From assembly GCF_017377715.1 (NCBI RefSeq), contig NZ_JAFVMF010000001.1:124001-188000 (forward strand): a DNA stretch of 64,000 bases, in the 5' to 3' direction. How positions within the stretch are numbered: the stretch's first letter is position 1; every line of letters begins with the position of its first letter. Of the stretch, positions 1-64,000 are shown in pieces. Origin of the DNA: Acetobacter sacchari. GTDB taxonomy: Bacteria > Pseudomonadota > Alphaproteobacteria > Acetobacterales > Acetobacteraceae. The translations under genes were made by a program, and so were the position numbers. The notes beneath the pieces were generated by a model that was not told the origin of the DNA, ran no database searches, and saw only the letters and a program-made list of their open reading frames with translations.

Positions 1-66
1 GCACAAGCTCTCGCGTGTGGCTCGGACAGCGGGATGTATAGCTCTCGCGAAGAGTGGTTGTCGCCG

Positions 67-267
67 TTACTCGCCAAGCACTGCGCGGGCGCGGTGGACC
101 ACTGTTTCGTATTCCTCGTCGCTCAGTTCGCCCCGGCGATGGAACTCGCTCGCGCGCGCCAAAGCGTCACGGGCATGACTTGCGTCCGGTATGGGGTAGC
201 GTCTTCCCGGCAGCGCAAATGCGTCATCGGGCAATGCGTCCCGCTCGGCCTTGCTCAATTTCGACAT
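67..267 (-). CDS. Small conserved hypothetical protein (DUF6582-like)
   Basis: A 66-residue soluble, highly charged protein. The central stretch ALPGRRYPIPDASHARDALA is characteristic of small proteins and domains grouped as DUF6582 (recalled family likeness, not searched). A GAGGAG ribosome-binding sequence sits about 10 nt before the ATG. It is followed by a TAA stop. It lies downstream of the MATE transporter on the same strand, 38 nt after that gene's stop, so the two may be co-transcribed. The function is unknown. No signal peptide, membrane segment or cofactor motif is visible. Confidence 0.7.
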   Translation of the reverse strand: MSKLSKAERDALPDDAFALPGRRYPIPDASHARDALARASEFHRRGELSDEEYETVVHRARAVLGE

Positions 268-305
268 GGCAAGCTTGCTCCTCAGGACCGGAGGTTTGAG
301 CCGTC

Positions 306-1763
306 CTATTTCGATTCGGACAGTGCGGCCTCTTCGATGGCGTCGAGTTCCGCCATCGCAGCTTCAGGGCTCAGCGTCGGCACGTCCGACGCCGACGGGA
401 AGGCGTTGGCCTCAGGCGTAGCCTGCCCGACGTTCAGATTTGCGACCACGCGAAAGGCCACGACCACGGCCAGAGAGCCAAACAGGACGCATCCCAGCGA
501 TTGCCCGATCTGCACGCCCGGCGCGCCGTAACGCGCGCCGACTGTGACGAACGGAATGGTTCCGAGCGTCGCGCGTCCCCAGTTGAACAGCGTCGAATAG
601 ATCGGGTGGCCGAGATTGTTGAACGCGGAGTTGGCCACGAACAACATGCCGACAAACAGGTAGGAAGAAACCGTCCAGGAACAGAACAGGTGGATCAGCG
701 TCGCGCCGTTGCCCGTGGCGTGGAAGCCCGCCACCAGCAGGTTCTGGATGAGCGCGAGCACGATCCAGGTTGTCGCGACGCACAGAGCGACCAGCGTCAG
801 CGACGCCCGTAGCACTTCACGCACGCGGTCGAGTTTCTTCGCTCCGAGATTTTGCGCCATGATCGGCCCGACCGCGCCGGTCAAGGCGAAAACGAACGCG
901 AACGCCACGACGACGATACGCTCGACGGACGCCTGTCCGCCGACTGCATCGAGCCCGAACCGCGCCATGTTTCCCGTCACGTAAGCAGAGCCGACCGGCG
1001 TGGCGAGGTTAGTGAGAATCGCGGGGCCGGCGATGGAGGCGACGCGTTTCGTGTCTCCCGGGATCGCATGCAGCTGCGGCCTCCGCAGCAATCCGTGCGC
1101 CCCCGCACCGCGCATGCCGAGCATGAGCACCGCCAAGCGGGAAAGGACGGAGCTTATGGCCGCTCCGGTCAGTCCCTCATGCATGCCAAGGATCAGCGCC
1201 GGGTCGAGGATCGCTGCGACGATGGCGCCGCCCAGCGTCACGTTCATGGAGCGTCTGGCGTCGCCGACGGACCGCATAAGCGCGGAGCTGGACATGCCGA
1301 GCGCTACGAACGGCAAGAATGGCGAAACGATGTAGAGGAAGCGCTCCGCCTGCGTCAGCGCTTCTCCTGATGCGCCGAGAAGCCGCAGGATCGGGTCTGC
1401 GAAAAGCGCCGTCGCAACGCCCAGCAGCAGCGTCAGGACGAACGTGGTGGTCATGAAGGAGGAGGCCACGCGTTGCGCAACGTCGAACCGGCCTGACCCG
1501 ATCTCTCGCCCCACGCAGGCGCCGAGACCAATCGTCAGTCCGATGGACACCGCGATCTGCACGCCGCCGATCGCGCTTGCGAAACCGATCGCGGCGGTCA
1601 GCGCCGGATCGCCGAGATGGGCGATATAGATCATGTTCAGCAGATCGACGGCGAAGACGGCCATAAGGCCGATGGCGCCCGTTCCCGCCATGACCATTAC
1701 GTGCCGCATGATGCTTCCGGTGACGAAGCATGCGCCGCGTCCCGGCGCTGTCTTTCCGCTCAT
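306..1763 (-). CDS. MATE family multidrug/toxin efflux transporter
   Basis: A 485-residue polytopic inner-membrane protein of the MATE family, about the usual length. MATE proteins export cationic drugs or metabolites in exchange for Na+ or H+. The first half (IYIAHLGDPALTAAIGFASAIGG) matches the typical MATE transmembrane helix 1-2 region. The second half repeats the pattern (VGGQASVERIVVVAFAFVFAL, PIMAQNLGAKKLDRV), as expected for the two-fold MATE repeat. The ATG at 1763 was chosen because it is preceded by a purine-rich ACGGGG and begins just before the first helix; an upstream in-frame ATG at 1862 would add an unconserved 33-residue leader. It stops at TAG. The substrate cannot be told from sequence. 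Confidence 0.9.
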   Translation of the reverse strand: MSGKTAPGRGACFVTGSIMRHVMVMAGTGAIGLMAVFAVDLLNMIYIAHLGDPALTAAIGFASAIGGVQIAVSIGLTIGLGACVGREIGSGRFDVAQRVASSFMTTTFVLTLLLGVATALFADPILRLLGASGEALTQAERFLYIVSPFLPFVALGMSSSALMRSVGDARRSMNVTLGGAIVAAILDPALILGMHEGLTGAAISSVLSRLAVLMLGMRGAGAHGLLRRPQLHAIPGDTKRVASIAGPAILTNLATPVGSAYVTGNMARFGLDAVGGQASVERIVVVAFAFVFALTGAVGPIMAQNLGAKKLDRVREVLRASLTLVALCVATTWIVLALIQNLLVAGFHATGNGATLIHLFCSWTVSSYLFVGMLFVANSAFNNLGHPIYSTLFNWGRATLGTIPFVTVGARYGAPGVQIGQSLGCVLFGSLAVVVAFRVVANLNVGQATPEANAFPSASDVPTLSPEAAMAELDAIEEAALSESK

Positions 1764-2019
1764 TGAAACCCCGTCCGCCTGCGAGCGTCCCGCAGCGGCT
1801 CCGACTGTCGTTGTCACAAGTATGGCACGTTCGCGCTTCAGCGCGAATGCTCGATTGCGCATTGCGGACAGTAAATTGAGGCTCCACGATGACGGGGGAG
1901 CGCCATAAGGGCTGCTGCGCGGGGCGGAGCCTGAATTTCATGACGTCGAATATTATATTGATATAGAAACGATATGCCGCGCTCCATGCCGCCTCGCGTT
2001 TCCGCAAAGGATGCTTTTG

Positions 2020-3444
2020 ATGACGACGCCCCTGTTTCTGTGGTCCGCGACACGCATGGCGGGAGCGATTCGCGCTGGCGAAGTCTCCGCGCGCGAATGC
2101 GTCCGGGCCGCTCTGTCGCGTGTCGAAAGCCTCAATCCCGGCCTGAACGCCGTCGTGCAGTTCATGGCGGAGGACGCCCTCCGTCAGGCGGACGATGCGG
2201 ACCGTGTGGCGCGTTCGGGTTCGGAGGTCGGCCCGCTGCATGGCGTGCCGATCACCATCAAGGTGAATGTTGACCAGAAAGGCTACGCCACCACCAACGG
2301 CGTCGTCGCGCTGCGGGACGCAGTTGCGCGGGAGGACTCACCTCAGGTCGCATCGTTGAAGGCGGCAGGCGCCATCGTGATCGGGCGGACGAACACGCCC
2401 GCATTTTCCATGCGCTGGTTCACCGACAACGCCTTGCATGGCCGCACGGTAAACCCATGGAATTCGGCCGCGACGCCGGGAGGTTCAAGCGGTGGGGCGG
2501 GGGTCGCGGTGGCGACGGGCATGGGGGCGATCGGGCACGGCAACGATTACGGCGGATCGATACGATATCCGGCTTATTGCTGCGGGGTTGCAGGGTTGCG
2601 ACCGTCTGCTGGTCGCGTAGCCGCGTATAACCCTTCTTCGAGTGTCGAACGCAGCCTGACCAGCCAGATGATGTCGGTGCAGGGGCCTCTGGCGCGCTGT
2701 GTTGCGGACTTACGCCTCGCCCTGCAGGCGATGGCGCGCCCAGACCCGCGCGACCCCGGCTATGTGCCCGCGCCTTTGGATCACGTCGGGTCTGTTCGCT
2801 CGGGCAAGCGCGTCGCCGTGTTCCGCGGGACCGATCCCGGCGCGACGGATCCGGCGTCGCTCGCCGCACTGGATAGGGCCGCCGCCGCGCTTTCCGAGGA
2901 GGGATACGTCATCGAAGACGCCGCGCCGCCGCACTTCGAGGACTCCGCCGCTCTGTGGGCTGCGCTGGTTTTCAACGATCTCAGCGGCGCCGCTTTCGAA
3001 AAAATGAGCGAACTGGGGGATGAGGCTTTGCGGCGCACGCTCGCCTATTCGGTTGGCGTGACGAAAACGTTGGACCGGGAGGCCTGGGCGGCGTGTTTCG
3101 CCCGTCGGCTCACGTTGGCGCGCGAGTGGTCGCTCTTCCTCAACGCCTATGACGTCCTGCTGACTCCCGTGTCTTTTGCGCCGCCGTTTCCCGTCGATCT
3201 CGACGTGCGCTCGCAAGAGGATTGCGTTGCGACGCTGCGCGATCAGGCGCCGTTGCTGCCGGCTGCGCTTTTCGGTCTGCCTGCGTTGTCGGTTCCCACC
3301 GGCGTCGTTGGTGGCTTGCCCACGGGCGTACAGATAACCGCGGACCGTTTCCGCGAAGATCTCTGCCTGATGGCGGGGGAGGCGATTGAACGCGCCGTCG
3401 GCCCGGTCTGGCCTGAGCTTTACGCGCGGGAGGCGGGGGTTTGA
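2020..3444 (+). CDS. Amidase (amidase-signature family)
   Basis: A 474-residue cytoplasmic amidohydrolase of the amidase-signature (AS) family, which hydrolyses carboxamides. The AS Ser-cisSer-Lys triad is visible: Lys in GVPITIKVN (about residue 81), Ser in the PGGSSGGAG loop (about 156) and the nucleophile Ser in NDYGGSIRYPA (about 180). The ATG at 2020 was preferred over the ATG at 2011 because AAAGGA then sits at normal Shine-Dalgarno distance. There are no GatB or GatC neighbours, so it is not a clear GatA; a catabolic or indole-acetamide/aryl amidase role is equally possible. The stop overlaps the start of the next small membrane gene. Confidence 0.9.
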   Translation: MTTPLFLWSATRMAGAIRAGEVSARECVRAALSRVESLNPGLNAVVQFMAEDALRQADDADRVARSGSEVGPLHGVPITIKVNVDQKGYATTNGVVALRDAVAREDSPQVASLKAAGAIVIGRTNTPAFSMRWFTDNALHGRTVNPWNSAATPGGSSGGAGVAVATGMGAIGHGNDYGGSIRYPAYCCGVAGLRPSAGRVAAYNPSSSVERSLTSQMMSVQGPLARCVADLRLALQAMARPDPRDPGYVPAPLDHVGSVRSGKRVAVFRGTDPGATDPASLAALDRAAAALSEEGYVIEDAAPPHFEDSAALWAALVFNDLSGAAFEKMSELGDEALRRTLAYSVGVTKTLDREAWAACFARRLTLAREWSLFLNAYDVLLTPVSFAPPFPVDLDVRSQEDCVATLRDQAPLLPAALFGLPALSVPTGVVGGLPTGVQITADRFREDLCLMAGEAIERAVGPVWPELYAREAGV

Positions 3445-3647
3445 GCGCCGCCGCCCGTCTTGGCGTCGGGTTGGGAATCCCCGCCGTCGCGACGTTGGCC
3501 CTTATTCCTGTTGTTGGCCTTGTTCATGGGACAATCTTGGGATTTCCGGTCGTGATCGCGGCGTCGCTGGCGGTTTTCGCTCTGACCAGCGGATGTATGG
3601 CGATCTGCTGGCTGGTCTGGGACCGGAAGGCGCCTGATCGTCCTTGA
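3441..3647 (+). CDS. Small two-helix membrane protein, coupled to amidase
   Basis: A 68-residue protein with two hydrophobic segments (about residues 8-30 and 34-58) and a short basic tail. It starts at a TTG that overlaps the TGA stop of the amidase (TTGA), which suggests translational coupling. The size and two-helix layout recall the small DUF3311/DUF4212-type subunits that accompany sodium:solute symporters. No symporter follows here, so this likeness is weak. The function is unknown. It may be a helper of a transporter encoded elsewhere, or simply a conserved membrane peptide. Confidence 0.55.
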   Translation: MSAAARLGVGLGIPAVATLALIPVVGLVHGTILGFPVVIAASLAVFALTSGCMAICWLVWDRKAPDRP

Positions 3648-3678
3648 TTTCGGATGATCCTGACGTTGTGGGAGCGTG

Positions 3679-3704
3679 CGGCGCGTCGTGATACTGACGC
3701 GCCG
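3679..3704. terminator. Convergent-gene hairpin (no U tract)
   Basis: A perfect 9-bp inverted repeat (CGGCGCGTC / GACGCGCCG) with an 8-nt loop lies between the convergent amidase/small-membrane-protein unit and the outer-membrane barrel gene. No T run follows on either strand, so it is either a weak bidirectional terminator or an RNA 3'-end stabiliser. Confidence 0.4.
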
Positions 3705-3750
3705 TCGGTGAACAGGGGAGTTGCTTTCCTGTTTGAAGGGTGACCCGGGC

Positions 3751-4719
3751 CTAGAGCTGGTAAGCAAGCCCCAGGCGTAGTTGGACAGTGTTTGAGCGTG
3801 TCCCGGCGCGCGACGCTGAGGTGTACGTTGTGTCCCCTCCAAAGGCGCCAATTGCAGAAAAACTCGCGCCGCTGGCTGTCCTCCAGATATCGGGAGAGTG
3901 GGTATGTCCATAATCCATGTACGCGTATCTTACACCGCCGGTCAGGTGGAGCCGACGAGTCATCCGGTAATCAAGCGCGACGTCCCCGCTCCACTCCGGT
4001 CGGGCTCCGTTGGAGCCATAGACCAGATCAGCACTCCCCGCATCGAGATATTCCGCCCAGCCGGCGCGCCCACGGATAACCAGTCGCTTCGTGAGGGCAT
4101 AATCCGCATGCAGGGCAAGTCCAACATACCCTAGGCCCAGAGTTGTGAACGAGTTTCCGCCGCCGGCCGAGTATCCACCCTGAAATACCGGGGTAAGCAT
4201 CAGCCTGTCATGCGCAAGTTGAAATCCCTTTCCGATCTCGCCGGTGACATTGATCGTATTATGCGTAAAGTTGTCGCGATAACGTGCTGCTCTTGCCGAA
4301 CGTCTGCCGCCGTATACATTTGTCCAGACATAATCCTGTTGCGCCGACATATCCCCACTACCAAGGTTGAATATGCCTGCGGCGTAGAGGTTTCTGACCC
4401 GCCCGATATCGAACATGTATTGAGCATCGGCCCGGAAGCCTGGCCGCCAGCTTGTCAGGTGCGCGCGCGAAGAGGTCCGGTCGCTCCAGTCGTTTTGTGC
4501 GAAGTAGCGCGACGTGATCGCGGTGTTCAGGCCAGCTGCTCCAGCGAGCGCATCATAATTCCCGGTGATCGACAGGCCGACCTCGCGGTTGACAGCAACG
4601 ACGGGCGACGTATCCGCGAACGCATTGGGCGTTGTCACAAATGCGCCGAATGACGCCGCCGCACATGCGGCGCCAAGCGGAACGATCTTTGCAATGGCGT
4701 GACGTAGTCTGGAACTCAT
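3751..4719 (-). CDS. Outer-membrane beta-barrel protein
   Basis: A 322-residue exported protein. The N-terminus has a Sec signal (basic MSSRLRHAIAK, then a hydrophobic Ala-rich core ending PNAFA-DT). The mature part is alternating polar/hydrophobic with many aromatic girdle residues and Gly turns, typical of a 10-14-strand barrel; the last strand ends LRLGLAYQL. GGGGAG lies 6-8 nt before the ATG at 4719, which fixes the start; the longer in-frame ATG at 4776 lacks a signal peptide. No lipase, porin or autotransporter signature was recognised. An inverted repeat lies 60-84 nt upstream of the start. The role is unknown, perhaps a porin-like or adhesion-related barrel. Confidence 0.75.
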   Translation of the reverse strand: MSSRLRHAIAKIVPLGAACAAASFGAFVTTPNAFADTSPVVAVNREVGLSITGNYDALAGAAGLNTAITSRYFAQNDWSDRTSSRAHLTSWRPGFRADAQYMFDIGRVRNLYAAGIFNLGSGDMSAQQDYVWTNVYGGRRSARAARYRDNFTHNTINVTGEIGKGFQLAHDRLMLTPVFQGGYSAGGGNSFTTLGLGYVGLALHADYALTKRLVIRGRAGWAEYLDAGSADLVYGSNGARPEWSGDVALDYRMTRRLHLTGGVRYAYMDYGHTHSPDIWRTASGASFSAIGAFGGDTTYTSASRAGTRSNTVQLRLGLAYQL

Positions 4720-5261
4720 GAAAAACTCCCCGTGGCGCAAATGCGTCCGGCAGGGAATGCCACAAGTCTCAATCATGAAACAGTGTCATAGTTTGTCACT
4801 GTTGGACATATTGTGTTGATTTCATATCCTGGCGTTTGGCGGTCATGGCACGGTTCTTTCTGGGCGCGTATATCGGATAGATGCTGCAATAATTGGTTGT
4901 CGTATAAGTATAATTTCAATTATTTAGATGAATTATTGGCATATGTTGTCATAAGAAGAATTAATTCTGCAATTCTGTTATTTTCTTGAATTGGTCGTAA
5001 ATTACCGATTGCGGTTCATTTTCTCTGTTGGGGTTTGTCGAAATCGCACTGCCTGAGCGGGCGGAACCTTCTGTGCCTGAGGCGAAGGCTGCTCGCTGGC
5101 TAAAAACTGTCAATCAATCTGCTCAGGGCTGGATGAGCACGTGTATCTGCAAATCATGCAATCGTGCCTCCAGGCGCTTCGACCGTTATTCACATAGACG
5201 GCCATCTCCCGGCGTGCTTCAGAGACGACGCTCCTGAAACAAACCGAAGAGACCTAGCGTC
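4720..5261. other. AT-rich divergent intergenic region
   Basis: About 540 bases between the divergent outer-membrane barrel gene and the DMT transporter. It is clearly more AT-rich than its flanks, mainly at 4860-5030. It holds an inverted repeat at 4779-4803 and a perfect 12-base palindrome at 4957-4968. No convincing protein-coding or RNA gene is seen. Confidence 0.5.
4779..4803. promoter_or_regulatory. Inverted repeat upstream of barrel gene, candidate operator
   Basis: AACAGTG and CACTGTT form a perfect 7-bp inverted repeat with an 11-base spacer. The motif TGTCA also recurs directly inside it. It lies 60-84 bases upstream of the barrel gene ATG, where a repressor or activator would act. 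The binding protein is unknown. Confidence 0.35.
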
Positions 5262-6161
5262 ATGTTCGCCTTAATCGCCCGCAAAACGTTCTTTTCGCCT
5301 GAGGAAATGGCGTTGCTGGGCATTACGGTCCTGTGGGGCGCGACTTTTCTGATCGTGCATACGGCGATGCAACATTGCGGACCGTTGTTCTTCGTTGGAC
5401 TCCGGTTCAGCATCGCCGGAGGGGTGAGTCTGCTCCTGTTCCTCCGAACGATGCGCGCCGTGACCGCGAAGGAAATAGGCGCAGGAGCCTTGATCGGCGT
5501 TTCGATTTTTCTGGGATACAGTCTTCAGACGTACGGACTGGAGACGCTCGATGGCGGTATTTCCGCATTTCTGACGGCGCTGTACGTGCCGATTACGCCG
5601 CTGCTGCAATGGGCGGTGATGAGGCGGCGTCCTAAGCTGATGACGTGGGTCGGCATAGGGTTGGCGTTCACGGGGCTGCTGTGTCTGACGGGACCGGGCG
5701 CCATGTCCGTTGGGCTCGGGCGCGGAGAAATCGCGACCTTCGCTTCGGCCTGCGCAATCGCGGCGGAAATCATTCTGATCGGACGTTTCGCATCGAAGGT
5801 GGACAGTGTCCGGGTGACTGTCGTGCAGCTTCTGACTGTTGGCGTCCTGTCATTCGTCGTCATGCCTGTCGCCGGAGAGCAGGCGCCATCATTCTCATGG
5901 GTGTGGCTGGAGGCGGCTGTGGGGTTGGGTCTGGCGAGCGCGCTCATCCAGTTGACCATGAACTGGGCGCAGAAGGCGGTTTCGCCCGCGCGGGCGACCA
6001 TCATTTACGCCGGAGAGCCCGTGTGGGCGGGTCTCGTTGGATGGTTCGCAGGTGAGCATCTGCCTCCGCTCGCCATTCTGGGCGCGGCGTTCATCGTGGC
6101 GGGCGTTGTGGCCAGCGAATTAAAGCCACGCCGTCCAAAGACAGCTGCTGCGGCTCTGTAA
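5262..6161 (+). CDS. DMT-family (EamA) metabolite exporter
   Basis: A 299-residue inner-membrane protein with about ten transmembrane helices in two EamA repeats. The first repeat begins LLGITVLWGATFLIVHTAM and the second has the typical ARATIIYAGEPVWAGLVGW before helix 9. EamA proteins usually export amino acids or other small metabolites by proton antiport. The gene stands alone: it is divergent from the barrel gene and separated by 160 bases from the sulfur-type operon downstream. An amino-acid export role for that operon's substrates is possible but unproven. Confidence 0.9.
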   Translation: MFALIARKTFFSPEEMALLGITVLWGATFLIVHTAMQHCGPLFFVGLRFSIAGGVSLLLFLRTMRAVTAKEIGAGALIGVSIFLGYSLQTYGLETLDGGISAFLTALYVPITPLLQWAVMRRRPKLMTWVGIGLAFTGLLCLTGPGAMSVGLGRGEIATFASACAIAAEIILIGRFASKVDSVRVTVVQLLTVGVLSFVVMPVAGEQAPSFSWVWLEAAVGLGLASALIQLTMNWAQKAVSPARATIIYAGEPVWAGLVGWFAGEHLPPLAILGAAFIVAGVVASELKPRRPKTAAAAL

Positions 6162-6321
6162 TCGGCCAGGCGCGCCATCCGGGCTTCTGGCGAGAGGGGA
6201 GAATTATTGAGCGAATCTTGATGGTGGATTTGAGTTTTTTTGATGGCAAAAATTACGAACAAAACGGTAGATTAGGCATCAACGGCATTTATTGTAGTGA
6301 AATAGCCATCAGGAGCGCGTC

Positions 6322-7419
6322 ATGCCCGTTGATTTCATTGGCTTCGTCAACGGCCGCAACCATTCGGAGATTGTCCCGGCGGAAGGGCCGGTGGTGAATC
6401 TCGACCATGTCGAGGCGGCCGCGAAAATCCATGAGAACGGGGGGTTTGACCGGGTTCTGGTCGCCTTCCATTCGAATTCCCCGGAAAGCATTCTGATCTC
6501 CCAGCACGTCGCCAGTGTAACCCGACGGCTGGGCCTGATGGTCGCCCATCGACCGGGTTTCACTGCGCCGACGCTTGCGGCGCGGCAGTTCGCCACGCTG
6601 GACGCCATCAGCGGCGGCCGCGCTTCCGTGCATATCATCACAGGAGGCGATGATCGGGAGTTGCAGGCCGACGGTGATCATCTGACGAAGGCCGAGCGTT
6701 ACGCCCGGACGAGCGAATACCTGGATATCGTGCGTCGCGAATGGAGCAGCGATGCGCCGTTCGACTATGATGGAAAATATTACAAGGTGCGTGGCGCTCA
6801 TTCGGCCATCCGCCCCCAGAACGGCTCATCCATTCCCGTCTTTTTCGGCGGATCATCGGAGGAGGCGATTGCGGTCGCCGGCAAGCACGCTGATATTTAC
6901 GCGCTCTGGGGCGAGACATACGATCAGGTGCGTGAGACGATCGCGCGCGTGAAGGCGTCTGCGGCGCAGCATGGCCGCACGGTCAGGTTCTCTCTGTCCC
7001 TCCGTCCCATTCTTGCCGAGACGGAGGAGGCGGCCTGGGCGAAGGCCGAGCAGATTCTGGAGACGGCGCGGGGTTTGCAGGAGCAGACCGGCTACGCCCG
7101 CCCCTCGGTTGTGCCCAACGAAGGGTCGCGGCGTCTGCTTGCGGCTGCGGCGCAGGGGGCCCGACTGGACAAGCGGTTGTGGACGGGGCTGGCGGCGTTG
7201 ACCGGCGCCCGGGGCAATTCCACGTCGCTGGTCGGCACCGCGGAACAGGTGGCGGACGCGCTGCTCGATTACTATCGTCTGGGCGTGACCAACATTCTGA
7301 TCCGGGGTTTCGATCCGTTGCAGGACGCCTATGTCTACGGACGGGATCTTATCCCGCTCACCCGACGTCTGATCGCAGCGGAGGACGCGCGCTCAGGTGC
7401 AGGGCGTGAGGCTGCGTAA
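6322..7419 (+). CDS. LLM-class flavin-dependent monooxygenase (SsuD-like)
   Basis: A 365-residue cytoplasmic protein of the bacterial luciferase-like family, close to the length of alkanesulfonate monooxygenase SsuD. SsuD uses FMNH2 and O2 to split the C-S bond of alkanesulfonates, giving sulfite and an aldehyde. Matching features are the N-terminal barrel strands, the GGRASVHIITGG motif, the YARTSEYLDIVRREW helix, the YYKVRGA region and the C-terminal FMN-side motif LVGTAEQVADAL. It is the first gene of a four-gene run with a thiol dioxygenase and a rhodanese, which supports a sulfur substrate. There is no SsuABC transporter or flavin reductase beside it, so the exact substrate is open. Confidence 0.88.
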   Translation: MPVDFIGFVNGRNHSEIVPAEGPVVNLDHVEAAAKIHENGGFDRVLVAFHSNSPESILISQHVASVTRRLGLMVAHRPGFTAPTLAARQFATLDAISGGRASVHIITGGDDRELQADGDHLTKAERYARTSEYLDIVRREWSSDAPFDYDGKYYKVRGAHSAIRPQNGSSIPVFFGGSSEEAIAVAGKHADIYALWGETYDQVRETIARVKASAAQHGRTVRFSLSLRPILAETEEAAWAKAEQILETARGLQEQTGYARPSVVPNEGSRRLLAAAAQGARLDKRLWTGLAALTGARGNSTSLVGTAEQVADALLDYYRLGVTNILIRGFDPLQDAYVYGRDLIPLTRRLIAAEDARSGAGREAA

Positions 7420-7513
7420 GAAATTTTCCCGTGTCGCGCCTCCTTGATCGGATGGCCCGCGCGGTTGTCCATCGTCGCGTCAATCAAACCGGTAAGCAAA
7501 AGGGTCACGGCCA

Positions 7514-8317
7514 ATGAACGTCATCGCAGCCCCGCTCCGCCATAATGATCAGCAGGCCCGCGCCCGAAAGCTGGAGCCGCGTCAGCCCGCAGCGTCTTTC
7601 GCGGAGGAAAGACTTCACCGCAAGCAGCGCCTTGCCGCGACGTTTCGGCTTTTTGCTCGTTACGGCTTCGATCAGGGGCTGGCTGGGCATGTTACCGCGC
7701 GCGATCCGGAATTTCCCGATCAATACTGGATCAATCCGCTCGCTGTGCATTTTTCCCAGATCAGGGTTTCGGATCTGCAACTCGTCGATCATGACGGCGC
7801 CATTCTGATCGGCGACAGGCCGATCAACACTGCAGGCTTCACCATTCACTCTGCGTTGCACCGGGCGCGCCCCGACGTGATCGCGGCGGCGCATACACAT
7901 TCGACCTATGGAAAGGCGTTTTCCGCGCTGGGAACGGAACTGCTGCCCATTACGCAGGATTCTTGTGCCTTTTATGAAGATCACGTCGTTTTCGACCCGT
8001 TTAGCGGCGTGGTGCTGGAGGACAGCGAGGGGGAGCGGCTCGCGCAGACTCTCGGCGATCGCAAGGCGTTGATCCTGCAAAATCACGGGCTGCTTACCGT
8101 TGGCCCGACCGTAGAGGCCGCCGCATGGTGGTTCATCACCATGGACAACGCCGCGCAGACGCAGTTGCTTGCGCAGGCGGCGGGTCCGCTGAAGCCTATT
8201 GCGCCCGATATCGCGAAGCTGACGGCCAGTCAGGTCGGCACGCATCAGGGCGGTTACTATTCTTTCCAACCGCTGTGGGACTGGATAGTCGCACAGGAGC
8301 CGGATCTTTTGGACTGA
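7514..8317 (+). CDS. Class II aldolase/adducin family protein
   Basis: A 267-residue cytoplasmic protein of the class II aldolase/adducin fold. The usual zinc ligands are visible: the HTHST pair (AAAHTHSTYGKAF) and a third His in the ILQNHGLLTVG motif. The acidic residue of the active site is probably in AFYEDHVVF. Enzymes of this family do retro-aldol or decarboxylation reactions on sugar phosphates, although many homologues have no assigned substrate. It follows the SsuD-like gene by 94 bases and precedes the thiol dioxygenase by 6 bases, so it belongs to the same transcript. It may process the carbon skeleton left after desulfonation (inference). Confidence 0.85.
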   Translation: MNVIAAPLRHNDQQARARKLEPRQPAASFAEERLHRKQRLAATFRLFARYGFDQGLAGHVTARDPEFPDQYWINPLAVHFSQIRVSDLQLVDHDGAILIGDRPINTAGFTIHSALHRARPDVIAAAHTHSTYGKAFSALGTELLPITQDSCAFYEDHVVFDPFSGVVLEDSEGERLAQTLGDRKALILQNHGLLTVGPTVEAAAWWFITMDNAAQTQLLAQAAGPLKPIAPDIAKLTASQVGTHQGGYYSFQPLWDWIVAQEPDLLD

Positions 8318-8323
8318 TATTCG

Positions 8324-8923
8324 ATGAGCAGCATTGTTCCCTTGCGGGAGTTCGTTACCCGTTTCACTGCGCTGTTCGAGCGTGGTCTCTCTCCTTCGGC
8401 TGTGCAGCAGGAGGGGAGTTCCCTTCTTCGGACACTGGTCAGCAAGGACGACTGGCTGCCTGACGTCTTCGCAGTTCCCAATCCGGATCGCTATAGTCAG
8501 TATCTTCTGCATTGCGATCCGCTGGAGCGGTTTTCCGTCGTCAGTTTCGTCTGGGGGCCGGGGCAGACGACGCCATTGCACGATCACCGGGTCTGGGGAT
8601 TGATCGGGATGCTGCGGGGCCGGGAGAGCGAAACGCAGTTCCGGCGGAATTCTGATGGCGGCTTTGAGCGCGTCGACGTAAGTTTTCTTGAAGAGGGCGA
8701 GGTTGCGTCTCTGGAGCCGGACGTCAACGACTATCATGTCGTGGCGAACGCGCTGGAGGACAGGGCGTCCGTGTCCATCCATGTCTATGGCGGCAATATT
8801 GGCGGCGTTTCGCGCGCGGTTTACGATATCGAGACTGGCCAGGAACGTCCGTTCATCTCTGGTTACTCAAGCGGCGTTACGCCCAATCTCTGGGATCGAT
8901 CCCTCAACGCGAAAGCGGCCTGA
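8324..8923 (+). CDS. Thiol dioxygenase (cysteine dioxygenase-type cupin)
   Basis: A 199-residue cupin of the cysteine dioxygenase family, which uses Fe(II) and O2 to oxidise a thiol to a sulfinic acid. The three-His iron site is seen: TTPLHDHRVWG (His 86, His 88) and YHVV (His 138). The Ser-His-Tyr relay is present in SIHVYGG (Ser 151, His 153, Tyr 155). The spacing fits bacterial cysteine or 3-mercaptopropionate dioxygenases, and the residues that separate these cannot be judged safely here. It sits between the aldolase and the multi-rhodanese gene, with 6- and 3-base gaps, a strong operon arrangement. Confidence 0.87.
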   Translation: MSSIVPLREFVTRFTALFERGLSPSAVQQEGSSLLRTLVSKDDWLPDVFAVPNPDRYSQYLLHCDPLERFSVVSFVWGPGQTTPLHDHRVWGLIGMLRGRESETQFRRNSDGGFERVDVSFLEEGEVASLEPDVNDYHVVANALEDRASVSIHVYGGNIGGVSRAVYDIETGQERPFISGYSSGVTPNLWDRSLNAKAA

Positions 8924-8926
8924 TCC

Positions 8927-10516
8927 ATGAACGCATTTTCCTCTCCGCATGTGTCTTCAACGGTGGTTCGCGAAAAACTTCGCGACGGCGAGGAGATTGC
9001 GCTGTTTGATCTGCGCGAGGAAGGTCCGTTCGCGGCGGCGCATCCGCTGTTCGCGGTGAACCTGCCGCTCGGTCGTATTGAGGAACGTCTTGCGGGGCTG
9101 GCGCCGCGTCGTGACGCGCCCATTGTGATCTATGACGAGGGGGAAGGCCGCGTTGCGAAGGCGCTGCCGATTTTTCGTAGGCTGGGCTACACGAATGTCT
9201 CGGCGCTCGCTGGCGGACTGGAGGGGTGGCGTAATTCGGGCGGCGAAATTTTCATCGACGTCAATGTGCCGTCCAAATCTTTCGGCGAACTGGTCGAACA
9301 CGAGCGCGGCACGCCGTCGTTGCCGGCGCGGGAACTGTATGAACGTCTCGAGCGTGGGGATGACCTCGTGGTTCTCGATGCACGTCGGTTCAGCGAATAT
9401 ACGACCATGTCCATTCCGAGCGGCCGTTCCGTTCCTGGCGCGGAACTGGCGTTGCGTGTTCGTGGTCTGGCGCCATCGCCGCAGACGACCGTTGTCGTGA
9501 ATTGCGCGGGGCGCACGCGCTCCATTATCGGTGCGCAATCGCTGATCAACGCAGGTATTCCCAATCCTGTCTTCGCGTTGCGCAACGGAACGATTGGCTG
9601 GACGCTTGAGGGATTACAACTCGCGCATGGAGAGACAAAGCGCGCTGGCGACGTGCGGGAGAATGACCGGGCAGCCGCGTTGCAGGGGGCGATTTCTCTG
9701 GCGGAACGAGCGGGGGTGCGGTTGATCGACGCCGCAGGCGTCGACGATTTGGCGGCGGACACAGCGCGTACGCTGTACCGGCTGGACGTCCGCTCTCCGG
9801 AAGAATACGAGGCCTCCCATCTTGCAGGTTTTCGGTCGGCGCCGGGCGGCCAGTTGGTGCAGGCCACGGATGAATGGGTCGGCGTGCGACATGGAACGAT
9901 CGTCCTGACCGATGATGACGGCGTGCGCGCCCGCATGACGGGGCACTGGTTGCGGCAACTTGGCTGGAATGAGGTTTATGTTCTGACGGACTGGTCGGAT
10001 CTGCCGCGCGAGAGCGGCGTCGAGCAAACGCCGCTCGCTGGTCCGTTGCCGGATGTGCGCTTCGTCTCGGTGAAGGATTTGTCTGAACGTGTGGCTCCGT
10101 TTGTCATTGACCTCGCCACGAGTCCAGAATTTCGAAAAAAACACATTCCTGGATCGCATTTTGCGATTCGTAGTGATGTCGAAGAGATTTTCGGGAAACT
10201 AGGCGCTCGCAAGATTGTCCTGACGTCTCCAGATGGCCTTGCCGCACGCCTGGCGGCGCCGGAATTTGAAGCCCAGGGTTTTGACGTAGAGGTTCTGGAG
10301 GGAGGACTGGCCGCATGGCTTGCGGCGAAGCGGCCGATCGAGGCGGGGTTGACGCCGGAAGCTGCGCTGTCTGAACCGAACGATGTCTACAAACGTCCGT
10401 ATGAGGGAGCCGATAACTCTGCAGCGGCGATGCAGGCTTACCTTGACTGGGAATTTGGTTTGATTGCTCAACTTGAGCGTGACGGGACGCACGGATTTCG
10501 TGTTTTAAAAGGGTGA
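8927..10516 (+). CDS. Four-domain rhodanese-like sulfurtransferase
   Basis: A 529-residue cytoplasmic protein made of four rhodanese domains (about residues 10-105, 130-235, 255-375 and 380-490) plus a helical tail. Rhodanese domains pass sulfane sulfur through an active-site Cys. Only domain 2 has that Cys (VVVNCAGRTRS, Cys 193). The equivalent loops of domains 1, 3 and 4 carry Asp or Pro-Asp (IYDEGEGR, LTDDDGVR, LTSPDGLA), so three domains are likely inactive and structural. It starts three bases after the thiol dioxygenase stop and ends the operon. It probably handles sulfur released by the upstream enzymes. Confidence 0.9.
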   Translation: MNAFSSPHVSSTVVREKLRDGEEIALFDLREEGPFAAAHPLFAVNLPLGRIEERLAGLAPRRDAPIVIYDEGEGRVAKALPIFRRLGYTNVSALAGGLEGWRNSGGEIFIDVNVPSKSFGELVEHERGTPSLPARELYERLERGDDLVVLDARRFSEYTTMSIPSGRSVPGAELALRVRGLAPSPQTTVVVNCAGRTRSIIGAQSLINAGIPNPVFALRNGTIGWTLEGLQLAHGETKRAGDVRENDRAAALQGAISLAERAGVRLIDAAGVDDLAADTARTLYRLDVRSPEEYEASHLAGFRSAPGGQLVQATDEWVGVRHGTIVLTDDDGVRARMTGHWLRQLGWNEVYVLTDWSDLPRESGVEQTPLAGPLPDVRFVSVKDLSERVAPFVIDLATSPEFRKKHIPGSHFAIRSDVEEIFGKLGARKIVLTSPDGLAARLAAPEFEAQGFDVEVLEGGLAAWLAAKRPIEAGLTPEAALSEPNDVYKRPYEGADNSAAAMQAYLDWEFGLIAQLERDGTHGFRVLKG

Positions 10517-11150
10517 TGCGCGTCGGGTGATCATGTCTGGAGTGAGGCAATTGTTATGCCAAGCTCCAGATTGGTCGTTTTTGGTTATTGAAATTTGAAA
10601 GCAGCATGCCCTTCTTGGAATAAATGAAGGTATGGGGAAAATTTTCTTATACAGAAAATGTTTTTTGGGGCGACTATATCTTATAGATGACCCGCACATT
10701 CCCTGCACAAGCGAGTCTGTTGGGGTAGCCCCAGATATTCGTATGTCGGAAATAATGTAAGTCGAGTTGGCGTAATGCTGCAAACGAATTTCCGATAGAT
10801 AATTAAATTACTGAGATTTATAGAAAATCATACCGTGGTCATGGTCTTTTAATTTATGGCTTGTGAAACATCTGCAGTTTTCCTTGCGCCTGTTCGGGCA
10901 TAAATTCCGTTCGTATTCGCACGGGCCATGGGTGTGGCGGATACATGAGGCGAGCGAATGACAGATTTTCAAAAATAAACATGAATAGTTATAATGTTAA
11001 ATATGAATTTTATTGAAATATATTCCATTTACGGTGTTGTATTTGATTTGGCAATGAAGTTACTTTAAATAAATCAATATAGAAATTGTATATTTTGGAA
11101 AAAATATAGATATTAATTGTGTTGTTCTCGTTGCTTCGGAATGACATGAT
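10517..11150. other. AT-rich intergenic region before TonB receptor
   Basis: About 630 bases, strongly AT-rich from about 10560 to 11150. Short open frames here do not look like proteins. Part of it must hold the promoter of the TonB-dependent receptor. No Fur-like palindrome, riboswitch or terminator with a U tract was recognised. Confidence 0.4.
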
Positions 11151-13535
11151 ATGACGCTAGCTTGTGTTGATTCTTCACGCGCCCTGAAAAACGGCCGCCG
11201 ACTGATGCTGCTGGTGTCAGCCTTTACATCCTCAACGGCTTTGGCGGCGTCTTCCGACGTGTCGCAGTCTCGATCTGTGGGGGCGCATAAATCCCGCGAT
11301 GCGGCGCAAGTTCATCATCCGGCGCCCCGAGCGTCCGTGGGGAAGGCCGAAAGCATTGCAGTTACCGGACAGACGCACGGCGCGCGTCTGCATGCCGCGT
11401 TGCAACGCACTCCAGCGTCTATCTCTTTGCTGACAGGAGAGCGTCTGCGCCAACTTGGGGTGACGGATGTGCGACAACTGGCCAACTTGACGCCAAATTT
11501 GTACGAACCACGTGCGACGGTGGGATTTTCGGCAACCAACTATTTCATTCGTGGCATTGGAGAACTTGACCCGCAAGGAGAGCCGTCAGTCGGCACCTAT
11601 ATCGACGGCGTTTATCTGCCGCGGACTATAGGCACGATGCAGGAATTGCTGGACGTGGATAACGTGCAGATCGACCGTGGGCCGGTCGGCTTTACTGCAG
11701 GGCACCAGGCCGAAGGCGGCGCAGTGCGCATCAACACCGTGGCGCCAGGAAACACAAAGCAGTTTCGCGCGCTGGTTGGATATGGATCATATAATGAGTA
11801 CCGGGCCGCGTTTCTGGCGAGTGGCGCGCTCGTGAAGGATCGTGTTTACGCGAGCCTCGCCTTCGATCGTCATGGCCGTGACGGCTTTGATCGCAACTAC
11901 ACGCTCAACCAGACCGAGAATAATATTGATTACACGCAGGCGCGTGGAAAATTGCGCTTCACGCCGAATGACCGCTGGGACATTACGCTCGCGTTTGACG
12001 GAACGGTGGATGGCTCGACCAACCGGGGGTATGGCAATTTGCTGAATGGCTACACCCATGGTTTATATTCTTCGATTTATCCTAAAAATAATTACAGTCA
12101 GGTCGGATTTACAGGAAACGTCAACTATGTCGTCAACTCTCACCTGCAGCTGCATTCGACGACGGCCGTTCGGGGGTATGACGACACAGGATATTATGAC
12201 AACTACGGAACGAAATACATTCAGAGGTCGCAACTTCTTTATTATAAAGACCGCGCGTATTCCGAGGATTTAAATTTGCACGGCGATTATGGGCGGCTCT
12301 CCTTCACCGTCGGCGCGTATTTCATGTACGAAGATTGGTATACTGCACGGCGTGCGAACAATACGACCGGAGCCTGGTACCCGGATTCACAGGCCGCCTC
12401 TCTTCAGAGCTACACGCCAGTATATGCCAAAATCGATCAGTTGACACGTATCTGGGCTTTATATGGGCAGGCGGAATACAAAATTACGCCGACTTTGACA
12501 GCGACGGTGGGGTTGCGATTCAATCATGAATCTCATTCGAACGCGGAAGACCTGAACTACCTCGTAGCTGGCGGCAATCATTCCGTGGGCTGGCCGGGCG
12601 TCATAGCCGCTCTTTACTCCGGCGCCCCGGGCGCTTCGGCATGGCCGGGGCACGCCGCAGCCCATGCCGACTGGACGCAATTGCTGCCGAAAGGCGCTTT
12701 GACCTGGCAGATTACGCCGAGTGTCATGCCCTACGTATCGATCTCGCAGGGAAGTAAATCGGGTGGATACGATTATCGCGCTCAGACGCCCGGCGCAGCC
12801 AATATGGCGCAAGCTTTACTGCCTTATAAACCTGAGCTGGTGACGACGTTCGAAATTGGCGCGAAGACCAGTCCGCTCGCCCATATTCTGGAAGTAAACG
12901 GCGCGCTATTCTGGAACAATTTTAATAACATCCAGATGACGACTTATGACGCGACGACTGCGCTCTCCCACAGGTTCAATGCAGGCAAAGGGCACTCGGC
13001 AGGCGCGGAGATGGAGGCCACTGCGCATATCGGATCGAACTGGGATATGCACTACACCGCGTCCTATCTCTATGCGCAGTTGGACCATTTCGACGGCGTC
13101 TCTACGGCTCCCCTGAAACTGGCCGAAGGAGGGGCATACAATAACGCGCCGCATACGGGCGCACGGCTTCCATATTCTCCACGCTGGCAGATGAACGCGT
13201 CCGTCTTCTACCGTGTGCCGCTGCGCCGTGCGCCGGGCCGGTTCAGCATCGGCGCCGACGTTTCATGGCAGTCTTCGCTCTATCTCGACGGGAATGAAAA
13301 CGCGCAGACAAGACTGTCACCGCAGACATATTTCAACGCCATTGCGACATGGACAAGCGATGACAAGCGATGGACCATCACGGGGCAGGTCCGCAATATT
13401 CTTGACCGCAGGTATCCGCAGACCTTGTCGTATACGCTCGGCTCCGCTTCGCACGGGGTATATTCGCCCGTGAACTATGCGGCGGCGTTCGCAGACCCGC
13501 GCACGATTTTCGTTACGGCCGAATACAAGTTGTGA
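11151..13535 (+). CDS. TonB-dependent outer-membrane receptor
   Basis: A 794-residue protein: signal peptide (hydrophobic core MLLVSAFTSSTALAA, about residues 19-33), a likely TonB box near ESIAVTG, a plug domain (ISLLTGERLRQLGV, NYFIRGIGELDPQGEPSVGTYIDGVY, VDNVQIDRGPVG) and a 22-strand barrel. Such receptors import siderophores, cofactors or plant-derived compounds using TonB energy. The plug resembles the group of receptors with the IDGVY motif, which often import non-siderophore ligands. The protein ends in TAEYKL rather than the usual aromatic residue. A carboxylesterase follows 167 bases downstream on the same strand. Confidence 0.9.
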   Translation: MTLACVDSSRALKNGRRLMLLVSAFTSSTALAASSDVSQSRSVGAHKSRDAAQVHHPAPRASVGKAESIAVTGQTHGARLHAALQRTPASISLLTGERLRQLGVTDVRQLANLTPNLYEPRATVGFSATNYFIRGIGELDPQGEPSVGTYIDGVYLPRTIGTMQELLDVDNVQIDRGPVGFTAGHQAEGGAVRINTVAPGNTKQFRALVGYGSYNEYRAAFLASGALVKDRVYASLAFDRHGRDGFDRNYTLNQTENNIDYTQARGKLRFTPNDRWDITLAFDGTVDGSTNRGYGNLLNGYTHGLYSSIYPKNNYSQVGFTGNVNYVVNSHLQLHSTTAVRGYDDTGYYDNYGTKYIQRSQLLYYKDRAYSEDLNLHGDYGRLSFTVGAYFMYEDWYTARRANNTTGAWYPDSQAASLQSYTPVYAKIDQLTRIWALYGQAEYKITPTLTATVGLRFNHESHSNAEDLNYLVAGGNHSVGWPGVIAALYSGAPGASAWPGHAAAHADWTQLLPKGALTWQITPSVMPYVSISQGSKSGGYDYRAQTPGAANMAQALLPYKPELVTTFEIGAKTSPLAHILEVNGALFWNNFNNIQMTTYDATTALSHRFNAGKGHSAGAEMEATAHIGSNWDMHYTASYLYAQLDHFDGVSTAPLKLAEGGAYNNAPHTGARLPYSPRWQMNASVFYRVPLRRAPGRFSIGADVSWQSSLYLDGNENAQTRLSPQTYFNAIATWTSDDKRWTITGQVRNILDRRYPQTLSYTLGSASHGVYSPVNYAAAFADPRTIFVTAEYKL

Positions 13536-13702
13536 CCCTCGTGTTTCCGCCGCGTCGGATCTGACGGAACGACGCGATTTTGACGCGCCTCGCGACTTGC
13601 GTCTGAACCAGGATACTATCGCCCAACATACGTTGCCTGATGATAACAATCCTCGTAGCGTCGGAATGTTTTGGGAAGTGATTATTCAGGCAGGAGACGC
13701 AG

Positions 13703-15157
13703 GTGAGTGCAACCCGGATAAAGAAGAAATTCTCTGGCCCGGGTTGGCTTGCCCTTGCCCTTCTGCTCTCGCATGGAACTGCGCGCTCGACGTCGCCTGC
13801 ACGCGAAGCGGTTCATTTTTCGCACGATGTGAAAATTTCGACGGCATTGGGCGAAATCGCGGGAACGGAACGGGACGGAGTCGAAGCCTTCAAGGGCATT
13901 CCCTTCGCTCAGCCCCCCATCGGGGCATTGCGGTGGGCGGCGCCACAACCGGCGTCCCGATGGGCCGGAGTCTTGGACGCGACGCATTTTCGGTCGGATT
14001 GTATGCAAAAACCCTTTCCCAGTGACGCGGCGCCGCTGGGCGGCCCGGTGTCAGAGGACTGCCTCTATCTCAATATCTGGCGCCCCGTATCAGCTGTGAA
14101 AACGCAATCGCCCGGTCTACCTGTCATGGTCTGGATTTACGGAGGAGGATTCGTGAACGGAGGAAGCTCGCCTGCCGTTTACTCTGGAGCGCCGATTGCG
14201 AAGCAGGGCGTTGTCGTCGTCAGTTTCAACTATCGCCTCGGCCGTTTCGGAACATTTGACACAGGTTCTTTCAGGAGCGGCGGCATGAAATCAGAAAAAT
14301 CCGCCAATTACGGATTTGAAGATCAACTGGCGGCGTTGCGCTGGGTCAAGGGTCATATTGCTGAATTCGGCGGAGATCCACAGCGGGTTACAGTGGTCGG
14401 CGAGAGTGCAGGGGGCGTGTCGGTCCACATGTTGCTGACCTCGCCGAACGCCGGCGACCTCTTCAGTCAAGCGGTGATCCAGTCTGGCGCTGAAGGGGTG
14501 ATGCGGGGAGCAACATCCGACGCAGCCAGAAGCGAGGCGAAAGCTTTCGCTCAGGCGCAGGGGATTCTGCCGGATGACCCGAACGCACTGGCAAAGCTGA
14601 AAGCGCTCCCGGCGTCCGCCATACTTGGCGATCTCAACATGATGGCGCTGTTTTATCCTCCTGCTGGTCCCAAAACATTTTCGAGTCCATTTCCTGATGG
14701 AGAGCTGATCGCGCCAGCGCTCGATGTCTACAAGACCGGTGCGTTCAGGCATATTCCAATGATGATCGGCGCGACAAGCGCCGATCTGGGTGGGCAGAAA
14801 GGCTTCATGATCGCTGGGGCGGAGAGAGTGGCGTCTTTGCTATCGAGAGAGAATGTTCCCGTTTATAAGTACAAATTTTCCTATGTTTCATCATCTTCCG
14901 AAGCGGCCGGGGTTCATGGAGCGGCCCATGCGACCGACATCCCGTTCTTTATGGGAACCGCAGAGACTCGTTACGGAACTGCGACATCGCAGCGGGATCG
15001 AAAAGCGGCGGCCGAGGCGAACATCCGTCTCGTGAATTTCATCAAGACAGGAAATCCTTCTGCGGATGGCGCGGATGAATGGCCGCGCTATACGAGCTCT
15101 GCCCCGTGCGTTCTAGATTTTACGACGGATGGTTCTCGGCATGTTTCGTGCCGTTGA
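13703..15157 (+). CDS. Secreted type-B carboxylesterase
   Basis: A 484-residue alpha/beta-hydrolase of the type-B carboxylesterase/lipase family. It has an N-terminal signal-like hydrophobic segment (WLALALLLSHGTA), the SEDCLYLNIWRP signature, the oxyanion GGGF motif and the nucleophile elbow GESAGG (Ser 235). The catalytic His is in GAAHATDIPFFMG. It starts at a GTG with AGGAG six bases upstream; no better ATG exists before the signal segment. The predicted location is the periplasm. Lying just after the TonB receptor, it could hydrolyse an imported ester (inference). Confidence 0.88.
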   Translation: MSATRIKKKFSGPGWLALALLLSHGTARSTSPAREAVHFSHDVKISTALGEIAGTERDGVEAFKGIPFAQPPIGALRWAAPQPASRWAGVLDATHFRSDCMQKPFPSDAAPLGGPVSEDCLYLNIWRPVSAVKTQSPGLPVMVWIYGGGFVNGGSSPAVYSGAPIAKQGVVVVSFNYRLGRFGTFDTGSFRSGGMKSEKSANYGFEDQLAALRWVKGHIAEFGGDPQRVTVVGESAGGVSVHMLLTSPNAGDLFSQAVIQSGAEGVMRGATSDAARSEAKAFAQAQGILPDDPNALAKLKALPASAILGDLNMMALFYPPAGPKTFSSPFPDGELIAPALDVYKTGAFRHIPMMIGATSADLGGQKGFMIAGAERVASLLSRENVPVYKYKFSYVSSSSEAAGVHGAAHATDIPFFMGTAETRYGTATSQRDRKAAAEANIRLVNFIKTGNPSADGADEWPRYTSSAPCVLDFTTDGSRHVSCR

Positions 15158-15183
15158 TTGATGAGAGCCCTGTCGCTTCCGCC

Positions 15184-15417
15184 TTATGAATGATCATTTT
15201 CAAAAATGTTGTCGGTTTTATGCCGGTATATGTCTTCCACGAGTAGGAACGCGCGTTCGAGGCGTTTCACAATGAGTAAAGTCACGGTTGCAACAGCTGC
15301 TGAAACGAGAGTGACGCGGCGCCATCCGCGTAGCGCGCCACTTTTCACAGGTGAGCAGGGGAAGAAGCGACCATGGTGAAGCTTCGTCCCGGACGTCGAG
15401 CCGGGGCGAAGCTTCAT
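15184..15417 (-). CDS. Small single-pass membrane protein, hypothetical
   Basis: A 77-residue reading frame beginning 4 bases after the S10 peptidase stop codon, with GGAG seven bases before its ATG. That gives it a proper ribosome-binding site and an operon position. It has a basic N-terminal stretch, one hydrophobic helix (VTLVSAAVATVTLLIV, about residues 35-50) and a charged tail. No family was recognised. The tail composition and convergence with the carboxylesterase mean a chance frame cannot be excluded. Confidence 0.45.
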   Translation of the reverse strand: MKLRPGSTSGTKLHHGRFFPCSPVKSGALRGWRRVTLVSAAVATVTLLIVKRLERAFLLVEDIYRHKTDNIFENDHS

Positions 15418-15421
15418 TTGG

Positions 15422-17128
15422 TTACTCCGTGTGGGCGGGGTTCACATTGCTGGATCGCGTGATGAAAGAAGCCACGTTCTCGTGCAACTGCTTCAACGCC
15501 GTCTCATTCGCATACACCATGTGCCCGGACTCGTACCGCGCATATTCGATGTTCGATTGCAGACGGTTTGGAATCTGCAGGTGCTTCATCTCGTAGACGC
15601 CTTCGTAATATGGCGTCGCAAGATCAAAATACCCCGCGTTCAACATGACTTTCAAAGTTGGATTTGTTTTCATCGCATAGGCGAGATCGGGCATCACGTT
15701 TGCGGAGCCGTCGAACGCCTGCCCTTCGCCGGGGGGCGTGTGCCGGAAATCCCAATGGGTGTCTATGCCCCCTCTGTAGTCCTGTCCGTTTCCGTACCCG
15801 AGCGTTTTACGTGTGTAATCGTTGAACGCGGAGATATAGGCGGAACTGATCGCTGCGGACTGCGGATCGTAGTCCGCCTCTTCGCTCAGCGGATTGATCG
15901 TTGGGCCGGAGAAGCGGGAATCGAGACGTCCCGTGGTGGTGTCATCATTTTCCTGAAGCGTTTTTTCAAACTCTCCTACATCGACACGCAGATCGGCCCG
16001 CAGAAGGTAATCCACCGGCAGGCCGGTATAGGTATGCAGCTTCTCGGCGACGGCACGCTTGCTGTCAGCAGTCAGATCTGCGCCTTTCTGCAATGCCAGA
16101 AGATAATCGTTGGACGCGAATTGCTCGACTTCCTTTAGCAAAGCCTTGAGGTCGGGAGGATTGCCGGGCAGGCGATGGTGGTACCACGCGGTCGCAGCGT
16201 AGGTTGGCAACGCCAGAACATATGGAAGGTCATTCCCGGGGTTGAGCTTTGGTTCATCCCCTTCATTGTCATAGCTGAGAATTTGGGAAAGAAGGATGAC
16301 TCCGTTGAAGTCGATATTATCCTCGTTTTGCAAATCGTTGACCAGAACGGCCGAACGGAGCGTGCCGTAGCTTTCCCCGAACAGGAACTTCGGCGAGTTG
16401 TAGCGCCCGAACTCGCCGAGGAATTGGGTGATAAAGTTGGCGAATGCGTGCCCATCGGCGTCTACACCCCAAAAGGACTTTTCGCGATCCTTGCCCGCAA
16501 TGCGTCCGAACCCGGTGCCCGGAGCGTCGATGAACACAAGATCCGTCACGTCGAGCAGACTGGCCTCGTTATTGACCAGTTGATATGGCGCGGCAGGGTC
16601 GTGGGCGTCGTTCATTGTGACGATGCGACGCGGCCCGAAAGCGCCCATATGCAGCCATACGCTCGCTGATCCCGGGCCGCCGTTATAGACGAAGGTGATC
16701 GGCCGCCCTTCCGGTTTGGCGTCTTTTTTGAAATAGGCGACGTAAAACATTGCCGCTGCGGCGTCTGGGTTGCCGTCGTCTGCCCTTCCGTCGCCCTTGT
16801 TGTCCGTGTGGAGACCAAGGCGCGTCTCCACGACCGACGTTGAATCATCCCATCCCTTGGGATGCACGATCAGCGTGCCGGCGACGGCGCGATAGTCGAT
16901 TTTCTGACCGCCGATCGTGACGCTTCCGGCGCTCTCCCGCCGGTCGGTCGTCTGCGAGGTCGTCGGCTGGGCGTGGGAGAAACTTGCGGACGAAGATTTG
17001 TCTTCCGCCGCGACCGCCCGCGATCCGGGAAAAGTCGTGGACGACAGGAGCAGCGCAAGCAGCGAAGCGGAAAAAGTGAGGCGTGAGGACGGGGAACGAG
17101 AGACTGTGGTCAACGCGATAATCTCCAT
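15422..17128 (-). CDS. Exported serine carboxypeptidase (peptidase S10)
   Basis: A 568-residue S10-family peptidase, which removes C-terminal residues from peptides at acidic pH. A Sec signal ends near SRAVA-AE (about residue 40). The oxyanion region NGGPGSASVWLHMGAFGPRR, the nucleophile GESYGTLRSA (Ser 253), the Asp in LNAGYFDLATPY and the His in YESGHMVYA form the full catalytic set, so the enzyme looks active. It is probably periplasmic or released. Bacterial S10 enzymes of this type are common in acetic acid bacteria and other acid-tolerant Gram-negatives (general knowledge). A small membrane-protein frame follows 4 bases downstream. Confidence 0.92.
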   Translation of the reverse strand: MEIIALTTVSRSPSSRLTFSASLLALLLSSTTFPGSRAVAAEDKSSSASFSHAQPTTSQTTDRRESAGSVTIGGQKIDYRAVAGTLIVHPKGWDDSTSVVETRLGLHTDNKGDGRADDGNPDAAAAMFYVAYFKKDAKPEGRPITFVYNGGPGSASVWLHMGAFGPRRIVTMNDAHDPAAPYQLVNNEASLLDVTDLVFIDAPGTGFGRIAGKDREKSFWGVDADGHAFANFITQFLGEFGRYNSPKFLFGESYGTLRSAVLVNDLQNEDNIDFNGVILLSQILSYDNEGDEPKLNPGNDLPYVLALPTYAATAWYHHRLPGNPPDLKALLKEVEQFASNDYLLALQKGADLTADSKRAVAEKLHTYTGLPVDYLLRADLRVDVGEFEKTLQENDDTTTGRLDSRFSGPTINPLSEEADYDPQSAAISSAYISAFNDYTRKTLGYGNGQDYRGGIDTHWDFRHTPPGEGQAFDGSANVMPDLAYAMKTNPTLKVMLNAGYFDLATPYYEGVYEMKHLQIPNRLQSNIEYARYESGHMVYANETALKQLHENVASFITRSSNVNPAHTE

Positions 17129-17440
17129 ACGGCGCGATGCCGGGACTATACGGTGGTCCGATGCGTTACAAAATTGGGCGATGGCGGAGAATGCGCTGCA
17201 TTACGCAAGTTTCAGACTGCATGTGGCGCTCGACGGCACGTGGTATGTTGCGTTGAAGCATTGTGTCCTCTTCCGCTCGTCTGTTGGCGCGCCGTGGGCG
17301 AAGCGGGTCCGTCGGTCGGCCGGTCTGCAATCATCCCTCGCAGAGACCACGGATTATCGACAGGCGTGTCTGCGAAAAGATGTCACAAATCAGGCCGTCA
17401 CACCTGACGCGAAGACTGATCGACGTAAATGGGCTCGACC
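17129..17440. other. Intergenic region upstream of S10 peptidase
   Basis: About 310 bases between the end of the HpnL-like gene and the S10 peptidase start. It must hold the S10 promoter. No repeat, terminator or coding frame worth calling was found. Confidence 0.35.
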
Positions 17441-18439
17441 CTATCCGCCGCGCGCGCTTACAGGCGGCGCGGCGCCCACCGGTCGCCAGCGGTGTTCCAG
17501 ATATTGCCATGCCGCGAGCGAAGGCAGGCCCCAGGCGATCTCGCGCAGTCGCTTGATCAACGAAAGGGCGATGGACACGGTCGGCGGCAGACCGAACAGA
17601 CCGCCGACGAGCACATAGCCGCCTTCGGAAACGCCCAGCCCTCCAGGGACGGCAAAGGCGACGGATTTCGCGATCTGTCCGACGCTTTCAATCACGTAAC
17701 CGGTGGCGAGAGAACGGTCATGGCCTAGAAAATGCAGGATGATGCAGACCTCGACCGCACCCAGTGACCATCCGGCAAATTGCGCGCACCCGGCGATTAT
17801 CGCCCTGCGGGGCGCGCGGTAGAGAGACATGATTTCGTCGTGCAGGCCACGGATGCCGTCGACGCCGCTCCAGCCCAGATGCGCTGCGATACGCACCAGA
17901 AGTCTCTCGACGACGGAAATCGCGCCGAACCACTGACTACCGAACAGGGCGACTCCGATGAGAAGCGCAACGCCGCCGCTCTCCATCAGCTCGTCGGTAA
18001 TTGTCGAGCGTTTAACGAGGAGAAAGAGGATCAGAAGGCCGACGACGGTGAACGCAACCTGACTGAGCAACTCGATGGTCAGATCGCAGATGGTGGCTGC
18101 CGCCGCGTGCCGAAGCCCAAGTCCCCGACGACCAAGAAGGCGCGCCGATGCGACTTCTCCTCCGATCTGCGCAACGGGAAGCAAATTGTTCACACCCTCC
18201 CGCACGCAACGGAGCAGGGCGTAATCACGCAGTTGAACGTCAGCGCCCCGGCGCCCGGAGATGACACGCCACGAATGGGCGGAAAGCAGGACCTGAACGG
18301 AATGGAAGAGGATCGCAAAGAGAACGCCCCAGCCCCCGGCGGCGACAAGGGTCAATGTGGCGGCCGCCCCGAACTGGGCCAGCATCCACGCGGTCAGTCC
18401 GACGCCAAGAATTCCGGCCAGGACCGTCAAGCGCCTCAT
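17441..18439 (-). CDS. HpnL-like lysylphosphatidylglycerol-synthase-type membrane protein
   Basis: A 332-residue inner-membrane protein with about eight helices and the flippase-like fold shared by lysyl-PG synthase N-termini (UPF0104) and HpnL of hopanoid clusters. Family-like motifs are EGVNNLLPVAQIGGEVASARLL and AFAVPGGLGVSEGGYVL. HpnL-type proteins are linked to hopanoid or lipid handling, and their exact activity is unsettled. It lies 87 bases after ribH on the same strand, so it may be read from the riboflavin operon, though a functional link is unclear. It ends with TAG. Confidence 0.8.
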   Translation of the reverse strand: MRRLTVLAGILGVGLTAWMLAQFGAAATLTLVAAGGWGVLFAILFHSVQVLLSAHSWRVISGRRGADVQLRDYALLRCVREGVNNLLPVAQIGGEVASARLLGRRGLGLRHAAAATICDLTIELLSQVAFTVVGLLILFLLVKRSTITDELMESGGVALLIGVALFGSQWFGAISVVERLLVRIAAHLGWSGVDGIRGLHDEIMSLYRAPRRAIIAGCAQFAGWSLGAVEVCIILHFLGHDRSLATGYVIESVGQIAKSVAFAVPGGLGVSEGGYVLVGGLFGLPPTVSIALSLIKRLREIAWGLPSLAAWQYLEHRWRPVGAAPPVSARGG

Positions 18440-18526
18440 CGTCAGGTGGGCCTCCCCCCTTAACTAGCAGCGGATACCGGCGCAGGATCGATGCCACCCG
18501 GGGGGCGATCCTTTTCGATATGCCGA

Positions 18527-19009
18527 TTATCCGGCGATCCGTCGCAACAGTGCAATCGATTCCACGCACGCAGCGGCCGCTTCGCGCCCCTTGTTATGGA
18601 TATCTTCACGGGAGCGATCGACGGCCTGCTGTTCGGTGTAGGTAGTGAGAACGCCGAACGCGACGGGAGTTTCCGTCGCGAGTGACGCCTGCATGATTCC
18701 GACAGTCGCGCCGAGGCTGATGAACTCGAAATGCGCCGTATCGCCCTTGATGACGCAGCCGAGGCAGATCACGCCCTCGTAGCGCCCGGTGCGGGCGAGG
18801 GCCTGCGCCAGAAGCGGAAGCTCGAAGGCGCCTGGCGCAGGGAAGAAATCGTCGTCGGCGACCGTGATCCCATGCTCGCCGAGCCATTCGATCGCACCGT
18901 TGCGCAAGCCGCCCGTCACGTCCTCGTTGAAACGGCTGACCACCAGCGCGAGGCGAGGCGCCGGGGACAAATTCAGGTTGGGGACGGAGGCGGGAGAACG
19001 CGTGCTCAT
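18527..19009 (-). CDS. ribH: 6,7-dimethyl-8-ribityllumazine synthase
   Basis: A 160-residue lumazine synthase, which condenses 3,4-dihydroxy-2-butanone 4-phosphate with the ribitylamino-pyrimidinedione to give the last riboflavin precursor. Diagnostic motifs are SRFNEDVTGGL near the N-terminus, the PGAFELPLLAQAL substrate loop, CLGCVIKGDTAHFEFI and the C-terminal FGVLTTYTEQQAVDR. The length is typical. It is the fourth riboflavin gene in the operon, 158 bases after ribBA. That gap is larger than the other junctions and could hold a secondary promoter. Confidence 0.96.
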   Translation of the reverse strand: MSTRSPASVPNLNLSPAPRLALVVSRFNEDVTGGLRNGAIEWLGEHGITVADDDFFPAPGAFELPLLAQALARTGRYEGVICLGCVIKGDTAHFEFISLGATVGIMQASLATETPVAFGVLTTYTEQQAVDRSREDIHNKGREAAAACVESIALLRRIAG

Positions 19010-19167
19010 AACTTTTCCTGTCGTGTGTGAATTAAGACAATTGCAACGGTTGGGGCGTCATTCTGTCACGCGCTGATGGTCGACCGAGTGAGGCTCCCCG
19101 CGACTGGACGACGGCGCGCTGGCCGCCGGCCTGAGAAAGAAGAAGGGTTCCAGCCTTGTGCGGACGG

Positions 19168-20496
19168 TCAGTCCGCCGCGCCGACCGATTCAGCGCGCAG
19201 CACATGACCCAGACGTCGCCGTTTGGCGTCCAGATAAGCCCGGTTGAACGGGTTCGCCGCGATCTCCAGCCCGACGCGTCGACGCACGGTGAAGCCGCGT
19301 TCTTCAAGCGCCGTCACCTTCTGCGGATTGTTCGTCAGCAGATCGAGCGTGTCGACGCCAAGGTCGCGCAGGATCGACGCCGCCGCCGCCCAGTCGCGCG
19401 TGTCTGTCGCGAAGCCCAGCTTGTGGTTGGCGTCGACGGTATCCAGCCCCTGGTCCTGCAATGCGTAGGCGCGGATCTTGTTGCCCAGTCCGATGCCGCG
19501 TCCTTCATGCCCGCGAATGTAGAGCAGCGCGCCGCAATCGGAACGACCGATCTCCTCCAGTGCGCCCCGCAGTTGCGGGCCGCAGTCGCATCGCAGCGAA
19601 CCGAGCGCGTCGCCGGTTACGCATTCGGAGTGCAGCCGCACCAGCGGCACCGCTCCCGGCGCGGACAAATCGCCCTTCACCAGCGCCACGTGCTCCGTGC
19701 CGTCCGTGTCGCGGAAGGCGTGGATGACCAGCTTTTCTCCGCCGAACGCGCTCGGCAGGGCTGCCTCAGCCAGTTCGGCTGTCACAGCGTCCGCCCGCGA
19801 CGACCGTAGCGCCGCAGCGAGCGACGTTCTGGCGTCGGGGGTGATTGGCGTGGTGCCGTGTTCGCGCACCCAGGCGGTCAGTTCGGCGATGGAGACGATC
19901 ACCAGCCCATGCAGGGCGGCGTAGTCCTCAAGCTCGGGACGCCGGGCCATCGAGCCGTCCTTGCTCATGATCTCGCAAATTACGGCGGCGGGGCTGCATC
20001 CGGCGAGACGGGCGAGATCGATCGACCCTTCCGTGTGGCCGTCACGCTCCAGAACGCCGCCGGGAGCCGCCCGCAGCGGAAAGATATGTCCCGGTGAGAC
20101 AAGGTCCGCAGCCTGCGCGTCAGGCGCTACGGCGGCGAGCACCGTACGGGAGCGGTCATGCGCGGAGATGCCGGTCGTCACGCCCTCTCGCGCCTCGATC
20201 GACACGGTGAACGCCGTGCTGCGCGGCGCCGTGTTGACGCGCGTCATCATCGGCAGGTCGAGATGCGCGACACGCTCGGGCGTCATCGGCAGGCAGACCA
20301 GCCCGCGCCCGTGCGTGACCATGAAGTTCATGGCTTCAGGCGTCATGAACTCGGCGGCCATGACCAGATCGCCCTCGTTCTCGCGATCCTCGTCATCGAC
20401 CATCACCACCATGCGACCGGCCCGGATGGCCTCGACCGCACGCGCCAGCGTCTCCGGCATTTCGGGACGCGACGCGGAATTCAGCGATACTGACAT
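19168..20496 (-). CDS. ribBA: Bifunctional DHBP synthase / GTP cyclohydrolase II
   Basis: A 442-residue two-domain enzyme feeding both branches of riboflavin synthesis. The N-terminal RibB domain (about 1-215) has [30 protein letters not shown] and [13 protein letters not shown]; it makes 3,4-dihydroxy-2-butanone 4-phosphate from ribulose 5-phosphate. The C-terminal RibA domain (about 225-430) has the zinc ligands in [18 protein letters not shown] and the [10 protein letters not shown] loop; it opens GTP. In some alphaproteobacteria the RibA half is degenerate, but here it is complete. The start overlaps the ribE 3' end by 16 bases. Confidence 0.96.
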
Positions 20497-21098
20497 AGTG
20501 TCTCCACATACTTCGCGATCACGTCCACTTCGACGTTCACCGGATCGCCCGATGAAAGCGCGCCCAGAGTGGTGTGGTCCCAGGTGTGAGGGATGATCAT
20601 CAGGGCGATATGAAACGTATCGGCTTCGGCGCCGCCCTCTCCGGGAGCGCCGACCTCGTTGAGCGTCAGGCTGATGCCGTCCAGCGTGACGGAGCCTTTC
20701 TCGACCATGTAACGGCGCAGGGCTGCCGGGACGGCGAAGACGATCCGTCGGGCGTCTCCGGAGTCTTCGACCGAGACCAGTCGTGCGACGCCGTCCACAT
20801 GGCCCTGCACGATATGACCTGAGAGCCGCGTCGACGGCGTCACTGCGCGTTCAATGTTGACCCGGCCTCCTTGGGAGAGCCGCCCCAGGGCGGTGCGCGC
20901 CAGCGTCTCGGAACTGACGAAGAAGCGCACGCGGCCGTTCGCGTCGTACTCCGTCGCGGTCAGGCACACGCCGTTCACGGCGATGCTTTCGCCAAGAGCC
21001 ACGTCGGTGATGCCGGTGTCGATGTCGAGCAGACACGACGCGTTGCCGGACTGAACGGCGGCCACGCCGCCAAGATGCTCGATTATGCCGGAAAACAT
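20481..21098 (-). CDS. ribE: Riboflavin synthase, alpha subunit
   Basis: A 205-residue riboflavin synthase, which dismutates two lumazines to riboflavin. It has the expected two lumazine-binding repeats, each of about 95 residues: the first with [22 protein letters not shown] and VNIERAVTP; the second beginning [15 protein letters not shown] and containing [16 protein letters not shown]. It overlaps ribD upstream and ribBA downstream by 16 bases each, so translation is probably coupled along the operon. The ATG start at 21098 aligns with the family N-terminus. Confidence 0.96.
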
Positions 21099-22174
21099 GC
21101 GGCGTCCTCTTCCTTGATAACCTGATCGATCTCGGCGGGCTCGACGAAATCGAGACCGCGATCAGCGAACAGCGCCAGCGGCGTGTCGCGATGGCGGCTT
21201 GCGACCGTCAGCCGTTCGCCGCCCGCAGCCAGTCGCTCGATGCGCAGCCAGTCGTCCCAAACGTCTCCGGCGCGCATCGCGGCGAGGAGCGTCGGCCCTG
21301 CCTCGACAAGCGCCCAAAGCGCGCCCGCCTCGGCCAGCATGGCCGGAGCGTCATCGACAGCGGCGCAGAAGCGCACGTCGAAACGACGTTCGGCCTGCTC
21401 CAGCCATGCGACGGGAGCATTGTCGCGACGTCCGCAGACCAGCAGGATGCGGCGTCGCTCCTCGTGATCCGCGACCCTGCGGACGTCGAGTCCGGGCAGG
21501 TCGGCGCGCACGGTGCCGATCCCGGTGACCACGGCGTCGGTCGCACGACGCAACGCGTGGGCCAGATCGAGCGCGGCGGGGGAGGTGAATGTTGTGCTCC
21601 CGGCGGGAGGGATCATCGAACCCGCAGAGTCCACGGCCTGTTTCACCGTGAACCATGTTCTCCGACTGGACGCCCAGTGCACGAACGGCGCGATCAAGCC
21701 CCGACATTGCGCCAACAATGCGCTCTGGTCCGGTAGCGCAGTCGCTTCAGACAGCCATCGCACTGTGCGTCCAGCCGCCGTTAGCCGCGTCGCGCCGCCG
21801 CCCGCCACGCGCGGATTGGGGTCGGCGCAACCGATCCACACGGTCTCCACCGGGGTGGCAAGCAGCGCTTCGGAGCACGGAGGGGTGCGACCGGTATGGT
21901 TGCAGGGTTCGAGCGTCACGACCGCCGTGTGGATACGATCGGTCAGTCCCAGTTCGGCGCATTGCGCCAGCGCACGCGCTTCGGCGTGAAATGTGCCCGC
22001 CTTGTGATGAGCGGCCACCGTGAGGATCGCACCATCACGATCAAGCAATGCGCAGCCGACCGGCGGATTGGGCGCCGTCGCGCCGACAAAACGGCGCGCT
22101 TCGTCGATGGCAGCGCGGAAACCCGCCGCAATCGCCGTATCGTCACGCTGCTGTCCGGTCTGAAACGCTGTCAT
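21083..22174 (-). CDS. ribD: Bifunctional deaminase/reductase
   Basis: A 363-residue RibD, carrying out the second and third steps of the pyrimidine branch of riboflavin synthesis. The N-terminal deaminase has zinc motifs FHAEARAL and TLEPCNHTGRTPPCSEAL with APNPPVGCAL before them. The C-terminal reductase (about residue 155 onward) has FTVKQAVDSAGSM and DAVVTGIGTVRADLPGLDVR. The ATG at 22174 was chosen to match the family start; an in-frame GTG lies 24 bases upstream at 22198. It is the first gene after an FMN riboswitch, so flavin level should control the whole operon. Confidence 0.95.
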   Translation of the reverse strand: MTAFQTGQQRDDTAIAAGFRAAIDEARRFVGATAPNPPVGCALLDRDGAILTVAAHHKAGTFHAEARALAQCAELGLTDRIHTAVVTLEPCNHTGRTPPCSEALLATPVETVWIGCADPNPRVAGGGATRLTAAGRTVRWLSEATALPDQSALLAQCRGLIAPFVHWASSRRTWFTVKQAVDSAGSMIPPAGSTTFTSPAALDLAHALRRATDAVVTGIGTVRADLPGLDVRRVADHEERRRILLVCGRRDNAPVAWLEQAERRFDVRFCAAVDDAPAMLAEAGALWALVEAGPTLLAAMRAGDVWDDWLRIERLAAGGERLTVASRHRDTPLALFADRGLDFVEPAEIDQVIKEEDAACFPA

Positions 22175-22270
22175 CCCCGTCCGCCATCTGGTCAACACAC
22201 CACGGGCGTCTCAGGGCGAATATGGACGGGCGCACGCCCCCCGCATTGCGGAGCACGCGCTTCGATCCAC

Positions 22271-22426
22271 CGTTCTCTCTCATCCGGACTATGACCGTCG
22301 GCTCCGGATTCACACCGGATCTGCTTGACCCCGCCGCAAACACGGCGGGCGCTCGCGGGCTTTCGGTCGTGCTTGCGCACGGCTCGATTTACCGCCGGTG
22401 GGGAGTTTCACCCCGCCCTGAGAACG
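22271..22426 (-). promoter_or_regulatory. FMN riboswitch (RFN element)
   Basis: Leader RNA of the riboflavin operon. The closing P1 stem is a perfect 7-bp pair, CGTTCTC at 22420-22426 with GAGAACG at 22271-22277 (read on the minus strand). Inside are the conserved blocks AGGGCGGGGTGAAACTCCCC, ACCGGCGGTAAA, a variable hairpin (22321-22390), and the 3' conserved blocks around ATCCGGTGTGAATCCGGAGC and CGACGGTCATAGTCCGGATG. FMN binding in such elements stops transcription or translation of rib genes. It ends about 97 bases before the ribD start, which leaves room for an expression platform. Confidence 0.95.
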
Positions 22427-23026
22427 TCCGCAACCAGCCTTCCGACTGGCGCTGGAATTATATGAGGGATAAAATTTCACGATTGCAAGGGGTGTGCTCA
22501 TCGCGCGTCTGGCGGACCGCTGCGGCGTTTTCGCGCAATGCGCCGGAATAAGGCCCCGCCCCGCGCGGGTAAGTCGTTTTCAAGGGAAGTCATTATTTTT
22601 CTCAAATGATGGTGTGACTATAACTCACGCTACAGGTATCTGGCTGCGGTTCGGTCGTATTCACGAACACATCAGATCGGCGTTTGTTGGTGGGGACGCT
22701 ATTCTGGCTATTCCACGCGGCAGTGAATGCACGGGGGCTGCCTCCGGCAGCGCGGTCCCGCACATCTGAGATTTTTGGTCTTCAAACACCCTGCTCTCAT
22801 GCAGCGAGCAGAGGCCGTTCGGATATCAAGCCGCACAGTAAGATCCCGACTTCTCCTTCAGACTGTCCATTCAGAAGACCGTTGCATTCAGGATATCGCG
22901 CTTCTTGTCAGGCCATAGTGCAGTCTATCCGGTGGAGCGCCATCGCCAGATCTTTCGGTAAATTTTCCAGAAAACAGCTGTGAATTTTCGAAAGAACTCC
23001 GGTCGCGAAAAACTTTCCCGACACGA
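22427..23026. other. Intergenic region between kinase 3' end and riboswitch
   Basis: About 600 bases. It must contain the promoter of the riboflavin operon (minus strand) and the transcript end of the histidine kinase. Short frames on both strands were read and none resembled a known protein. No clear terminator with a U tract was found. Confidence 0.4.
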
Positions 23027-24406
23027 TCAGCAAGACATGACGCCGGAGCGCGACATGTCGGGCTGTCCCGCGCCACCGCTTCCGGCGCAGGGCAGCACAA
23101 TCCTTACGACCAGACCGCAGGGCTTCGCATCGAGAAGCGCCATGCGTCCGTGATGCTCGCGCACGATCTTCGCGACGATCGGCAGACCAAGGCCCAGATG
23201 TCCGTCAAAATCGCCATACTCCGGAATTTTCCGCGACATTTCCATAAATGCGGAGCGGCGCTGTCGTACCGACATTCCCGGACCATCGTCGCTGACCTCG
23301 ATCACGACCTCGCCATCCTCCTCGTCCACAACCACGGACACGGTGCTCGCGTGTCGGCGCCCGTTTTCGAGAAGGTTGCCGAACAGCCGCGTCATAGCCA
23401 CAGGTTGGCAACGCAAAAGCACCGGCGGTCCGGGCCTAGCCCGTACTGCCCGGCCCACGGCGGCGAAGTCTGCGCTGACTTCCCGTGCGATCGCAGCCAG
23501 ATCCACCATTTCCCACGCCTCGGTTTCGTCATGCCCCCGAAACAGCGACATGGCGTTGTCCAGCATACGTTTCATCAAATCGATATCGCGGCTCATGCCC
23601 TCCCTGTCCGCATATTCGCCGCCCATCTCCACCCGCAACGCAAGACGTGTCACAGGCGTACGAAGATCATGCGCGACTCCCATGAGCGCGCAGACACGCG
23701 CTTCGGCCGATCGCGCAAGACGCTCCTGGAGAGCGTTGAAGGCGTGAATGACGCCCCGGACTTCGGATGGCCCGGCTTCCCGGATCGGCGCGGAGCGGCC
23801 CAGGGCCTCGTATTGCGCGACGGCGTCCGCCAGCAGGCCCAGCGGACGGCGGACATACCACGCCAGCCATAGCAGCAGCACGGCCGCGCCAGCGGCGATC
23901 GTCCCGATCCAGAGCATTATCGGCAACGTCGCCAGCAGCATGCCCGATCCGTGGACGCGGGCGTAGTTGCGCACGAGAAAAGTCGCGCGGAGACTTTCGA
24001 AACTGACATGGGTGAACCCGGGCGGCCAGCCGTCCGCCACGCAATTCATGACGAGTGGCGCCCAGGTGTCGGGGATTTCCAGCGCATAAAGAGCGCGCCG
24101 CAAGCTTCGTGTCGCAAGATGTTCCGCTTGCGGTCGACAAGGAGCGTCTGTGTCCAGAACAATGGGCAGGTCGGGCGTGGAGAGTGCTGAGGCCATGGCG
24201 GGTCGGTCGGCTTCGCGAGTGGCCTTGATCGCCCGCAGCGCGTTGGCGACGCCGATGGCGTCGGGCCACGCCCCGGGCGGCGGCGCAGGCTCTTCGGCGC
24301 GAAGCGTCAGGAGCGCCGCCAGCGCCACCCCGAGCATGGCGGTCGAGCTTCCGCCGAGCAGAAGCGCCATCTGTCCCCGTAGCGACCGCGGATGGGGAAC
24401 TTTCAT
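23027..24406 (-). CDS. Orphan sensor histidine kinase
   Basis: A 459-residue membrane sensor kinase. Transmembrane 1 is at about residues 13-35 and transmembrane 2 at about 155-185, with a periplasmic domain of about 120 residues between them. A HAMP-like linker follows, then the H-box MGVAHDLRTPVTRL (His 246), the N-box NLLENGRRHA, and the ATP-binding motifs SDDGPGM and GLGLPIV. All catalytic motifs look intact. No response regulator is encoded nearby. Its ATG overlaps the stop of a DUF4410 lipoprotein gene (ATGA), so the two are translated together and may act together in sensing the envelope. Confidence 0.9.
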   Translation of the reverse strand: MKVPHPRSLRGQMALLLGGSSTAMLGVALAALLTLRAEEPAPPPGAWPDAIGVANALRAIKATREADRPAMASALSTPDLPIVLDTDAPCRPQAEHLATRSLRRALYALEIPDTWAPLVMNCVADGWPPGFTHVSFESLRATFLVRNYARVHGSGMLLATLPIMLWIGTIAAGAAVLLLWLAWYVRRPLGLLADAVAQYEALGRSAPIREAGPSEVRGVIHAFNALQERLARSAEARVCALMGVAHDLRTPVTRLALRVEMGGEYADREGMSRDIDLMKRMLDNAMSLFRGHDETEAWEMVDLAAIAREVSADFAAVGRAVRARPGPPVLLRCQPVAMTRLFGNLLENGRRHASTVSVVVDEEDGEVVIEVSDDGPGMSVRQRRSAFMEMSRKIPEYGDFDGHLGLGLPIVAKIVREHHGRMALLDAKPCGLVVRIVLPCAGSGGAGQPDMSRSGVMSC

Positions 24407-25071
24407 GCCTCCACGCTCCAGCCCATCGCCTTGTAGCAGGCGAGCGTTTCTCGCGTGATAGCACGCGCCGCATTGCGCAGATCTGCATCAGTTCCCCGGC
24501 GACGGCCGAGAAGCAGGTCGAGGCCGCCTCCGATCGCCATATGGATCGGGACCGCCGTTCCAAGCGTTACAGCCGCAGGAAGGATCAATCCGGGTCTGCG
24601 GCCGCTGTCGGCGTTGACGTCGAACGCTGTCGCAGGCGCGCGATCGACGCGGCGTGGATCGTCGAGCCGGATACGGGCGGAGAGCGAGGATCGTCCAGCG
24701 CCGAAGCCGATCATCGTGCGTTCCAGCGCATTGCCGGCATCGACGCGCGCAAGTGTGACGCGCAGGATCGGAGACCCCGGATCCGGGGCTCCAGGCATTT
24801 GCAATGCGGCAGGGACGCCCGCCTGTCTTAATGCCGGGATCAGGCTGGAGGCCAGGGTGGCGTCCGCACGCGAGGCGGAGGCGTCCGGTCCCGTCACCTC
24901 CACAAACACCACATCCGGCGAATGGAGCGCCGCGAATGGAGCCACCGCGCCGGGCTCGCGATGGCTTACCGTTGTTCCCGCACAGCCGCCAAGGGTCAGC
25001 AATGCGAGCAGGCTGGCGGTTTCGACGAATTTCTTTCTACGGATTGCCGCGTCGGGATATGCATGGGTCAT
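24403..25071 (-). CDS. DUF4410-type lipoprotein
   Basis: A 222-residue predicted lipoprotein. The N-terminus has basic RRKK, a hydrophobic core and a lipobox LTLGGC (Cys about 30). The mature domain matches the DUF4410 pattern, notably LERTMIGFGAGRSSLSARIRL. It is clearly related to the second such protein at 28329-28994 (FGxGxSxL block). DUF4410 proteins are found in outer-membrane or periplasmic settings with no established activity. The ATG at 25071 was chosen because it directly precedes the signal sequence. It is translationally coupled to the histidine kinase and divergent from the ECF sigma gene. Confidence 0.75.
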   Translation of the reverse strand: MTHAYPDAAIRRKKFVETASLLALLTLGGCAGTTVSHREPGAVAPFAALHSPDVVFVEVTGPDASASRADATLASSLIPALRQAGVPAALQMPGAPDPGSPILRVTLARVDAGNALERTMIGFGAGRSSLSARIRLDDPRRVDRAPATAFDVNADSGRRPGLILPAAVTLGTAVPIHMAIGGGLDLLLGRRRGTDADLRNAARAITRETLACYKAMGWSVEA

Positions 25072-25294
25072 GTCATTGTTACGGCATGTAAGGCCGGTTC
25101 CCCCGCTTTTCCCGCAGCAGAACGCCAACGAAAAATTGTGCGTCGCCGCCGGGGGATGGCAGGTCGCGCGCCGTATCATCGCCAGTAGCGGAACACGGCG
25201 GAATGGCATGACGGGATGGCGCTTCAACAGGATGGTCGGCGTGCGGCTTGTCGAATGTGTCGTCCCGCACCGCGTAAGAACGGAAGTCCGGTCG

Positions 25295-25879
25295 ATGACC
25301 GTTGAACGTCGGCGCCATGCGGAAGCGTCCGATGACGATCTCCTGCGCTGGTCGGGGCTGGGTGATCGTGACGCCTTCGACCAGATCGTGGTCAGGTATG
25401 GCCCTTATGCACTGCGGATGGCCAGCCGCCTGACCGGCAACGCGGAGGCGGCGGAGGATCTGGTGCAGGACGCTTTCGTAAGGGCGTGGAGTCACGCCCG
25501 GGAGTTCGATGGATCGCGCGCCCGGTTCACCACATGGCTTTATCGGATCATCGTCAATCTCAGCATCGATCTCAGCCGCAAGCGCCAGCTGGAGCCGCTT
25601 CCCGACGAATTCGACATGGTCGATGAGGGGCCATCGGCCGAGAATCGTCTGGAGGCGGCGCAGCAGCGGCATGCGCTCGTCGCGGCGCTTCAGGCCGTGC
25701 CGTCGCGACAGCGGGCCGCAATGACGCTGGTGTATGACGAAGGTCTGTCCGGCGCTGAAGCGGCGCGACGCATGGGACTTTCGGCCAAGGCGGTGGAGCG
25801 GCTGCTTGCTCGCGGACGGACGTTCTTGCGGGACAGGCTGGGAAGAGACGGGAGCGTGGAAGGAGGACGAAACCCATGA
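25295..25879 (+). CDS. ECF-type RNA polymerase sigma factor
   Basis: A 194-residue sigma-70 family factor of the extracytoplasmic function class. Region 2 is seen as ALRMASRLTGNAEAAEDLVQ followed by the aromatic FTTWLYRIIVNLSIDLSRKR segment. Region 4 has the helix-turn-helix EGLSGAEAARRMGLSAKAVE. The ATG at 25295 follows GGAAG by eight bases; a longer in-frame start at 25208 would add a basic leader with no homology. The stop overlaps the start of the likely anti-sigma gene. With the CnrX-like sensor downstream, it fits a metal- or envelope-responsive regulon. Confidence 0.9.
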   Translation: MTVERRRHAEASDDDLLRWSGLGDRDAFDQIVVRYGPYALRMASRLTGNAEAAEDLVQDAFVRAWSHAREFDGSRARFTTWLYRIIVNLSIDLSRKRQLEPLPDEFDMVDEGPSAENRLEAAQQRHALVAALQAVPSRQRAAMTLVYDEGLSGAEAARRMGLSAKAVERLLARGRTFLRDRLGRDGSVEGGRNP

Positions 25880-26385
25880 TGACACAGACAAGATTTCGAT
25901 ATCTGGCGCGTAGCTACGGGGCGGACCTTTCCCGCTGGCCTGCCGTCGATCGTGATCCGGCGGAAGAACTTCTCGCGAATTCAGCCGAAGCTCGCGGCAT
26001 CTTTAGAGAACAGCGGAGCATCGACACGGTCATCGCTCGTGCTTTCGACGCTCAGGACGTGGAGCTTGGCGCGCAGCGGGCCGGGGAAGACGAATATGCC
26101 GCGCTGGCGCGCCTTCGCGCGGGTGTTGCGGGGCGCATCGCCGGGCAACCCGCGACAAAAATTCGATCGCGCGGATGGCGCAGTTTCGCGCCCGATCGGT
26201 TGGTCGTGCTGCCCGTCTGGGTGACGACATCAGGAGGGCTCGCTGTCTTTCGCCGGGCAGGGCTGGCGCTCGGCTGCGTGTGCGCCGTGACGAGCGGCCT
26301 GTGGCTGGGGTGGATCCAGTCGTCCGGTGGTCCGGGCGATCTGCTCAACGCGCTTCTTGTCGTTCCTGTAAGTGGTGGCGGGTGA
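25876..26385 (+). CDS. Putative membrane anti-sigma factor
   Basis: A 169-residue protein with a cytoplasmic N-terminal region of about 115 residues (YLARSYGADLSRWPAVDRD), one clear transmembrane helix (AGLALGCVCAVTSGLWLGWI, about residues 132-152) and a short periplasmic tail. The N-terminal AYGADLxRWP-type motif is common in alphaproteobacterial proteins encoded after ECF sigma genes. No zinc HxxxCxxC motif is present. AGGAGGA precedes its ATG, which overlaps the sigma stop (ATGA). Its own stop overlaps the next gene (TGATG). The position and topology support an anti-sigma role; binding is not shown. Confidence 0.78.
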   Translation: MMTQTRFRYLARSYGADLSRWPAVDRDPAEELLANSAEARGIFREQRSIDTVIARAFDAQDVELGAQRAGEDEYAALARLRAGVAGRIAGQPATKIRSRGWRSFAPDRLVVLPVWVTTSGGLAVFRRAGLALGCVCAVTSGLWLGWIQSSGGPGDLLNALLVVPVSGGG

Positions 26386-26837
26386 TGATCTTTTATAACA
26401 CGAACGGAAGACCGCGCCGCTGGCTGGCCATCGGTTCGCTTCTGCTGAATCTCTTTTTTGTCGCCGTCATCGGCGGGCAATATCTGCGCCATCGTGAAGA
26501 CAGGGCGCCCATTCTCATGCGTGTCCTGCAGCATGTGACCGCCCAACTCGACGCCAGGGACGCCGAGGCTTTTCGCACAGTAATCCGTCAGGAAGCGCCA
26601 CATTACGCGCAGGCGCAGGAAAACCTCGCGCGGGCTCGCAAGGAAATCGACCGGCAGTTACAGGCGCCGACGTTCGACGCGGACGCGACACGGACGGCCA
26701 TGCGACAGTGGCAGGCAGCATGGAATATATTCGTCGGTACGTTCAGCGACGTTCTTGTTGACGCTATGGGCCGATTGTCTCCGGCGGGGCGTCGTGCGCT
26801 TCTCAACGCCGCACCACACCCGCGACCGGATCTCTGA
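26385..26837 (+). CDS. Periplasmic metal-sensor-like protein (CnrX/Metal_resist type)
   Basis: A 150-residue membrane-anchored periplasmic protein: one N-terminal helix (WLAIGSLLLNLFFVAVIGGQYL, about residues 13-34) and an all-helical domain with the LxxRDAEAFRTVIRQE and RLSPAGRRALLNA segments typical of the CnrX/Spy-like heavy-metal-sensor family. In CnrYXH systems such a protein senses metal in the periplasm and controls release of the sigma factor. Here the order is sigma, anti-sigma, sensor, with overlapping stops and starts. Metal ligands cannot be assigned with confidence; stress-misfolding sensing is the alternative. Confidence 0.8.
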   Translation: MIFYNTNGRPRRWLAIGSLLLNLFFVAVIGGQYLRHREDRAPILMRVLQHVTAQLDARDAEAFRTVIRQEAPHYAQAQENLARARKEIDRQLQAPTFDADATRTAMRQWQAAWNIFVGTFSDVLVDAMGRLSPAGRRALLNAAPHPRPDL

Positions 26838-26961
26838 AACCTCGTTTCAGGAAAAAGATCGAACGGTCTGGTTGCCCGGGGGGACTCCCTTGCTGTGATT
26901 CGTAGAACGCATGGTCGCAAGCGCGACCACGTTTCTTCTTCAGCTCTGGTGGCCGGCCCTT

Positions 26962-27507
26962 ATGCCTCGAAAACAGTCTTTGACGCGGACGTCGTTTTTC
27001 TCAAGCGGACGTAACATTATTTCCCTGTGCGGCGCTCTGGCGCTTATGGCCTGCGCCGCACCTGCTCCCGTCGCGCCAGGAATCACGATCATGCCGCGCC
27101 CGGGGGAAAACTTCTTCATATTCCAGAAAAATGACGCCCGGTGCCGGCTCTACGCGCAGACGTAGACCGGCGGGACGCCGTCACGAGGCGCGACGAGGAG
27201 CGGCCTGAAAAGCGCGATCCTCGGCACAGGCGTCGGCGCCGCGTCGGGCGCCCTGATCGGAAGCGCCGTCGGTAATGCAGGCAACGGCGCCGCGATCGGC
27301 GCAGGAAGCGGTCTTCTGCTCGGTGCGCTCACAGGGGCGGGACGCGCGCGGCAAACCGGCCAGATGCTCCAGGACCGTTATGACGGCACGTATGCCCAAT
27401 GCATGGTCGGTCACGGCGAACAACTGTCGCCGCCGGTGGCTTATGCGCCGCCACCCATTGTCGCCTGGCCACCGCCAGTCGTCATGTACCCAGTTCCCGC
27501 CGGTTAA
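26962..27507 (+). pseudogene. Glycine-zipper lipoprotein interrupted by in-frame TAG
   Basis: One continuous frame encodes a 181-codon protein broken only by a TAG at 27163-27165 (codon 68). Before the stop: a lipoprotein signal with lipobox ALMAC, then PGENFFIFQKNDARCRLYAQT. After the stop, still in frame: TGGTPSRGATRSGLKSA and a long Gly/Ala zipper (ILGTGVGAASGALIGSAVGN), then a Tyr/Pro-rich tail ending in TAA. In related glycine-zipper lipoproteins this position is often Gln, so a CAG-to-TAG change is the simplest explanation (inference). No restart codon with a ribosome-binding site follows the stop. It is either a recent pseudogene or read through. Confidence 0.75.
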
Positions 27508-27581
27508 TGAAATTTGCGTCTGGAGTGTCGCACTCCGTCTCTCCGTTCGTAACACAAGCAGATAATCGAACGGAGATTTCC

Positions 27582-27932
27582 ATGTCCGACTTTTTCAACC
27601 GGGCGGCGGCGGCCCGCGTGCTTTTCCTGTCTCTCGCCGTGGGTGTGGCCGGGATCGTCCTCAGTGACGTCGTTCAGGCCCAGGACGGGCCTCGGGATCA
27701 GAGGACGGAGAGTTTTCGGAGCGCTGACACAAATCGCGATGGACGAATTTCTGAAGAGGAGTTCGAGGCATTCGTGAAAATTCGTCTGGGATCTTCCGGC
27801 GGTATGCGCGCCGTCATGTTCAATCGTCTTACGCCGGACGAACAGAAAGCCCGCCTCGACGAGAAATTCGCGCAAATGGACGTCAACGGCAAAGGGTATC
27901 TGACCCTCGAGGACTGGCGCCCTCAATCCTGA
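27582..27932 (+). CDS. Exported EF-hand protein
   Basis: A 116-residue exported protein with a signal peptide (VLFLSLAVGVAGIVLSDVVQA-QD, cleavage near residue 33). Two EF-hand-like loops follow: DTNRDGRISEEE (about residues 49-60), which has good Ca2+ ligands, and DVNGKGYLTLED (about residues 99-110), also plausible. Such proteins bind Ca2+ in the periplasm with structural or signalling roles. GGAG sits six bases before the ATG. It lies within a run of small exported proteins after the sigma/anti-sigma/sensor trio. Confidence 0.85.
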   Translation: MSDFFNRAAAARVLFLSLAVGVAGIVLSDVVQAQDGPRDQRTESFRSADTNRDGRISEEEFEAFVKIRLGSSGGMRAVMFNRLTPDEQKARLDEKFAQMDVNGKGYLTLEDWRPQS

Positions 27933-27969
27933 AGACAAAACAGAAAAAATTAAATCCTGAGAGGAAGTA

Positions 27970-28332
27970 ATGACTAAAATCTCCCATGCCCTTGGCGCCG
28001 TGGCAAGCATCGTGGCCGCTATCGCGTTTGTGGCTCCGGCGAAGGCTGGTACTGCGACCTATTGGGGGCCGCGCGGCGGCGTGACCACGGTGCACTCGCC
28101 CGGTCCCTATGTACATCCCATGTGGGGATCCTGTTGTTACGCGCCCCTGCGTGGCGCAGCGGCTGTCGCGGCGGGCGTCGCGACCGGTGCGGCGATCCGC
28201 GCAGCGGCGCAGCCTTATCCTTACGGCTACCCTTATCCGGTCTATGTGGCGCCGAGGCCGGTCGTGTATCCTCCGGCGATCATCGTGGCGCCTGCTCCCT
28301 CCTATGTTTACCCGGCGCGTCCGCTGCCATGA
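27970..28332 (+). CDS. Exported Pro/Tyr/Ala-rich protein
   Basis: A 120-residue exported protein. The signal peptide is MTKISHALGAVASIVAAIAF up to VAPAKA-GT. The mature part is low complexity: a GPRGGVTTV stretch, two adjacent Cys (SCCYA), an Ala-rich helix and a Pro-Tyr-Val tail (PYPYGYPYPVYVAPRP). Similar Tyr/Pro tails occur in exported proteins of acid-tolerant bacteria, with no known activity. GAGAGGAAG precedes the ATG. The stop overlaps the ATG of the DUF4410 gene (ATGA), so they are coupled. No enzyme motif is present. Confidence 0.75.
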   Translation: MTKISHALGAVASIVAAIAFVAPAKAGTATYWGPRGGVTTVHSPGPYVHPMWGSCCYAPLRGAAAVAAGVATGAAIRAAAQPYPYGYPYPVYVAPRPVVYPPAIIVAPAPSYVYPARPLP

Positions 28333-28994
28333 CCGCTCTTTTTCGGAAAAACTTTTCCTTGTCATGCTCTGGACGATTTCCGGTAGCCGGGATTGTCCTG
28401 ATTCTTACATCCTGCGCCGGCGCCCACGTCCAGAATCCTGCGACGGTGAACGACGGGCGACCTGTTGCGCCGGTCGCTGTGACCGTGACAACGACCATGC
28501 CCAAGACAACACAGAACGCAGCACGTCTAGACCGCAATATGCAGGCTCTCGCAGCCGGATTGGCGAAACAACTGCAAGAGGCCTGTATTGTCGCATATGT
28601 TGCCGATCCGCCAGAAGCCACGCCTCACCCGAACGGCGATGGACTTGCGCTTGTCGTCGATATTGGCTCGCTTCAGACCGGCAACGCCTGGACGCGAGAA
28701 CTGGTGGGGTTCGGAACAGGTAAAAGCCTCCTGCAATCTCACGTCGTCTTGTATGACGAACGCGGCGCCCAATCGGCGGATCTCCTTGACTTTACCGTCA
28801 GGGCGGATAGCGGCTCGATGCCCGGCGTTATCGCCAGCGCCTGGAATCCGATCGGGCTTGGCGTTCACAGCGCGCGGGCCATCGCAAAGGAGGCGCTGAG
28901 CGACAGTCACGAGGATGCGGACCGGAGCGTAAAGGCAATCGTCAGGAAAATGGTGGAATACTACCGGACGACTGGATGGCTGCCGCCCAGCTGA
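28329..28994 (+). CDS. Second DUF4410-type lipoprotein
   Basis: A 221-residue predicted lipoprotein with lipobox ILTSC (Cys about 29) after a basic and hydrophobic leader. The mature domain has LVVDIGSLQTGNAWTRELVG followed by FGTGKSLLQSHVVLYDERG, matching the DUF4410 block also seen at 24403-25071, so the two flank this locus as paralogues. The start at 28329 overlaps the preceding stop. Function unknown; an outer-membrane or periplasmic accessory role is likely from its export signal. Confidence 0.75.
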   Translation: MTALFRKNFSLSCSGRFPVAGIVLILTSCAGAHVQNPATVNDGRPVAPVAVTVTTTMPKTTQNAARLDRNMQALAAGLAKQLQEACIVAYVADPPEATPHPNGDGLALVVDIGSLQTGNAWTRELVGFGTGKSLLQSHVVLYDERGAQSADLLDFTVRADSGSMPGVIASAWNPIGLGVHSARAIAKEALSDSHEDADRSVKAIVRKMVEYYRTTGWLPPS

Positions 28995-29018
28995 TCGGCA
29001 CAGGAACAACCCTTGAGC

Positions 29019-29039
29019 ACTCCCCCTCAGGGGTGTTTT
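29019..29039 (+). terminator. Weak rho-independent terminator after DUF4410 gene
   Basis: ACTCCCC and GGGGTGT pair with one T-T mismatch around a CTCA loop and are followed directly by TTTT. It lies about 25 bases after the DUF4410 stop. Confidence 0.45.
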
Positions 29040-29550
29040 GCACGCCGACTTATCCGATGTGATTGGCGTTTCGTTTGTGTGTATTTCTCGACCTGAGCAA
29101 ATTAAGGTCAGCCTGTCCCAAATGCGGAAAACAAAGCGGTTTTGACTCGGTATGCGCTTTCCGCAAGTGGAACTATCGCCCGCCAGATATGGTTTCCGTC
29201 AGTGTGTAGAAACTTTCTCCATTGCCGGATTTAGCGAGCACCGGGGATGTGACAGCGTATCGCGTCACGCTTTGTGGTGTTGAAACATCCTGTTACCCTT
29301 GGTTGTTTCGAGGTCTTGGAAAAAATTTTACCGAAAAACGAAATGCCAAAAATTCTCTGATATATTTCCTTCAGAGAACGTTTCTTGACGTTATTTGGAA
29401 ATAATAATGACAAAACTCTATAATATCTTGCGATATTTTTCACTATAAATCGGTCCGAGTAAAATATCCGGGAGGTATTGCAGAAAAACTGGTCGAAACC
29501 GAAGAAGCTTCACAGGTAAACTTAACGCCTGCGCGCGCGATCGGAATGCC

Positions 29551-29577
29551 AAAAAATCGGTCCCGCCCGTTTTTTTT
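29551..29577. terminator. A/T-flanked hairpin, possible bidirectional terminator
   Basis: AAAAAA-T-CGG pairs with CCG-TTTTTT around a TCCCGC loop (one bulged base), giving a U tract in both directions. It lies about 60 bases beyond the folD stop and faces the DUF4410 transcript from the other side. Confidence 0.45.
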
Positions 29578-29639
29578 AGTGCGAATGAGGGCCCCGGATT
29601 CCGACAGGTAATGCCCCCCCGCTTCAGCGCCCAAAACTC

Positions 29640-30608
29640 TTAGAAGACGTCGGGCGACGCCACGGACATCTTCGCCGCCGTCAACGTATTACGAAGCAGG
29701 CACGCGATCGTCATCGGCCCGACGCCGCCCGGCACAGGGGTGATCCGGCCAGCGACTGGCGCCACTTCGTCGAACGCGACGTCGCCAACCAGCTTCGTCT
29801 TCCCGGAGTCCGTTGGAATGCGCGTAATGCCGACGTCGATAACTGTCGCACCGGGTTTCACCCAGTCTTTCGTCACGAGCGCACGATGGCCGGTCGCGAC
29901 GACCAGAATGTCCGCCGTGCGCGCCAGCGCCTGCGGGTCGACCGTATCGATATGGGCGACGGAAACCGTGCAGCCCTCGTTCAGCAACAGCAACGCCATC
30001 GGTTTGCCGACCAGATTCGATGCGCCGACGACAACGGCGTTCAGGCCGCGTAATTTCCCGACGGCAGATTTCAGCAGCATCATGCAGCCCAGAGGGGTGC
30101 AGGGGACCAGTCCGGGCAGTCCCAGCGCCAGCCGCCCGGCGTTCACCTCGCCCAGCCCGTCTACATCCTTCTCCGGCGCGATCGCATTGGTCACGCGTCT
30201 GGCGTCGACTCCCGCGGGCAAAGGCAATTGCACGAGTATGCCGTGAATCTCGGGGTCGCGATTCAACCGATCAACCAGCGTCAGCAACGCGGCTTCGGAC
30301 GTCGTTTCCGGCAACATGTGCATGAATGAGCGCATACCGGCGCGATGCGTCTGCAGCGCCTTGTTGCGCACGTAAACTTCGCTGGCGGGATCGTTGCCGA
30401 CCAGAACCACAGCCAGTCCAGGGGTGACGCCGTGCTCTGCGTGGAAGGCGCGAACCTGCTCGGCAGTCTCCCTCGTCAGCGCCGTGGCGAACGCTTTGCC
30501 ATCTATCAGTTTCTCACGGCCTGCCGCGGCGCTGCCGGAGGCGCCGCCCTCGGGATGCTCCGCAGCCTTGCGGGCGTGGGGAAATTCGGGCGAACTGAAA
30601 TCGGACAT
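29640..30608 (-). CDS. folD: Methylene-THF dehydrogenase / cyclohydrolase
   Basis: A 322-residue FolD, which oxidises 5,10-methylene-THF to methenyl-THF with NADP+ and hydrolyses it to 10-formyl-THF. Motifs: [14 protein letters not shown] with the catalytic Lys, [36 protein letters not shown], the nucleotide-binding [18 protein letters not shown] and the C-terminal [15 protein letters not shown]. It has an unusual extension of about 35 residues ([20 protein letters not shown]) before the family N-terminus, so a start nearer to [10 protein letters not shown] is possible, although the ATG at 30608 is the best visible. Divergent from the threonine aldolase 60 bases away. Confidence 0.95.
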
Positions 30609-30668
30609 GGTCTGGTTTTCGCTCAGGCGGCAGGTCATGGAAATGGAACGGACAAGCGGAAGCGCGAG

Positions 30669-31796
30669 ATGGAACAGAACACCGGCGAACAGATATCCGC
30701 CAACGCCCCGGCCCCAGACGCACAGGCTGCCCGTCAGGCTGGGGAACACATACGCAAGAACTTCGCCAGCGACAACGTCGCGCCGGTTTGTCCGGAAATT
30801 CTGGCGGCGATCAACGAGGCCAATGTGGGGGCCACGCCCTCTTACGGCGCAGACCCCTGGACCACGCGTCTGAAGGCCCGGGTTGCGGAGATTTTCGAAA
30901 CCGACGCGGCCGTCTTTCCTGTGACCACGGGAACGGCGAGCAACGGGCTCGCCCTGTCCGCTCTATGTCCGCCCTGGGGCGCCGTGTTGTGCGACGAGAG
31001 CGCACATATCGACAACGAGGAATGCGGCGCGCCAGAGTTTTACACGCATGGCGCCAAGCTGCGTCCGCTCCCTTCCGCTGACGGTCGCATCGATCCGGCG
31101 TTGCTTGCGCGTGCGCTCAATGGACACGCGGACAGGGGTTTCCATCTAAGCAAGCTCTCAGCTCTCAGCGTCACGCAGGCCACGGAATGGGGAGCCACAT
31201 ACTCACTGGAGCACCTGCGCGAAGTCACCGATCTGGCGCGGGGAGCGGGCCTTGGCGTGCATATGGACGGCGCGCGCTTCTCGAACGCGCTGGCGCATCT
31301 CGGTTGCTCGCCCGCCGATATGACGTGGCGCGCGGGCGTCGATATCCTCTCGCTGGGCGCCACAAAAAACGGAGCTCTGGCGGCTGAAGCGCTCATCGTC
31401 TTCGATCCCGCTCGGGCAGTGGAGATGGAGCGGCGGATCAAGCGCGCTGGCCATGTCTGGTCGAAGCAGCGTTTCCTCAGCGCGCAGTTGCTCGCATGGT
31501 TCGCCGACGATCTGTGGCTGCGCAACGCCCGCAACGCCAACGAGATGGCCTCGCGCCTGGCGCGAGGCCTGTTGCGCCAGCCCGGCGCGACGCTGCCCTA
31601 TGCGATCGAGAGCAACGAGGTGTTCGTCGTATTGCCTGAGCCCCTTGTTCAGGGGCTGGAGCAGGCCGGATACGATTTTTATCGCTGGACGACGCCGCCG
31701 GGCGTCGAAGGCGTGCTGATCCGGCTGGTCACGCGTTACGACACGACGCCGGACGATATTGACGGGTTGCTGGCCTCTCTGTCCGCCGTAGCATAG
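30669..31796 (+). CDS. ltaE: Low-specificity L-threonine aldolase
   Basis: A 375-residue PLP enzyme of the beta-eliminating lyase/threonine aldolase family, cleaving threonine to glycine and acetaldehyde. Seen: [52 protein letters not shown], the Asp that holds the PLP ring in [11 protein letters not shown], and the PLP-binding Lys in [15 protein letters not shown]. Start at ATG 30669, after GGAAGCG. Glycine from this enzyme feeds one-carbon folate metabolism, in keeping with its divergent partner folD; a shared regulatory region of 60 bases separates them. Bacterial homologues often act as broad beta-hydroxy amino-acid aldolases. Confidence 0.9.
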
Positions 31797-32529
31797 CGAC
31801 AGGCCGCGCCGCAGCTTGGCTGCCGAGGTGGGGGACCCGCAACACGCTGGGGCGCCGCCCGTCAGCGGAGGCTGCATTGCTACGGGGCGCATGTGTGTTG
31901 CGTAATGAAAAAGAGATTTTATTTGTAAGCCAATATCGAAGTGCTTTTTCACAATACTGTTCGTCCTTCGATGTTTTGACTTCGCAAATTGAAAACGGTC
32001 TGCTTTGTCTCTAAATCCGTGAGTCCACAGATATTTTATGAACTTTGAGGCTGCACCTCACATGAAACGTGGCGCCGCGTAATTTCGATACGTCTGACGC
32101 CTGCTCGGGTGGATTATCTTGCGGAGGTGGCCCGGTGGTCTTCGCTGTGTGTCCACAAAGGTATGCTTCGGTGGACATCCGATTGGCCGATATTTTTCAG
32201 AATTTCTGTTTCTTATTTATCAGTCGGAACAGGCATCGGGCGGCGGCGTTGTCGGCCGTAGATCACGTTCGTGAGACCGATCGAGAATACCGCGCTGCGA
32301 GCACGCTGCGGGTTCACACCACAGACGCGATCATAGATAAATTACTGTAATTGTGGAAAATTTATCGCGTTGGCGACTGCTGTCGTCGCTACGTCATCCC
32401 CCATTCTAGGGGCGAGTTTGTGGCGAAAAGCGGCGTAAACGCCCGGCCCCATATACTTGAGTATAATCGATCCCTGTCAATTTCGCAGCTAACGGTTCAG
32501 GTGCTTGAATACATTTGGGGGATTGACCC
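31797..32529. other. Intergenic region before oxalate decarboxylase
   Basis: About 730 bases, GC-rich at the left and AT-richer from 31900 onward. It must include the promoter of the oxalate decarboxylase gene. A frame at 32069-32350 was read and looked like no known protein. No repeats or insertion-sequence ends were recognised. Confidence 0.4.
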
Positions 32530-33768
32530 ATGGATCCTTTACAGCGTCGCGGTTTCCTGTCCGCCGCCAGTTTGCTCGGTGTGGCGGGCGTCGCCAACGC
32601 CGCCACTTTCGGGAATCCCGATCGTCCACTGGAAGGTAAAATCAACGCCAAAACGGCGTCGAGCCTGTCCGATCCGGGGCCTGTGAACCCGGCTCTCGCG
32701 TCGCAATTCCCGTCGTTTCAGAATCCCCCCGCGACGGACGTCAACGGCATGCCCCTGTTCTGGGCGTCGTTCAACAACGCACACAGACGCTACCAGAATG
32801 GCGGATGGGCGCGCGAGGTGACGCAGGAAGATTTCGCGATTTCGGAAGACATATCCGGAGTGAATATGCGCCTCAGTGCGGGTGGCATTCGCGAAATGCA
32901 TTGGCATCAGCAGGCCGAATGGGCGTTCATGATCGCCGGAAAATGCCGCATCACCACTCTGGACGAGCAGGGTCGGCCCAGCGTCGAGGACGTCGAGCAA
33001 GGCGATATCTGGTATTTTCCGCCCGGCCTCCCGCATTCTCTGCAAGGGTTAGGGCCAGACGGCGCTGAATTCGTTCTTGCCTTCGATAACGGCATGTCGT
33101 CCGAGTTCAATACATTGCTGTTGACCGACTGGGTGGCGCATACGCCGCCGGAAGTTCTGGCGAAAAATTTCGGTGTGCCAGCAGACACCTTCAAAAATAT
33201 TCCGCTCGATAATCTTTGGATTTTCCAGGGGGACGTTCCCGGCGATCTTGCGACTGACCAGAAGAACTCTCGCGTTCAGCCGGGCGCACAGAAGGTTATC
33301 TATCGCCTGTCGCGCTCCAAGCCGGTTGCGCTGAGCAATGGCGGACAAGCGCAGATTGTCGATAGCCGCAATTTTCCGATTTCGAAGACGATCGCGTCGG
33401 CTCTGGAAACCATAAAGCCCGGAGCTCTGCGAGAGATGCATTGGCACCCCAATGCGGATGAATGGGCGCTCGTCCTGAAGGGGAAGGCGAGGGTGACCGT
33501 GTTCAACACGGGGCCGCGTGCTCAGACGACCGACTTCAATCCGGGAGATATATGGTACATAAAGAAAAGCTTGGGACATTATATAGAAAATACTGGAAAC
33601 GAAGACTTTGTTGTTTTGACTGTCTTCAAATCGGATCGCTTCGCCGAGGTCACCTTGACCGACTGGTTGACACATGTTCCGCCGGAAATGGTCGCCCAGA
33701 CGCTCAACCTACCTTTGGATGTGATCAAGCGCTTCCCGACGAACAAGCCTGACTTCATGCCTATCTGA
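32530..33768 (+). CDS. oxdC: Tat-exported oxalate decarboxylase (bicupin)
   Basis: A 412-residue bicupin. The N-terminus has a twin-arginine signal (QRRGFLSAAS). Cupin 1 metal ligands: REMHWHQQAEW (His 124, His 126, Glu 130) and LPHSL (His 169). Cupin 2: REMHWHPNADEW (His 304, His 306, Glu 311) and LGHYIEN (His 350). The lid loop after cupin 1 reads SSEFNTLLLTDW and keeps the Glu (Glu 192) that marks decarboxylase rather than oxidase activity in the Bacillus OxdC family. The predicted product is a Mn-dependent enzyme turning oxalate into formate and CO2 outside the cytoplasm. It stands alone, with no formate dehydrogenase beside it. Confidence 0.92.
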   Translation: MDPLQRRGFLSAASLLGVAGVANAATFGNPDRPLEGKINAKTASSLSDPGPVNPALASQFPSFQNPPATDVNGMPLFWASFNNAHRRYQNGGWAREVTQEDFAISEDISGVNMRLSAGGIREMHWHQQAEWAFMIAGKCRITTLDEQGRPSVEDVEQGDIWYFPPGLPHSLQGLGPDGAEFVLAFDNGMSSEFNTLLLTDWVAHTPPEVLAKNFGVPADTFKNIPLDNLWIFQGDVPGDLATDQKNSRVQPGAQKVIYRLSRSKPVALSNGGQAQIVDSRNFPISKTIASALETIKPGALREMHWHPNADEWALVLKGKARVTVFNTGPRAQTTDFNPGDIWYIKKSLGHYIENTGNEDFVVLTVFKSDRFAEVTLTDWLTHVPPEMVAQTLNLPLDVIKRFPTNKPDFMPI

Positions 33769-33811
33769 GCGGAAGGGCTTCGCGTCCTGAGTAGTGAGCA
33801 TTACATCACAG

Positions 33812-33842
33812 CGCTCTGTGGAAACTCTGTTTTCACAGAGCG
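33812..33842. terminator. Long stable hairpin at convergent gene ends
   Basis: CGCTCTGTGGAAA and TTTTCACAGAGCG form a 13-bp stem (one G-T pair) with a 5-base loop, 44 bases after the oxalate decarboxylase stop. There is no U tract, so it may act as an mRNA 3'-end stabiliser or a factor-assisted terminator. Confidence 0.5.
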
Positions 33843-34013
33843 GGAGACAGCTACTGGCTCCCATCCCACATGTTTGTTGCGAGGCGTCACGCGGCTGAGA
33901 AGAAAAATCTATCCCGCTGCACCTCGTGTCGCAAAAACCTTTTGTCTTGTTCTGGGCGCAAAGCATTATCTGACCACGCTGATCCGTGGACGATGCTGTG
34001 CTCTGGCCGAGCG

Positions 34014-34050
34014 AGAAAAATGCCCGACTGGCAACCGCGTCCAGTCAGGC
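34014..34050 (-). terminator. Rho-independent terminator of siderophore receptor gene
   Basis: On the minus strand GCCTGACTGG pairs with CCAGTCGGGC (10 bp, one G-U pair) around a 9-base loop and is followed by ATTTTTC. It begins 21 bases after the receptor stop codon. Confidence 0.8.
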
Positions 34051-34070
34051 GGGCTTCGAAAATGATGGCT

Positions 34071-36284
34071 TCACCACGTGAATCCGATAGTGGCCTGCGC
34101 GTTCCGCCGTTCGCCGTAGTAGCAGAACTCCTGCCCGTAAGAGGCGTAGGCCAAGCAGTTCGAGACAAACCGTTTGTCAAAAATATTGCGGACGCTTGCG
34201 CCGACAGTCCACCCTCGCAGCGAGCGGGACAGATTCGACAGATCGTAACGTAGCGATCCGTCGAACAGGGCATATTGCGGAACCCAGACGCTTCCGTAAG
34301 TCGCTTCGCCGCCATAGGCTTTAGAGGTGTAACGCATGCCGGCGCCAAACCCCAGCCCCTTTGCTGGGCCGGATGGCATGGTGTAGAACGCGAACAACGA
34401 CGCGTTGCCCTTGCCAGATTGGATCAGAGGTTTTCCCGTTGAATCGTCGCGAACCTTCTGAACGCTCACAGCGGCCGTGATTAACAGGTTCTTGTAGAGA
34501 TCCGCGTGGGCTTCGAATTCGAAACCATCGGAATGAACCTTCCCGCTCTCGGTGCTGTAACCAAGGTTGCCGACGGCGACGAGAACATTGGTCTGCTCGA
34601 TGTGAAATCCCGCCGCCGTCAAGAGAACCTGCGTTCCGGGAATCTGATACTTGACGCCGCCTTCAAGTTGCTTGCCGATTGACGGGTCGGCCTGACGGAG
34701 CGTGGCTCCGCCGTCGTTAGAAACCAGCCCTGATTGTGGCTGGAAGGATGTTGAATAGCTGATGTAGGGAGAAAGACCGAAATTGAAATGATAGAGACCT
34801 GACGCACGCCACGTGATCTGACTCGGGCTTTCGCGAGTATCTGATCCTGAAAGATGCTCTATCTGCCGGGAGCGGTACCAGTCGTTTCGCAGACTCCCTG
34901 TCAGGATGAGGTTACGCCAGTGAATCTCGTCCTGACCATAAGCGCCGATCTGATGTGAATCAGCCGTGTAACGTGCGCCGACCTGTTGGGCCGGGAAAAC
35001 CATGTGGTAATCCGGATGCAGCACGTTCAGATCAGGGGCGTCTCCGGACGTATAAGTTTCGGAGGCGCTTTGCCACATATAGTCGAAGCCGAACATCATA
35101 GTGTGCGTCAGGGGGCCGGTGCGCACATGACCTTTGAACTGGCTGTCGAACGCCAGATTGTGGACGTGTTCGTTCGTACCATAGGCGTATCTGGGAACGG
35201 TGTCCGGGGTGTCATAATATCCGGCGTCATAGACACTGCGGTTGATGACTTTGATATCGTCGTAGCGTCCACGCGAACTGAAGCTCCACGCGTCGTTGAA
35301 TCGGTGATTGAAGATATACGTAAAGGAGCCGTGCTTGCGGTTGAATTTTTCTACGCCGACGTCTCCGTCATAGAAGTTGCGCGGCAGATAGCCGAAGGAC
35401 GCCCGCTTGAGCGACCCGACCAGCGGTACGCCGCCATACGTGCCGCTTTCGGGGTCGTATTGGTAATTCCCCAGCAGTGTCAGCGTGGTTGGCCCGTCGC
35501 CGCCAAACGTGAAAGCCGGGCTGATGGAAAAACGACGGCTTCCTGTTTTGGACAACTGGGTGTGCTGTCCGTTCACCGTTCCATAAAGCCGGTAGCGTAC
35601 AAAGCCGTTATCGGTAGCGTAGCCCCCCACGTCGGCGTCGACGCGATAGAGGTCGAACATGCCGCCAGTGGCGTTTACGCCGCCATAAAACCGCTGGTCC
35701 GTCGGAAGCTTGCTCGATAGCGCGGCCAAACCGCCGGGGCTGGACTGTCCATAGAGCGCAGAGGCCGGTCCCTTGAGAATCTCCACACGATCGAGACGAG
35801 ACGTATCGGTTTGAGCAACCGCATAACCCGTCGGACTGTCCTGCAGCTTCAGTCCGTCGAGAAAACTGGGTATGCTGAAGCCACGTAACAGGTATTGATC
35901 GTAACGCGTGCCGATGCCGCCGCGCAGATCCGGGGTGATTCCCGCCGCGTAACGCACGGCCTGATTGAGGGACAGGACGCCCCGCACATCCATCTCATCA
36001 CGAGAGATGACAGTTACGGACTGTGCTGTGTCTACGAGGGGAGTGTCCGTCTTGGTGGCGGAGGACGCGACAGTAGCGGACCTTTTTCCACGGATTTTTA
36101 CCTGTTCGACTGTCGTCGCCTGAGCGCCGGACGTTGTAGGCTTTCGCGCGGACTTTCCGCCGTCGGCGGTCGTTTTTGTTACAGGCAGCGGTGATTTCTG
36201 GTCCGCAGCACGAACCTTGCCGCCTACGCACAGCGACAGGGAGATGAGAAAAAGAACTCGTGCGCGGTGTCCGCCGGATATCAT
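34071..36284 (-). CDS. TonB-dependent ferric-siderophore receptor (FhuA-like)
   Basis: A 737-residue outer-membrane receptor. Signal peptide at residues 1-26 (LFLISLSLCVGGKVRA-AD). The plug follows with TPLVDTAQSVTVISRDEM, QYLLRGFSIPSFLDGLKLQD and RLDRVEILKGPASALYGQSSPGG, which is the siderophore-receptor signature. The barrel ends with a typical FhuA-like region, FDKRFVSNCLAYASYGQEFC and YYGERR, closing in the aromatic W. It should import a hydroxamate-type Fe(III) siderophore with TonB-ExbBD. A Fur-like palindrome lies about 40 bases upstream, which supports iron control. No ABC importer genes are adjacent. Confidence 0.93.
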   Translation of the reverse strand: MISGGHRARVLFLISLSLCVGGKVRAADQKSPLPVTKTTADGGKSARKPTTSGAQATTVEQVKIRGKRSATVASSATKTDTPLVDTAQSVTVISRDEMDVRGVLSLNQAVRYAAGITPDLRGGIGTRYDQYLLRGFSIPSFLDGLKLQDSPTGYAVAQTDTSRLDRVEILKGPASALYGQSSPGGLAALSSKLPTDQRFYGGVNATGGMFDLYRVDADVGGYATDNGFVRYRLYGTVNGQHTQLSKTGSRRFSISPAFTFGGDGPTTLTLLGNYQYDPESGTYGGVPLVGSLKRASFGYLPRNFYDGDVGVEKFNRKHGSFTYIFNHRFNDAWSFSSRGRYDDIKVINRSVYDAGYYDTPDTVPRYAYGTNEHVHNLAFDSQFKGHVRTGPLTHTMMFGFDYMWQSASETYTSGDAPDLNVLHPDYHMVFPAQQVGARYTADSHQIGAYGQDEIHWRNLILTGSLRNDWYRSRQIEHLSGSDTRESPSQITWRASGLYHFNFGLSPYISYSTSFQPQSGLVSNDGGATLRQADPSIGKQLEGGVKYQIPGTQVLLTAAGFHIEQTNVLVAVGNLGYSTESGKVHSDGFEFEAHADLYKNLLITAAVSVQKVRDDSTGKPLIQSGKGNASLFAFYTMPSGPAKGLGFGAGMRYTSKAYGGEATYGSVWVPQYALFDGSLRYDLSNLSRSLRGWTVGASVRNIFDKRFVSNCLAYASYGQEFCYYGERRNAQATIGFTW

Positions 36285-36725
36285 GACTGGCTCCTGCCTG
36301 ATTTCGCAGGGGTTCTAACGATAGTGCGAGTCATTTGCAATACGTGCGCAACTAAAGCGATATGAGGCTTACGATTTGTGGCCTGGAAGCGTCACGCGAA
36401 CAGATTTGGCTGATTACGTGAGTGAAAAATCTCGACGTTGTAAGAAGTTCGCTCCTTAGCTTGGAGCCCGCGGGTTTGGGTCAAGAGCTCCGTCGTAACG
36501 GACGATGCGTGGGGTCCATGCGTAGCCATCAAAAGGGGAATCCAGAAAAAATTTTCCGAAAACCTGAATTGGAGCCTAGCCTTTCGATTAGCGGTGCCGG
36601 ATTTGCTCAGGGCGGCCGATGAATTGGCCTGATGAATCGATTTTCGGTTTTTTGTTAAAAAAAGTATCTGATCACGCTGCGTATTATGGCGTCGATATCG
36701 CCGTCGAGTATTACAGGCGATGACT
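36285..36725. other. Intergenic region upstream of siderophore receptor
   Basis: About 440 bases that separate the DUF1266 gene 3' end from the receptor start, both on the minus strand. It holds the receptor promoter and a Fur-like palindrome. Otherwise nothing recognised. Confidence 0.45.
36325..36339. promoter_or_regulatory. Candidate Fur box
   Basis: TGCGAGTCATTTGCA, an imperfect 15-base palindrome (outer TGC/GCA exact), 41-55 bases upstream of the siderophore receptor ATG. It resembles the TGCRAATGAYTCGCA-like Fur sites recalled for several alphaproteobacterial lineages. Confidence 0.5.
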
Positions 36726-37535
36726 TCAGAGGGCGTCGCCAGCCCTCTCCAGCCACCAGACGGGGCCCTGTGAAATAGGCTCCGATACGTCCCGCAGGCG
36801 TGCCGACGCGACCTGCGGCGGCAACGGTTGCTCCCACATCAGGCGCCAGGGGCTGTGCTGGGTCGAAAGCAGTTTCTGGGTCAGCCGGTCGACCACATTG
36901 CGTTCGCTGAACTCAGCGCCTTTCCAGAAACTTCTGCCGCGAAGGAAATCTTCGGCGTAATCGCTCCATGATTCGTAGGTGCGCTGGACGTCACGGGCCA
37001 TGTCGAAAAGATATGGCCAGCATTCGTCTTCGCTCAGCCAGTCATGCAGTCGGCCGCCATAGACCAGCATGACGGCGCGGGCCGTGTCGAAGGCGAGGAA
37101 TTTGGCTTTCAGCATTCCGAGATGATCGCTGAGAAGCGCGTCGATCCGGTATAGTTCGGCGCGGGCGTCTTCGTCGTAATCAGCAGTTTTCCCCAGTTCC
37201 TTGCGCCGCTCAGCGATGTTCTGCAGAGGGCTGACGCTGTAATCGGTCAACCGGGCCATGTGTCCGACGCGATGTCCCTCCCGTCCCAGCCAGTTGAGTG
37301 TGGCGATCAGCGTCCGGCGATCCTGCACGCTCCAGAATGTCTTCATCCGGGCGGCGACGCGCGCCTTCAACGTGGCGGCCCCCGGCGCCTCGGGTTGTGT
37401 CAGCGCGTCCAGCGCATACCCTTCGCTCGCGACGAGCGGCGCTCCCATGGCGAGCGCCCATGCGCGTTGCGCGTTCTCCGGGTGACCGGTGGGAAGGGCG
37501 AAGCGCAGCTTCGGGGTCGCGGTTCTGAGCAGCAT
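36726..37535 (-). CDS. DUF1266 domain protein of HscC locus
   Basis: A 269-residue soluble protein matching DUF1266 (WSVQDRRTLIATLNWLGREGHR, then a mostly helical domain with FDTARAVMLVYGGRLHDWLS and CWPYLFDMARDVQRTYESWSDYAEDFLRGR). DUF1266 proteins (E. coli YbeU and YbeR) flank the hscC and djlC genes in enterobacteria, so the same gene partnership is seen here. The activity is unknown; it may be a client or cofactor of the Hsp70 system. It follows the J-like gene by 12 bases on the same strand. Confidence 0.85.
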   Translation of the reverse strand: MLLRTATPKLRFALPTGHPENAQRAWALAMGAPLVASEGYALDALTQPEAPGAATLKARVAARMKTFWSVQDRRTLIATLNWLGREGHRVGHMARLTDYSVSPLQNIAERRKELGKTADYDEDARAELYRIDALLSDHLGMLKAKFLAFDTARAVMLVYGGRLHDWLSEDECWPYLFDMARDVQRTYESWSDYAEDFLRGRSFWKGAEFSERNVVDRLTQKLLSTQHSPWRLMWEQPLPPQVASARLRDVSEPISQGPVWWLERAGDAL

Positions 37536-37547
37536 CGCGTTTTCCCG

Positions 37548-38879
37548 TCAGATCTCGTTGCTTACGAGATAGGTTCGCACTTCGGACAGCGTCCCGTCAC
37601 GAAATTTCAGCTGAACCGAGACGCTTTTCGCTGATGCAGGACCGCGAGCCGATAGCTCGGCCCCAGGCGCCAGCGGTTGCGGCCACTGGTCCTTGCCGCC
37701 CGCGGGCAGTGGAAAAAGAAGATTGGGCGCTTCCGTATCGAATCCATACCGCACTTCTGAAAGAGCGGCCCGATTGGCGACCAGCGTCGCAAACCAGACC
37801 GTTGTCCTGTCAAACCGACGTGTCACCGTGGTCCATCGCACGTTCTGGCGCTCGAGAGCCGCGCGAGCGCGCGCCGGTGCATCTACTGCAAAGGCAGCAG
37901 GAGGGGCGATGTTGGCGACGACGGTCGTATGCCGGGCCTCGGGTGCTCTGTGCAGCAGAAATGCGCCGAAAAATGATGAGGCGACAAGAAACACGCAGGC
38001 CGCCGCAGCGGCTATCGGTATCGGCGGAAGGACGAGGCGCCGCCGGTTCTCCAGAGAGCCTGCGGTAGTCTCGGCGTCGATCAGATGGCCGCGCCCGACA
38101 TTGAGGGGCGCTGCAAGCACCGGCGGCCCTTCCACGGCGGTTCGCAGAGCGGCAAGCGCCGCCGGCGAAAGGCGGCCATGTAGAAAGCGGCGGCGGTCCC
38201 AGGCGTCGCGCAACAGCGCTTGAGCGCGGGCGCGCTCTGCGCCATCCAGTCGCCCGCCAGACGGCAGCAGCTTCGACAGGTTCTCCGACGTGGCGAGCGC
38301 AATCGCGGCGGCCTGCCCATAAGGGTGGCGCTTTGGATCTTGGAGCAAGTCCAGCCAATCTTCCGCCTCGAGACGGTCGAGGAGCGCCCTGTGCCATTCG
38401 GGCTCACGTCGTGCGGGTAGCGATGCTGGGTCGCGCCAGTCGAAACGATCCGCAAGAGCGCGAATTAGTCCGGCTGAGATCGTCAGGAATGGGTGAAGCC
38501 GCCCGAACAACGCCCATTCGAGCCCGTCGCTCCGGCCGGGCCGGGGGGGGATGTCGCGAATGGTCTGCTCCAGCAACGCCATTGCAACCTGGGCATTGCC
38601 AGTTCGGCGTAAGGAGTCAAAACTCTCGAGAAATTCCTCGATCGGCGGTTCGCCGGGGAGTTTTTCGGGCTCAGGCGTTGCGTTCGGCAGGCGCGCGAGA
38701 ACGCAGGCGGACTCGTAAGCGGCGCGCAGAAGCTGGAACGCTTCCTGATCGTCTTCCGGGTTGGTTGATCGCAAAAGCCGGGCGTAGGCTCGCTTGATCG
38801 CCCGTTCGTCCCGGGTGGCGTCAATGCCAAGGATTGACCAGCAGTCGCGTCCGCCCGGCGCGTGTCGCTCGCCAGTCAC
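37548..38879 (-). CDS. J-domain-like membrane co-chaperone with degenerate HPD
   Basis: A 443-residue protein. The N-terminal J-like domain (residues 10-58) reads [20 protein letters not shown] and then [19 protein letters not shown]. The HPD tripeptide that normally stimulates Hsp70 ATPase is replaced by NPE (residues 40-42). A helical middle follows, then one membrane helix ([20 protein letters not shown], about residue 290) and a periplasmic C-terminal domain. It resembles DjlB/DjlC, the HscC partners, in position and plan. The start overlaps the hscC stop (ATGA). How it works with HPD altered is unclear. Confidence 0.82.
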
Positions 38880-40576
38880 AGGGGTGTCGCTGCGAGAGAT
38901 TCGAGCGCCGCTTTCAGCCGGTCCGCCGCGTCGTTGATCGACTGACGATCCTGCGCCGTCAAGGCGCGCTCGAACAGGCCGATTTCGGTCGCCAGAGACG
39001 CGCGCGTCGCGCCGAGCGTTTCTTCATAGAGCCTTTCCGCCCGTGCCAGCAGCAGGCGGGTTGGCACTTCCTCGCGCGGATGAATCTTGATCTCCGCCAA
39101 CGCCTCCAGCCGCTCCTCGATTTCTTCCTGGCTGAGAAGACCTGGGTTTTCCTCGATCACCAGCCGTTCGATCGACTGGGTTTCGACGTCCTGCGCAGTT
39201 ACTTCAAGAATGCCGTTTATGTCATAGGTGAAACGAACGTCGATGGCCTGCTGCGCCGCCGGGCGGGGCTGAAGCATCATCTGAAGCTTGCCGAGAAGAA
39301 TGTTGTCCTTGACCAGGCGACTCTCGCCCTGGAACACCCTGACCTCGACACCGCCCTGATAGTCCTTGGTCGGCGTTACGCGTTGCACGCGGCTTACGGG
39401 CACGACGGTGTTGCGTTCAATGATCGGCAACAATCGTCCGGCGGCGGAACCGGAGGCGCCGGTTTCAGAGACTTCGATGCCAAGGGTGTAGGGCGCGACG
39501 TCGGTCAGCACCACGTCGTCCAGCGCGGCGTCGCGCATTTTCAGGCCCGCCTGCACCGCGGCGCCGCAGGCCACCACTTCGTCCGGGTTGATCTGTTGCA
39601 ATGGAAACTGTCCGAACATGGTGGCGGCGAGGCTGCGCACGAGCTTCATGCGTGTCGCTCCGCCCACCAGCACGACGCGGCTGAGTTCCCTCGGCTGTAT
39701 GCGGCTGTCGCGCAAGGCGCGCTCCACAGGGCGGCGCAATTGTTCCAGCAGGGGGGCGGTGATGACCGCGAATTCGTTCGCCGTCAGGGTGGCGTCGAAA
39801 TTTCCGGCGTCGCTGCGAAGAGCAATCTCAACGGAACTCTCGGTGTTGAGCCGATGACGAGCCTGCTCCACAGCTGCCCGCAGCCGTGCGATTTCTACGA
39901 TCCCCGTGGCGGACAGCGGATCGGCCCGCCAGCCGGTCTCACCCCGAAACCAGCCGATCAGCGCGTCGTCGAAGTCCTCGCCGCCGAGGAAATTGTCCCC
40001 GGCCGTTGCGCGAACCTCCATGACGCCGTCGAACAGTTCGAGAACCGAAACATCGAACGTGCCGCCGCCAAGATCGAAGACGAGGATGCTCCCGTCCTCC
40101 TCCTGCTCCTGCAGCCCGTAGGCAAGGGCGGCCGCAGTCGGTTCGTTGAGCAGGCGTTCGACCTTCAAACCTGCGAGCCTTCCTGCGGCCCGCGTTGCGT
40201 TGCGTTGCGTGTCGTTGAAATACGCGGGCACGGTGATGACTGCCTCGGTCACCCGCTCGCCCAGAAAAGCCTCCGCATCGGCTTTCAGGGAGCGGAGAAC
40301 AAAAGACGACAGTTCCTCCGGGCGGAATGTCTGTCCGCCAAGCGTCACCGTGCGTGCCGTTCCCATGATGCGCTTGAACGCCGCAGCGGTGCGGTCGGGA
40401 TGCGTCGTCAACCGTTCGCGCGCGGTCTGCCCGACCAGTATCTCACCGTTCCTGTCGACGCTGACGACCGATGGCGTAAGATGGCCGCCATGCGCCTGAG
40501 GCACGAGCACAGGCCTGCCGTCCTTCCAGACGCTGGCCAGGCTGTTGGTCGTTCCGAGGTCTATCCCGATAATCAC
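38876..40576 (-). CDS. hscC: Hsp70-family chaperone HscC
   Basis: A 566-residue Hsp70 of the short HscC type (DnaK is about 630). The ATPase domain has [60 protein letters not shown] and [14 protein letters not shown]. The substrate-binding domain has the strand region [16 protein letters not shown] and [12 protein letters not shown], and the lid is shorter than in DnaK. It is the first gene of an operon with a J-like protein and a DUF1266 protein, the E. coli hscC arrangement. HscC is a specialised chaperone, linked to sigma-70 inhibition and stress in E. coli (established for E. coli only). Confidence 0.93.
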
Positions 40577-40867
40577 CGTGTGCTCTTCAGCAATGAATCG
40601 CGAACCCGGCCGTTCGTCATGATTGTTTTGACCGGAAGAGGCTATAACTCAAGCATCCGCTGTGCACTTTGACAACCGTTCTACCCACGACTCAAACCGG
40701 TCGCTTGCAGGGCGTCCGGCGCAACATTTCGATTCGGCTGTTCGTCTGAAGAAACGCCGCCGCCACGCATCCTCATATGCCCTAACGCGGATACGGTGGC
40801 GGCAGTTGCCTGCTTGCTACGTGTGCTCAGCAACACATTTTGTGAGCAATCGTTCGTGTGTCGACGA

Positions 40868-41671
40868 TCACGCGGAGAACTGTTCGGTGATGATGCGTTC
40901 GGAGAGATTCTGCCCCGGGTCGAACAGCACCGTTGCGGATTGTTCGCGATTTTCTCGCACCGTCACCGAGACGACGTCACGCACCTCGGTAAAATCCGCC
41001 ACGGCCGCCACCGGCCGTTTTTCCGCCTCAAGCACCGTGAACGTGACCTCCGCCGTCGACGGCAGAAGCGCTCCACGCCATCGCCTGGGCCGGAAGGCGC
41101 TGATCGGCGTGAGGGGCAGCAGGTTGCCCGACAGCGGGACGATGGGGCCGTGCGCCGAAAGATTGTAGGCTGTTGAGCCCGCGGGCGTGGAGACCAGCAC
41201 GCCGTCGCAGATCAGTTCCGGCATACGTTCGCGCCCGTCGATGTCGATGCGGATCTTGGCTGCCTGCCGCGTTTGCCGGAACAGGAAGACATCGTTCAGC
41301 GCATAGGCCTCGTGCTCGGTTCCATCGGCGCAGACCGCACGCATGATGAGCGGGTGCAACATTGCAAGCTGGGCGACGGACAGACGAGCCGGAAGATCAT
41401 CTTCGTCGAACGGATTCATCAGAAAGCCGACCGACCCGCAGTTCATGCCGTAAACAGGGATGCACCGCCCGGTCGCCCGCCGCAGCGTCTCCAGCATGAA
41501 GCCGTCGCCGCCAAGGCAGATCACCGCCTCCGCATCGTCAAACGCGCAATCACCGTAGCGATCGACAAGGCGCTGATAGGCCTCCTGCGCGACAGGCGTC
41601 TGCGTCGCCAGAAAACAGAGCCGGGTCGGGGGATCTCGCAGAATAGGAAAGGCGGATGGGTCGAGGCTCAT
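40868..41671 (-). CDS. nadK: NAD kinase
   Basis: A 267-residue NAD kinase, phosphorylating NAD to NADP. The ATP-site motif [14 protein letters not shown], the [12 protein letters not shown] segment, LNDVFLFR and the [26 protein letters not shown] region (zinc/NAD binding) are present. The short length fits the alphaproteobacterial NadK form. It lies 70 bases downstream of the Tam41-like gene on the same strand; the fold is that of the diacylglycerol/lipid kinase superfamily, also seen two genes upstream. No regulatory element was noticed. Confidence 0.95.
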
Positions 41672-41741
41672 TGCGCTGAGTCTACCTGTATTGCGGCGTC
41701 GGGGCCATCGGCGTGCGGAGGACGCCCCGCACCATCGTAAT

Positions 41742-42782
41742 TCAAGCCTTGCGGCGGAAAACGCCCGCGCGCATCAGCCTGCTCACGATCCCCGGCGCGG
41801 CCAGCAACGGGTGGCGTTCGGCGAATGGCGTCAGCGTCAGCGCTACGCCAGTGTGGCGCGATATCTTCCAGACCAGATATCTGGCTCCGCCCGCAAAGGT
41901 GAAAGACGCCTTGATCAGCCGTGCGACGTTTAGCGGCCGGCCCATTCCGGCCCGGACGCGCCAGCGGCGAGACGCGGGGACGCGCATGGTCGTCGGCAGG
42001 CCGGGATCGAGCATTGCCCCGTCCGCCGAAGCAGGCAGATTTCCGGCCAGCCAGCACAGCGGCAGCAGCCTGCGGTACCGCGCTTCCGCCCCGCCAAGCA
42101 GGCTGGCCGGGCGCCGCGACGATTCCACTCGCAATTCCGCTGCGTAGGTGCGTTCGAACAGCCCGAGCCAATACTGCTCCGCATCTCCGCGTTCCGGCCC
42201 GAGTTTTGCAGCCCAAAGGGCCGCCGTGGCGACGGCCCGCACCACGCAACGCAGAATCGCGTCGGCCGCCGTCGTGTCCCTGACCCAGACAAGGCGCGCG
42301 GGTTGCGAAAAACGCGCCCAAACCGTCGTGTCGAAGGCGTCCGGGCGCGTCAGGCGGCGGAACTGCGCCAGAGACAGGATAGCGACTTTGGCGCGCATCA
42401 CGCGCCCGTCGATTGATCGCTCGTGATATTCGACGTTTGGCGGCAGTAGGGCATTTGCGATGCGCGCGACGCGTCCGCGCGGCCAGTCGCGCTGACGCTC
42501 CACGATCACGTAAAAATCCAGCACGCTGTCAGAAAGGTCAGCGTCGTCCGCCCCGGAACTGGATCCGGCAGTTGCGCCAGAGTCCTGTTCCGGGGGTGTA
42601 TTGTCGAGTAAACGGGCTGCGGACCCATAGAACAGCACGCCCAGCGGCCGCGCCGCACCGACGATCGCGGCGGCGAAACGTGCGACCGATGGCGGTGTGG
42701 GCCGCGTCAGCTCCGTCACCAACGTATCCGCAACAGCGCCAGCTGCGCTCAATGACAAGCCGGCGCGGGTGGAGTTGATCAT
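41742..42782 (-). CDS. Tam41-like nucleotidyltransferase, candidate CDP-diacylglycerol synthase
   Basis: A 346-residue protein resembling Tam41 (Mmp37), the mitochondrial CDP-diacylglycerol synthase. Shared features: the nucleotidyltransferase loop [11 protein letters not shown] (Gly 53, Ser 54), an acidic strand VLDFYVIV (Asp 89), then [20 protein letters not shown] and the [13 protein letters not shown] segment, which parallels the YFNT...KYGVI...LYxAGRxxKP pattern of Tam41. It lacks the many helices of CdsA. Tam41 proteins make CDP-diacylglycerol from CTP and phosphatidic acid. The upstream gene is a lipid kinase that could supply phosphatidic acid. Assignment is by motif reading; the second metal-binding Asp is not clear. 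Confidence 0.65.
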
Positions 42783-42913
42783 GGAAAGACCCTGCTTCTG
42801 GATTGTCGTGTTTCCCGGACCTCAAGCCCGACGATAACGCCTGTGAGTCGTCTGAGGCGGCGCAAACGCGTTAAGGGCGACGCAATTGAGAGCCGCCTTC
42901 ATAGTCCGTTCGC

Positions 42914-43894
42914 TCAGGCGTTGACGAAAGCGATGCCCGGCCCTTGTGCGAGCAGGATGCAGCCATCCGGACCTGTGTCCAGCTCTTCGCCGTCGAGCAC
43001 GAGCCGATCGCGCGTCTCGATCCGGACCGACCCTGCCTGACCGCTGCGGTAGGTTGATGATGACCGGAGCCAGCCGGGCTTCTCGCGGCGCATGAGCGAT
43101 GCGAGGGCGCGGGGCAGTTTTTTCGGATTGGCGAGAATATCGAGGTAGAAGAAACCGCCGTTCGCAGGCGTCGCGTTGTTCCAGAACGGCCATATGCCGT
43201 GGCCCAGTCGGTGCAGGGCGGAGCAGAGAAACAGAAATCGGGCGGCGTCTTCCGGCGCGTCCTCGTCGATCGCCAGCGACATCACTTCACCGTTCATCCA
43301 GCGACGCCGGGTCTCCTTTCGGAGCAACTGGCGCACTGCCCAGATCACCGTCGCCAGCACCGCCATGTCATGAGAGTAACGATTGAGGATCGCAGGCTGA
43401 TGGGCCAGTTCGATCCCGCGCGTGAAAGCTGCCAGGCCGCAGAACATTCCTGCGATCGGCGCGCGGTTCGAACCCGGCCAGGACACCAGGATGGGGCGTC
43501 GGGTCTGCGTGTTGGAGAACAGCGTGCCGTTCCGCTCGCGCTCGAGCAGCGTCGTCAGCGCGGCGACGCCGCGATTCTTCAGACCGACGTCCTCGGCGAT
43601 CAGATTCGTGTTTCCGGACGGCAGAATCGCGAGGGTGGGCAGCTCGCCGGGAGGATAGACGGCGATAATGGCGCTCATCACGTCGCTGACCGTGCCGTCG
43701 CCGCCGTTCACGACGATGCAGCGAACGCCCTGAGCGGCCAGCGCCTTGATCTCCGTGAACAGCTCGTCCCGGTCGGACGGGGTGAGGAACATCGGACCGA
43801 GCTGACGCGCAGCTTCCCGTTCGAACTCGCCGTCGCCGTCGCGCGCGTTGCGGCGGCTCCGCGGGTTATGAATCAGGGCGAGGCGTGACGTCAC
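42914..43894 (-). CDS. Diacylglycerol kinase-family lipid kinase
   Basis: A 326-residue cytosolic or membrane-associated lipid kinase. It has the DAGK/YegS catalytic motif VNGGDGTVSDVMSAI, the second motif LPSGNTNLIAEDV and a C-terminal domain with LVLDGEELDTGPDG. Such kinases phosphorylate diacylglycerol, ceramide or other lipid alcohols with ATP; the substrate cannot be read from the motifs. It is 131 bases upstream of the Tam41-like gene and divergent from the metallophosphoesterase/LptFG operon. Together they suggest a phospholipid or sphingolipid step. Confidence 0.88.
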   Translation of the reverse strand: MTSRLALIHNPRSRRNARDGDGEFEREAARQLGPMFLTPSDRDELFTEIKALAAQGVRCIVVNGGDGTVSDVMSAIIAVYPPGELPTLAILPSGNTNLIAEDVGLKNRGVAALTTLLERERNGTLFSNTQTRRPILVSWPGSNRAPIAGMFCGLAAFTRGIELAHQPAILNRYSHDMAVLATVIWAVRQLLRKETRRRWMNGEVMSLAIDEDAPEDAARFLFLCSALHRLGHGIWPFWNNATPANGGFFYLDILANPKKLPRALASLMRREKPGWLRSSSTYRSGQAGSVRIETRDRLVLDGEELDTGPDGCILLAQGPGIAFVNA

Positions 43895-44210
43895 TGGATA
43901 TTCCGCAAATCTTGCTCGTCGTGCGAGGCGTCGTGAGGGGACGTCTCAGTGTCGGGGCAGGCGGGTCTCCCCGGCTGGTCGGCTGATATAGACAGGCTGG
44001 CCGCAATTGTCACACGCCGTCCGTCCCGCTAATTCTCCGCCAGCTGTCGTGCGCTGCGGCGATACGTGCTCCGCACTTGATCCGTTGGCGAGTTTAAGGG
44101 ATCGATGGCGGTGTTGACGTCCTGCGGCCGGACGAAAACCCGGAACGTATGCTAGTGTGCGTGGACCGTGCTTCGACCCGCTATAAAAGCGCTTCGGGGA
44201 ACAGGGTCGC
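43895..44210. other. Divergent promoter region of lipid locus
   Basis: About 315 bases between the lipid kinase (minus) and the metallophosphoesterase (plus). Both starts face away from it, so it should hold both promoters. No clear operator was found. Confidence 0.4.
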
Positions 44211-45209
44211 ATGAAGAGGTCAGGAAACACCGCTTTGTCAGCCGTTCTGGCGCATCTCTCCGATCCGCATCTGCCGTTACGGACATATCCCGGCGTACGT
44301 GAATTGATGAGCAAGCGCGCCCTGAGCCTGCTGTCGTGGGGGTTGCGCAGACGGTTCGTACACCGCGAAGGACCGCTGGCCGCCGTGCTGGCGGATATCG
44401 AGGCGAGCGCGGTCGACGCTCTGGCCGTGACCGGCGACCTGACCAATCTGGGCACGGGGTCCGAATTTCGCGCCGCCGCGGCATGGCTGCGACGCTTCGA
44501 CCGACCTGTCGCGGTCATCCCGGGCAATCATGATGCGATGGCGCCGATTGCATGGAATGAGGGGCCGGGTTTGTGGGCGGATCTGGGAGGCATGGCCGAT
44601 CCCGGCGAACCAGCCGTCATGACGGTCGGCCGCGTGGCGCTGGTCGGCATCAACTCCGCTATTCCGACTCCGCCCTTTATGGCCGGAGGACGAATCGGCC
44701 GGGATCAGGCGGAGCGGCTGATCGCGACATTGCACCGTCTTCGGACCGAGGGGTTGTGCCGGATCGTGATGATCCACCATCCGCCGCGCCCCGGTCTGGT
44801 GGTTCCGCGCAAGGCTTTGTGGGATGCGGGGATGTTCGCGGAGGCGATAGCGGAGGCGGGGGCGGAGCTTGTGCTGCACGGCCACTCTCATCGCGGCACC
44901 GACAGCGTCGTGCCCGGTTCCGACACGCCGCTGATCGGCGTAACGTCGGCGTCGCATAGCCCCGGTAGGCTGGATCGGGCGGCTGGCTGGAATCGGATCG
45001 TCGTCGAGCCAGTGGAGCGTCGCGCCGATGTCTCGGGCGTCGCTGACGCGTCGCTCCCAAGCGGTCGGCCTGCGTCTTCTCCTGCCGGTTCGGGTCTCGC
45101 CGCATGGCGGATTGGCGTGGAGCGACGGAGACTTGGGACCGACGGCCAGCTTCACGTGCTGCCCCTTCTTGAATTTCTTCGCCCATGCGTCGAAAGCGGC
45201 ATATCGTGA
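44211..45209 (+). CDS. Calcineurin-type metallophosphoesterase
   Basis: A 332-residue metallophosphoesterase. All five family blocks are visible: LAHLSDPHLP (metal site 1), VTGDLTNLG, IPGNHDA, MIHHPPRP and LHGHSHRG. These bind a dinuclear metal centre that hydrolyses phosphate mono- or diesters. The substrate is unknown; LpxH-like (UDP-diacylglucosamine), lipid phosphate or cyclic nucleotide are possible. A basic, Pro-rich C-terminus of about 60 residues follows the domain. The stop overlaps the GTG of lptF (GTGA), and the operon continues through lptG and two more genes, so a lipid or envelope role is favoured. Confidence 0.9.
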   Translation: MKRSGNTALSAVLAHLSDPHLPLRTYPGVRELMSKRALSLLSWGLRRRFVHREGPLAAVLADIEASAVDALAVTGDLTNLGTGSEFRAAAAWLRRFDRPVAVIPGNHDAMAPIAWNEGPGLWADLGGMADPGEPAVMTVGRVALVGINSAIPTPPFMAGGRIGRDQAERLIATLHRLRTEGLCRIVMIHHPPRPGLVVPRKALWDAGMFAEAIAEAGAELVLHGHSHRGTDSVVPGSDTPLIGVTSASHSPGRLDRAAGWNRIVVEPVERRADVSGVADASLPSGRPASSPAGSGLAAWRIGVERRRLGTDGQLHVLPLLEFLRPCVESGIS

Positions 45210-46504
45210 CGCGCCAATCGCGTCTTTACGAGCCGCCTTTCGCGCGCGTTCCAGCGCTGATCCGTCCGAACACGCTCGATTCATACCTGCTCGCACAGGC
45301 CGTGCCTCCGTTCACGATCGCCTTGTCGGTCGTGCTTATCGCGTTATTGCTGGAGCGTTTGCTGGTCCTGCTGAACCTTCTGGCGGCGGAGGCGAGCCCG
45401 TTCTCGACGCTGCTTCGGCTGCTCGCCGATCTGTTGCCCCACTATATGGGACTGGCGCTTCCCGCTGCGCTTTGCGTGTCGATCTTCGCAGTCGTGCGCC
45501 GGATGAGCGACACGAACGAACTCGACTCCCTGATGAGCAGCGGCGTATCGCTCCTGCGTGTCTGTCGCCCGTTCGCCGTCGCGGGGGCTGCGCTCGGGGT
45601 GATGTCCATGTTGCTCTACGGCTATATCCAGCCGCACGCGCGGTACCAGTTCCGGGAGGGGTTCTATCTGGCCAGCCACGCGGGATGGGCGCCCGTGTTG
45701 CAGCCGGGCGTCTTCGCAACGCCGTCTCCCACCATTTCGTTGAGAGCCGATGGCGTCAGTCACGACGGCACGGATCTGACAGGCGTGTTCATCCGCGATA
45801 CGGGCGACGGGCGTGAGCGTGATATCGTCGCGAAGCGCGGCCACGTCCGCGTAAACACGGCGAAGGCCGAAGCCCAGATCGATCTGACGGATGGCTCCAT
45901 CCTGACCATCCCGCCAAAAGGCGAGCCGAGCGTCACATATTTCGATCACGCGACCCGCCTGATCAGTCATGCCCAGCAATCGCAGTTCCGCAATCGAGGC
46001 GATGACGAGCGTGAGTTGACGTCGGGCGAGCTGTCGCGGGAGTTGCATCGTGACGCCCGCGCCGCCAGGGGCCTCGTGGACACAGTCCCGCCGCCATCCG
46101 CTTCACAGCAACAGTTCGCTTCGGAAGACATCCCGCCGCAAAGCCTGCGGGCGGAGCTGAATTTCCGACTGGCTCGCAGCCTGTCCATTCCCTTCATCCC
46201 GATCCTCGCCGCCTCGCTGGCCGTCCTTGGCAAACGCAAGCGGGGCAGCGCCGGGCTGGCCGTCGCGGTCGTCATCCTTGTGACGTATGACCACGCGCTG
46301 CAATTCGGAGAAAGTCTGGTGGCGACGGGACGCAACTCGCCGCTCCTCGTCATCTGGGCGCCGACGCTTCTGTTCTGTGGCGCCTGCACGGCGTTGATTC
46401 TGGCGCGGGCGGACATGATCGCGCCGGCGAATCTTCGGGCGGCCCTGCAGGACGTCGCCCGGATGCGTCTATTCCGACGACGGTTGTCGGGCGAGGCTCG
46501 ATGA
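45206..46504 (+). CDS. lptF: LptF-type lipid export permease
   Basis: A 432-residue inner-membrane permease of the YjgP/YjgQ (LptF) family. In LPS export LptFG and LptB extract lipid from the inner membrane. The N-terminal helices include FTIALSVVLIALLLERLLVL and the LPHYMGLALPAALCVSIF pair; a periplasmic jellyroll follows (about residues 120-270), and three C-terminal helices close it (LSIPFIPILAASLAV). The GTG at 45206 was chosen for the GTGA overlap with the upstream gene; ATG 45185 is an alternative. No lptD, surA or pdxA follows, unlike the usual alphaproteobacterial lptFG context. Confidence 0.88.
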   Translation: MTRQSRLYEPPFARVPALIRPNTLDSYLLAQAVPPFTIALSVVLIALLLERLLVLLNLLAAEASPFSTLLRLLADLLPHYMGLALPAALCVSIFAVVRRMSDTNELDSLMSSGVSLLRVCRPFAVAGAALGVMSMLLYGYIQPHARYQFREGFYLASHAGWAPVLQPGVFATPSPTISLRADGVSHDGTDLTGVFIRDTGDGRERDIVAKRGHVRVNTAKAEAQIDLTDGSILTIPPKGEPSVTYFDHATRLISHAQQSQFRNRGDDERELTSGELSRELHRDARAARGLVDTVPPPSASQQQFASEDIPPQSLRAELNFRLARSLSIPFIPILAASLAVLGKRKRGSAGLAVAVVILVTYDHALQFGESLVATGRNSPLLVIWAPTLLFCGACTALILARADMIAPANLRAALQDVARMRLFRRRLSGEAR

Positions 46505-47640
46505 ACGCCCCGCGACCCCGGTCAGGCGGGCCGCGCCATGTGTTGCTGCGGTATCTCTCCCTTCTGCTTACGACCCGCGTGGCCATGTGCTGCGCGATTC
46601 TGATCGCGCTGATGGAACTGCTCGGGTTGCTGGAGCAGATGACGCCGATCCTGCGTCGTCATCTCGGCGTGACAGGCGTGCTGACCTACATGACGCTGCA
46701 TCTGCCGCTCATGCTCCAGACGGCGCTGCCGCTCAGCGTGCTCGTCGGAGCGTTGCTGATGTTGACCCAGATGACCGTCAGCAATGAGACGGCGATCCTG
46801 CGCGCCTCCGGGCTTTCCACTCTGGGTCTTGTCTTGCGTCTGGCGCCAGCCACGCTGGCGCTTGGCCTGTTTGGCGTGGTGGTGGAGGACCAGCTTACGC
46901 CCCGGTCCGAACTGGCTTTGGCGGCGTGGTGGAGTCACAGCGACCCGCACCCGGAAGACGGACGCTCTTTCTGGTTCGCTGTTCCCGGAGACGCATCGCG
47001 AAGTGGAGGCGTGGCCAGCGAGCTGGCGCATGTCGGGTATGTCAAGGACGTGGGTAACAGTGCGTTTGGCGTCGACTTGTACGACAGGGACGCGGAGGGC
47101 AGACTTCTTGGCATGACCCACGCCGCGCGTGCGACGTTTGGCGAGAACGGCTGGACGTTGTGGGAGGTGAAGCGTTCCGTCGTCGCGCCCGACGGCGACG
47201 CCGCGCGGGTGCAGGTGAGCACAGAGCCACAGGCGCGCTGGGGCAATACCTTCCGCGCCAGCGACATGCTGCGCCTGTCCATGGACACCGCGCCGTTGTC
47301 GTCGCTCGACATCTGGCGGGCGCTGGACGGTCGGGTGGCGACCAGTCTGGCTCCCGGTTACCTGCGCGCCGCGCTCATCGAACGTCTGCTGCGTCCGCTT
47401 GCATTGCTGGTCATGCTTTTGCTTGCGACGCCGGTGGTCTATATCCCTCCGCGTACCGGGATGCGCAGCTGGCTGCCCGTCTGGTGTCTGGGGGGCGGAC
47501 TGCTCTTCATCATCGTGCAGGGCATGTTCCGCGCGATGGGCAATGCGGGGCTTCTTCCTGCCCCGGTCGCGACCGTTCCCGGACTGCTGATCTTCACCAT
47601 GGCGGCGGGCGCCGTGCTTTTGAGGAACGAAGAGCAATGA
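46501..47640 (+). CDS. lptG: LptG-type lipid export permease
   Basis: A 379-residue partner permease to the preceding LptF, with the same plan: N-terminal helices (MCCAILIALMELLGLL, TYMTLHLPLMLQTALPLSVL), a periplasmic jellyroll (about residues 110-270) and C-terminal helices (PLALLVMLLLATPVVYIPP). The start overlaps the lptF stop, and its own stop overlaps the hydroxylase start (ATGA), so translation is coupled through the operon. LptG normally forms the lateral gate of the LPS exporter with LptF. Because of its unusual neighbours it could serve another lipid. Confidence 0.88.
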   Translation: MNAPRPRSGGPRHVLLRYLSLLLTTRVAMCCAILIALMELLGLLEQMTPILRRHLGVTGVLTYMTLHLPLMLQTALPLSVLVGALLMLTQMTVSNETAILRASGLSTLGLVLRLAPATLALGLFGVVVEDQLTPRSELALAAWWSHSDPHPEDGRSFWFAVPGDASRSGGVASELAHVGYVKDVGNSAFGVDLYDRDAEGRLLGMTHAARATFGENGWTLWEVKRSVVAPDGDAARVQVSTEPQARWGNTFRASDMLRLSMDTAPLSSLDIWRALDGRVATSLAPGYLRAALIERLLRPLALLVMLLLATPVVYIPPRTGMRSWLPVWCLGGGLLFIIVQGMFRAMGNAGLLPAPVATVPGLLIFTMAAGAVLLRNEEQ

Positions 47641-48437
47641 GCGGGACCTTGCGCAACTCGACCATCCGGTCCGGGCGCAGCTTCGATCTGGGTAAGATGA
47701 ACCTGCGGCAGCTTTGGGTCGCGTATCTCACCTACCCGACCATCCTTCTGTATTTCGCGCTTGCGCTTGCGAGTCTGATTCTGGCGGCGCGCAACTTCGC
47801 CGGGTGGGGGGCTACCTGCGTTTCGATTCTGGCGGTCGTGCTGATCTATCCGGTCGTCTGGTATCTGCTGCACCGCTATGTGCTGCATGGGCAGTATCTC
47901 TACAAATCGCGCTGGACGGCGGGGTTCTGGAAGCGGATTCACTTCGACCACCATCAGGATCCGCATCTTCTGGACGTGCTGTTCGGAGCGCCGGCGACCA
48001 CTCTTCCGACCATCGCCGTGATCACGATTCCGGTCGGCTGGATGATCGGCGGTCCCGGCGCGGCGGCCACAGCGTTCGGAACAGGGGTCGTGATCACCTG
48101 CGTCTATGAATTTTTTCACTGCATCCAGCATCTGAACTACAAGCCGAAAGCCGCGTGGATACAGCGCATGAAGGCGCGCCACGTCCTGCATCACTTCCAT
48201 GACGAAGACGGCAATTTCGGCATCACGAGCTATGTGGTCGATCGCGCGCTGGGCACCTACTACGTTGACGCCCGCGCCCGAACCCGCAGCCCGAGCGTCT
48301 TCAACCTCGGCTACAACGTGGACGAAGCCAAACGTTATCCGTGGGTCATGCGTCTGACGGGCTCCGCGCCGAAAGACCGTCCGGATGGAGCGCGTGGCGA
48401 CAGTGATGCGCCGCGCGGCGCGGGAAAACACGCGTGA
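47637..48437 (+). CDS. Fatty-acid hydroxylase/sterol-desaturase family enzyme
   Basis: A 266-residue membrane di-iron oxygenase. The histidine boxes are HRYVLHG, IHFDHHQDPH, HCIQHLNYK and RHVLHHFHDEDGNFG, which are the family ligands. Four to five helices surround them. Such enzymes hydroxylate or desaturate fatty acyl chains, sphingoid bases or sterols using O2. Start at 47637, overlapping the lptG stop by four bases. The soluble tail after residue 225 is Arg/Pro-rich. Lipid kinase, Tam41-like and LptFG neighbours suggest that a membrane or outer-membrane lipid is the substrate. Confidence 0.88.
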   Translation: MSGTLRNSTIRSGRSFDLGKMNLRQLWVAYLTYPTILLYFALALASLILAARNFAGWGATCVSILAVVLIYPVVWYLLHRYVLHGQYLYKSRWTAGFWKRIHFDHHQDPHLLDVLFGAPATTLPTIAVITIPVGWMIGGPGAAATAFGTGVVITCVYEFFHCIQHLNYKPKAAWIQRMKARHVLHHFHDEDGNFGITSYVVDRALGTYYVDARARTRSPSVFNLGYNVDEAKRYPWVMRLTGSAPKDRPDGARGDSDAPRGAGKHA

Positions 48438-48447
48438 GGCGCTTCGC

Positions 48448-49230
48448 GTGACTGCGCCGCCGCGCGCCGCAGAGCCGCTTACCGCGCTCGTTCTGGCCGG
48501 TTCACGCGCTGGCGCGGCCGACCCCATGGCTGTGGCGGCGGGGCTTTCGCACAAGGCGCTGATTCCCATCGCCGGACGGCCCATGATCTCTCACGTCATC
48601 GACACGCTTCTCGCCACGCCCGGCGTGGGTCGCGTGGTCGTGTGCATCGAGACTCCGGAGGCGTTGACCGGGGTTCTGCCGCCGGGCGTCGAGACCATGA
48701 CGGCGGCGGCCGGGCCAAGCGCTAGCGTTCTGTCTGCTCTGGCGGCTTACGGCGCGCCATTGCTGGTGACCACGGCCGACAATCCGCTGTTGCGTCCGGC
48801 CTGGGTGCAGGCGTTTCTGGACGGGGCTGCGGGCGCGGACGTTGCGGCCGGCGTCGCGGGCGAGGCGGCTGTAATGCGGGACGTGCCCGGCACTAAGCGA
48901 ACTTTTATACGCTTGTCGGACGCAGCGTTCTCCGGCTGCAATCTGTTTCTGTTCCGCACGCCGGGCGCTGCGCGCGCGGCGGCGCTGTGGCGGCGGATTG
49001 AACGCGAGCGCAAGCACCCGTTGCGGATGGGCTGGCTTCTTGGTCCCGGCGTTCTGCTGCGGGTGTTGACCAGACGCCTGACCGTGCGTGCGCTGTGCGA
49101 GCGGATCGGACGTCTGACCGGGGCGGAGGCTCGCCTTGTGTTCATTCCGGACGGTCGCGCCGCCGTGGACGTGGACAAACCCGCAGATCTCGAACTAGTG
49201 AAAGCGTTGATGGCCGCTGAGGCCGCCTGA
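48448..49230 (+). CDS. MobA-like NTP transferase
   Basis: A 260-residue soluble nucleotidyltransferase of the GT-A/MobA fold. The N-terminal nucleotide loop LTALVLAGSRAG is followed by GLSHKALIPIAGRPMI, and the metal-site TTADNPLL is in place. The C-terminal DVDKPADLELV is a common end motif of sugar- and molybdopterin-nucleotidyltransferases. The GTG at 48448 was chosen because GAGG precedes it; an ATG at 48385 would overlap the hydroxylase by 53 bases. It is the last gene of the LptFG operon and probably activates a head-group (as CDP- or similar); the substrate is unknown. Confidence 0.8.
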   Translation: MTAPPRAAEPLTALVLAGSRAGAADPMAVAAGLSHKALIPIAGRPMISHVIDTLLATPGVGRVVVCIETPEALTGVLPPGVETMTAAAGPSASVLSALAAYGAPLLVTTADNPLLRPAWVQAFLDGAAGADVAAGVAGEAAVMRDVPGTKRTFIRLSDAAFSGCNLFLFRTPGAARAAALWRRIERERKHPLRMGWLLGPGVLLRVLTRRLTVRALCERIGRLTGAEARLVFIPDGRAAVDVDKPADLELVKALMAAEAA

Positions 49231-49344
49231 CCCGAGATTACGGGTGAGGTTCGCACGCGTCCTGGCCTTCGTCTTCCCTGTCGTTGCAAAGCCAGGAAAA
49301 CGTGCGCTGGCGCCCGGCGCGTCTACCGCTGCGCCGTTTTGCCT

Positions 49345-50412
49345 TCAATGTGCGTGCCGGTGATGCAGGTCCGGGTAGTGAGGGTGCCGGTGGGTCATGG
49401 GCTGGTGGCGGTGCCAGTGCGTATGTGGCTCCCCCGGTGGATCGTTTGGTCCATGCGTATGCTGGTGGTGCTCGTCGTGAACGTGGCGGTGGCTATGCTC
49501 CAGCGCCTCATGGGTGTGTTCGTGGTCGTGCCGCTCGACGAGATGCAGATACAATCCGACGCCCATTAGAAGGGCCGCGGCGCCAAGCCGCCATGTCATG
49601 GGCTCGTCGAAAAGCGCAATCGCCAGAATTACGCCGATAAACGGCGCTGCGGAGAAATAGGCGCCGGTCCGCGCTGCGCCGAGATGGCGTAGCGCCAGTA
49701 CGAAGAGCACAAGGCTAACGCCGTATCCGAGGAAGCCAATCGTTCCGGCTGCCGCCAACTGGGGGAGCGGAGGCAGGCGCGCTCCGCTCGACAGCGCAAG
49801 AGACAGATTCACGGCGCCAGCGACCAGTCCTTTGAGCATGGCGATCTGCACAGGGTCAGATGAGGACAGTTTGCGGGTCAGATTGTTGTCGAGGCCCCAG
49901 GCGACGCACGCGCCGACGATGGCGAGGGCGCCCAATCCCAGACCGTCTTCTGTCCCTGCGCCGCCCGCGCCCTGCCACGAAAGAAGCGCCGCGCCGGAAA
50001 GAATTGCGAGAGCGCCGAGCAGCAGGCGTCGGTCAACGTTCTCCCGGAAGGCGAGCCAGGCGATCCCCATCGTCGCAAGACCTTCGACGTTGAGGAGCAG
50101 GGCGGCGCTGGAGGCGGGCGTATGCGAAAGCCCCAGCATCAGCAACAGTGGGCCTGCTACGCCGCCACAGAGAATGACCAGTGCGAGCCATGGCGCGTCG
50201 CGGCGCTCCAGCGGCGCCTCGGCGGGCGCATCGCCTCTGGCGCGCAGAATGAGGTGAAGCGCGGCGAGGCCGATCCCCGAGCCGAGATACAGCAATCCGG
50301 CGAGAAGCCACGGATTCACGCCGGCGCCGAGGAGCATCTTGGCGAGCGGCGTGCTGGCCCCGAAGAGTCCCGCCGAGGCGATTGCTAAAGTGGATCCCGA
50401 CTGAACTTTCAT
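49345..50412 (-). CDS. DMT-family transporter with His-rich tail
   Basis: A 355-residue EamA-type inner-membrane transporter with about ten helices (ASAGLFGASTPLAKMLL, ILCGGVAGPLLLMLGL, VACVAWGLDNNLTRKL-like central helix and an AYFSAAPFIGVILAI second-repeat motif). The C-terminal tail (about residues 290-355) carries 23 His in about 65 residues, in repeats such as HDHEHTHEA and HSHRHVHDEHHQHTHG. Such tails in cation exporters bind Zn, Ni or Co. A metal-linked export role is therefore possible (inference), although the membrane part is ordinary DMT. The gene ends 114 bases from the NTP transferase stop. Confidence 0.85.
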   Translation of the reverse strand: MKVQSGSTLAIASAGLFGASTPLAKMLLGAGVNPWLLAGLLYLGSGIGLAALHLILRARGDAPAEAPLERRDAPWLALVILCGGVAGPLLLMLGLSHTPASSAALLLNVEGLATMGIAWLAFRENVDRRLLLGALAILSGAALLSWQGAGGAGTEDGLGLGALAIVGACVAWGLDNNLTRKLSSSDPVQIAMLKGLVAGAVNLSLALSSGARLPPLPQLAAAGTIGFLGYGVSLVLFVLALRHLGAARTGAYFSAAPFIGVILAIALFDEPMTWRLGAAALLMGVGLYLHLVERHDHEHTHEALEHSHRHVHDEHHQHTHGPNDPPGEPHTHWHRHQPMTHRHPHYPDLHHRHAH

Positions 50413-50500
50413 ACGACCTCTCCTCAGGTGTCAGGGCGCATGCGGCTGCGCGCTCCGACCCGGCGGTCAGGTCTTCGTCCTGACGACGGGCGGTTGCGAT

Positions 50501-52081
50501 TCAGCCTGCCGTTCCACCAGCTTTCAGGGCCTCGTAGTTTTTCTCGAACAGGGCGAGCAGATGGCGCGCGGTGCGTTCGTATTCCGCGCTGTCAGACCAG
50601 CTTCGGACGGGGTCGAGCACCTCTGCTGGAACTCCTTCTACAGCTTTCGGAAGCGAGAGACCAAAGAGCGGCTCCGCCTCGAACTCTCCACCGGTCAGAC
50701 CCCCGCCAAGAATCGCGGCGAGGATTGCCCGCGTATGTGCCAGCGACATCCGCTTGCCGACGCCGTATGCGCCCCCGGTCCAGCCGGTGTTCACCAGCCA
50801 GCATGTCACGTCCCCGCTGGACAGGCGCTGCTTGAGCAATTCGCCATACACCTGAGGCGGGCGCGGCAGGAACGGCCCGCCGAAGCAGGGGGAGAAGGTC
50901 GCCTGCGGCTCGCGCCCCAGCCCCTTTTCGGTGCCTGCGATTCTGGCGGTGTATCCAGAGATGAAGTGGTACATCGCCTGATCAGGCGTAAGCTTCGCCA
51001 CCGGCGGCAGCACCCCGAATGCGTCCGCCGTCAACATGATGACGTTGCGTGGTTGTCCGGCGCGGCTGCCGAGGCAGATATTCGGCACGAAGTCGAGCGG
51101 GTAGCACGACCGGGTGTTCTCCGTCTGGGAAGAGTCGGTGAGGTCGAGCGCGCCGCCGGAGCCGATGGCGACGTTCTCCAGCACAACGCCGAAGCGGTGA
51201 GACGCCGCCCAGATATCGGGCTCGGCTTCCTGATTGAGGTCAATGACCTTGGCGTAGCAGCCGCCTTCGAAGTTGAAGACGCCCTCGTCCGACCAGCCGT
51301 GCTCGTCATCGCCAATCAGTGGACGTGCACGATCGGAGGACAGGGTCGTCTTGCCCGTTCCCGACAGCCCAAAGAACAGCGCAACGTCGCCATCGACGCC
51401 GACATTCGCCGAGCAGTGCATGGGCATGACGCCCTTGGCGGGAAGCAGCCAGTTCATGACGGTGAAGATCGATTTCTTGATTTCGCCGGCGTACTGCGTC
51501 CCGGCGATGACGACCAGTCGCTGGTCGAGGGAGAGAGTGACGGCCGTGGAACTGCGCACCCCGCATGTCGCGGCGTCGACTTCGAACCCCGGCGCATGCA
51601 GGATCACCCAGTCGGGCTCGAAGCCTTCAAGTTCGGCGTCGGACGGGCGGATGAACATGTTGCGGGCGAACAGGGCCTGCCAGGCGTTCGTCGTCACCAG
51701 ACGCACGCGAATCCGGTGGGCTGGGTCCGCGCCTGCGTAGAGATCCTGCGTGAACAGGGGCTGGCCGGCCAGATATCCCCGCACCTGATCGGCGAGGCGC
51801 TGAAATTGCGCCGGCGCAAGTTTCTGGTTGATATCGCCCCACCAGACCTCGTCGGTCGAGGCGGGTTCGTCGACGACGAACTTGTCTTTGACTGATCGTC
51901 CTGTGTGTTCGCCGGTGTGGGCCACCAGCGCGCCGTCGGCGGAAAGACGGGCTTCGCCGCGTCTGACGGAATGCTCGACCAGCTCCGCAGCTTTCAGGTT
52001 GGCGAAAACTTCAGGAACGTTCTTCAGGCCGGTTCCAGCCAATACGTCGCATGCATTCTGGGGGGCGGTGGCATTGTTCAT
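50501..52081 (-). CDS. pckA: Phosphoenolpyruvate carboxykinase (ATP)
   Basis: A 526-residue ATP-type PEP carboxykinase, converting oxaloacetate to PEP for gluconeogenesis. Motifs are HTGEHTGRSVKDKFVV, FVxR-like RIRVRLVTTNAW, GTQYAGEIKKSIF, MPMHCSANVG, the P-loop FFGLSGTGKTTLS and the metal-binding LIGDDEHGWSDEGVFNFEGG. Length and active-site residues are normal. It stands alone on the minus strand; no regulator is adjacent. A regulatory region of 300 bases lies upstream. Confidence 0.97.
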   Translation of the reverse strand: MNNATAPQNACDVLAGTGLKNVPEVFANLKAAELVEHSVRRGEARLSADGALVAHTGEHTGRSVKDKFVVDEPASTDEVWWGDINQKLAPAQFQRLADQVRGYLAGQPLFTQDLYAGADPAHRIRVRLVTTNAWQALFARNMFIRPSDAELEGFEPDWVILHAPGFEVDAATCGVRSSTAVTLSLDQRLVVIAGTQYAGEIKKSIFTVMNWLLPAKGVMPMHCSANVGVDGDVALFFGLSGTGKTTLSSDRARPLIGDDEHGWSDEGVFNFEGGCYAKVIDLNQEAEPDIWAASHRFGVVLENVAIGSGGALDLTDSSQTENTRSCYPLDFVPNICLGSRAGQPRNVIMLTADAFGVLPPVAKLTPDQAMYHFISGYTARIAGTEKGLGREPQATFSPCFGGPFLPRPPQVYGELLKQRLSSGDVTCWLVNTGWTGGAYGVGKRMSLAHTRAILAAILGGGLTGGEFEAEPLFGLSLPKAVEGVPAEVLDPVRSWSDSAEYERTARHLLALFEKNYEALKAGGTAG

Positions 52082-52381
52082 TGATTATTCCTCGCCTGAT
52101 GGACGTTCGTCTGCGGAAGCCGGCGCCGACGGAACAAGGCGAAGACGGTAACATCTCGATTGCGAAGAGTCTTGATTTACGCGTGTGGGGCGCAGTTCCG
52201 TCGACGCATAGCATCACGCTTCTGGCGTGGAATATGCCTGCTAGCGGTCGAAATCCGCCGCTATGGGGAGGTGCCGGAGCGGATGCGCTCGGAACATTCC
52301 GCTGTGTGCGAAAATTGACGATGCAGCGTGATGGATTGCGGCGCGCGGGCTTGTTTCCGCGCGCCGCAACATGTTGATCTG
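52082..52381. other. Upstream region of pckA
   Basis: About 300 bases between the pckA start and the end of the small coiled-coil gene. It should contain the pckA promoter. No riboswitch, repeat or other gene was recognised. Confidence 0.4.
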
Positions 52382-52663
52382 TCAGCCGGTCAGATCGGAG
52401 CGAATGCGGCTCTGGCGACGACGCGGCGCGTCAGCCGCGCGCGGAGCGCGCGCGGCGCCAGCGGCAGTTTTCAACGCCGGAGCGGCGGACACTTCAGCTT
52501 CAAGCTGGGCGATGCGCTTGCGCACGCTTTCCCGCAGGGCGGGGGCCGTGTGCGACTTCATCGACGCCAGCGTTTCCTTGAGATCGCGAAGTTGCTTCTG
52601 TTTTTCCTCGAGCGTACGGCGGATCGGCTGATTATCCGAAAGCTGACCATGAAAAGAACGCAT
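52382..52663 (-). CDS. Small basic coiled-coil protein
   Basis: A 93-residue soluble protein. The first two-thirds form a strongly predicted helix or coiled coil (RRTLEEKQKQLRDLKETLAS, ESVRKRIAQLEAEV); the rest is an Ala/Arg/Pro-rich basic tail with RRRQSRIR. The ATG at 52663 was chosen over an upstream ATG at 52690 because the added residues are not protein-like. No family was recognised. A role in nucleic acid or protein binding is possible from its charge. Whether it is expressed is uncertain. Confidence 0.5.
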   Translation of the reverse strand: MRSFHGQLSDNQPIRRTLEEKQKQLRDLKETLASMKSHTAPALRESVRKRIAQLEAEVSAAPALKTAAGAARAPRAADAPRRRQSRIRSDLTG

Positions 52664-52860
52664 GACTGAATAACCTATCAGGCAGGACAAAAGGATGACG
52701 TCCCGCAGAGTGGGGACAAAACGACGAACAACAATTTAAGAAACAGGGATCGCCGGGAGCGTTTTACGATAACCGACCCTGCCGATCGGCGCCTCGAAAG
52801 ACGACGCCTCCGGTCTGGTCCCTGGTATGCGCCCGACTTTCATCAGCCGGGCGTCCGCGC

Positions 52861-53928
52861 TCAGGAGTTGCTGAGCAGTATGCCCCTGAGCGAATCGAGC
52901 AATGTGGCGCATTGCTCGTCGGCGCCGACCGTCACCCTGAGCCAGGGGGCAGTGCGCGGGCCTTTCAGATGGCGCACGATAATCGCCCTTTCTCTCAACG
53001 CGGCAGCCAGATGGGCTGCGTCACGGTCCGGGTGTCGAGCGTACACAAAGTTGGCGGACGAAGGCAAGACCTCGAACCCGAGCTCTCGCAATCCGCCGGA
53101 CAACTGCTCACGTGTCGTAATCACCCGCGCGACCGATTCGCTGAACCAGTTCTCGTCTTCTATCGCAGCCTGCGCGCCGACCTGTGCGAGGCGATCCAGC
53201 GGATAGGAGTTGAAGCTGTCCTTGACCCGGACGAGCGCCTCGATCAGCGCAGGATCGCCCAGAGCGAATCCTACACGCAGTCCGGCGAGCGCGCGCGACT
53301 TCGACAGGGTCTGCACCACCAGCAGGTTTGGATGCCGACTGATGAGCGAGACTGCAGATTCCGCGCCGAAATCAACATATGCCTCGTCCACCAGCACGAC
53401 ACGTGACGGATGGGCCGTCAGCAGCGTCTCGATGGCCGTGAGCGGCAAAGCAATTCCGGTCGGTGCGTTGGGGTTGGCGACGATCACGCCGCTGCACGGG
53501 CGGGCGTAATCTTCCACGCGCACACGCATGGCCTCGTCGAGCGGGATCTGTTCGAACGGCAGGTCGTAAAGACCGCAATACACCGGGTAGAAGCTGTAGG
53601 TGACGTCAGCAAACAGCACCGGGTCGCCGTGATCGAAAAACGCCTGGAAGGCGTGCGCGAGAACTTCGTCCGAGCCGTTGCCGACGAACACGTGCGCGGC
53701 AGTCAATCCGACGCGGTGGGCGATAGCATCGCGCAGAGCTGTGGCTTCAGGATCCGGGTACAGGCGCAGGTCGTCGCCAGCAGCCTCCCGGATCGCCGCG
53801 ATTGCGCGCGGGGAGGGGCCGTAAGGGCTTTCGTTCGTGTTCAGCTTGATCAGGTCGGCGATCTTTGGCTGCTCGCCGGGAACGTAGGGCGTCAGGCGAC
53901 GTACCAGAGGGCTCCAGAGTTCGCTCAT
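52861..53928 (-). CDS. hisC: Histidinol-phosphate aminotransferase
   Basis: A 355-residue class-I PLP aminotransferase of the HisC type, transferring an amino group to imidazole acetol phosphate in histidine synthesis (some homologues act on aromatic amino acids). Motifs are [40 protein letters not shown], and the PLP-Lys region [18 protein letters not shown]. Its start overlaps the ankyrin gene stop (ATGA), so the two are co-translated. No other his genes are adjacent, in keeping with a dispersed second copy; which step it serves is not certain. Confidence 0.9.
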
Positions 53929-54479
53929 CGCGCGGTTCCGTCGCCGAGCAATTCCTGCATCGGCTCGGATCCAAGAGCGACGGCGATATCGCGGGCGTCA
54001 CGCCCCTCTCCATCGCGCAGGGTCGGGTTCGCGCCCGCCTCGATCAGCAGCTTCGCCATGTCCAGCCGTCCGAACATAACCGCGAACATGAGCGGCGTAC
54101 GCCCGACCTCGTTCGCTGCGTCGACCTGCGCTCCCGCTTCCAGCAACATGCGGGCGATCTCGATCTCGCCCTTGAACGCCACGCCTGCGAGGGCCGTGGC
54201 GCCCTTGGCGTCGCGCAGGTCGATCGTAGCTCCTGCGTCGAGCAAGACTTTCGTGGCCTCCGCATGGCCGTTGTAGGTGGCGAGGATCAGCGCCGAGTGG
54301 CCTTTTTCGTTGGAAAGGTCTGGACTCAATCCCGCCGCGACGAATTCCTGCACCAGATCGGCCTGTCCGTCGCGCGACGCGTTGAGAAACAGCGCCTCGA
54401 CCTCGGCCAGATCGAACGCCTGTTCTTCGGACGCAGTGGCGTCAGGCTTCCCTGTCCCGGCGTCGTGCTGACCTGTCAT
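53925..54479 (-). CDS. Ankyrin-repeat protein
   Basis: A 184-residue soluble protein with four ankyrin repeats after a short acidic lead. Repeats contain [40 protein letters not shown] and [20 protein letters not shown], with the usual Asp/Asn-x-x-Gly start. Ankyrin proteins bind other proteins and rarely have catalysis of their own. GGAGAG precedes the ATG at 54479. It lies directly upstream of hisC with a 4-base overlap; a regulatory partner role is possible but not shown. Confidence 0.88.
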
Positions 54480-54608
54480 GGGCGCTCTCCTTCGCAAACT
54501 GTGACGCCGCAACGCGGCGGCGACAGGCGCCCATCTTACCGTATCCGCAGCCAAGTTGCGAAGAGTCCGGCTTTCGGGAGGCGCCAGGCTGCTCTTGCGT
54601 CGGGGAAC

Positions 54609-55703
54609 TCAGGTCAGCGAGATCAGGCGTGTCTCGCCGAACGACAGGGGCGTGAATGCGTCAGGGGGTAAGCCAGCCCAGGCGGCCGTGTCCGCCAGGC
54701 AGCGTTCGGGCTCCCCGAGTGGTTCCCGTGACAGTGGAAACGTGCCGAAATGCATGGCGACCGCCTTCTTCGCCTCCAGCGTAAGAAAAGCCGCGACCGC
54801 CTCCACCGGGTCGGCGTGGACCCTGTGAAGGAAAGAACGCGGCGAATAGGCGCCGATCGGCAGCAACGCCAGATCGGGCGCGCCGAGTCTTTCTCGGATT
54901 TCCCGCCAGTGCGGGCCGTGGGCTGTGTCACCCGCGAAAAATATGGAGCGCGGACCAACGTCGCCCACAGCGGGCAGGTTCAATGTCAGCCCGCCCCAAA
55001 GGCGTCGCCCGCCGTCGAAGGGCGTCCGCTGCGCGAAATGACGCGCCGGCGTGCAGGTCACGGCGACGTCGCCGAAGCGCATGCTGTCCCACCAGTCCAG
55101 CTCGGATACGCGCCGAAGCCCCGCCTTCGCCAAAAGGTCGCTGTTGCCCAGAGGCGTGATCACGGCCGGATCATCCCGACGCGCGATGGCGCGAAGGCTG
55201 GGCAGGTCGAGATGATCGTAATGGCAGTGAGAGATGAGCAGCACGTCGATCTTCGGCAATTCCGCCAGCGCCCGCCCCGGCGCACGCAATCTGCGGGGAC
55301 CGATGAAAGAGAACGGAGAGCAGCGTTCCGAGAAGATCGGATCCGTCATGACCGTCAGCACGCGTCCGCCGGGCAGCGGCGCCCGCAGCAGGAACGTGCA
55401 GTGCCCGATGAAAGTGATGCTGATCCGCCCCGGCTCCGGCGTCGTGAACGGGTCTCCCTGAGGCGGAGGATCGATGATCCGTTCCGGTTTGTCGGTCAGA
55501 GAAGACAGCGCCCAGCGCAGGAAACGCGTAGGTTTGACGCGCCTCGGTCCGTCAGGCGACCCACGTTCGATGAATTCCGGGTCGTCCGGCTCTTCCGGCC
55601 ATGCGTCGGGTCGCGGCGCTGGCGCCCAATCCTGCGGGAGCGGAGGGTTGAAGAACGCCAATCCGTCGGAATGATCGGAAGGCCGATGAGGTCGGAGCGT
55701 CAT
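54609..55703 (-). CDS. MBL-fold metallo-hydrolase (NAPE-PLD/UlaG-like)
   Basis: A 364-residue metallo-beta-lactamase fold hydrolase. The zinc motif is LISHCHYDHLDLPSL, with later ligands in TPARHFAQR, FAGDTAHG and AMHFGTFPLSREP. This layout is typical of N-acyl-phosphatidylethanolamine phospholipase D-like and UlaG-like enzymes, which hydrolyse phosphoesters or lactones. The exact substrate is open. Start at ATG 55703; a TTG at 55787 with a better purine-rich leader would add a basic extension, so the N-terminus is uncertain. Confidence 0.87.
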   Translation of the reverse strand: MTLRPHRPSDHSDGLAFFNPPLPQDWAPAPRPDAWPEEPDDPEFIERGSPDGPRRVKPTRFLRWALSSLTDKPERIIDPPPQGDPFTTPEPGRISITFIGHCTFLLRAPLPGGRVLTVMTDPIFSERCSPFSFIGPRRLRAPGRALAELPKIDVLLISHCHYDHLDLPSLRAIARRDDPAVITPLGNSDLLAKAGLRRVSELDWWDSMRFGDVAVTCTPARHFAQRTPFDGGRRLWGGLTLNLPAVGDVGPRSIFFAGDTAHGPHWREIRERLGAPDLALLPIGAYSPRSFLHRVHADPVEAVAAFLTLEAKKAVAMHFGTFPLSREPLGEPERCLADTAAWAGLPPDAFTPLSFGETRLISLT

Positions 55704-55955
55704 TCCGACCAGCATGCCCGATCCCGCGCCGCAAGGCGAGGGAGGGGGGCGACGCTTGCCGCCGCCGTGTCTGCGCTTGTGCGTCAACCGTTGAGGCCGC
55801 TTTCCTCACGCACGAAGCCGCCGTTTTCGAACGGAGTTTTAAATATTATTTCGATATGGGAATATAATAAAATTCCTTAATCATATCGATATTTTCTTCT
55901 TCGTATTCGCGTTTGCACGGACGCAGCGTGTGGGAGCGTTGGTGTCCAACACCTG

Positions 55956-56882
55956 TCATAACACGTTGGCGTCTTCGTTCCGCGCACGAAAATAACGTTC
56001 GATCTCGCGGCGTAGGCGAGGTTTGTTTCCGGCCAGTTCCCACGCCTGCCAAACGTTGCGCTTCAGATCCTCGTCTGGGTCGAAGTGATTGCGCGCAAGA
56101 ATGTCCCAGCGACTTTCATAGGCCCGATCGCGCTTGGCTCCATGGAAGCTGTGTTCGATCGCTCCGCCAAGCGCGCCGATATTTCCGTTGATTGCCTGCA
56201 TCGCCCGCGACTGCCAGCGCAGGACGTGGCGCTTGTAACCCTCCGAAATATTGCCAGGATAGGATTCCTGCGCTCGGCCGATCAGTCCCAACGCCATATG
56301 GTGATCCGCCGAACCCAGCGCGGCCATGTCGAGAAGGCCGCCTGTGGCTTCAAGCGCCGAACGCGTGGCCGCCCACGCATAGCCGGGATGCGCAAAGCGA
56401 TACGGCGACCGGTGCGCGCGTGGCCCTTGCATGATCGGTTCACCGTCCATCCAGAGACGGCAGAACGAGCGGTGAAGCTGCATATGCTCGCGGTTGGGGC
56501 CAAGATCGTAGCAGTCGGACCAGGGTTGGATCACGTCGAAAAGTTGCAGCGCCTCCACTGTCTCGCGCGCCCAGTCCGGTTGGCGAAAAAATACGTCGCT
56601 GTCGATCCAGGCGACCGTACGCCAGTCATGGGGAAGACTGGCGATACCGATATTCAGCAGGCGCTCCTTCTCCCACACCATGGAGTTCGCGCGCACGCCG
56701 ACATGTCGGACGCCGGGAAGCTCGCAGGTGAACGGTCGGTCGCCGTACTGGCACTCGACGACGGTGAGTTGCGATCCGCTGTCGAGAATGTGCTGTGCCC
56801 ACTCACGATAAATGCGATCCGGGGTTCGCCAGCGTAGTGGATTCGAGCGGGAAGTGACGACGTGCAGTTGCGAAGAATGCAT
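55956..56882 (-). CDS. Glycosyltransferase-like protein (GT-A type)
   Basis: A 308-residue soluble protein resembling GT-A glycosyltransferases. A short Rossmann-like N-terminus (QLTVVECQYG) is followed by the acidic DSD motif in TVAWIDSDVFFRQP, typical of nucleotide-sugar transferases. The next part, SPYRFAHPGYAWAATRSALEATGG, has an acceptor-binding feel and the LGSADHHMAL segment may complete the active site. It lacks a membrane anchor. No partner genes mark a sugar polymer, so the substrate cannot be named. It is divergent from the DctA-like gene. Confidence 0.7.
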   Translation of the reverse strand: MHSSQLHVVTSRSNPLRWRTPDRIYREWAQHILDSGSQLTVVECQYGDRPFTCELPGVRHVGVRANSMVWEKERLLNIGIASLPHDWRTVAWIDSDVFFRQPDWARETVEALQLFDVIQPWSDCYDLGPNREHMQLHRSFCRLWMDGEPIMQGPRAHRSPYRFAHPGYAWAATRSALEATGGLLDMAALGSADHHMALGLIGRAQESYPGNISEGYKRHVLRWQSRAMQAINGNIGALGGAIEHSFHGAKRDRAYESRWDILARNHFDPDEDLKRNVWQAWELAGNKPRLRREIERYFRARNEDANVL

Positions 56883-57258
56883 TCAGGAAGACCGGCAATG
56901 GAGGGAAGGGAGCGCGGCTGCGCGGGGCGTTATTTGGTCGCCAACGGGATGGGGTCGTCCGGGCGGGACGCGATTGCGAGGATAGCTGTCATCACGTCCG
57001 GACCGACGGGGCGGGCAGATTTTGGCTCGCGCCCCCGTATCAGGGTCACAGGGGCGCCAGTTCCGCCTGAAGCGAGGCGATGACCCCAAACCTCCGAGGG
57101 GCTCCAGGCGAACAGGATCGGCTGCTTCACACATGTCGTGACGATCTGAAGCGCCCTGACATGCCTCGGACGCTGCCGGGCGCATCCGTCCCCATTTCGC
57201 GGGCAGAACTATCGTGAAATACTGGGCGCCAGTTGAAAACTCAGGAACGCCCATACGT
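56883..57258. other. Divergent intergenic region
   Basis: About 375 bases between the glycosyltransferase-like gene and the symporter. It should hold both promoters. A GTG at 57214 is an alternative symporter start. Nothing else was recognised. Confidence 0.4.
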
Positions 57259-58551
57259 ATGACTGTTACGCAGGACGCAACGCCACCCGCACGCAAGTCG
57301 CCACGCTTCGGCGTTTTCTCTCAGGTCGCGGTGGCGACGGTGCTGGGACTTCTGGCCGGTCTGCTAGATCCGGCCTTCGCCGAGCAGACGCGCTGGCTGA
57401 GCGCGCTGTTCCTGCGCCTGATCGTCATGGCGGTCGGGCCGTTGCTGTTCTGCATTATCGTAACGGGCATCGTCAGCGCGGGCTCGCTGCGTACCGTCGG
57501 GCGGCTGGGTTTGCGTGCGCTGCTCTATTTCGAGGTCATGACGACGGCGGTCCTGTTGCTTGCGGTCGGCGCGGCGTTGCTCATCCATCCCGGGGCAGGC
57601 GTCGATTTTCACGCGACGGAAGCGGACGCGCAGGCGGTGGCGTCGTTCGCTGGCAATGCGCATCTGTTGCACAATGGCGGCGTCACCGGTTTTCTGATGG
57701 CTCTTGTGCCGCGTTCACCCGTTTCGGCTTTCGTTGACGCGAATATTCTACAGATTCTCGTCTTCGCCATCCTGTTCGGCTGCTGCCTCGCGCAGATCGG
57801 GCCAGCAGGAGCCCCGCTCATAAAGCTGACAGACAGTCTCACCGCGCTCTTTTCGCGGATGATGCGCTATATCATCGCGACTGCGCCTTTGGGGGTGTTC
57901 GGCGCCGTGGCGTCCACGACCGCGCAGTACGGGCTCGAGGCGATCGAGAGTCTTGCAGCGTTCGTGCTGATATATTGTGTTGCGATCACAGTGTTCATGG
58001 TTGTCGTGCTTGGCGGGTGTCTGCTTGCCTGCGGGATCAATCCTCTGCGTTTCATGCGTTACCTGCGCGAAGAGATCGTCATCGTCGCCGCCACGACAAG
58101 TTCGGATTCGGTGTTGCCCAGCGTCATGGCCAAGCTGGAGCGTATGGGCGTGTCGCGTCAGGTCGTCGGACTGGTGACGCCTGCCGGATATTCTTTCAAT
58201 CTTGACGCGCTGTCGATTTATCTTGGCTTTGCGGTCGTGTTTCTTGCGGAGGCGACGCACACGCCTCTGGGCTGGGGTCAGATGTTCGCCATGCTCGCGA
58301 CGGCGCTTATCACGTCAAAAGGCGCGCATGGCGTGCCGGGCGTCGCCATCGTGGTGCTGGCGGCCACGCTGGGCGCCGCGCCTTCCATCCCGGTGGCGAG
58401 TCTTGTGCTGCTTCTGGCGGTCGACTGGTTCGTCGGCATTCCGCGATCCGTCGGCAATCTGATTGGAAATTGCGTCGCGCCTGTAGTCATCGCGGCATGG
58501 GAGGGCGCGCTGGACCGGGAGCAGGCGCGGCGGACGCTCGGCGACGCTTAG
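57259..58551 (+). CDS. Dicarboxylate/amino acid:cation symporter (DctA/GltP type)
   Basis: A 430-residue inner-membrane symporter of the DAACS family. It has the conserved substrate/ion-site regions: the Ser-rich hairpin IVAATTSSDSVLPSVMAKLE, the helix-7 motif VTPAGYSFNLDALSIYLGF and the hairpin-2 region TSKGAHGVPGVAIVVLAATL. Eight helices are predicted. These carriers import C4-dicarboxylates or glutamate/aspartate with H+ or Na+. The ATG at 57259 is preferred over the GTG at 57214. It stands alone; the PEP carboxykinase 5 kb away may use the imported carbon (inference). Confidence 0.92.
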   Translation: MTVTQDATPPARKSPRFGVFSQVAVATVLGLLAGLLDPAFAEQTRWLSALFLRLIVMAVGPLLFCIIVTGIVSAGSLRTVGRLGLRALLYFEVMTTAVLLLAVGAALLIHPGAGVDFHATEADAQAVASFAGNAHLLHNGGVTGFLMALVPRSPVSAFVDANILQILVFAILFGCCLAQIGPAGAPLIKLTDSLTALFSRMMRYIIATAPLGVFGAVASTTAQYGLEAIESLAAFVLIYCVAITVFMVVVLGGCLLACGINPLRFMRYLREEIVIVAATTSSDSVLPSVMAKLERMGVSRQVVGLVTPAGYSFNLDALSIYLGFAVVFLAEATHTPLGWGQMFAMLATALITSKGAHGVPGVAIVVLAATLGAAPSIPVASLVLLLAVDWFVGIPRSVGNLIGNCVAPVVIAAWEGALDREQARRTLGDA

Positions 58552-58775
58552 GGCAGGGTGGGACGTTTGACGACCGTGGTCGTGGTATAGGAGGGGTTTT
58601 GGTCTTCTGTTGGATAAATTTTTTGAAGTATTTAAAATATACTGAAAATATTAATGTAAAAAATGTGCGAATCCGAAAATGAAATTTTCTTCTTCGTGCG
58701 TTTGCGTTTTTCGTCTGACCCGGTATTTGGCCGTATGCGGCGGAAATAATTGATCGGGTAGCAATATTCCCTCAA
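58552..58775. other. AT-rich stretch after symporter
   Basis: About 220 bases, strongly AT-rich from 58605. It lies between the symporter stop and the convergent DUF3828-like frame. No gene or clear terminator is seen. Confidence 0.4.
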
Positions 58776-59354
58776 CTACAGAGGATGTGCCTCTACGTAA
58801 GTCAAGGCGAGTCGAGGACGAAAATCTCCAGAATTCTCGCTGGGTTCCGGCGTCATGTTGCTTATTCCGGCGATGGTTCTTCGACAATGTGCGTGTGGCA
58901 GTTTTTTTGGAGAATTTTTGATATCTGGCTCGTCTACATCGGAAATTTTCCACATGGGTCCACTCTCCTGAAAGTGAACGCAAAGATATGCCTTCCCTAC
59001 GGATCCAAGTGTCACCAATGCAATAGCCTGGGCGCCGGACGCCGTTAGTACCGAAGCAGAAATGTGATTTCTCCATTCGGTTTCATCATAATCCTGGACT
59101 TTTAGAAAATAATCGGCGCTTTCTGCAAAACCGTTCGCTCGATACGTCGAACGAAGTCTCTTCATCAGATTTGGTTTGACCTAATCTGTAATTTTCGATT
59201 CCAACAAAGCGGGTTGCGCTGCTCCAGATTGATCCAGATGCCAATGGTAGAACGCACCCGCTTGCGCGGCTGGCGTTATGACTTGGGCGAATGCAACCGC
59301 CGACAGAGGATAGAGGCAGGCGAGAGTGGTTAAAGAGGGGAACGTGAAACGCAT
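58776..59354 (-). pseudogene. DUF3828-like exported protein interrupted by in-frame TAG
   Basis: One frame from ATG 59354 to a TAA at 58776 encodes a 192-codon protein broken only at 59181-59183 (TAG, codon 58). Before it: a Sec signal (MRFTFPSLTTLACLYPLSAV-AFA) and SGAAQPALLESKITD. After it, in frame: VKPNLMKRLRSTYRANGF, then DYFLKVQDYDETEW and AIALVTLGSVGKAYLCVHFQ with MWKISDV, the DUF3828 pattern. DUF3828 proteins are small exported proteins of unknown function. The stop could be a CAG-to-TAG change. A translation restart at the ATG at 59165 would lose the signal. The C-terminal 50 residues are unconserved, and local GC is low. Confidence 0.65.
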
Positions 59355-59411
59355 ATCTCACCTGTGGCGGCAACAGCCGCACTGCATTCCCTTCTCAGAA
59401 GAGAGCAGGCC

Positions 59412-60065
59412 TTACGACATCACGGCAGGTCTGCCCCAGGCCTGCGCAGCCCCTGTAAGTTCGATCACCCAGTTCGCGACGGCTTCGCCGAGCAGGCGGT
59501 AGCCGAAATCGCCCATATGCAGGCCGTCAGGCGACAGATCGTCCCGCGTCATCCCGTATTCGGCGCACCACGACTTCATGCGACCATAACGATCGAACAC
59601 GGGCACGCCCAGTTCCCGCCCGAGCGCCGGGGTCGCGTCGCGAAACGCCGGGAATGCGGCGCATTCCTCCATCATCCGGCTCCATTGTGGCCCGATCATC
59701 GCCAGATCGGCGCCGCTCTCACGCAACGTCGACAGATCCTTGCGGGTCAGGTCCTCGAACTCGATCAGAGGGACGTTCTGCCACGCGTCGTTGGTGCCGC
59801 CCTGCCAGATCACGAGATCGGCGTTGGCGTTTAGAACCGGTTGCAGACGCGCGTGCATCTCGCGCGCGCCGTTGCCGCCGATGCCCAGATTGACGATCGT
59901 CAGTCCGCCTCTCGCAAAAGGCTCAAATGTCCGGGCGAAGATCGGCGCGAAACCATGTTCCGGTGAACTGGCGCCCACGCCTTCAGTCGTGGATGAACCG
60001 AACAGGCAGATAGTCACGGGTTCGCCAGCTTCAAGACGGCTGGTCAGGCGAGGAAAGAACGTCAT
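59412..60065 (-). CDS. SGNH/GDSL-type hydrolase
   Basis: A 217-residue esterase-fold hydrolase. Block I is the variant ICLFGSSTTEGVG (nucleophile Ser), block II includes NLGIGGNGAREMHA, block III is IWQGGTNDAW with the oxyanion Asn, and block V is DGLHMGDFGYRLL with the catalytic Asp-His pair. All four SGNH residues are present, so it should be active on acyl or acetyl esters. There is no clear signal peptide, so it is probably cytoplasmic. ATG 60065 was used. It follows the OpgC-like gene on the same strand by 53 bases; deacylation of a glycan linked to that gene is possible. Confidence 0.88.
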   Translation of the reverse strand: MTFFPRLTSRLEAGEPVTICLFGSSTTEGVGASSPEHGFAPIFARTFEPFARGGLTIVNLGIGGNGAREMHARLQPVLNANADLVIWQGGTNDAWQNVPLIEFEDLTRKDLSTLRESGADLAMIGPQWSRMMEECAAFPAFRDATPALGRELGVPVFDRYGRMKSWCAEYGMTRDDLSPDGLHMGDFGYRLLGEAVANWVIELTGAAQAWGRPAVMS

Positions 60066-60118
60066 CGGGAACAACTCTCCGAACTTATTGGAGAGGCTGA
60101 GGGCGGATACGCCCCGCC

Positions 60119-61390
60119 TTACGCCTCGACGGCCGGGCCTCCGCCGGATGCGGCGGCGCGCTGCCGCACGCGACGACGTTCATAAAACTGCGCGACAAGG
60201 AACAGAAGACCCAGCCCCACGCCGTTCACCACAATCTGAAGTGGCCACCCGGCTCCGAAGGTGGTGAAGACCAGTCTGCCGAACAGGTCGAGGACGGTGC
60301 CAGCCGTGAATATCTCGAGGGAGTGTCGTCCCGCCAGCGCCAGCGCCTGCCCCAGACGTGAGTGGGAGAGCGCCCGTGCGACGGACGATGACTGAACAAG
60401 ATAGAAAATCGCCATCACGTCGAGCAGGCGCAGCGGCGCGAGGGTGCTTTTGTCTGGGGACGGCAATGCGAACGGCCGCAATTCGGGCAGCCCCCATTGC
60501 GCCCAGGGAAACGCCTCCACCAGTGAGAACGTCAGATAAAGCGCGGCGGCGACCTTCAGCCAGCGATACGACGGCAGGTCGCCCCCGTGCCGCCCGGCCT
60601 CAATCGCTGCGGAGGCTCCGAGAACGAACAGGAACTGCCACGCCAGCGGGTCGAAATACCACCCGTCGGGATCGAGCCAGTTAGGGAAATTCACCGTCGG
60701 GTCGACGTTGATCAGCAGCCATAGCCCGGCGCTGAGTCCGAGGGCGAGAAAGCGGTTGACCCGGATCAGCAGGTAGATAAGCGGAAACGCCCCGAGAAGC
60801 ACCATATAGAGCGGAAGGATGTTGAGATTGGCCGGAAGGGCGTCGAGCAGCAGCACGCGCCACAGATCCGAAACCCCGTGGGCAAGTTCGGGCTCCAGAA
60901 AATCTACCGGCACCGGGGAGAACCGGCGCCATTCGCGAATAGTGAAAACTGACACAAGCAGCATCAGCGTCTGCGCCACATAGAGCTTGCCGCAGCGGCG
61001 GGCGATGCGGATCAGCGTGTCCCTGACGCCATTCCTGGCGAACCCGCGCCCGTACGCGAGCCAGGAGGCGTATCCGGCCAGCAGCACGAAGATTTCGGCC
61101 GCGTCGGCGAAACCTACGTTCCGCATGGTCAGCCGGTTCAGAAGATTCTGGGGAATGTGATCGACGAACATCATCAGCAATGCGGCGCCGCGCATGGCGT
61201 CGATGCGGTGGTCGCGACTACTGCTCCGCGGCCGGACGGAAAGCGGCTGCGGGGCGCTGCCCGGAGCGCCATCCTCCGTCGTATGGATCGTGCGTGGCGC
61301 TTCGTCCGCCACGTCGCCCGGCGAGGCTTGCGGGCCGGGCGTGGCGGGGACGTCGCGACTCAGTGTGGCTGTGGATGATTGGTCCGTCAT
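60119..61390 (-). CDS. OpgC-like membrane acyltransferase
   Basis: A 423-residue inner-membrane protein matching OpgC, which transfers succinyl groups onto osmoregulated periplasmic glucans. After an N-terminal unstructured region of about 60 residues (Pro/Ser/Thr-rich), it has RDHRIDAMRGAALLMMFVDH, AAEIFVLLAGYASWLAYGRG, and about ten helices ending near FLVAQFYERRRVRQR. The family is acyltransferase-3 related. No opgG or opgH is adjacent. The SGNH hydrolase downstream may be its operon partner. Confidence 0.85.
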   Translation of the reverse strand: MTDQSSTATLSRDVPATPGPQASPGDVADEAPRTIHTTEDGAPGSAPQPLSVRPRSSSRDHRIDAMRGAALLMMFVDHIPQNLLNRLTMRNVGFADAAEIFVLLAGYASWLAYGRGFARNGVRDTLIRIARRCGKLYVAQTLMLLVSVFTIREWRRFSPVPVDFLEPELAHGVSDLWRVLLLDALPANLNILPLYMVLLGAFPLIYLLIRVNRFLALGLSAGLWLLINVDPTVNFPNWLDPDGWYFDPLAWQFLFVLGASAAIEAGRHGGDLPSYRWLKVAAALYLTFSLVEAFPWAQWGLPELRPFALPSPDKSTLAPLRLLDVMAIFYLVQSSSVARALSHSRLGQALALAGRHSLEIFTAGTVLDLFGRLVFTTFGAGWPLQIVVNGVGLGLLFLVAQFYERRRVRQRAAASGGGPAVEA

Positions 61391-61592
61391 ATCCTGTCCT
61401 GAGCGGCGCGTCCCAGCAGATCGACCGGATCTAGGCCGGGCCGTGTGCTATTAAAAGGTATCGGCGACTTGAAAGCCAGTCTGGTTGCGCTTTCTTACAG
61501 CATGGATAACAGAGCGCGGGCGCGTGGGGACGCCCTGCCGCTCCGGCGTCCGTTCGAACGCGGGCATCTGAAGGTGAAATTAAGGTGGTGTT

Positions 61593-62711
61593 ATGACCCA
61601 GCGTGGCGTTCCTGAACGAACAGAGGTCGAGGCTGTCCTCCGCGACGTCGCTGACGCGACGAGTGGTCGCGGCCTTCTCGATATCGCGCGCGTCGAGTCA
61701 TGCGCCATTGTCGACGGACGCCTGCGTGTGGTGCTCGCTGTCGCTGCAGCCGACGCTGCGGCTGTGGATCGCCTCACGGGCGCGGCAGAGCACGCGCTGG
61801 ACGCGGCGTTCGCGCCTGTGTGTTCTCAGGTCATGTTGACGGCCCACCGCGAGCAGACGCCCGCCCAGCGTCCCGTTGCGTCCGGTGGCGGACATCGCCC
61901 GCTCGGCGGCGTGGGCGGCGGCGCATCGTCGCTCGATGTCGGAGCGGTCATCGCCGTGGCCTCGGGCAAAGGCGGCGTCGGAAAATCGACGACCGCCGTC
62001 AACCTTGCGGTCGGACTGGCGCTGGAGGGGCTTTCGGTCGGTCTGATGGACGCGGACGTGCATGGCCCGTCTCTCCCCCGGATGCTCGGCGTCGCCGAAC
62101 GCCCGGAGGTGCGCGACGGTCGGCTGATCCCTGCGCGCGTATGGGGGGTGTCCGCCATGTCGATCGGGATGCTGGTCGATGAGAATCAGGCCATGATCTG
62201 GCGCGGTCCGATGGTGATGGGCGCGATTGGACAGCTTCTCAATGACGTGGACTGGGGCAGGCTCGACGTTCTGATTATCGACATGCCGCCCGGCACAGGC
62301 GACGCGCAACTGACGCTCGCGCAGAAGGCGACGTTGACCGGCGCGATCATCGTCTCGACGCCGCAGGACATCGCGCTGCTCGACGCGCGGCGCGGCATCG
62401 CGATGTTTGAGAAGACCCGCGTGCCGGTGCTCGGGCTGATCGAGAATATGTCCTATTTCTGTTGCCCCAATTGCGGACATCGCACCGAACTGTTCGGCCA
62501 TGGCGGCGCGCGCGAGGAGGCGGCCCGACTGGACGCGCCGTTCCTTGGTGAAATCCCGCTGCTTGCCGAAATTCGATCCAGCGCTGATTCGGGTGCGCCG
62601 ATCGTGGCGGCCGCGCCAGAGAGTGAGGCCGCTCAAGCATATCGCAAGCTGGCGGCGACCGTGGCCGAGTCTGTCCGACGCACGATGCGCCGCGCTCCTG
62701 CGGGGGGGTAA
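61593..62711 (+). CDS. mrp: Mrp/ApbC-type Fe-S cluster carrier ATPase
   Basis: A 372-residue P-loop ATPase of the Mrp/NBP35 family that carries iron-sulfur clusters to apo-proteins. It has an N-terminal DUF59 (MIP18-like) domain (about residues 10-85), the deviant Walker A ASGKGGVGKSTTAVNLA, Walker B LIIDMPPGTGDAQ and the cluster-binding CxxC in SYFCCPNCGHR. A hydrophobic DVGAVIAVASG strand precedes the P-loop. It stands alone, divergent from the OpgC-like gene, with about 200 bases between. Confidence 0.95.
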   Translation: MTQRGVPERTEVEAVLRDVADATSGRGLLDIARVESCAIVDGRLRVVLAVAAADAAAVDRLTGAAEHALDAAFAPVCSQVMLTAHREQTPAQRPVASGGGHRPLGGVGGGASSLDVGAVIAVASGKGGVGKSTTAVNLAVGLALEGLSVGLMDADVHGPSLPRMLGVAERPEVRDGRLIPARVWGVSAMSIGMLVDENQAMIWRGPMVMGAIGQLLNDVDWGRLDVLIIDMPPGTGDAQLTLAQKATLTGAIIVSTPQDIALLDARRGIAMFEKTRVPVLGLIENMSYFCCPNCGHRTELFGHGGAREEAARLDAPFLGEIPLLAEIRSSADSGAPIVAAAPESEAAQAYRKLAATVAESVRRTMRRAPAGG

Positions 62712-62880
62712 GACTTGCTGCCCGGCAGACCGTCTTCACATCGGGGCATGTAACCATGGCGTCGGGCGGACGACGTAGGCGGCGTCGTGGACGTGCGCAC
62801 CCACTGATTGCGCGGCTTCGCTTGAGTCAGTTCACACTGTGCCGCCGTTGTGATGACTGACGTCCGGGACCGGAGACTTT

Positions 62881-63876
62881 CTATCCCGGATGCACGGCGT
62901 CCGCAGCTTGGGCCTGGGCTCCAGCGTTCCGGTGCGCCCCGACGCAACTGACGACACTCAGTGCGACCAGAGTAAACGCAGCCGTTTCAAGTGCATGTGG
63001 CAGCCGCCTCTCCCACAGAAATCCGTAGATCAGCGCGAACAACGTCTCGAAGAGAATCATCTGGCCAGTGAGCGTGAGCGGCAGGAGGCGGCTCATGCGG
63101 TTCCACAGCGCGTTGCCCACGATGGACGCCAGAAACGCAACGCCCAGAGACACGAGGCCAAGCTGCGTCCATTCGGTCGCGTCGTGATGGGCGTGGTCGA
63201 TTAGGAATGCGAGCGGAATTAGCACGAGGCTCTGCGCCCCGGTGACGACGCCCGTCAGAAAATTCCAGTCATGGGCGGATATATGGTCGAGGCGTCGTAG
63301 CCAGCGGCTGTTGCTGACGGCGTAGATCGTCCATGACACAAGTGCTCCAATGGCGCTCAGCAGCCCGGCCAAGCGCGCGGACGCTGGTATTTGCGACGGC
63401 GCAGCTACAGTCTGCCAGCCGATGCAGATCGCCCCGGCGGCGCAGAGCAGGAGCGATGGCGCCAGTTTCGCCAGCGAAATCGCCCCCTTGTCCCGGCTGC
63501 CGACGATCGTGACCGCGACGGGAAGGAACCCGATGACCAGTGACGTCATGGCCACGCCGCCACTCTGAACGGCGGTCGAGAGCAGCAGATAGTAGAGAAT
63601 ATTACCGGTGAACCCGAGCTTCATAAGCGCCAGCCACTCGCCAGCAGAGACCGTAGCCGCGAAGTGGCGCCACCGCGTCGCGAGCATGGCCGCCGAGATC
63701 AGCCCGTAAAACAGGTAACGTCCGCTCGTCAGGAACAGCGGATCGAACGTCCGGACCAATTCGGGCGCAAGAAACACCAGCCCCCAAAGCGCGCCTGCCC
63801 CAGCGCCGCAAATAACTCCAGCAAACGTGGCGTGGGAGTGGGCGGCTTCCGGCGCGGCGGAGGAGGTGGCGGTCAT
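62881..63876 (-). CDS. DMT-family (EamA) transporter
   Basis: A 331-residue inner-membrane protein with about ten helices. It has GAGAGALWGLVFLAPELVR at helix 1 and VNxRWLRR-like SNSRWLRRLDHISA between the two EamA repeats; the second repeat includes TGQMILFETLFALIYGFLWE. The family exports small metabolites, and some members are linked to threonine or drug export. A short His-bearing N-terminus (AAHSHATFAG) precedes helix 1. It ends with TAG. It is convergent with the Mrp gene, 169 bases away. Confidence 0.9.
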   Translation of the reverse strand: MTATSSAAPEAAHSHATFAGVICGAGAGALWGLVFLAPELVRTFDPLFLTSGRYLFYGLISAAMLATRWRHFAATVSAGEWLALMKLGFTGNILYYLLLSTAVQSGGVAMTSLVIGFLPVAVTIVGSRDKGAISLAKLAPSLLLCAAGAICIGWQTVAAPSQIPASARLAGLLSAIGALVSWTIYAVSNSRWLRRLDHISAHDWNFLTGVVTGAQSLVLIPLAFLIDHAHHDATEWTQLGLVSLGVAFLASIVGNALWNRMSRLLPLTLTGQMILFETLFALIYGFLWERRLPHALETAAFTLVALSVVSCVGAHRNAGAQAQAADAVHPG

Positions 63877-64000
63877 ACCGGGTGTCCTGTTGTCTGCGGT
63901 GGGGCGTAACGTCGGTATTTTTTCATAGCCATGTCAGCATTGTCTTGCCGGGGCATTTGCACCGAATATTGGGTCGTTGGCCATGCTTCAGGCCGCCATT
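63877..64000. other. Right window edge, non-coding
   Basis: The last 124 bases lie upstream of the DMT transporter and should hold its promoter. No gene was recognised before the window end. Confidence 0.3.

Follow-up and report, generated by a model that had tools for sequence, protein, structure and literature searches.

In Acetobacter sacchari, a pair of LptF-LptG permease genes lies in a compact block with genes for lipid-modifying enzymes, which raises the question of which lipid this block makes and where that lipid goes. A preliminary description of the same DNA suggested that the permeases may serve some lipid other than their usual one. Our analysis suggests that this lipid is most likely a sphingolipid. 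We consider it probable, with good confidence, that the block makes up one arm of a sphingolipid locus, predicted to convert ceramide to an anionic, hydroxylated phosphosphingolipid that is likely handed to a dedicated LptF2-LptG2 exporter.

Organization of the block

All eight open reading frames (ORFs) of the block are present, at the positions given below, in the ORF listing of the 64,000-nucleotide stretch analyzed (hereafter, the window). The minus strand carries a Pfam-recognized NAD kinase gene (NadK, 40868-41671), a gene for a 346-amino-acid Tam41-like nucleotidyltransferase assigned by its predicted fold as a counterpart of Caulobacter CpgC/CC_1161 (41742..42782), and a lipid kinase gene, likely for a CpgB-like ceramide kinase (42914..43894; DAGK_cat PF00781, 1.7e-13). 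By coordinates, a divergent intergenic region of 316 bases (43895..44210) lies between the two transcription units, and a consensus scan of that interval found no sigma-70-like promoter and no terminator. On the plus strand follow a metallophosphoesterase of 332 amino acids (MPE, 44211..45209; Metallophos PF00149, 2.4e-13), LptF2 (45185..46504; LptF_LptG PF03739, 1.3e-59), LptG2 (46501..47640; PF03739, 5.2e-48), an FA2H/Scs7-type hydroxylase of 266 amino acids (47637..48437; FA_hydroxylase PF04116, 1.9e-20) and a MobA-like nucleotidyltransferase (48385..49230; NTP_transf_3 PF12804, 1.9e-15). The raw ORF list gives the hydroxylase ORF in a longer form, beginning at 47160.

ORFs, Pfam families and predicted fold thus agree with the arrangement described earlier, a Tam41-like gene and lipid kinase gene opposite an MPE-LptF-LptG-hydroxylase-MobA-like run. 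Nearly every junction in that run was said to overlap, and the computed overlaps are 25 bases (MPE/LptF), 4 (LptF/LptG), 4 (LptG/hydroxylase) and 53 (hydroxylase/MobA-like), the last disappearing if a GTG near 48448, which may replace 48385 as the MobA-like start, is the true start.

We compared the block with 80 named Acetobacteraceae loci, chosen on the Tam41-like gene and not on the kinase. The exact order NTP-Hyd-LptG2-LptF2-MPE-Kin-Tam41 recurs in 71 of them, and a MobA-like gene was called in 79; when conservation of the neighbors is tested as the preliminary description suggested, they prove to be conserved. Its inclusion of NadK does not hold: the gene occurs at the loci of only the two nearest relatives among the 80, and it is a bystander outside the conserved block.

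A second LptF-LptG pair

The genome holds four PF03739 genes, two in the block and two beside lptD-surA-ksgA on another contig, C143 (the gene names there are our reading of the ORFs). The block pair is therefore a second one, as had been supposed, and the usual partners lptD and surA are indeed absent from the block, being found on C143. Both block proteins score far above the PF03739 gathering score of 27.9 bits (LptF2 202.5, LptG2 164.3). Against the NCBIfam LPS equivalog models (TIGR04407, TIGR04408), LptF2 reaches 194 bits for a cut-off of 230 and LptG2 180.9 for a cut-off of 240, and both fail where the genome's other pair passes (240.4 and 261.9), although these cut-offs do not divide the groups cleanly: L137, a class-level relative of the second pair, reaches 225.5 and 251.4. 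Phylogeny separates the pairs: the LptF proteins of 39 Tam41 loci form their own group (SH-aLRT 99), as do the 39 second-copy LptG proteins (SH-aLRT 97).

At the residue level, the glutamates at E. coli LptF 84 and LptG 88, which we take to be the LptB-coupling residues, are retained in both proteins in 39 of 39 second copies, the window pair included. Five basic sites of E. coli LptG were also counted, and only 40 and 41 separate the groups: these are basic in 18/18 and 16/18 canonical proteins and in 1/39 and 1/39 second copies, whereas neither group has a basic residue at 34 or 62 and both have one at 301. LptF2 and LptG2 thus appear to keep the motor contact while bearing residue-level signs of altered specificity.

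An alternative is that the synthesis genes are sphingolipid-specific and LptF2-LptG2, which has the build of an LPS permease (PF03739), only travels with them as a second exporter of LPS or an LPS-like glycolipid, or as a regulator of LPS export. In keeping with this alternative, the genome yielded no dedicated LptC or LptA: PF06835 (LptC) has one match, beside lptA- and lptB-like ORFs, in a search that a divergent LptC2 could escape, and no second LptA/LptD-type gene turned up, the LptD_N model matching only lptD in what is a weak test since it missed an LptA-like ORF present in the genome. Moreover, at 317.7 and 303.7 bits, an SPT-linked LptF-LptG pair in E. coli lies above both LPS equivalog cut-offs. 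Against it stand the separate tree group of the second pair, its scores below the cut-offs cleared by the genome's other pair, the loss from LptG2 of two basic sites of canonical LptG, and the presence of at least four LptF/G genes in all 26 Tam41-bearing genomes of the family sample described below. We regard this alternative as improbable.

Linkage to sphingolipid synthesis

Following the earlier suggestion to look for serine palmitoyltransferase (SPT), we found it in the genome, on contig C93 (PDB SPT 2x8u, 5.8e-125, vs 4e-75 for the next enzyme class), in the gene run flippase-C93b-AasR-ACP-SPT and not beside the block. A ceramide synthase (CerS) gene of the YghO type also lies away from the block, and CerR is represented by a weak candidate gene. 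The lineage of the window is the exception in having its spt arm on another contig: at 77 of the 80 named loci, SPT and the Tam41-like gene are convergent neighbors. With SPT in the genome and beside the Tam41-like gene in these relatives, the sphingolipid is the supported option among those the preliminary description offered for the pair, which would then move that lipid.

The association extends across a sample of 100 Acetobacteraceae genomes, our own included. SPT and at least four LptF/G genes occur together in 29 and are both missing from 69 (29/1/1/69); the two discordant genomes are G021, with SPT and just two LptF/G genes, and G056, with four LptF/G genes, a Tam41-like gene and a weak SPT match. 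The corresponding counts against at least four LptF/G genes are 26/0/4/70 for Tam41 and 29/0/1/70 for the hydroxylase. Because carriers cluster taxonomically, the Fisher values (7e-23 and similar), which take no account of shared descent, overstate the independence of these observations. On one fetched stretch, SPT and Tam41 occur together in 22 of the 26 Tam41 genomes (G056 counted by a partial 34% SPT match), and at the class level SPT lies on the fetched stretch at 14 of 20 loci (in one case a partial gene at the end of a contig); 6 of the 20 stretches are without SPT and 6 without an LptF-LptG pair. The parts can also come apart within the family. Five SPT genomes have no Tam41-like gene; in two genomes without that gene (G086 and G049) the hydroxylase gene is less than 1 kb from SPT; G021 and G098 have SPT and no hydroxylase match; and in G029 the Tam41, kinase, hydroxylase and MobA-like genes stand together, with neither LptF-LptG nor the phosphoesterase between them.

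Predicted enzymes of the block

The kinase has GGDG at residue 64 and lacks CxxxCxxC, and its profile set shows the same pattern (GGDG 23/24, CxxxCxxC 0/24). These are the marks given for CpgB in the available text of PMC10331486, and it is by these published motifs that we identify the DAGK_cat protein as likely a CpgB-like ceramide kinase. For the Tam41-like protein, searches matched nothing in NCBIfam at 0.01 or in Pfam at 0.001 (at 1, only a chance-level DUF). Its AlphaFold model (mean pLDDT 86.2, pTM 0.85) retrieves Tam41 at ranks 1-5 of a Foldseek search of the PDB (7ecd 2.6e-7, 6ig4 2.8e-6), with a best TM-score of 0.49 by query length and 0.61 by target; from this model, the protein is predicted to activate ceramide-1-phosphate with CTP.

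A 19-row profile of the hydroxylase finds Scs7 in the PDB (4zr1 1.6e-10, 4zr0 3.2e-10; next match 0.71), and ten histidines are invariant in 19/19 rows, so that a ceramide N-acyl hydroxylase is predicted. The MPE carries SDPH, GDLT, GNHD and GHSH motifs and is likely the counterpart of the CC_1158 phosphoesterase. The MobA-like profile matches TTHA0179 first (1.3e-39), then CMP-Kdo and IspD cytidylyltransferases; likened by nucleotidyltransferase superfamily, the protein is a possible counterpart of CC_1153 or CpgD.

The product might instead be a hydroxylated ceramide, uncharged or sugar-headed, with the kinase arm serving turnover. The available text of a review (PMC8268314) places acetic acid bacteria among the prokaryotes holding ceramide and its derivatives, ceramide glucuronide among them, and a glycosyltransferase (X13) and a GINT1_N-domain protein (X12) are each near the block in some relatives (12/35 locus records apiece). 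Neither was called beside the window's block, however, and the kinase was called at 80/80 named loci, which were selected on Tam41 and not on the kinase; we judge this alternative about as unlikely as LPS export by the pair. Less probable still is a second CDP-DAG route, in which the kinase and Tam41-like enzyme act on diacylglycerol and phosphatidic acid and lie near SPT for other reasons: the titles of the fold matches do name Tam41 as a CDP-DAG synthase, and diacylglycerol is also a substrate of purified CpgB in vitro, but cpgB deletion left phosphatidic acid unaltered (both in the available text of PMC10331486), CC_1161 deletion abolishes ceramide phosphoglycerate (PMC11324152, available text), and SPT is found at E 1e-110 in 25 of the 26 Tam41 genomes, with neither gene in 69 of the 100.

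Proposed pathway

Under the preferred reading, a phosphosphingolipid made and exported, AasR, AcpR and SPT (C93) would form 3-oxo-sphinganine, and CerS and CerR would finish the ceramide; the AasR, AcpR, SPT and CerS genes were found and CerR is a weak candidate, with the chemistry taken from published relatives. The FA2H-type hydroxylase, by homology to Scs7, would place a hydroxyl on the amide-linked acyl chain. By analogy with CpgB, the kinase would yield ceramide-1-phosphate, which the Tam41-like enzyme, judging from its fold, could convert with CTP to a nucleotide-activated ceramide or equivalent intermediate. The MobA-like nucleotidyltransferase and the phosphoesterase may then complete the polar head. 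A flippase would turn the lipid over, and LptF2-LptG2, powered by the shared ATPase LptB via the conserved coupling glutamates, would extract it from the inner membrane and pass it to the shared LptC-LptA-LptD bridge. For this locus, we infer the transport, the head group and the hydroxyl position.

More broadly, we give about even chances to the idea that sphingolipid makers equip hydroxylated phospho-ceramide with its own exporter to the outer membrane, a duplicated LptF-LptG on the shared LptB motor and bridge. Such pairs would have been recruited at least twice (a kinase-Tam41 type in Alphaproteobacteria, and one at SPT loci in E. coli and in family members lacking the kinase), with the type of pair following head-group chemistry. 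The route of bacterial sphingolipids to the outer membrane was stated as unknown in the available text of a 2024 paper (PMC11324152). To this our results contribute a further family where, over 100 genomes, the presence of a second LptF-LptG pair matches that of SPT in all but two; residue-level signs that specificity has shifted and the motor contact been retained; and, in E. coli, a pair from a different lineage that is also linked to SPT. The export question is now approachable in harmless food bacteria and in an E. coli B laboratory strain, BL21(DE3), which carries spt according to PMC9386255, and a eukaryote-type ceramide hydroxylase is now linked to a bacterial sphingolipid operon.

Comparison with known systems

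Scs7/FA2H is the sole PDB family matched by the hydroxylase profile and shares its histidine clusters; compared with the eukaryotic enzymes, the 266-residue protein matches the membrane catalytic part only. In E. coli NZ_CP028750, a yghO-aasR-cerR-acpR-spt block occurs with lptG-lptF, and SPT directly adjoins a second LptF-LptG pair, an SPT adjacency shared with our loci; unlike the block, that stretch carries no annotated kinase, Tam41-like protein or hydroxylase. The E. coli pair, which roughly three out of four complete genomes of that species carry, lies outside the window's LptF-LptG group (LptF AU p 4e-8). Our search of open-licence papers found no description of this pair or of the block in Acetobacteraceae and, in the text available, only PMC11324152 naming LptF2/LptG2 for sphingolipids.

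Closer by descent is the aasR-acpR-spt operon of Gluconobacter oxydans (GOX2056-2058; PMC9386255), the same spt arm from another genus of the family, likewise with distant CerR and CerS genes; that paper, in its available text, covers the five ceramide genes and leaves the Tam41-kinase and LptF2-LptG2 arm unmentioned. In the record of G. oxydans NBRC 14819 (L246), the block and SPT are both present.

The nearest parallel is the phosphosphingolipid cluster of Caulobacter crescentus, CC_1168-CC_1152, described here from the available text of PMC11324152, whose Fig 7 legend does not include Acetobacteraceae among its organisms. The two systems share the SPT, AcpR and AasR arm, a flippase, a phosphoesterase and a nucleotidyltransferase, the CDP-DAG-synthase-like CpgC next to the ceramide kinase CpgB (for our protein, a likeness of Tam41 fold and of position beside the kinase) and a second LptF-LptG pair inside the cluster. 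In Caulobacter, LptC2/F2/G2 were suggested for phosphosphingolipid transport from gene neighborhood and cofitness only. In the window's lineage, by comparison, the spt arm has been relocated away from the block, CerS and the CerR candidate lie elsewhere in the genome, and no second LptC was found. CpgA, required in Caulobacter for the second phosphoglycerate, is not in the block, and a single distant query, a CpgA-like protein (PF01066) taken from a class-level relative, had no match in the genome at E 0.01; on this CpgA result we do not file the block as a CPG2 cluster. The hydroxylase differs too, being of FA2H type here and an unlinked DesA-family gene, CC_0202, in Caulobacter. The locus is a variant of the Caulobacter-type cluster, one in which no CpgA was found and the hydroxylase lies within the permease operon.

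Genomic context of the LptFG pair

The gene block proposed in the preliminary description is borne out by its ORFs and family assignments, and consists of two divergent runs separated by 316 bases, in which a consensus scan found no consensus promoter. The minus-strand run comprises a lipid kinase (42914–43894), a Tam41-like gene (41742–42782) and then NadK (40868–41671). The plus-strand run encodes a metallophosphoesterase (44211–45209), LptF (45185–46504), LptG (46501–47640), a hydroxylase (47637–48437) and a MobA-like nucleotidyltransferase (48385–49230). With these starts all four plus-strand junctions overlap, and the hydroxylase/MobA-like overlap disappears if the alternative MobA-like start near 48448 is used. 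Just downstream (49345–50412, minus strand) is an EamA-family transporter whose long C-terminal tail is rich in histidine and which may be metal-related.

A second LptFG pair

The window's genome has four LptF/LptG genes: the pair in the block and a pair on another contig, C143, followed there by lptD, surA and ksgA (names read from ORFs; an LptD_N match falls within the lptD frame). The window's pair is thus a second one, as the preliminary description had suggested, and the pair sought beside lptD is present. The C143 pair scores above the NCBI LPS equivalog cut-offs (LptF 240.4, cut-off 230; LptG 261.9, cut-off 240) and the window pair below them (194 and 180.9, respectively), although the cut-off is not a clean divider, because scores of 225.5 (LptF) and 251.4 (LptG) were obtained for one class-level relative of the second pair.

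Trees of 61 LptF and 62 LptG proteins, built quickly, unrooted and with long branches flagged by the program, place the window copies (LptF2 and LptG2) inside a group of 39 (SH-aLRT 99 for LptF, 97 for LptG), apart from 18 canonical copies. Each of the 39 has a Tam41-like gene adjacent or close by. Second copies have longer branches than canonical copies, and the nearest relatives share 53% (LptF) and 55% (LptG) identity with the window proteins. The glutamate at E. coli LptF 84 and LptG 88, through which the coupling helices contact LptB, is conserved in 39/39 second and 18/18 canonical copies. Five basic sites of E. coli LptG were counted (34, 40, 41, 62 and 301). Site 40 is basic in 18/18 canonical copies but in 1/39 second copies, and site 41 in 16/18 versus 1/39; site 301 is basic in both (37/38 second, 18/18 canonical), and sites 34 and 62 in neither. 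The motor contact is therefore retained and part of the surface altered. Judged from sequence, this pattern fits a working ABC exporter for a different substrate; transport would then presumably run in the direction of export, with LptF2G2 probably sharing LptB and the bridge.

Linkage to serine palmitoyltransferase

The second pair is linked to serine palmitoyltransferase (SPT) both physically and phylogenetically. The preliminary description had suggested looking for SPT nearby or elsewhere, and one of the 18 PF00155 matches in the window's genome, on contig C93, is SPT (best PDB match SPT 2x8u, 5.8e-125; next enzyme class 4e-75). It is the last gene of a run, the spt arm, in the order flippase, C93b, AasR-type acyl-AMP ligase, ACP and SPT. 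C93b (L027:1541–2686) has no Pfam match and a GT-B-like predicted fold; TagF, a wall teichoic acid enzyme using CDP-glycerol, tops its fold list by about 1 Z unit over UDP-GlcNAc 2-epimerases, making C93b a possible candidate for a CDP-polyol- or CDP-glycerate-dependent head-group transferase. The genome has one CerS (YghO-type) gene, on contig C88, and a weak CerR candidate; in two examples, the alignment of the CerS-like protein X26 to E. coli YghO extends along almost the entire protein (E 1e-98 or better).

In nearly all named relatives, the two arms adjoin. A Tam41-like relative is encoded in 132 stretches of the named collection. The best 80 of these loci were kept, among them loci of Acetobacter, Komagataeibacter, Gluconacetobacter, Gluconobacter, Novacetimonas, Bombella, Commensalibacter and Saccharibacter. 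In these 80, SPT is the convergent neighbour of the Tam41-like gene in 77, and the kinase (80), LptF2 (80), LptG2 (77), phosphoesterase (75), hydroxylase (79) and MobA-like gene (79) were called nearly throughout, with the exact order MobA-like, hydroxylase, LptG2, LptF2, phosphoesterase, kinase, Tam41-like in 71. SPT is missing from this place in Acetobacter conturbans (L187), Acetobacter sp. DsW_063 and A. nitrogenifigens. The last two are nearest to the window (Tam41-like identity 96% and 93%) and, exactly like it, have NadK and HSP70 in place of the spt arm. These two genes lie next to the Tam41-like gene at 38876–41671 in the window and around 10010–12907 in locus records L183 and L184. 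Since the two nearest relatives share this arrangement, the locus was most likely split by a rearrangement in the window's lineage that also brought in NadK as a neighbour, and the earlier inclusion of NadK in the lipid locus does not hold.

At class level, 42 of 385 genomes have a match to a Tam41 profile. Twenty loci fetched from these, some on stretches that stop at a contig edge, include 14 with SPT (in one case a partial gene where the contig ends) and 14 with an LptFG pair; several share the gene orders hydroxylase-CerS-MobA-like and AasR-CerR-ACP-SPT. Many draft contigs stop a few kb past the spt arm (right-hand ends of L188–L230), which a repeated element beside it, such as an rRNA operon, would explain. 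Near the block, 12 of 35 scanned locus records encode a GINT1_N-domain protein (e.g., L082:127–1035), the domain having been tested on one of these proteins; it is named for plant glucosamine inositolphosphorylceramide transferase.

Co-occurrence across the family

Every part was searched for in the same 100 Acetobacteraceae genomes, the window's own included. SPT (E 1e-110 or better) occurs in 30, the Tam41-like gene in 26, at least four LptF/LptG copies in 30, and the hydroxylase in 29 (31 matches, the weak ones in G043 and G080 being excluded before counting). SPT and at least four copies coincide in 29 genomes, with one having SPT alone (G021), one the copies alone (G056, where a partial SPT-like match occurs) and 69 neither. 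The corresponding counts (both, first only, second only, neither) are 25, 5, 1 and 69 for SPT and Tam41; 28, 2, 1 and 69 for SPT and hydroxylase; 26, 0, 4 and 70 for Tam41 and at least four copies; and 29, 0, 1 and 70 for hydroxylase and at least four copies. Fisher values range from 2e-24 to 2e-17, treating as independent genomes that are not. LptF2 and LptG2 lie inside the block in 25 of the 26 Tam41 genomes. The exception, G029 (L094), has the Tam41-like gene clustered with those for the kinase, the hydroxylase and the MobA-like protein, with no phosphoesterase or LptFG between them, and four LptF/LptG genes in total.

Enzymes of the block

The Tam41-like protein has no match in Pfam or NCBIfam, and its predicted model (pLDDT 86) retrieves Tam41 structures at Foldseek ranks 1–5. 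In carrying GGDG without the CxxxCxxC found in eukaryotic ceramide kinases, the kinase resembles Caulobacter CpgB as described in the accessible part of PMC10331486. Searched against the PDB, the hydroxylase profile finds Scs7 alone (1.6e-10, with the following hit at 0.71), and ten histidines are invariant in 19/19 alignment rows. It had no match in two SPT genomes, G021 and G098. In two others without a Tam41-like gene, G049 and G086, it lies less than 1 kb from SPT, which suggests that it accompanies the ceramide and not the phosphate head. In the phosphoesterase the metal motifs are intact, and the best match of the MobA-like protein is TTHA0179, whose function is unknown, followed by cytidylyltransferases. 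We infer the substrates, head group and hydroxyl position of these enzymes. The preliminary guess that the pair serves another lipid, such as a sphingolipid, is well supported for synthesis, by the SPT linkage and by the families and folds of the parts, and plausible for export.

SPT-linked pairs outside the window's group

Querying with the spt of the window's genome turned up, in E. coli, an lptG-lptF pair that faces the genes yghO, AasR, CerR, ACP and spt (L106:10183–14730, NZ_CP028750, E. coli A25). Among 5426 complete E. coli genomes, 4025 carry at least 80% of the CerR-to-lptF block; at the same coverage, 4060 match lptG-lptF and 4047 match spt when each is taken alone. An SPT-adjacent second pair is widespread in this species. 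The E. coli pair passes the LPS equivalog cut-offs and falls outside the window's group in both trees, as do the second pairs of three family members with SPT and no Tam41-like gene (G049, record L179; G098, L180; and G068, L101/L178, covered only by the LptG tree). G068, whose second pair is directly beside ACP-SPT, is comparable to E. coli in this adjacency. The LptF tree unites the E. coli pair with G049 and G098 (support 98), but the grouping is not clean, because the canonical K-12 LptG falls among the SPT-linked copies of E. coli and the family. If both kinds of pair carry sphingolipids, the type of pair would follow the head-group genes, a pattern drawn from few genomes.

Comparison with known systems

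The spt operon of Gluconobacter oxydans has been described, and the accessible part of that account covers it with no mention of the Tam41-kinase-LptF2G2 arm (PMC9386255). The block works most like Caulobacter CC_1168–CC_1152, which, in the portion of PMC11324152 available, comprises SPT, CpgC (CDP-DAG-synthase-like), CpgB, CpgA, a phosphoesterase and two nucleotidyltransferases; in the same source, a role for LptC2/F2/G2 and a flippase in moving phosphosphingolipids is an untested proposal. CpgD makes CDP-glycerate, according to the accessible part of PMC12275187. We do not file the block as a CPG2 cluster, because a single query with a CpgA relative gave no match in the window's genome and a PF06835 search there found one LptC only, although a divergent second copy may have escaped it. 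FA2H-like enzymes are known in myxobacteria (PMC10002949, accessible part), so this enzyme type has precedents in bacteria. The window has its FA2H-type hydroxylase within the permease operon, whereas the Caulobacter hydroxylase, as far as the available text of PMC11324152 describes it, is an unlinked DesA-family gene.
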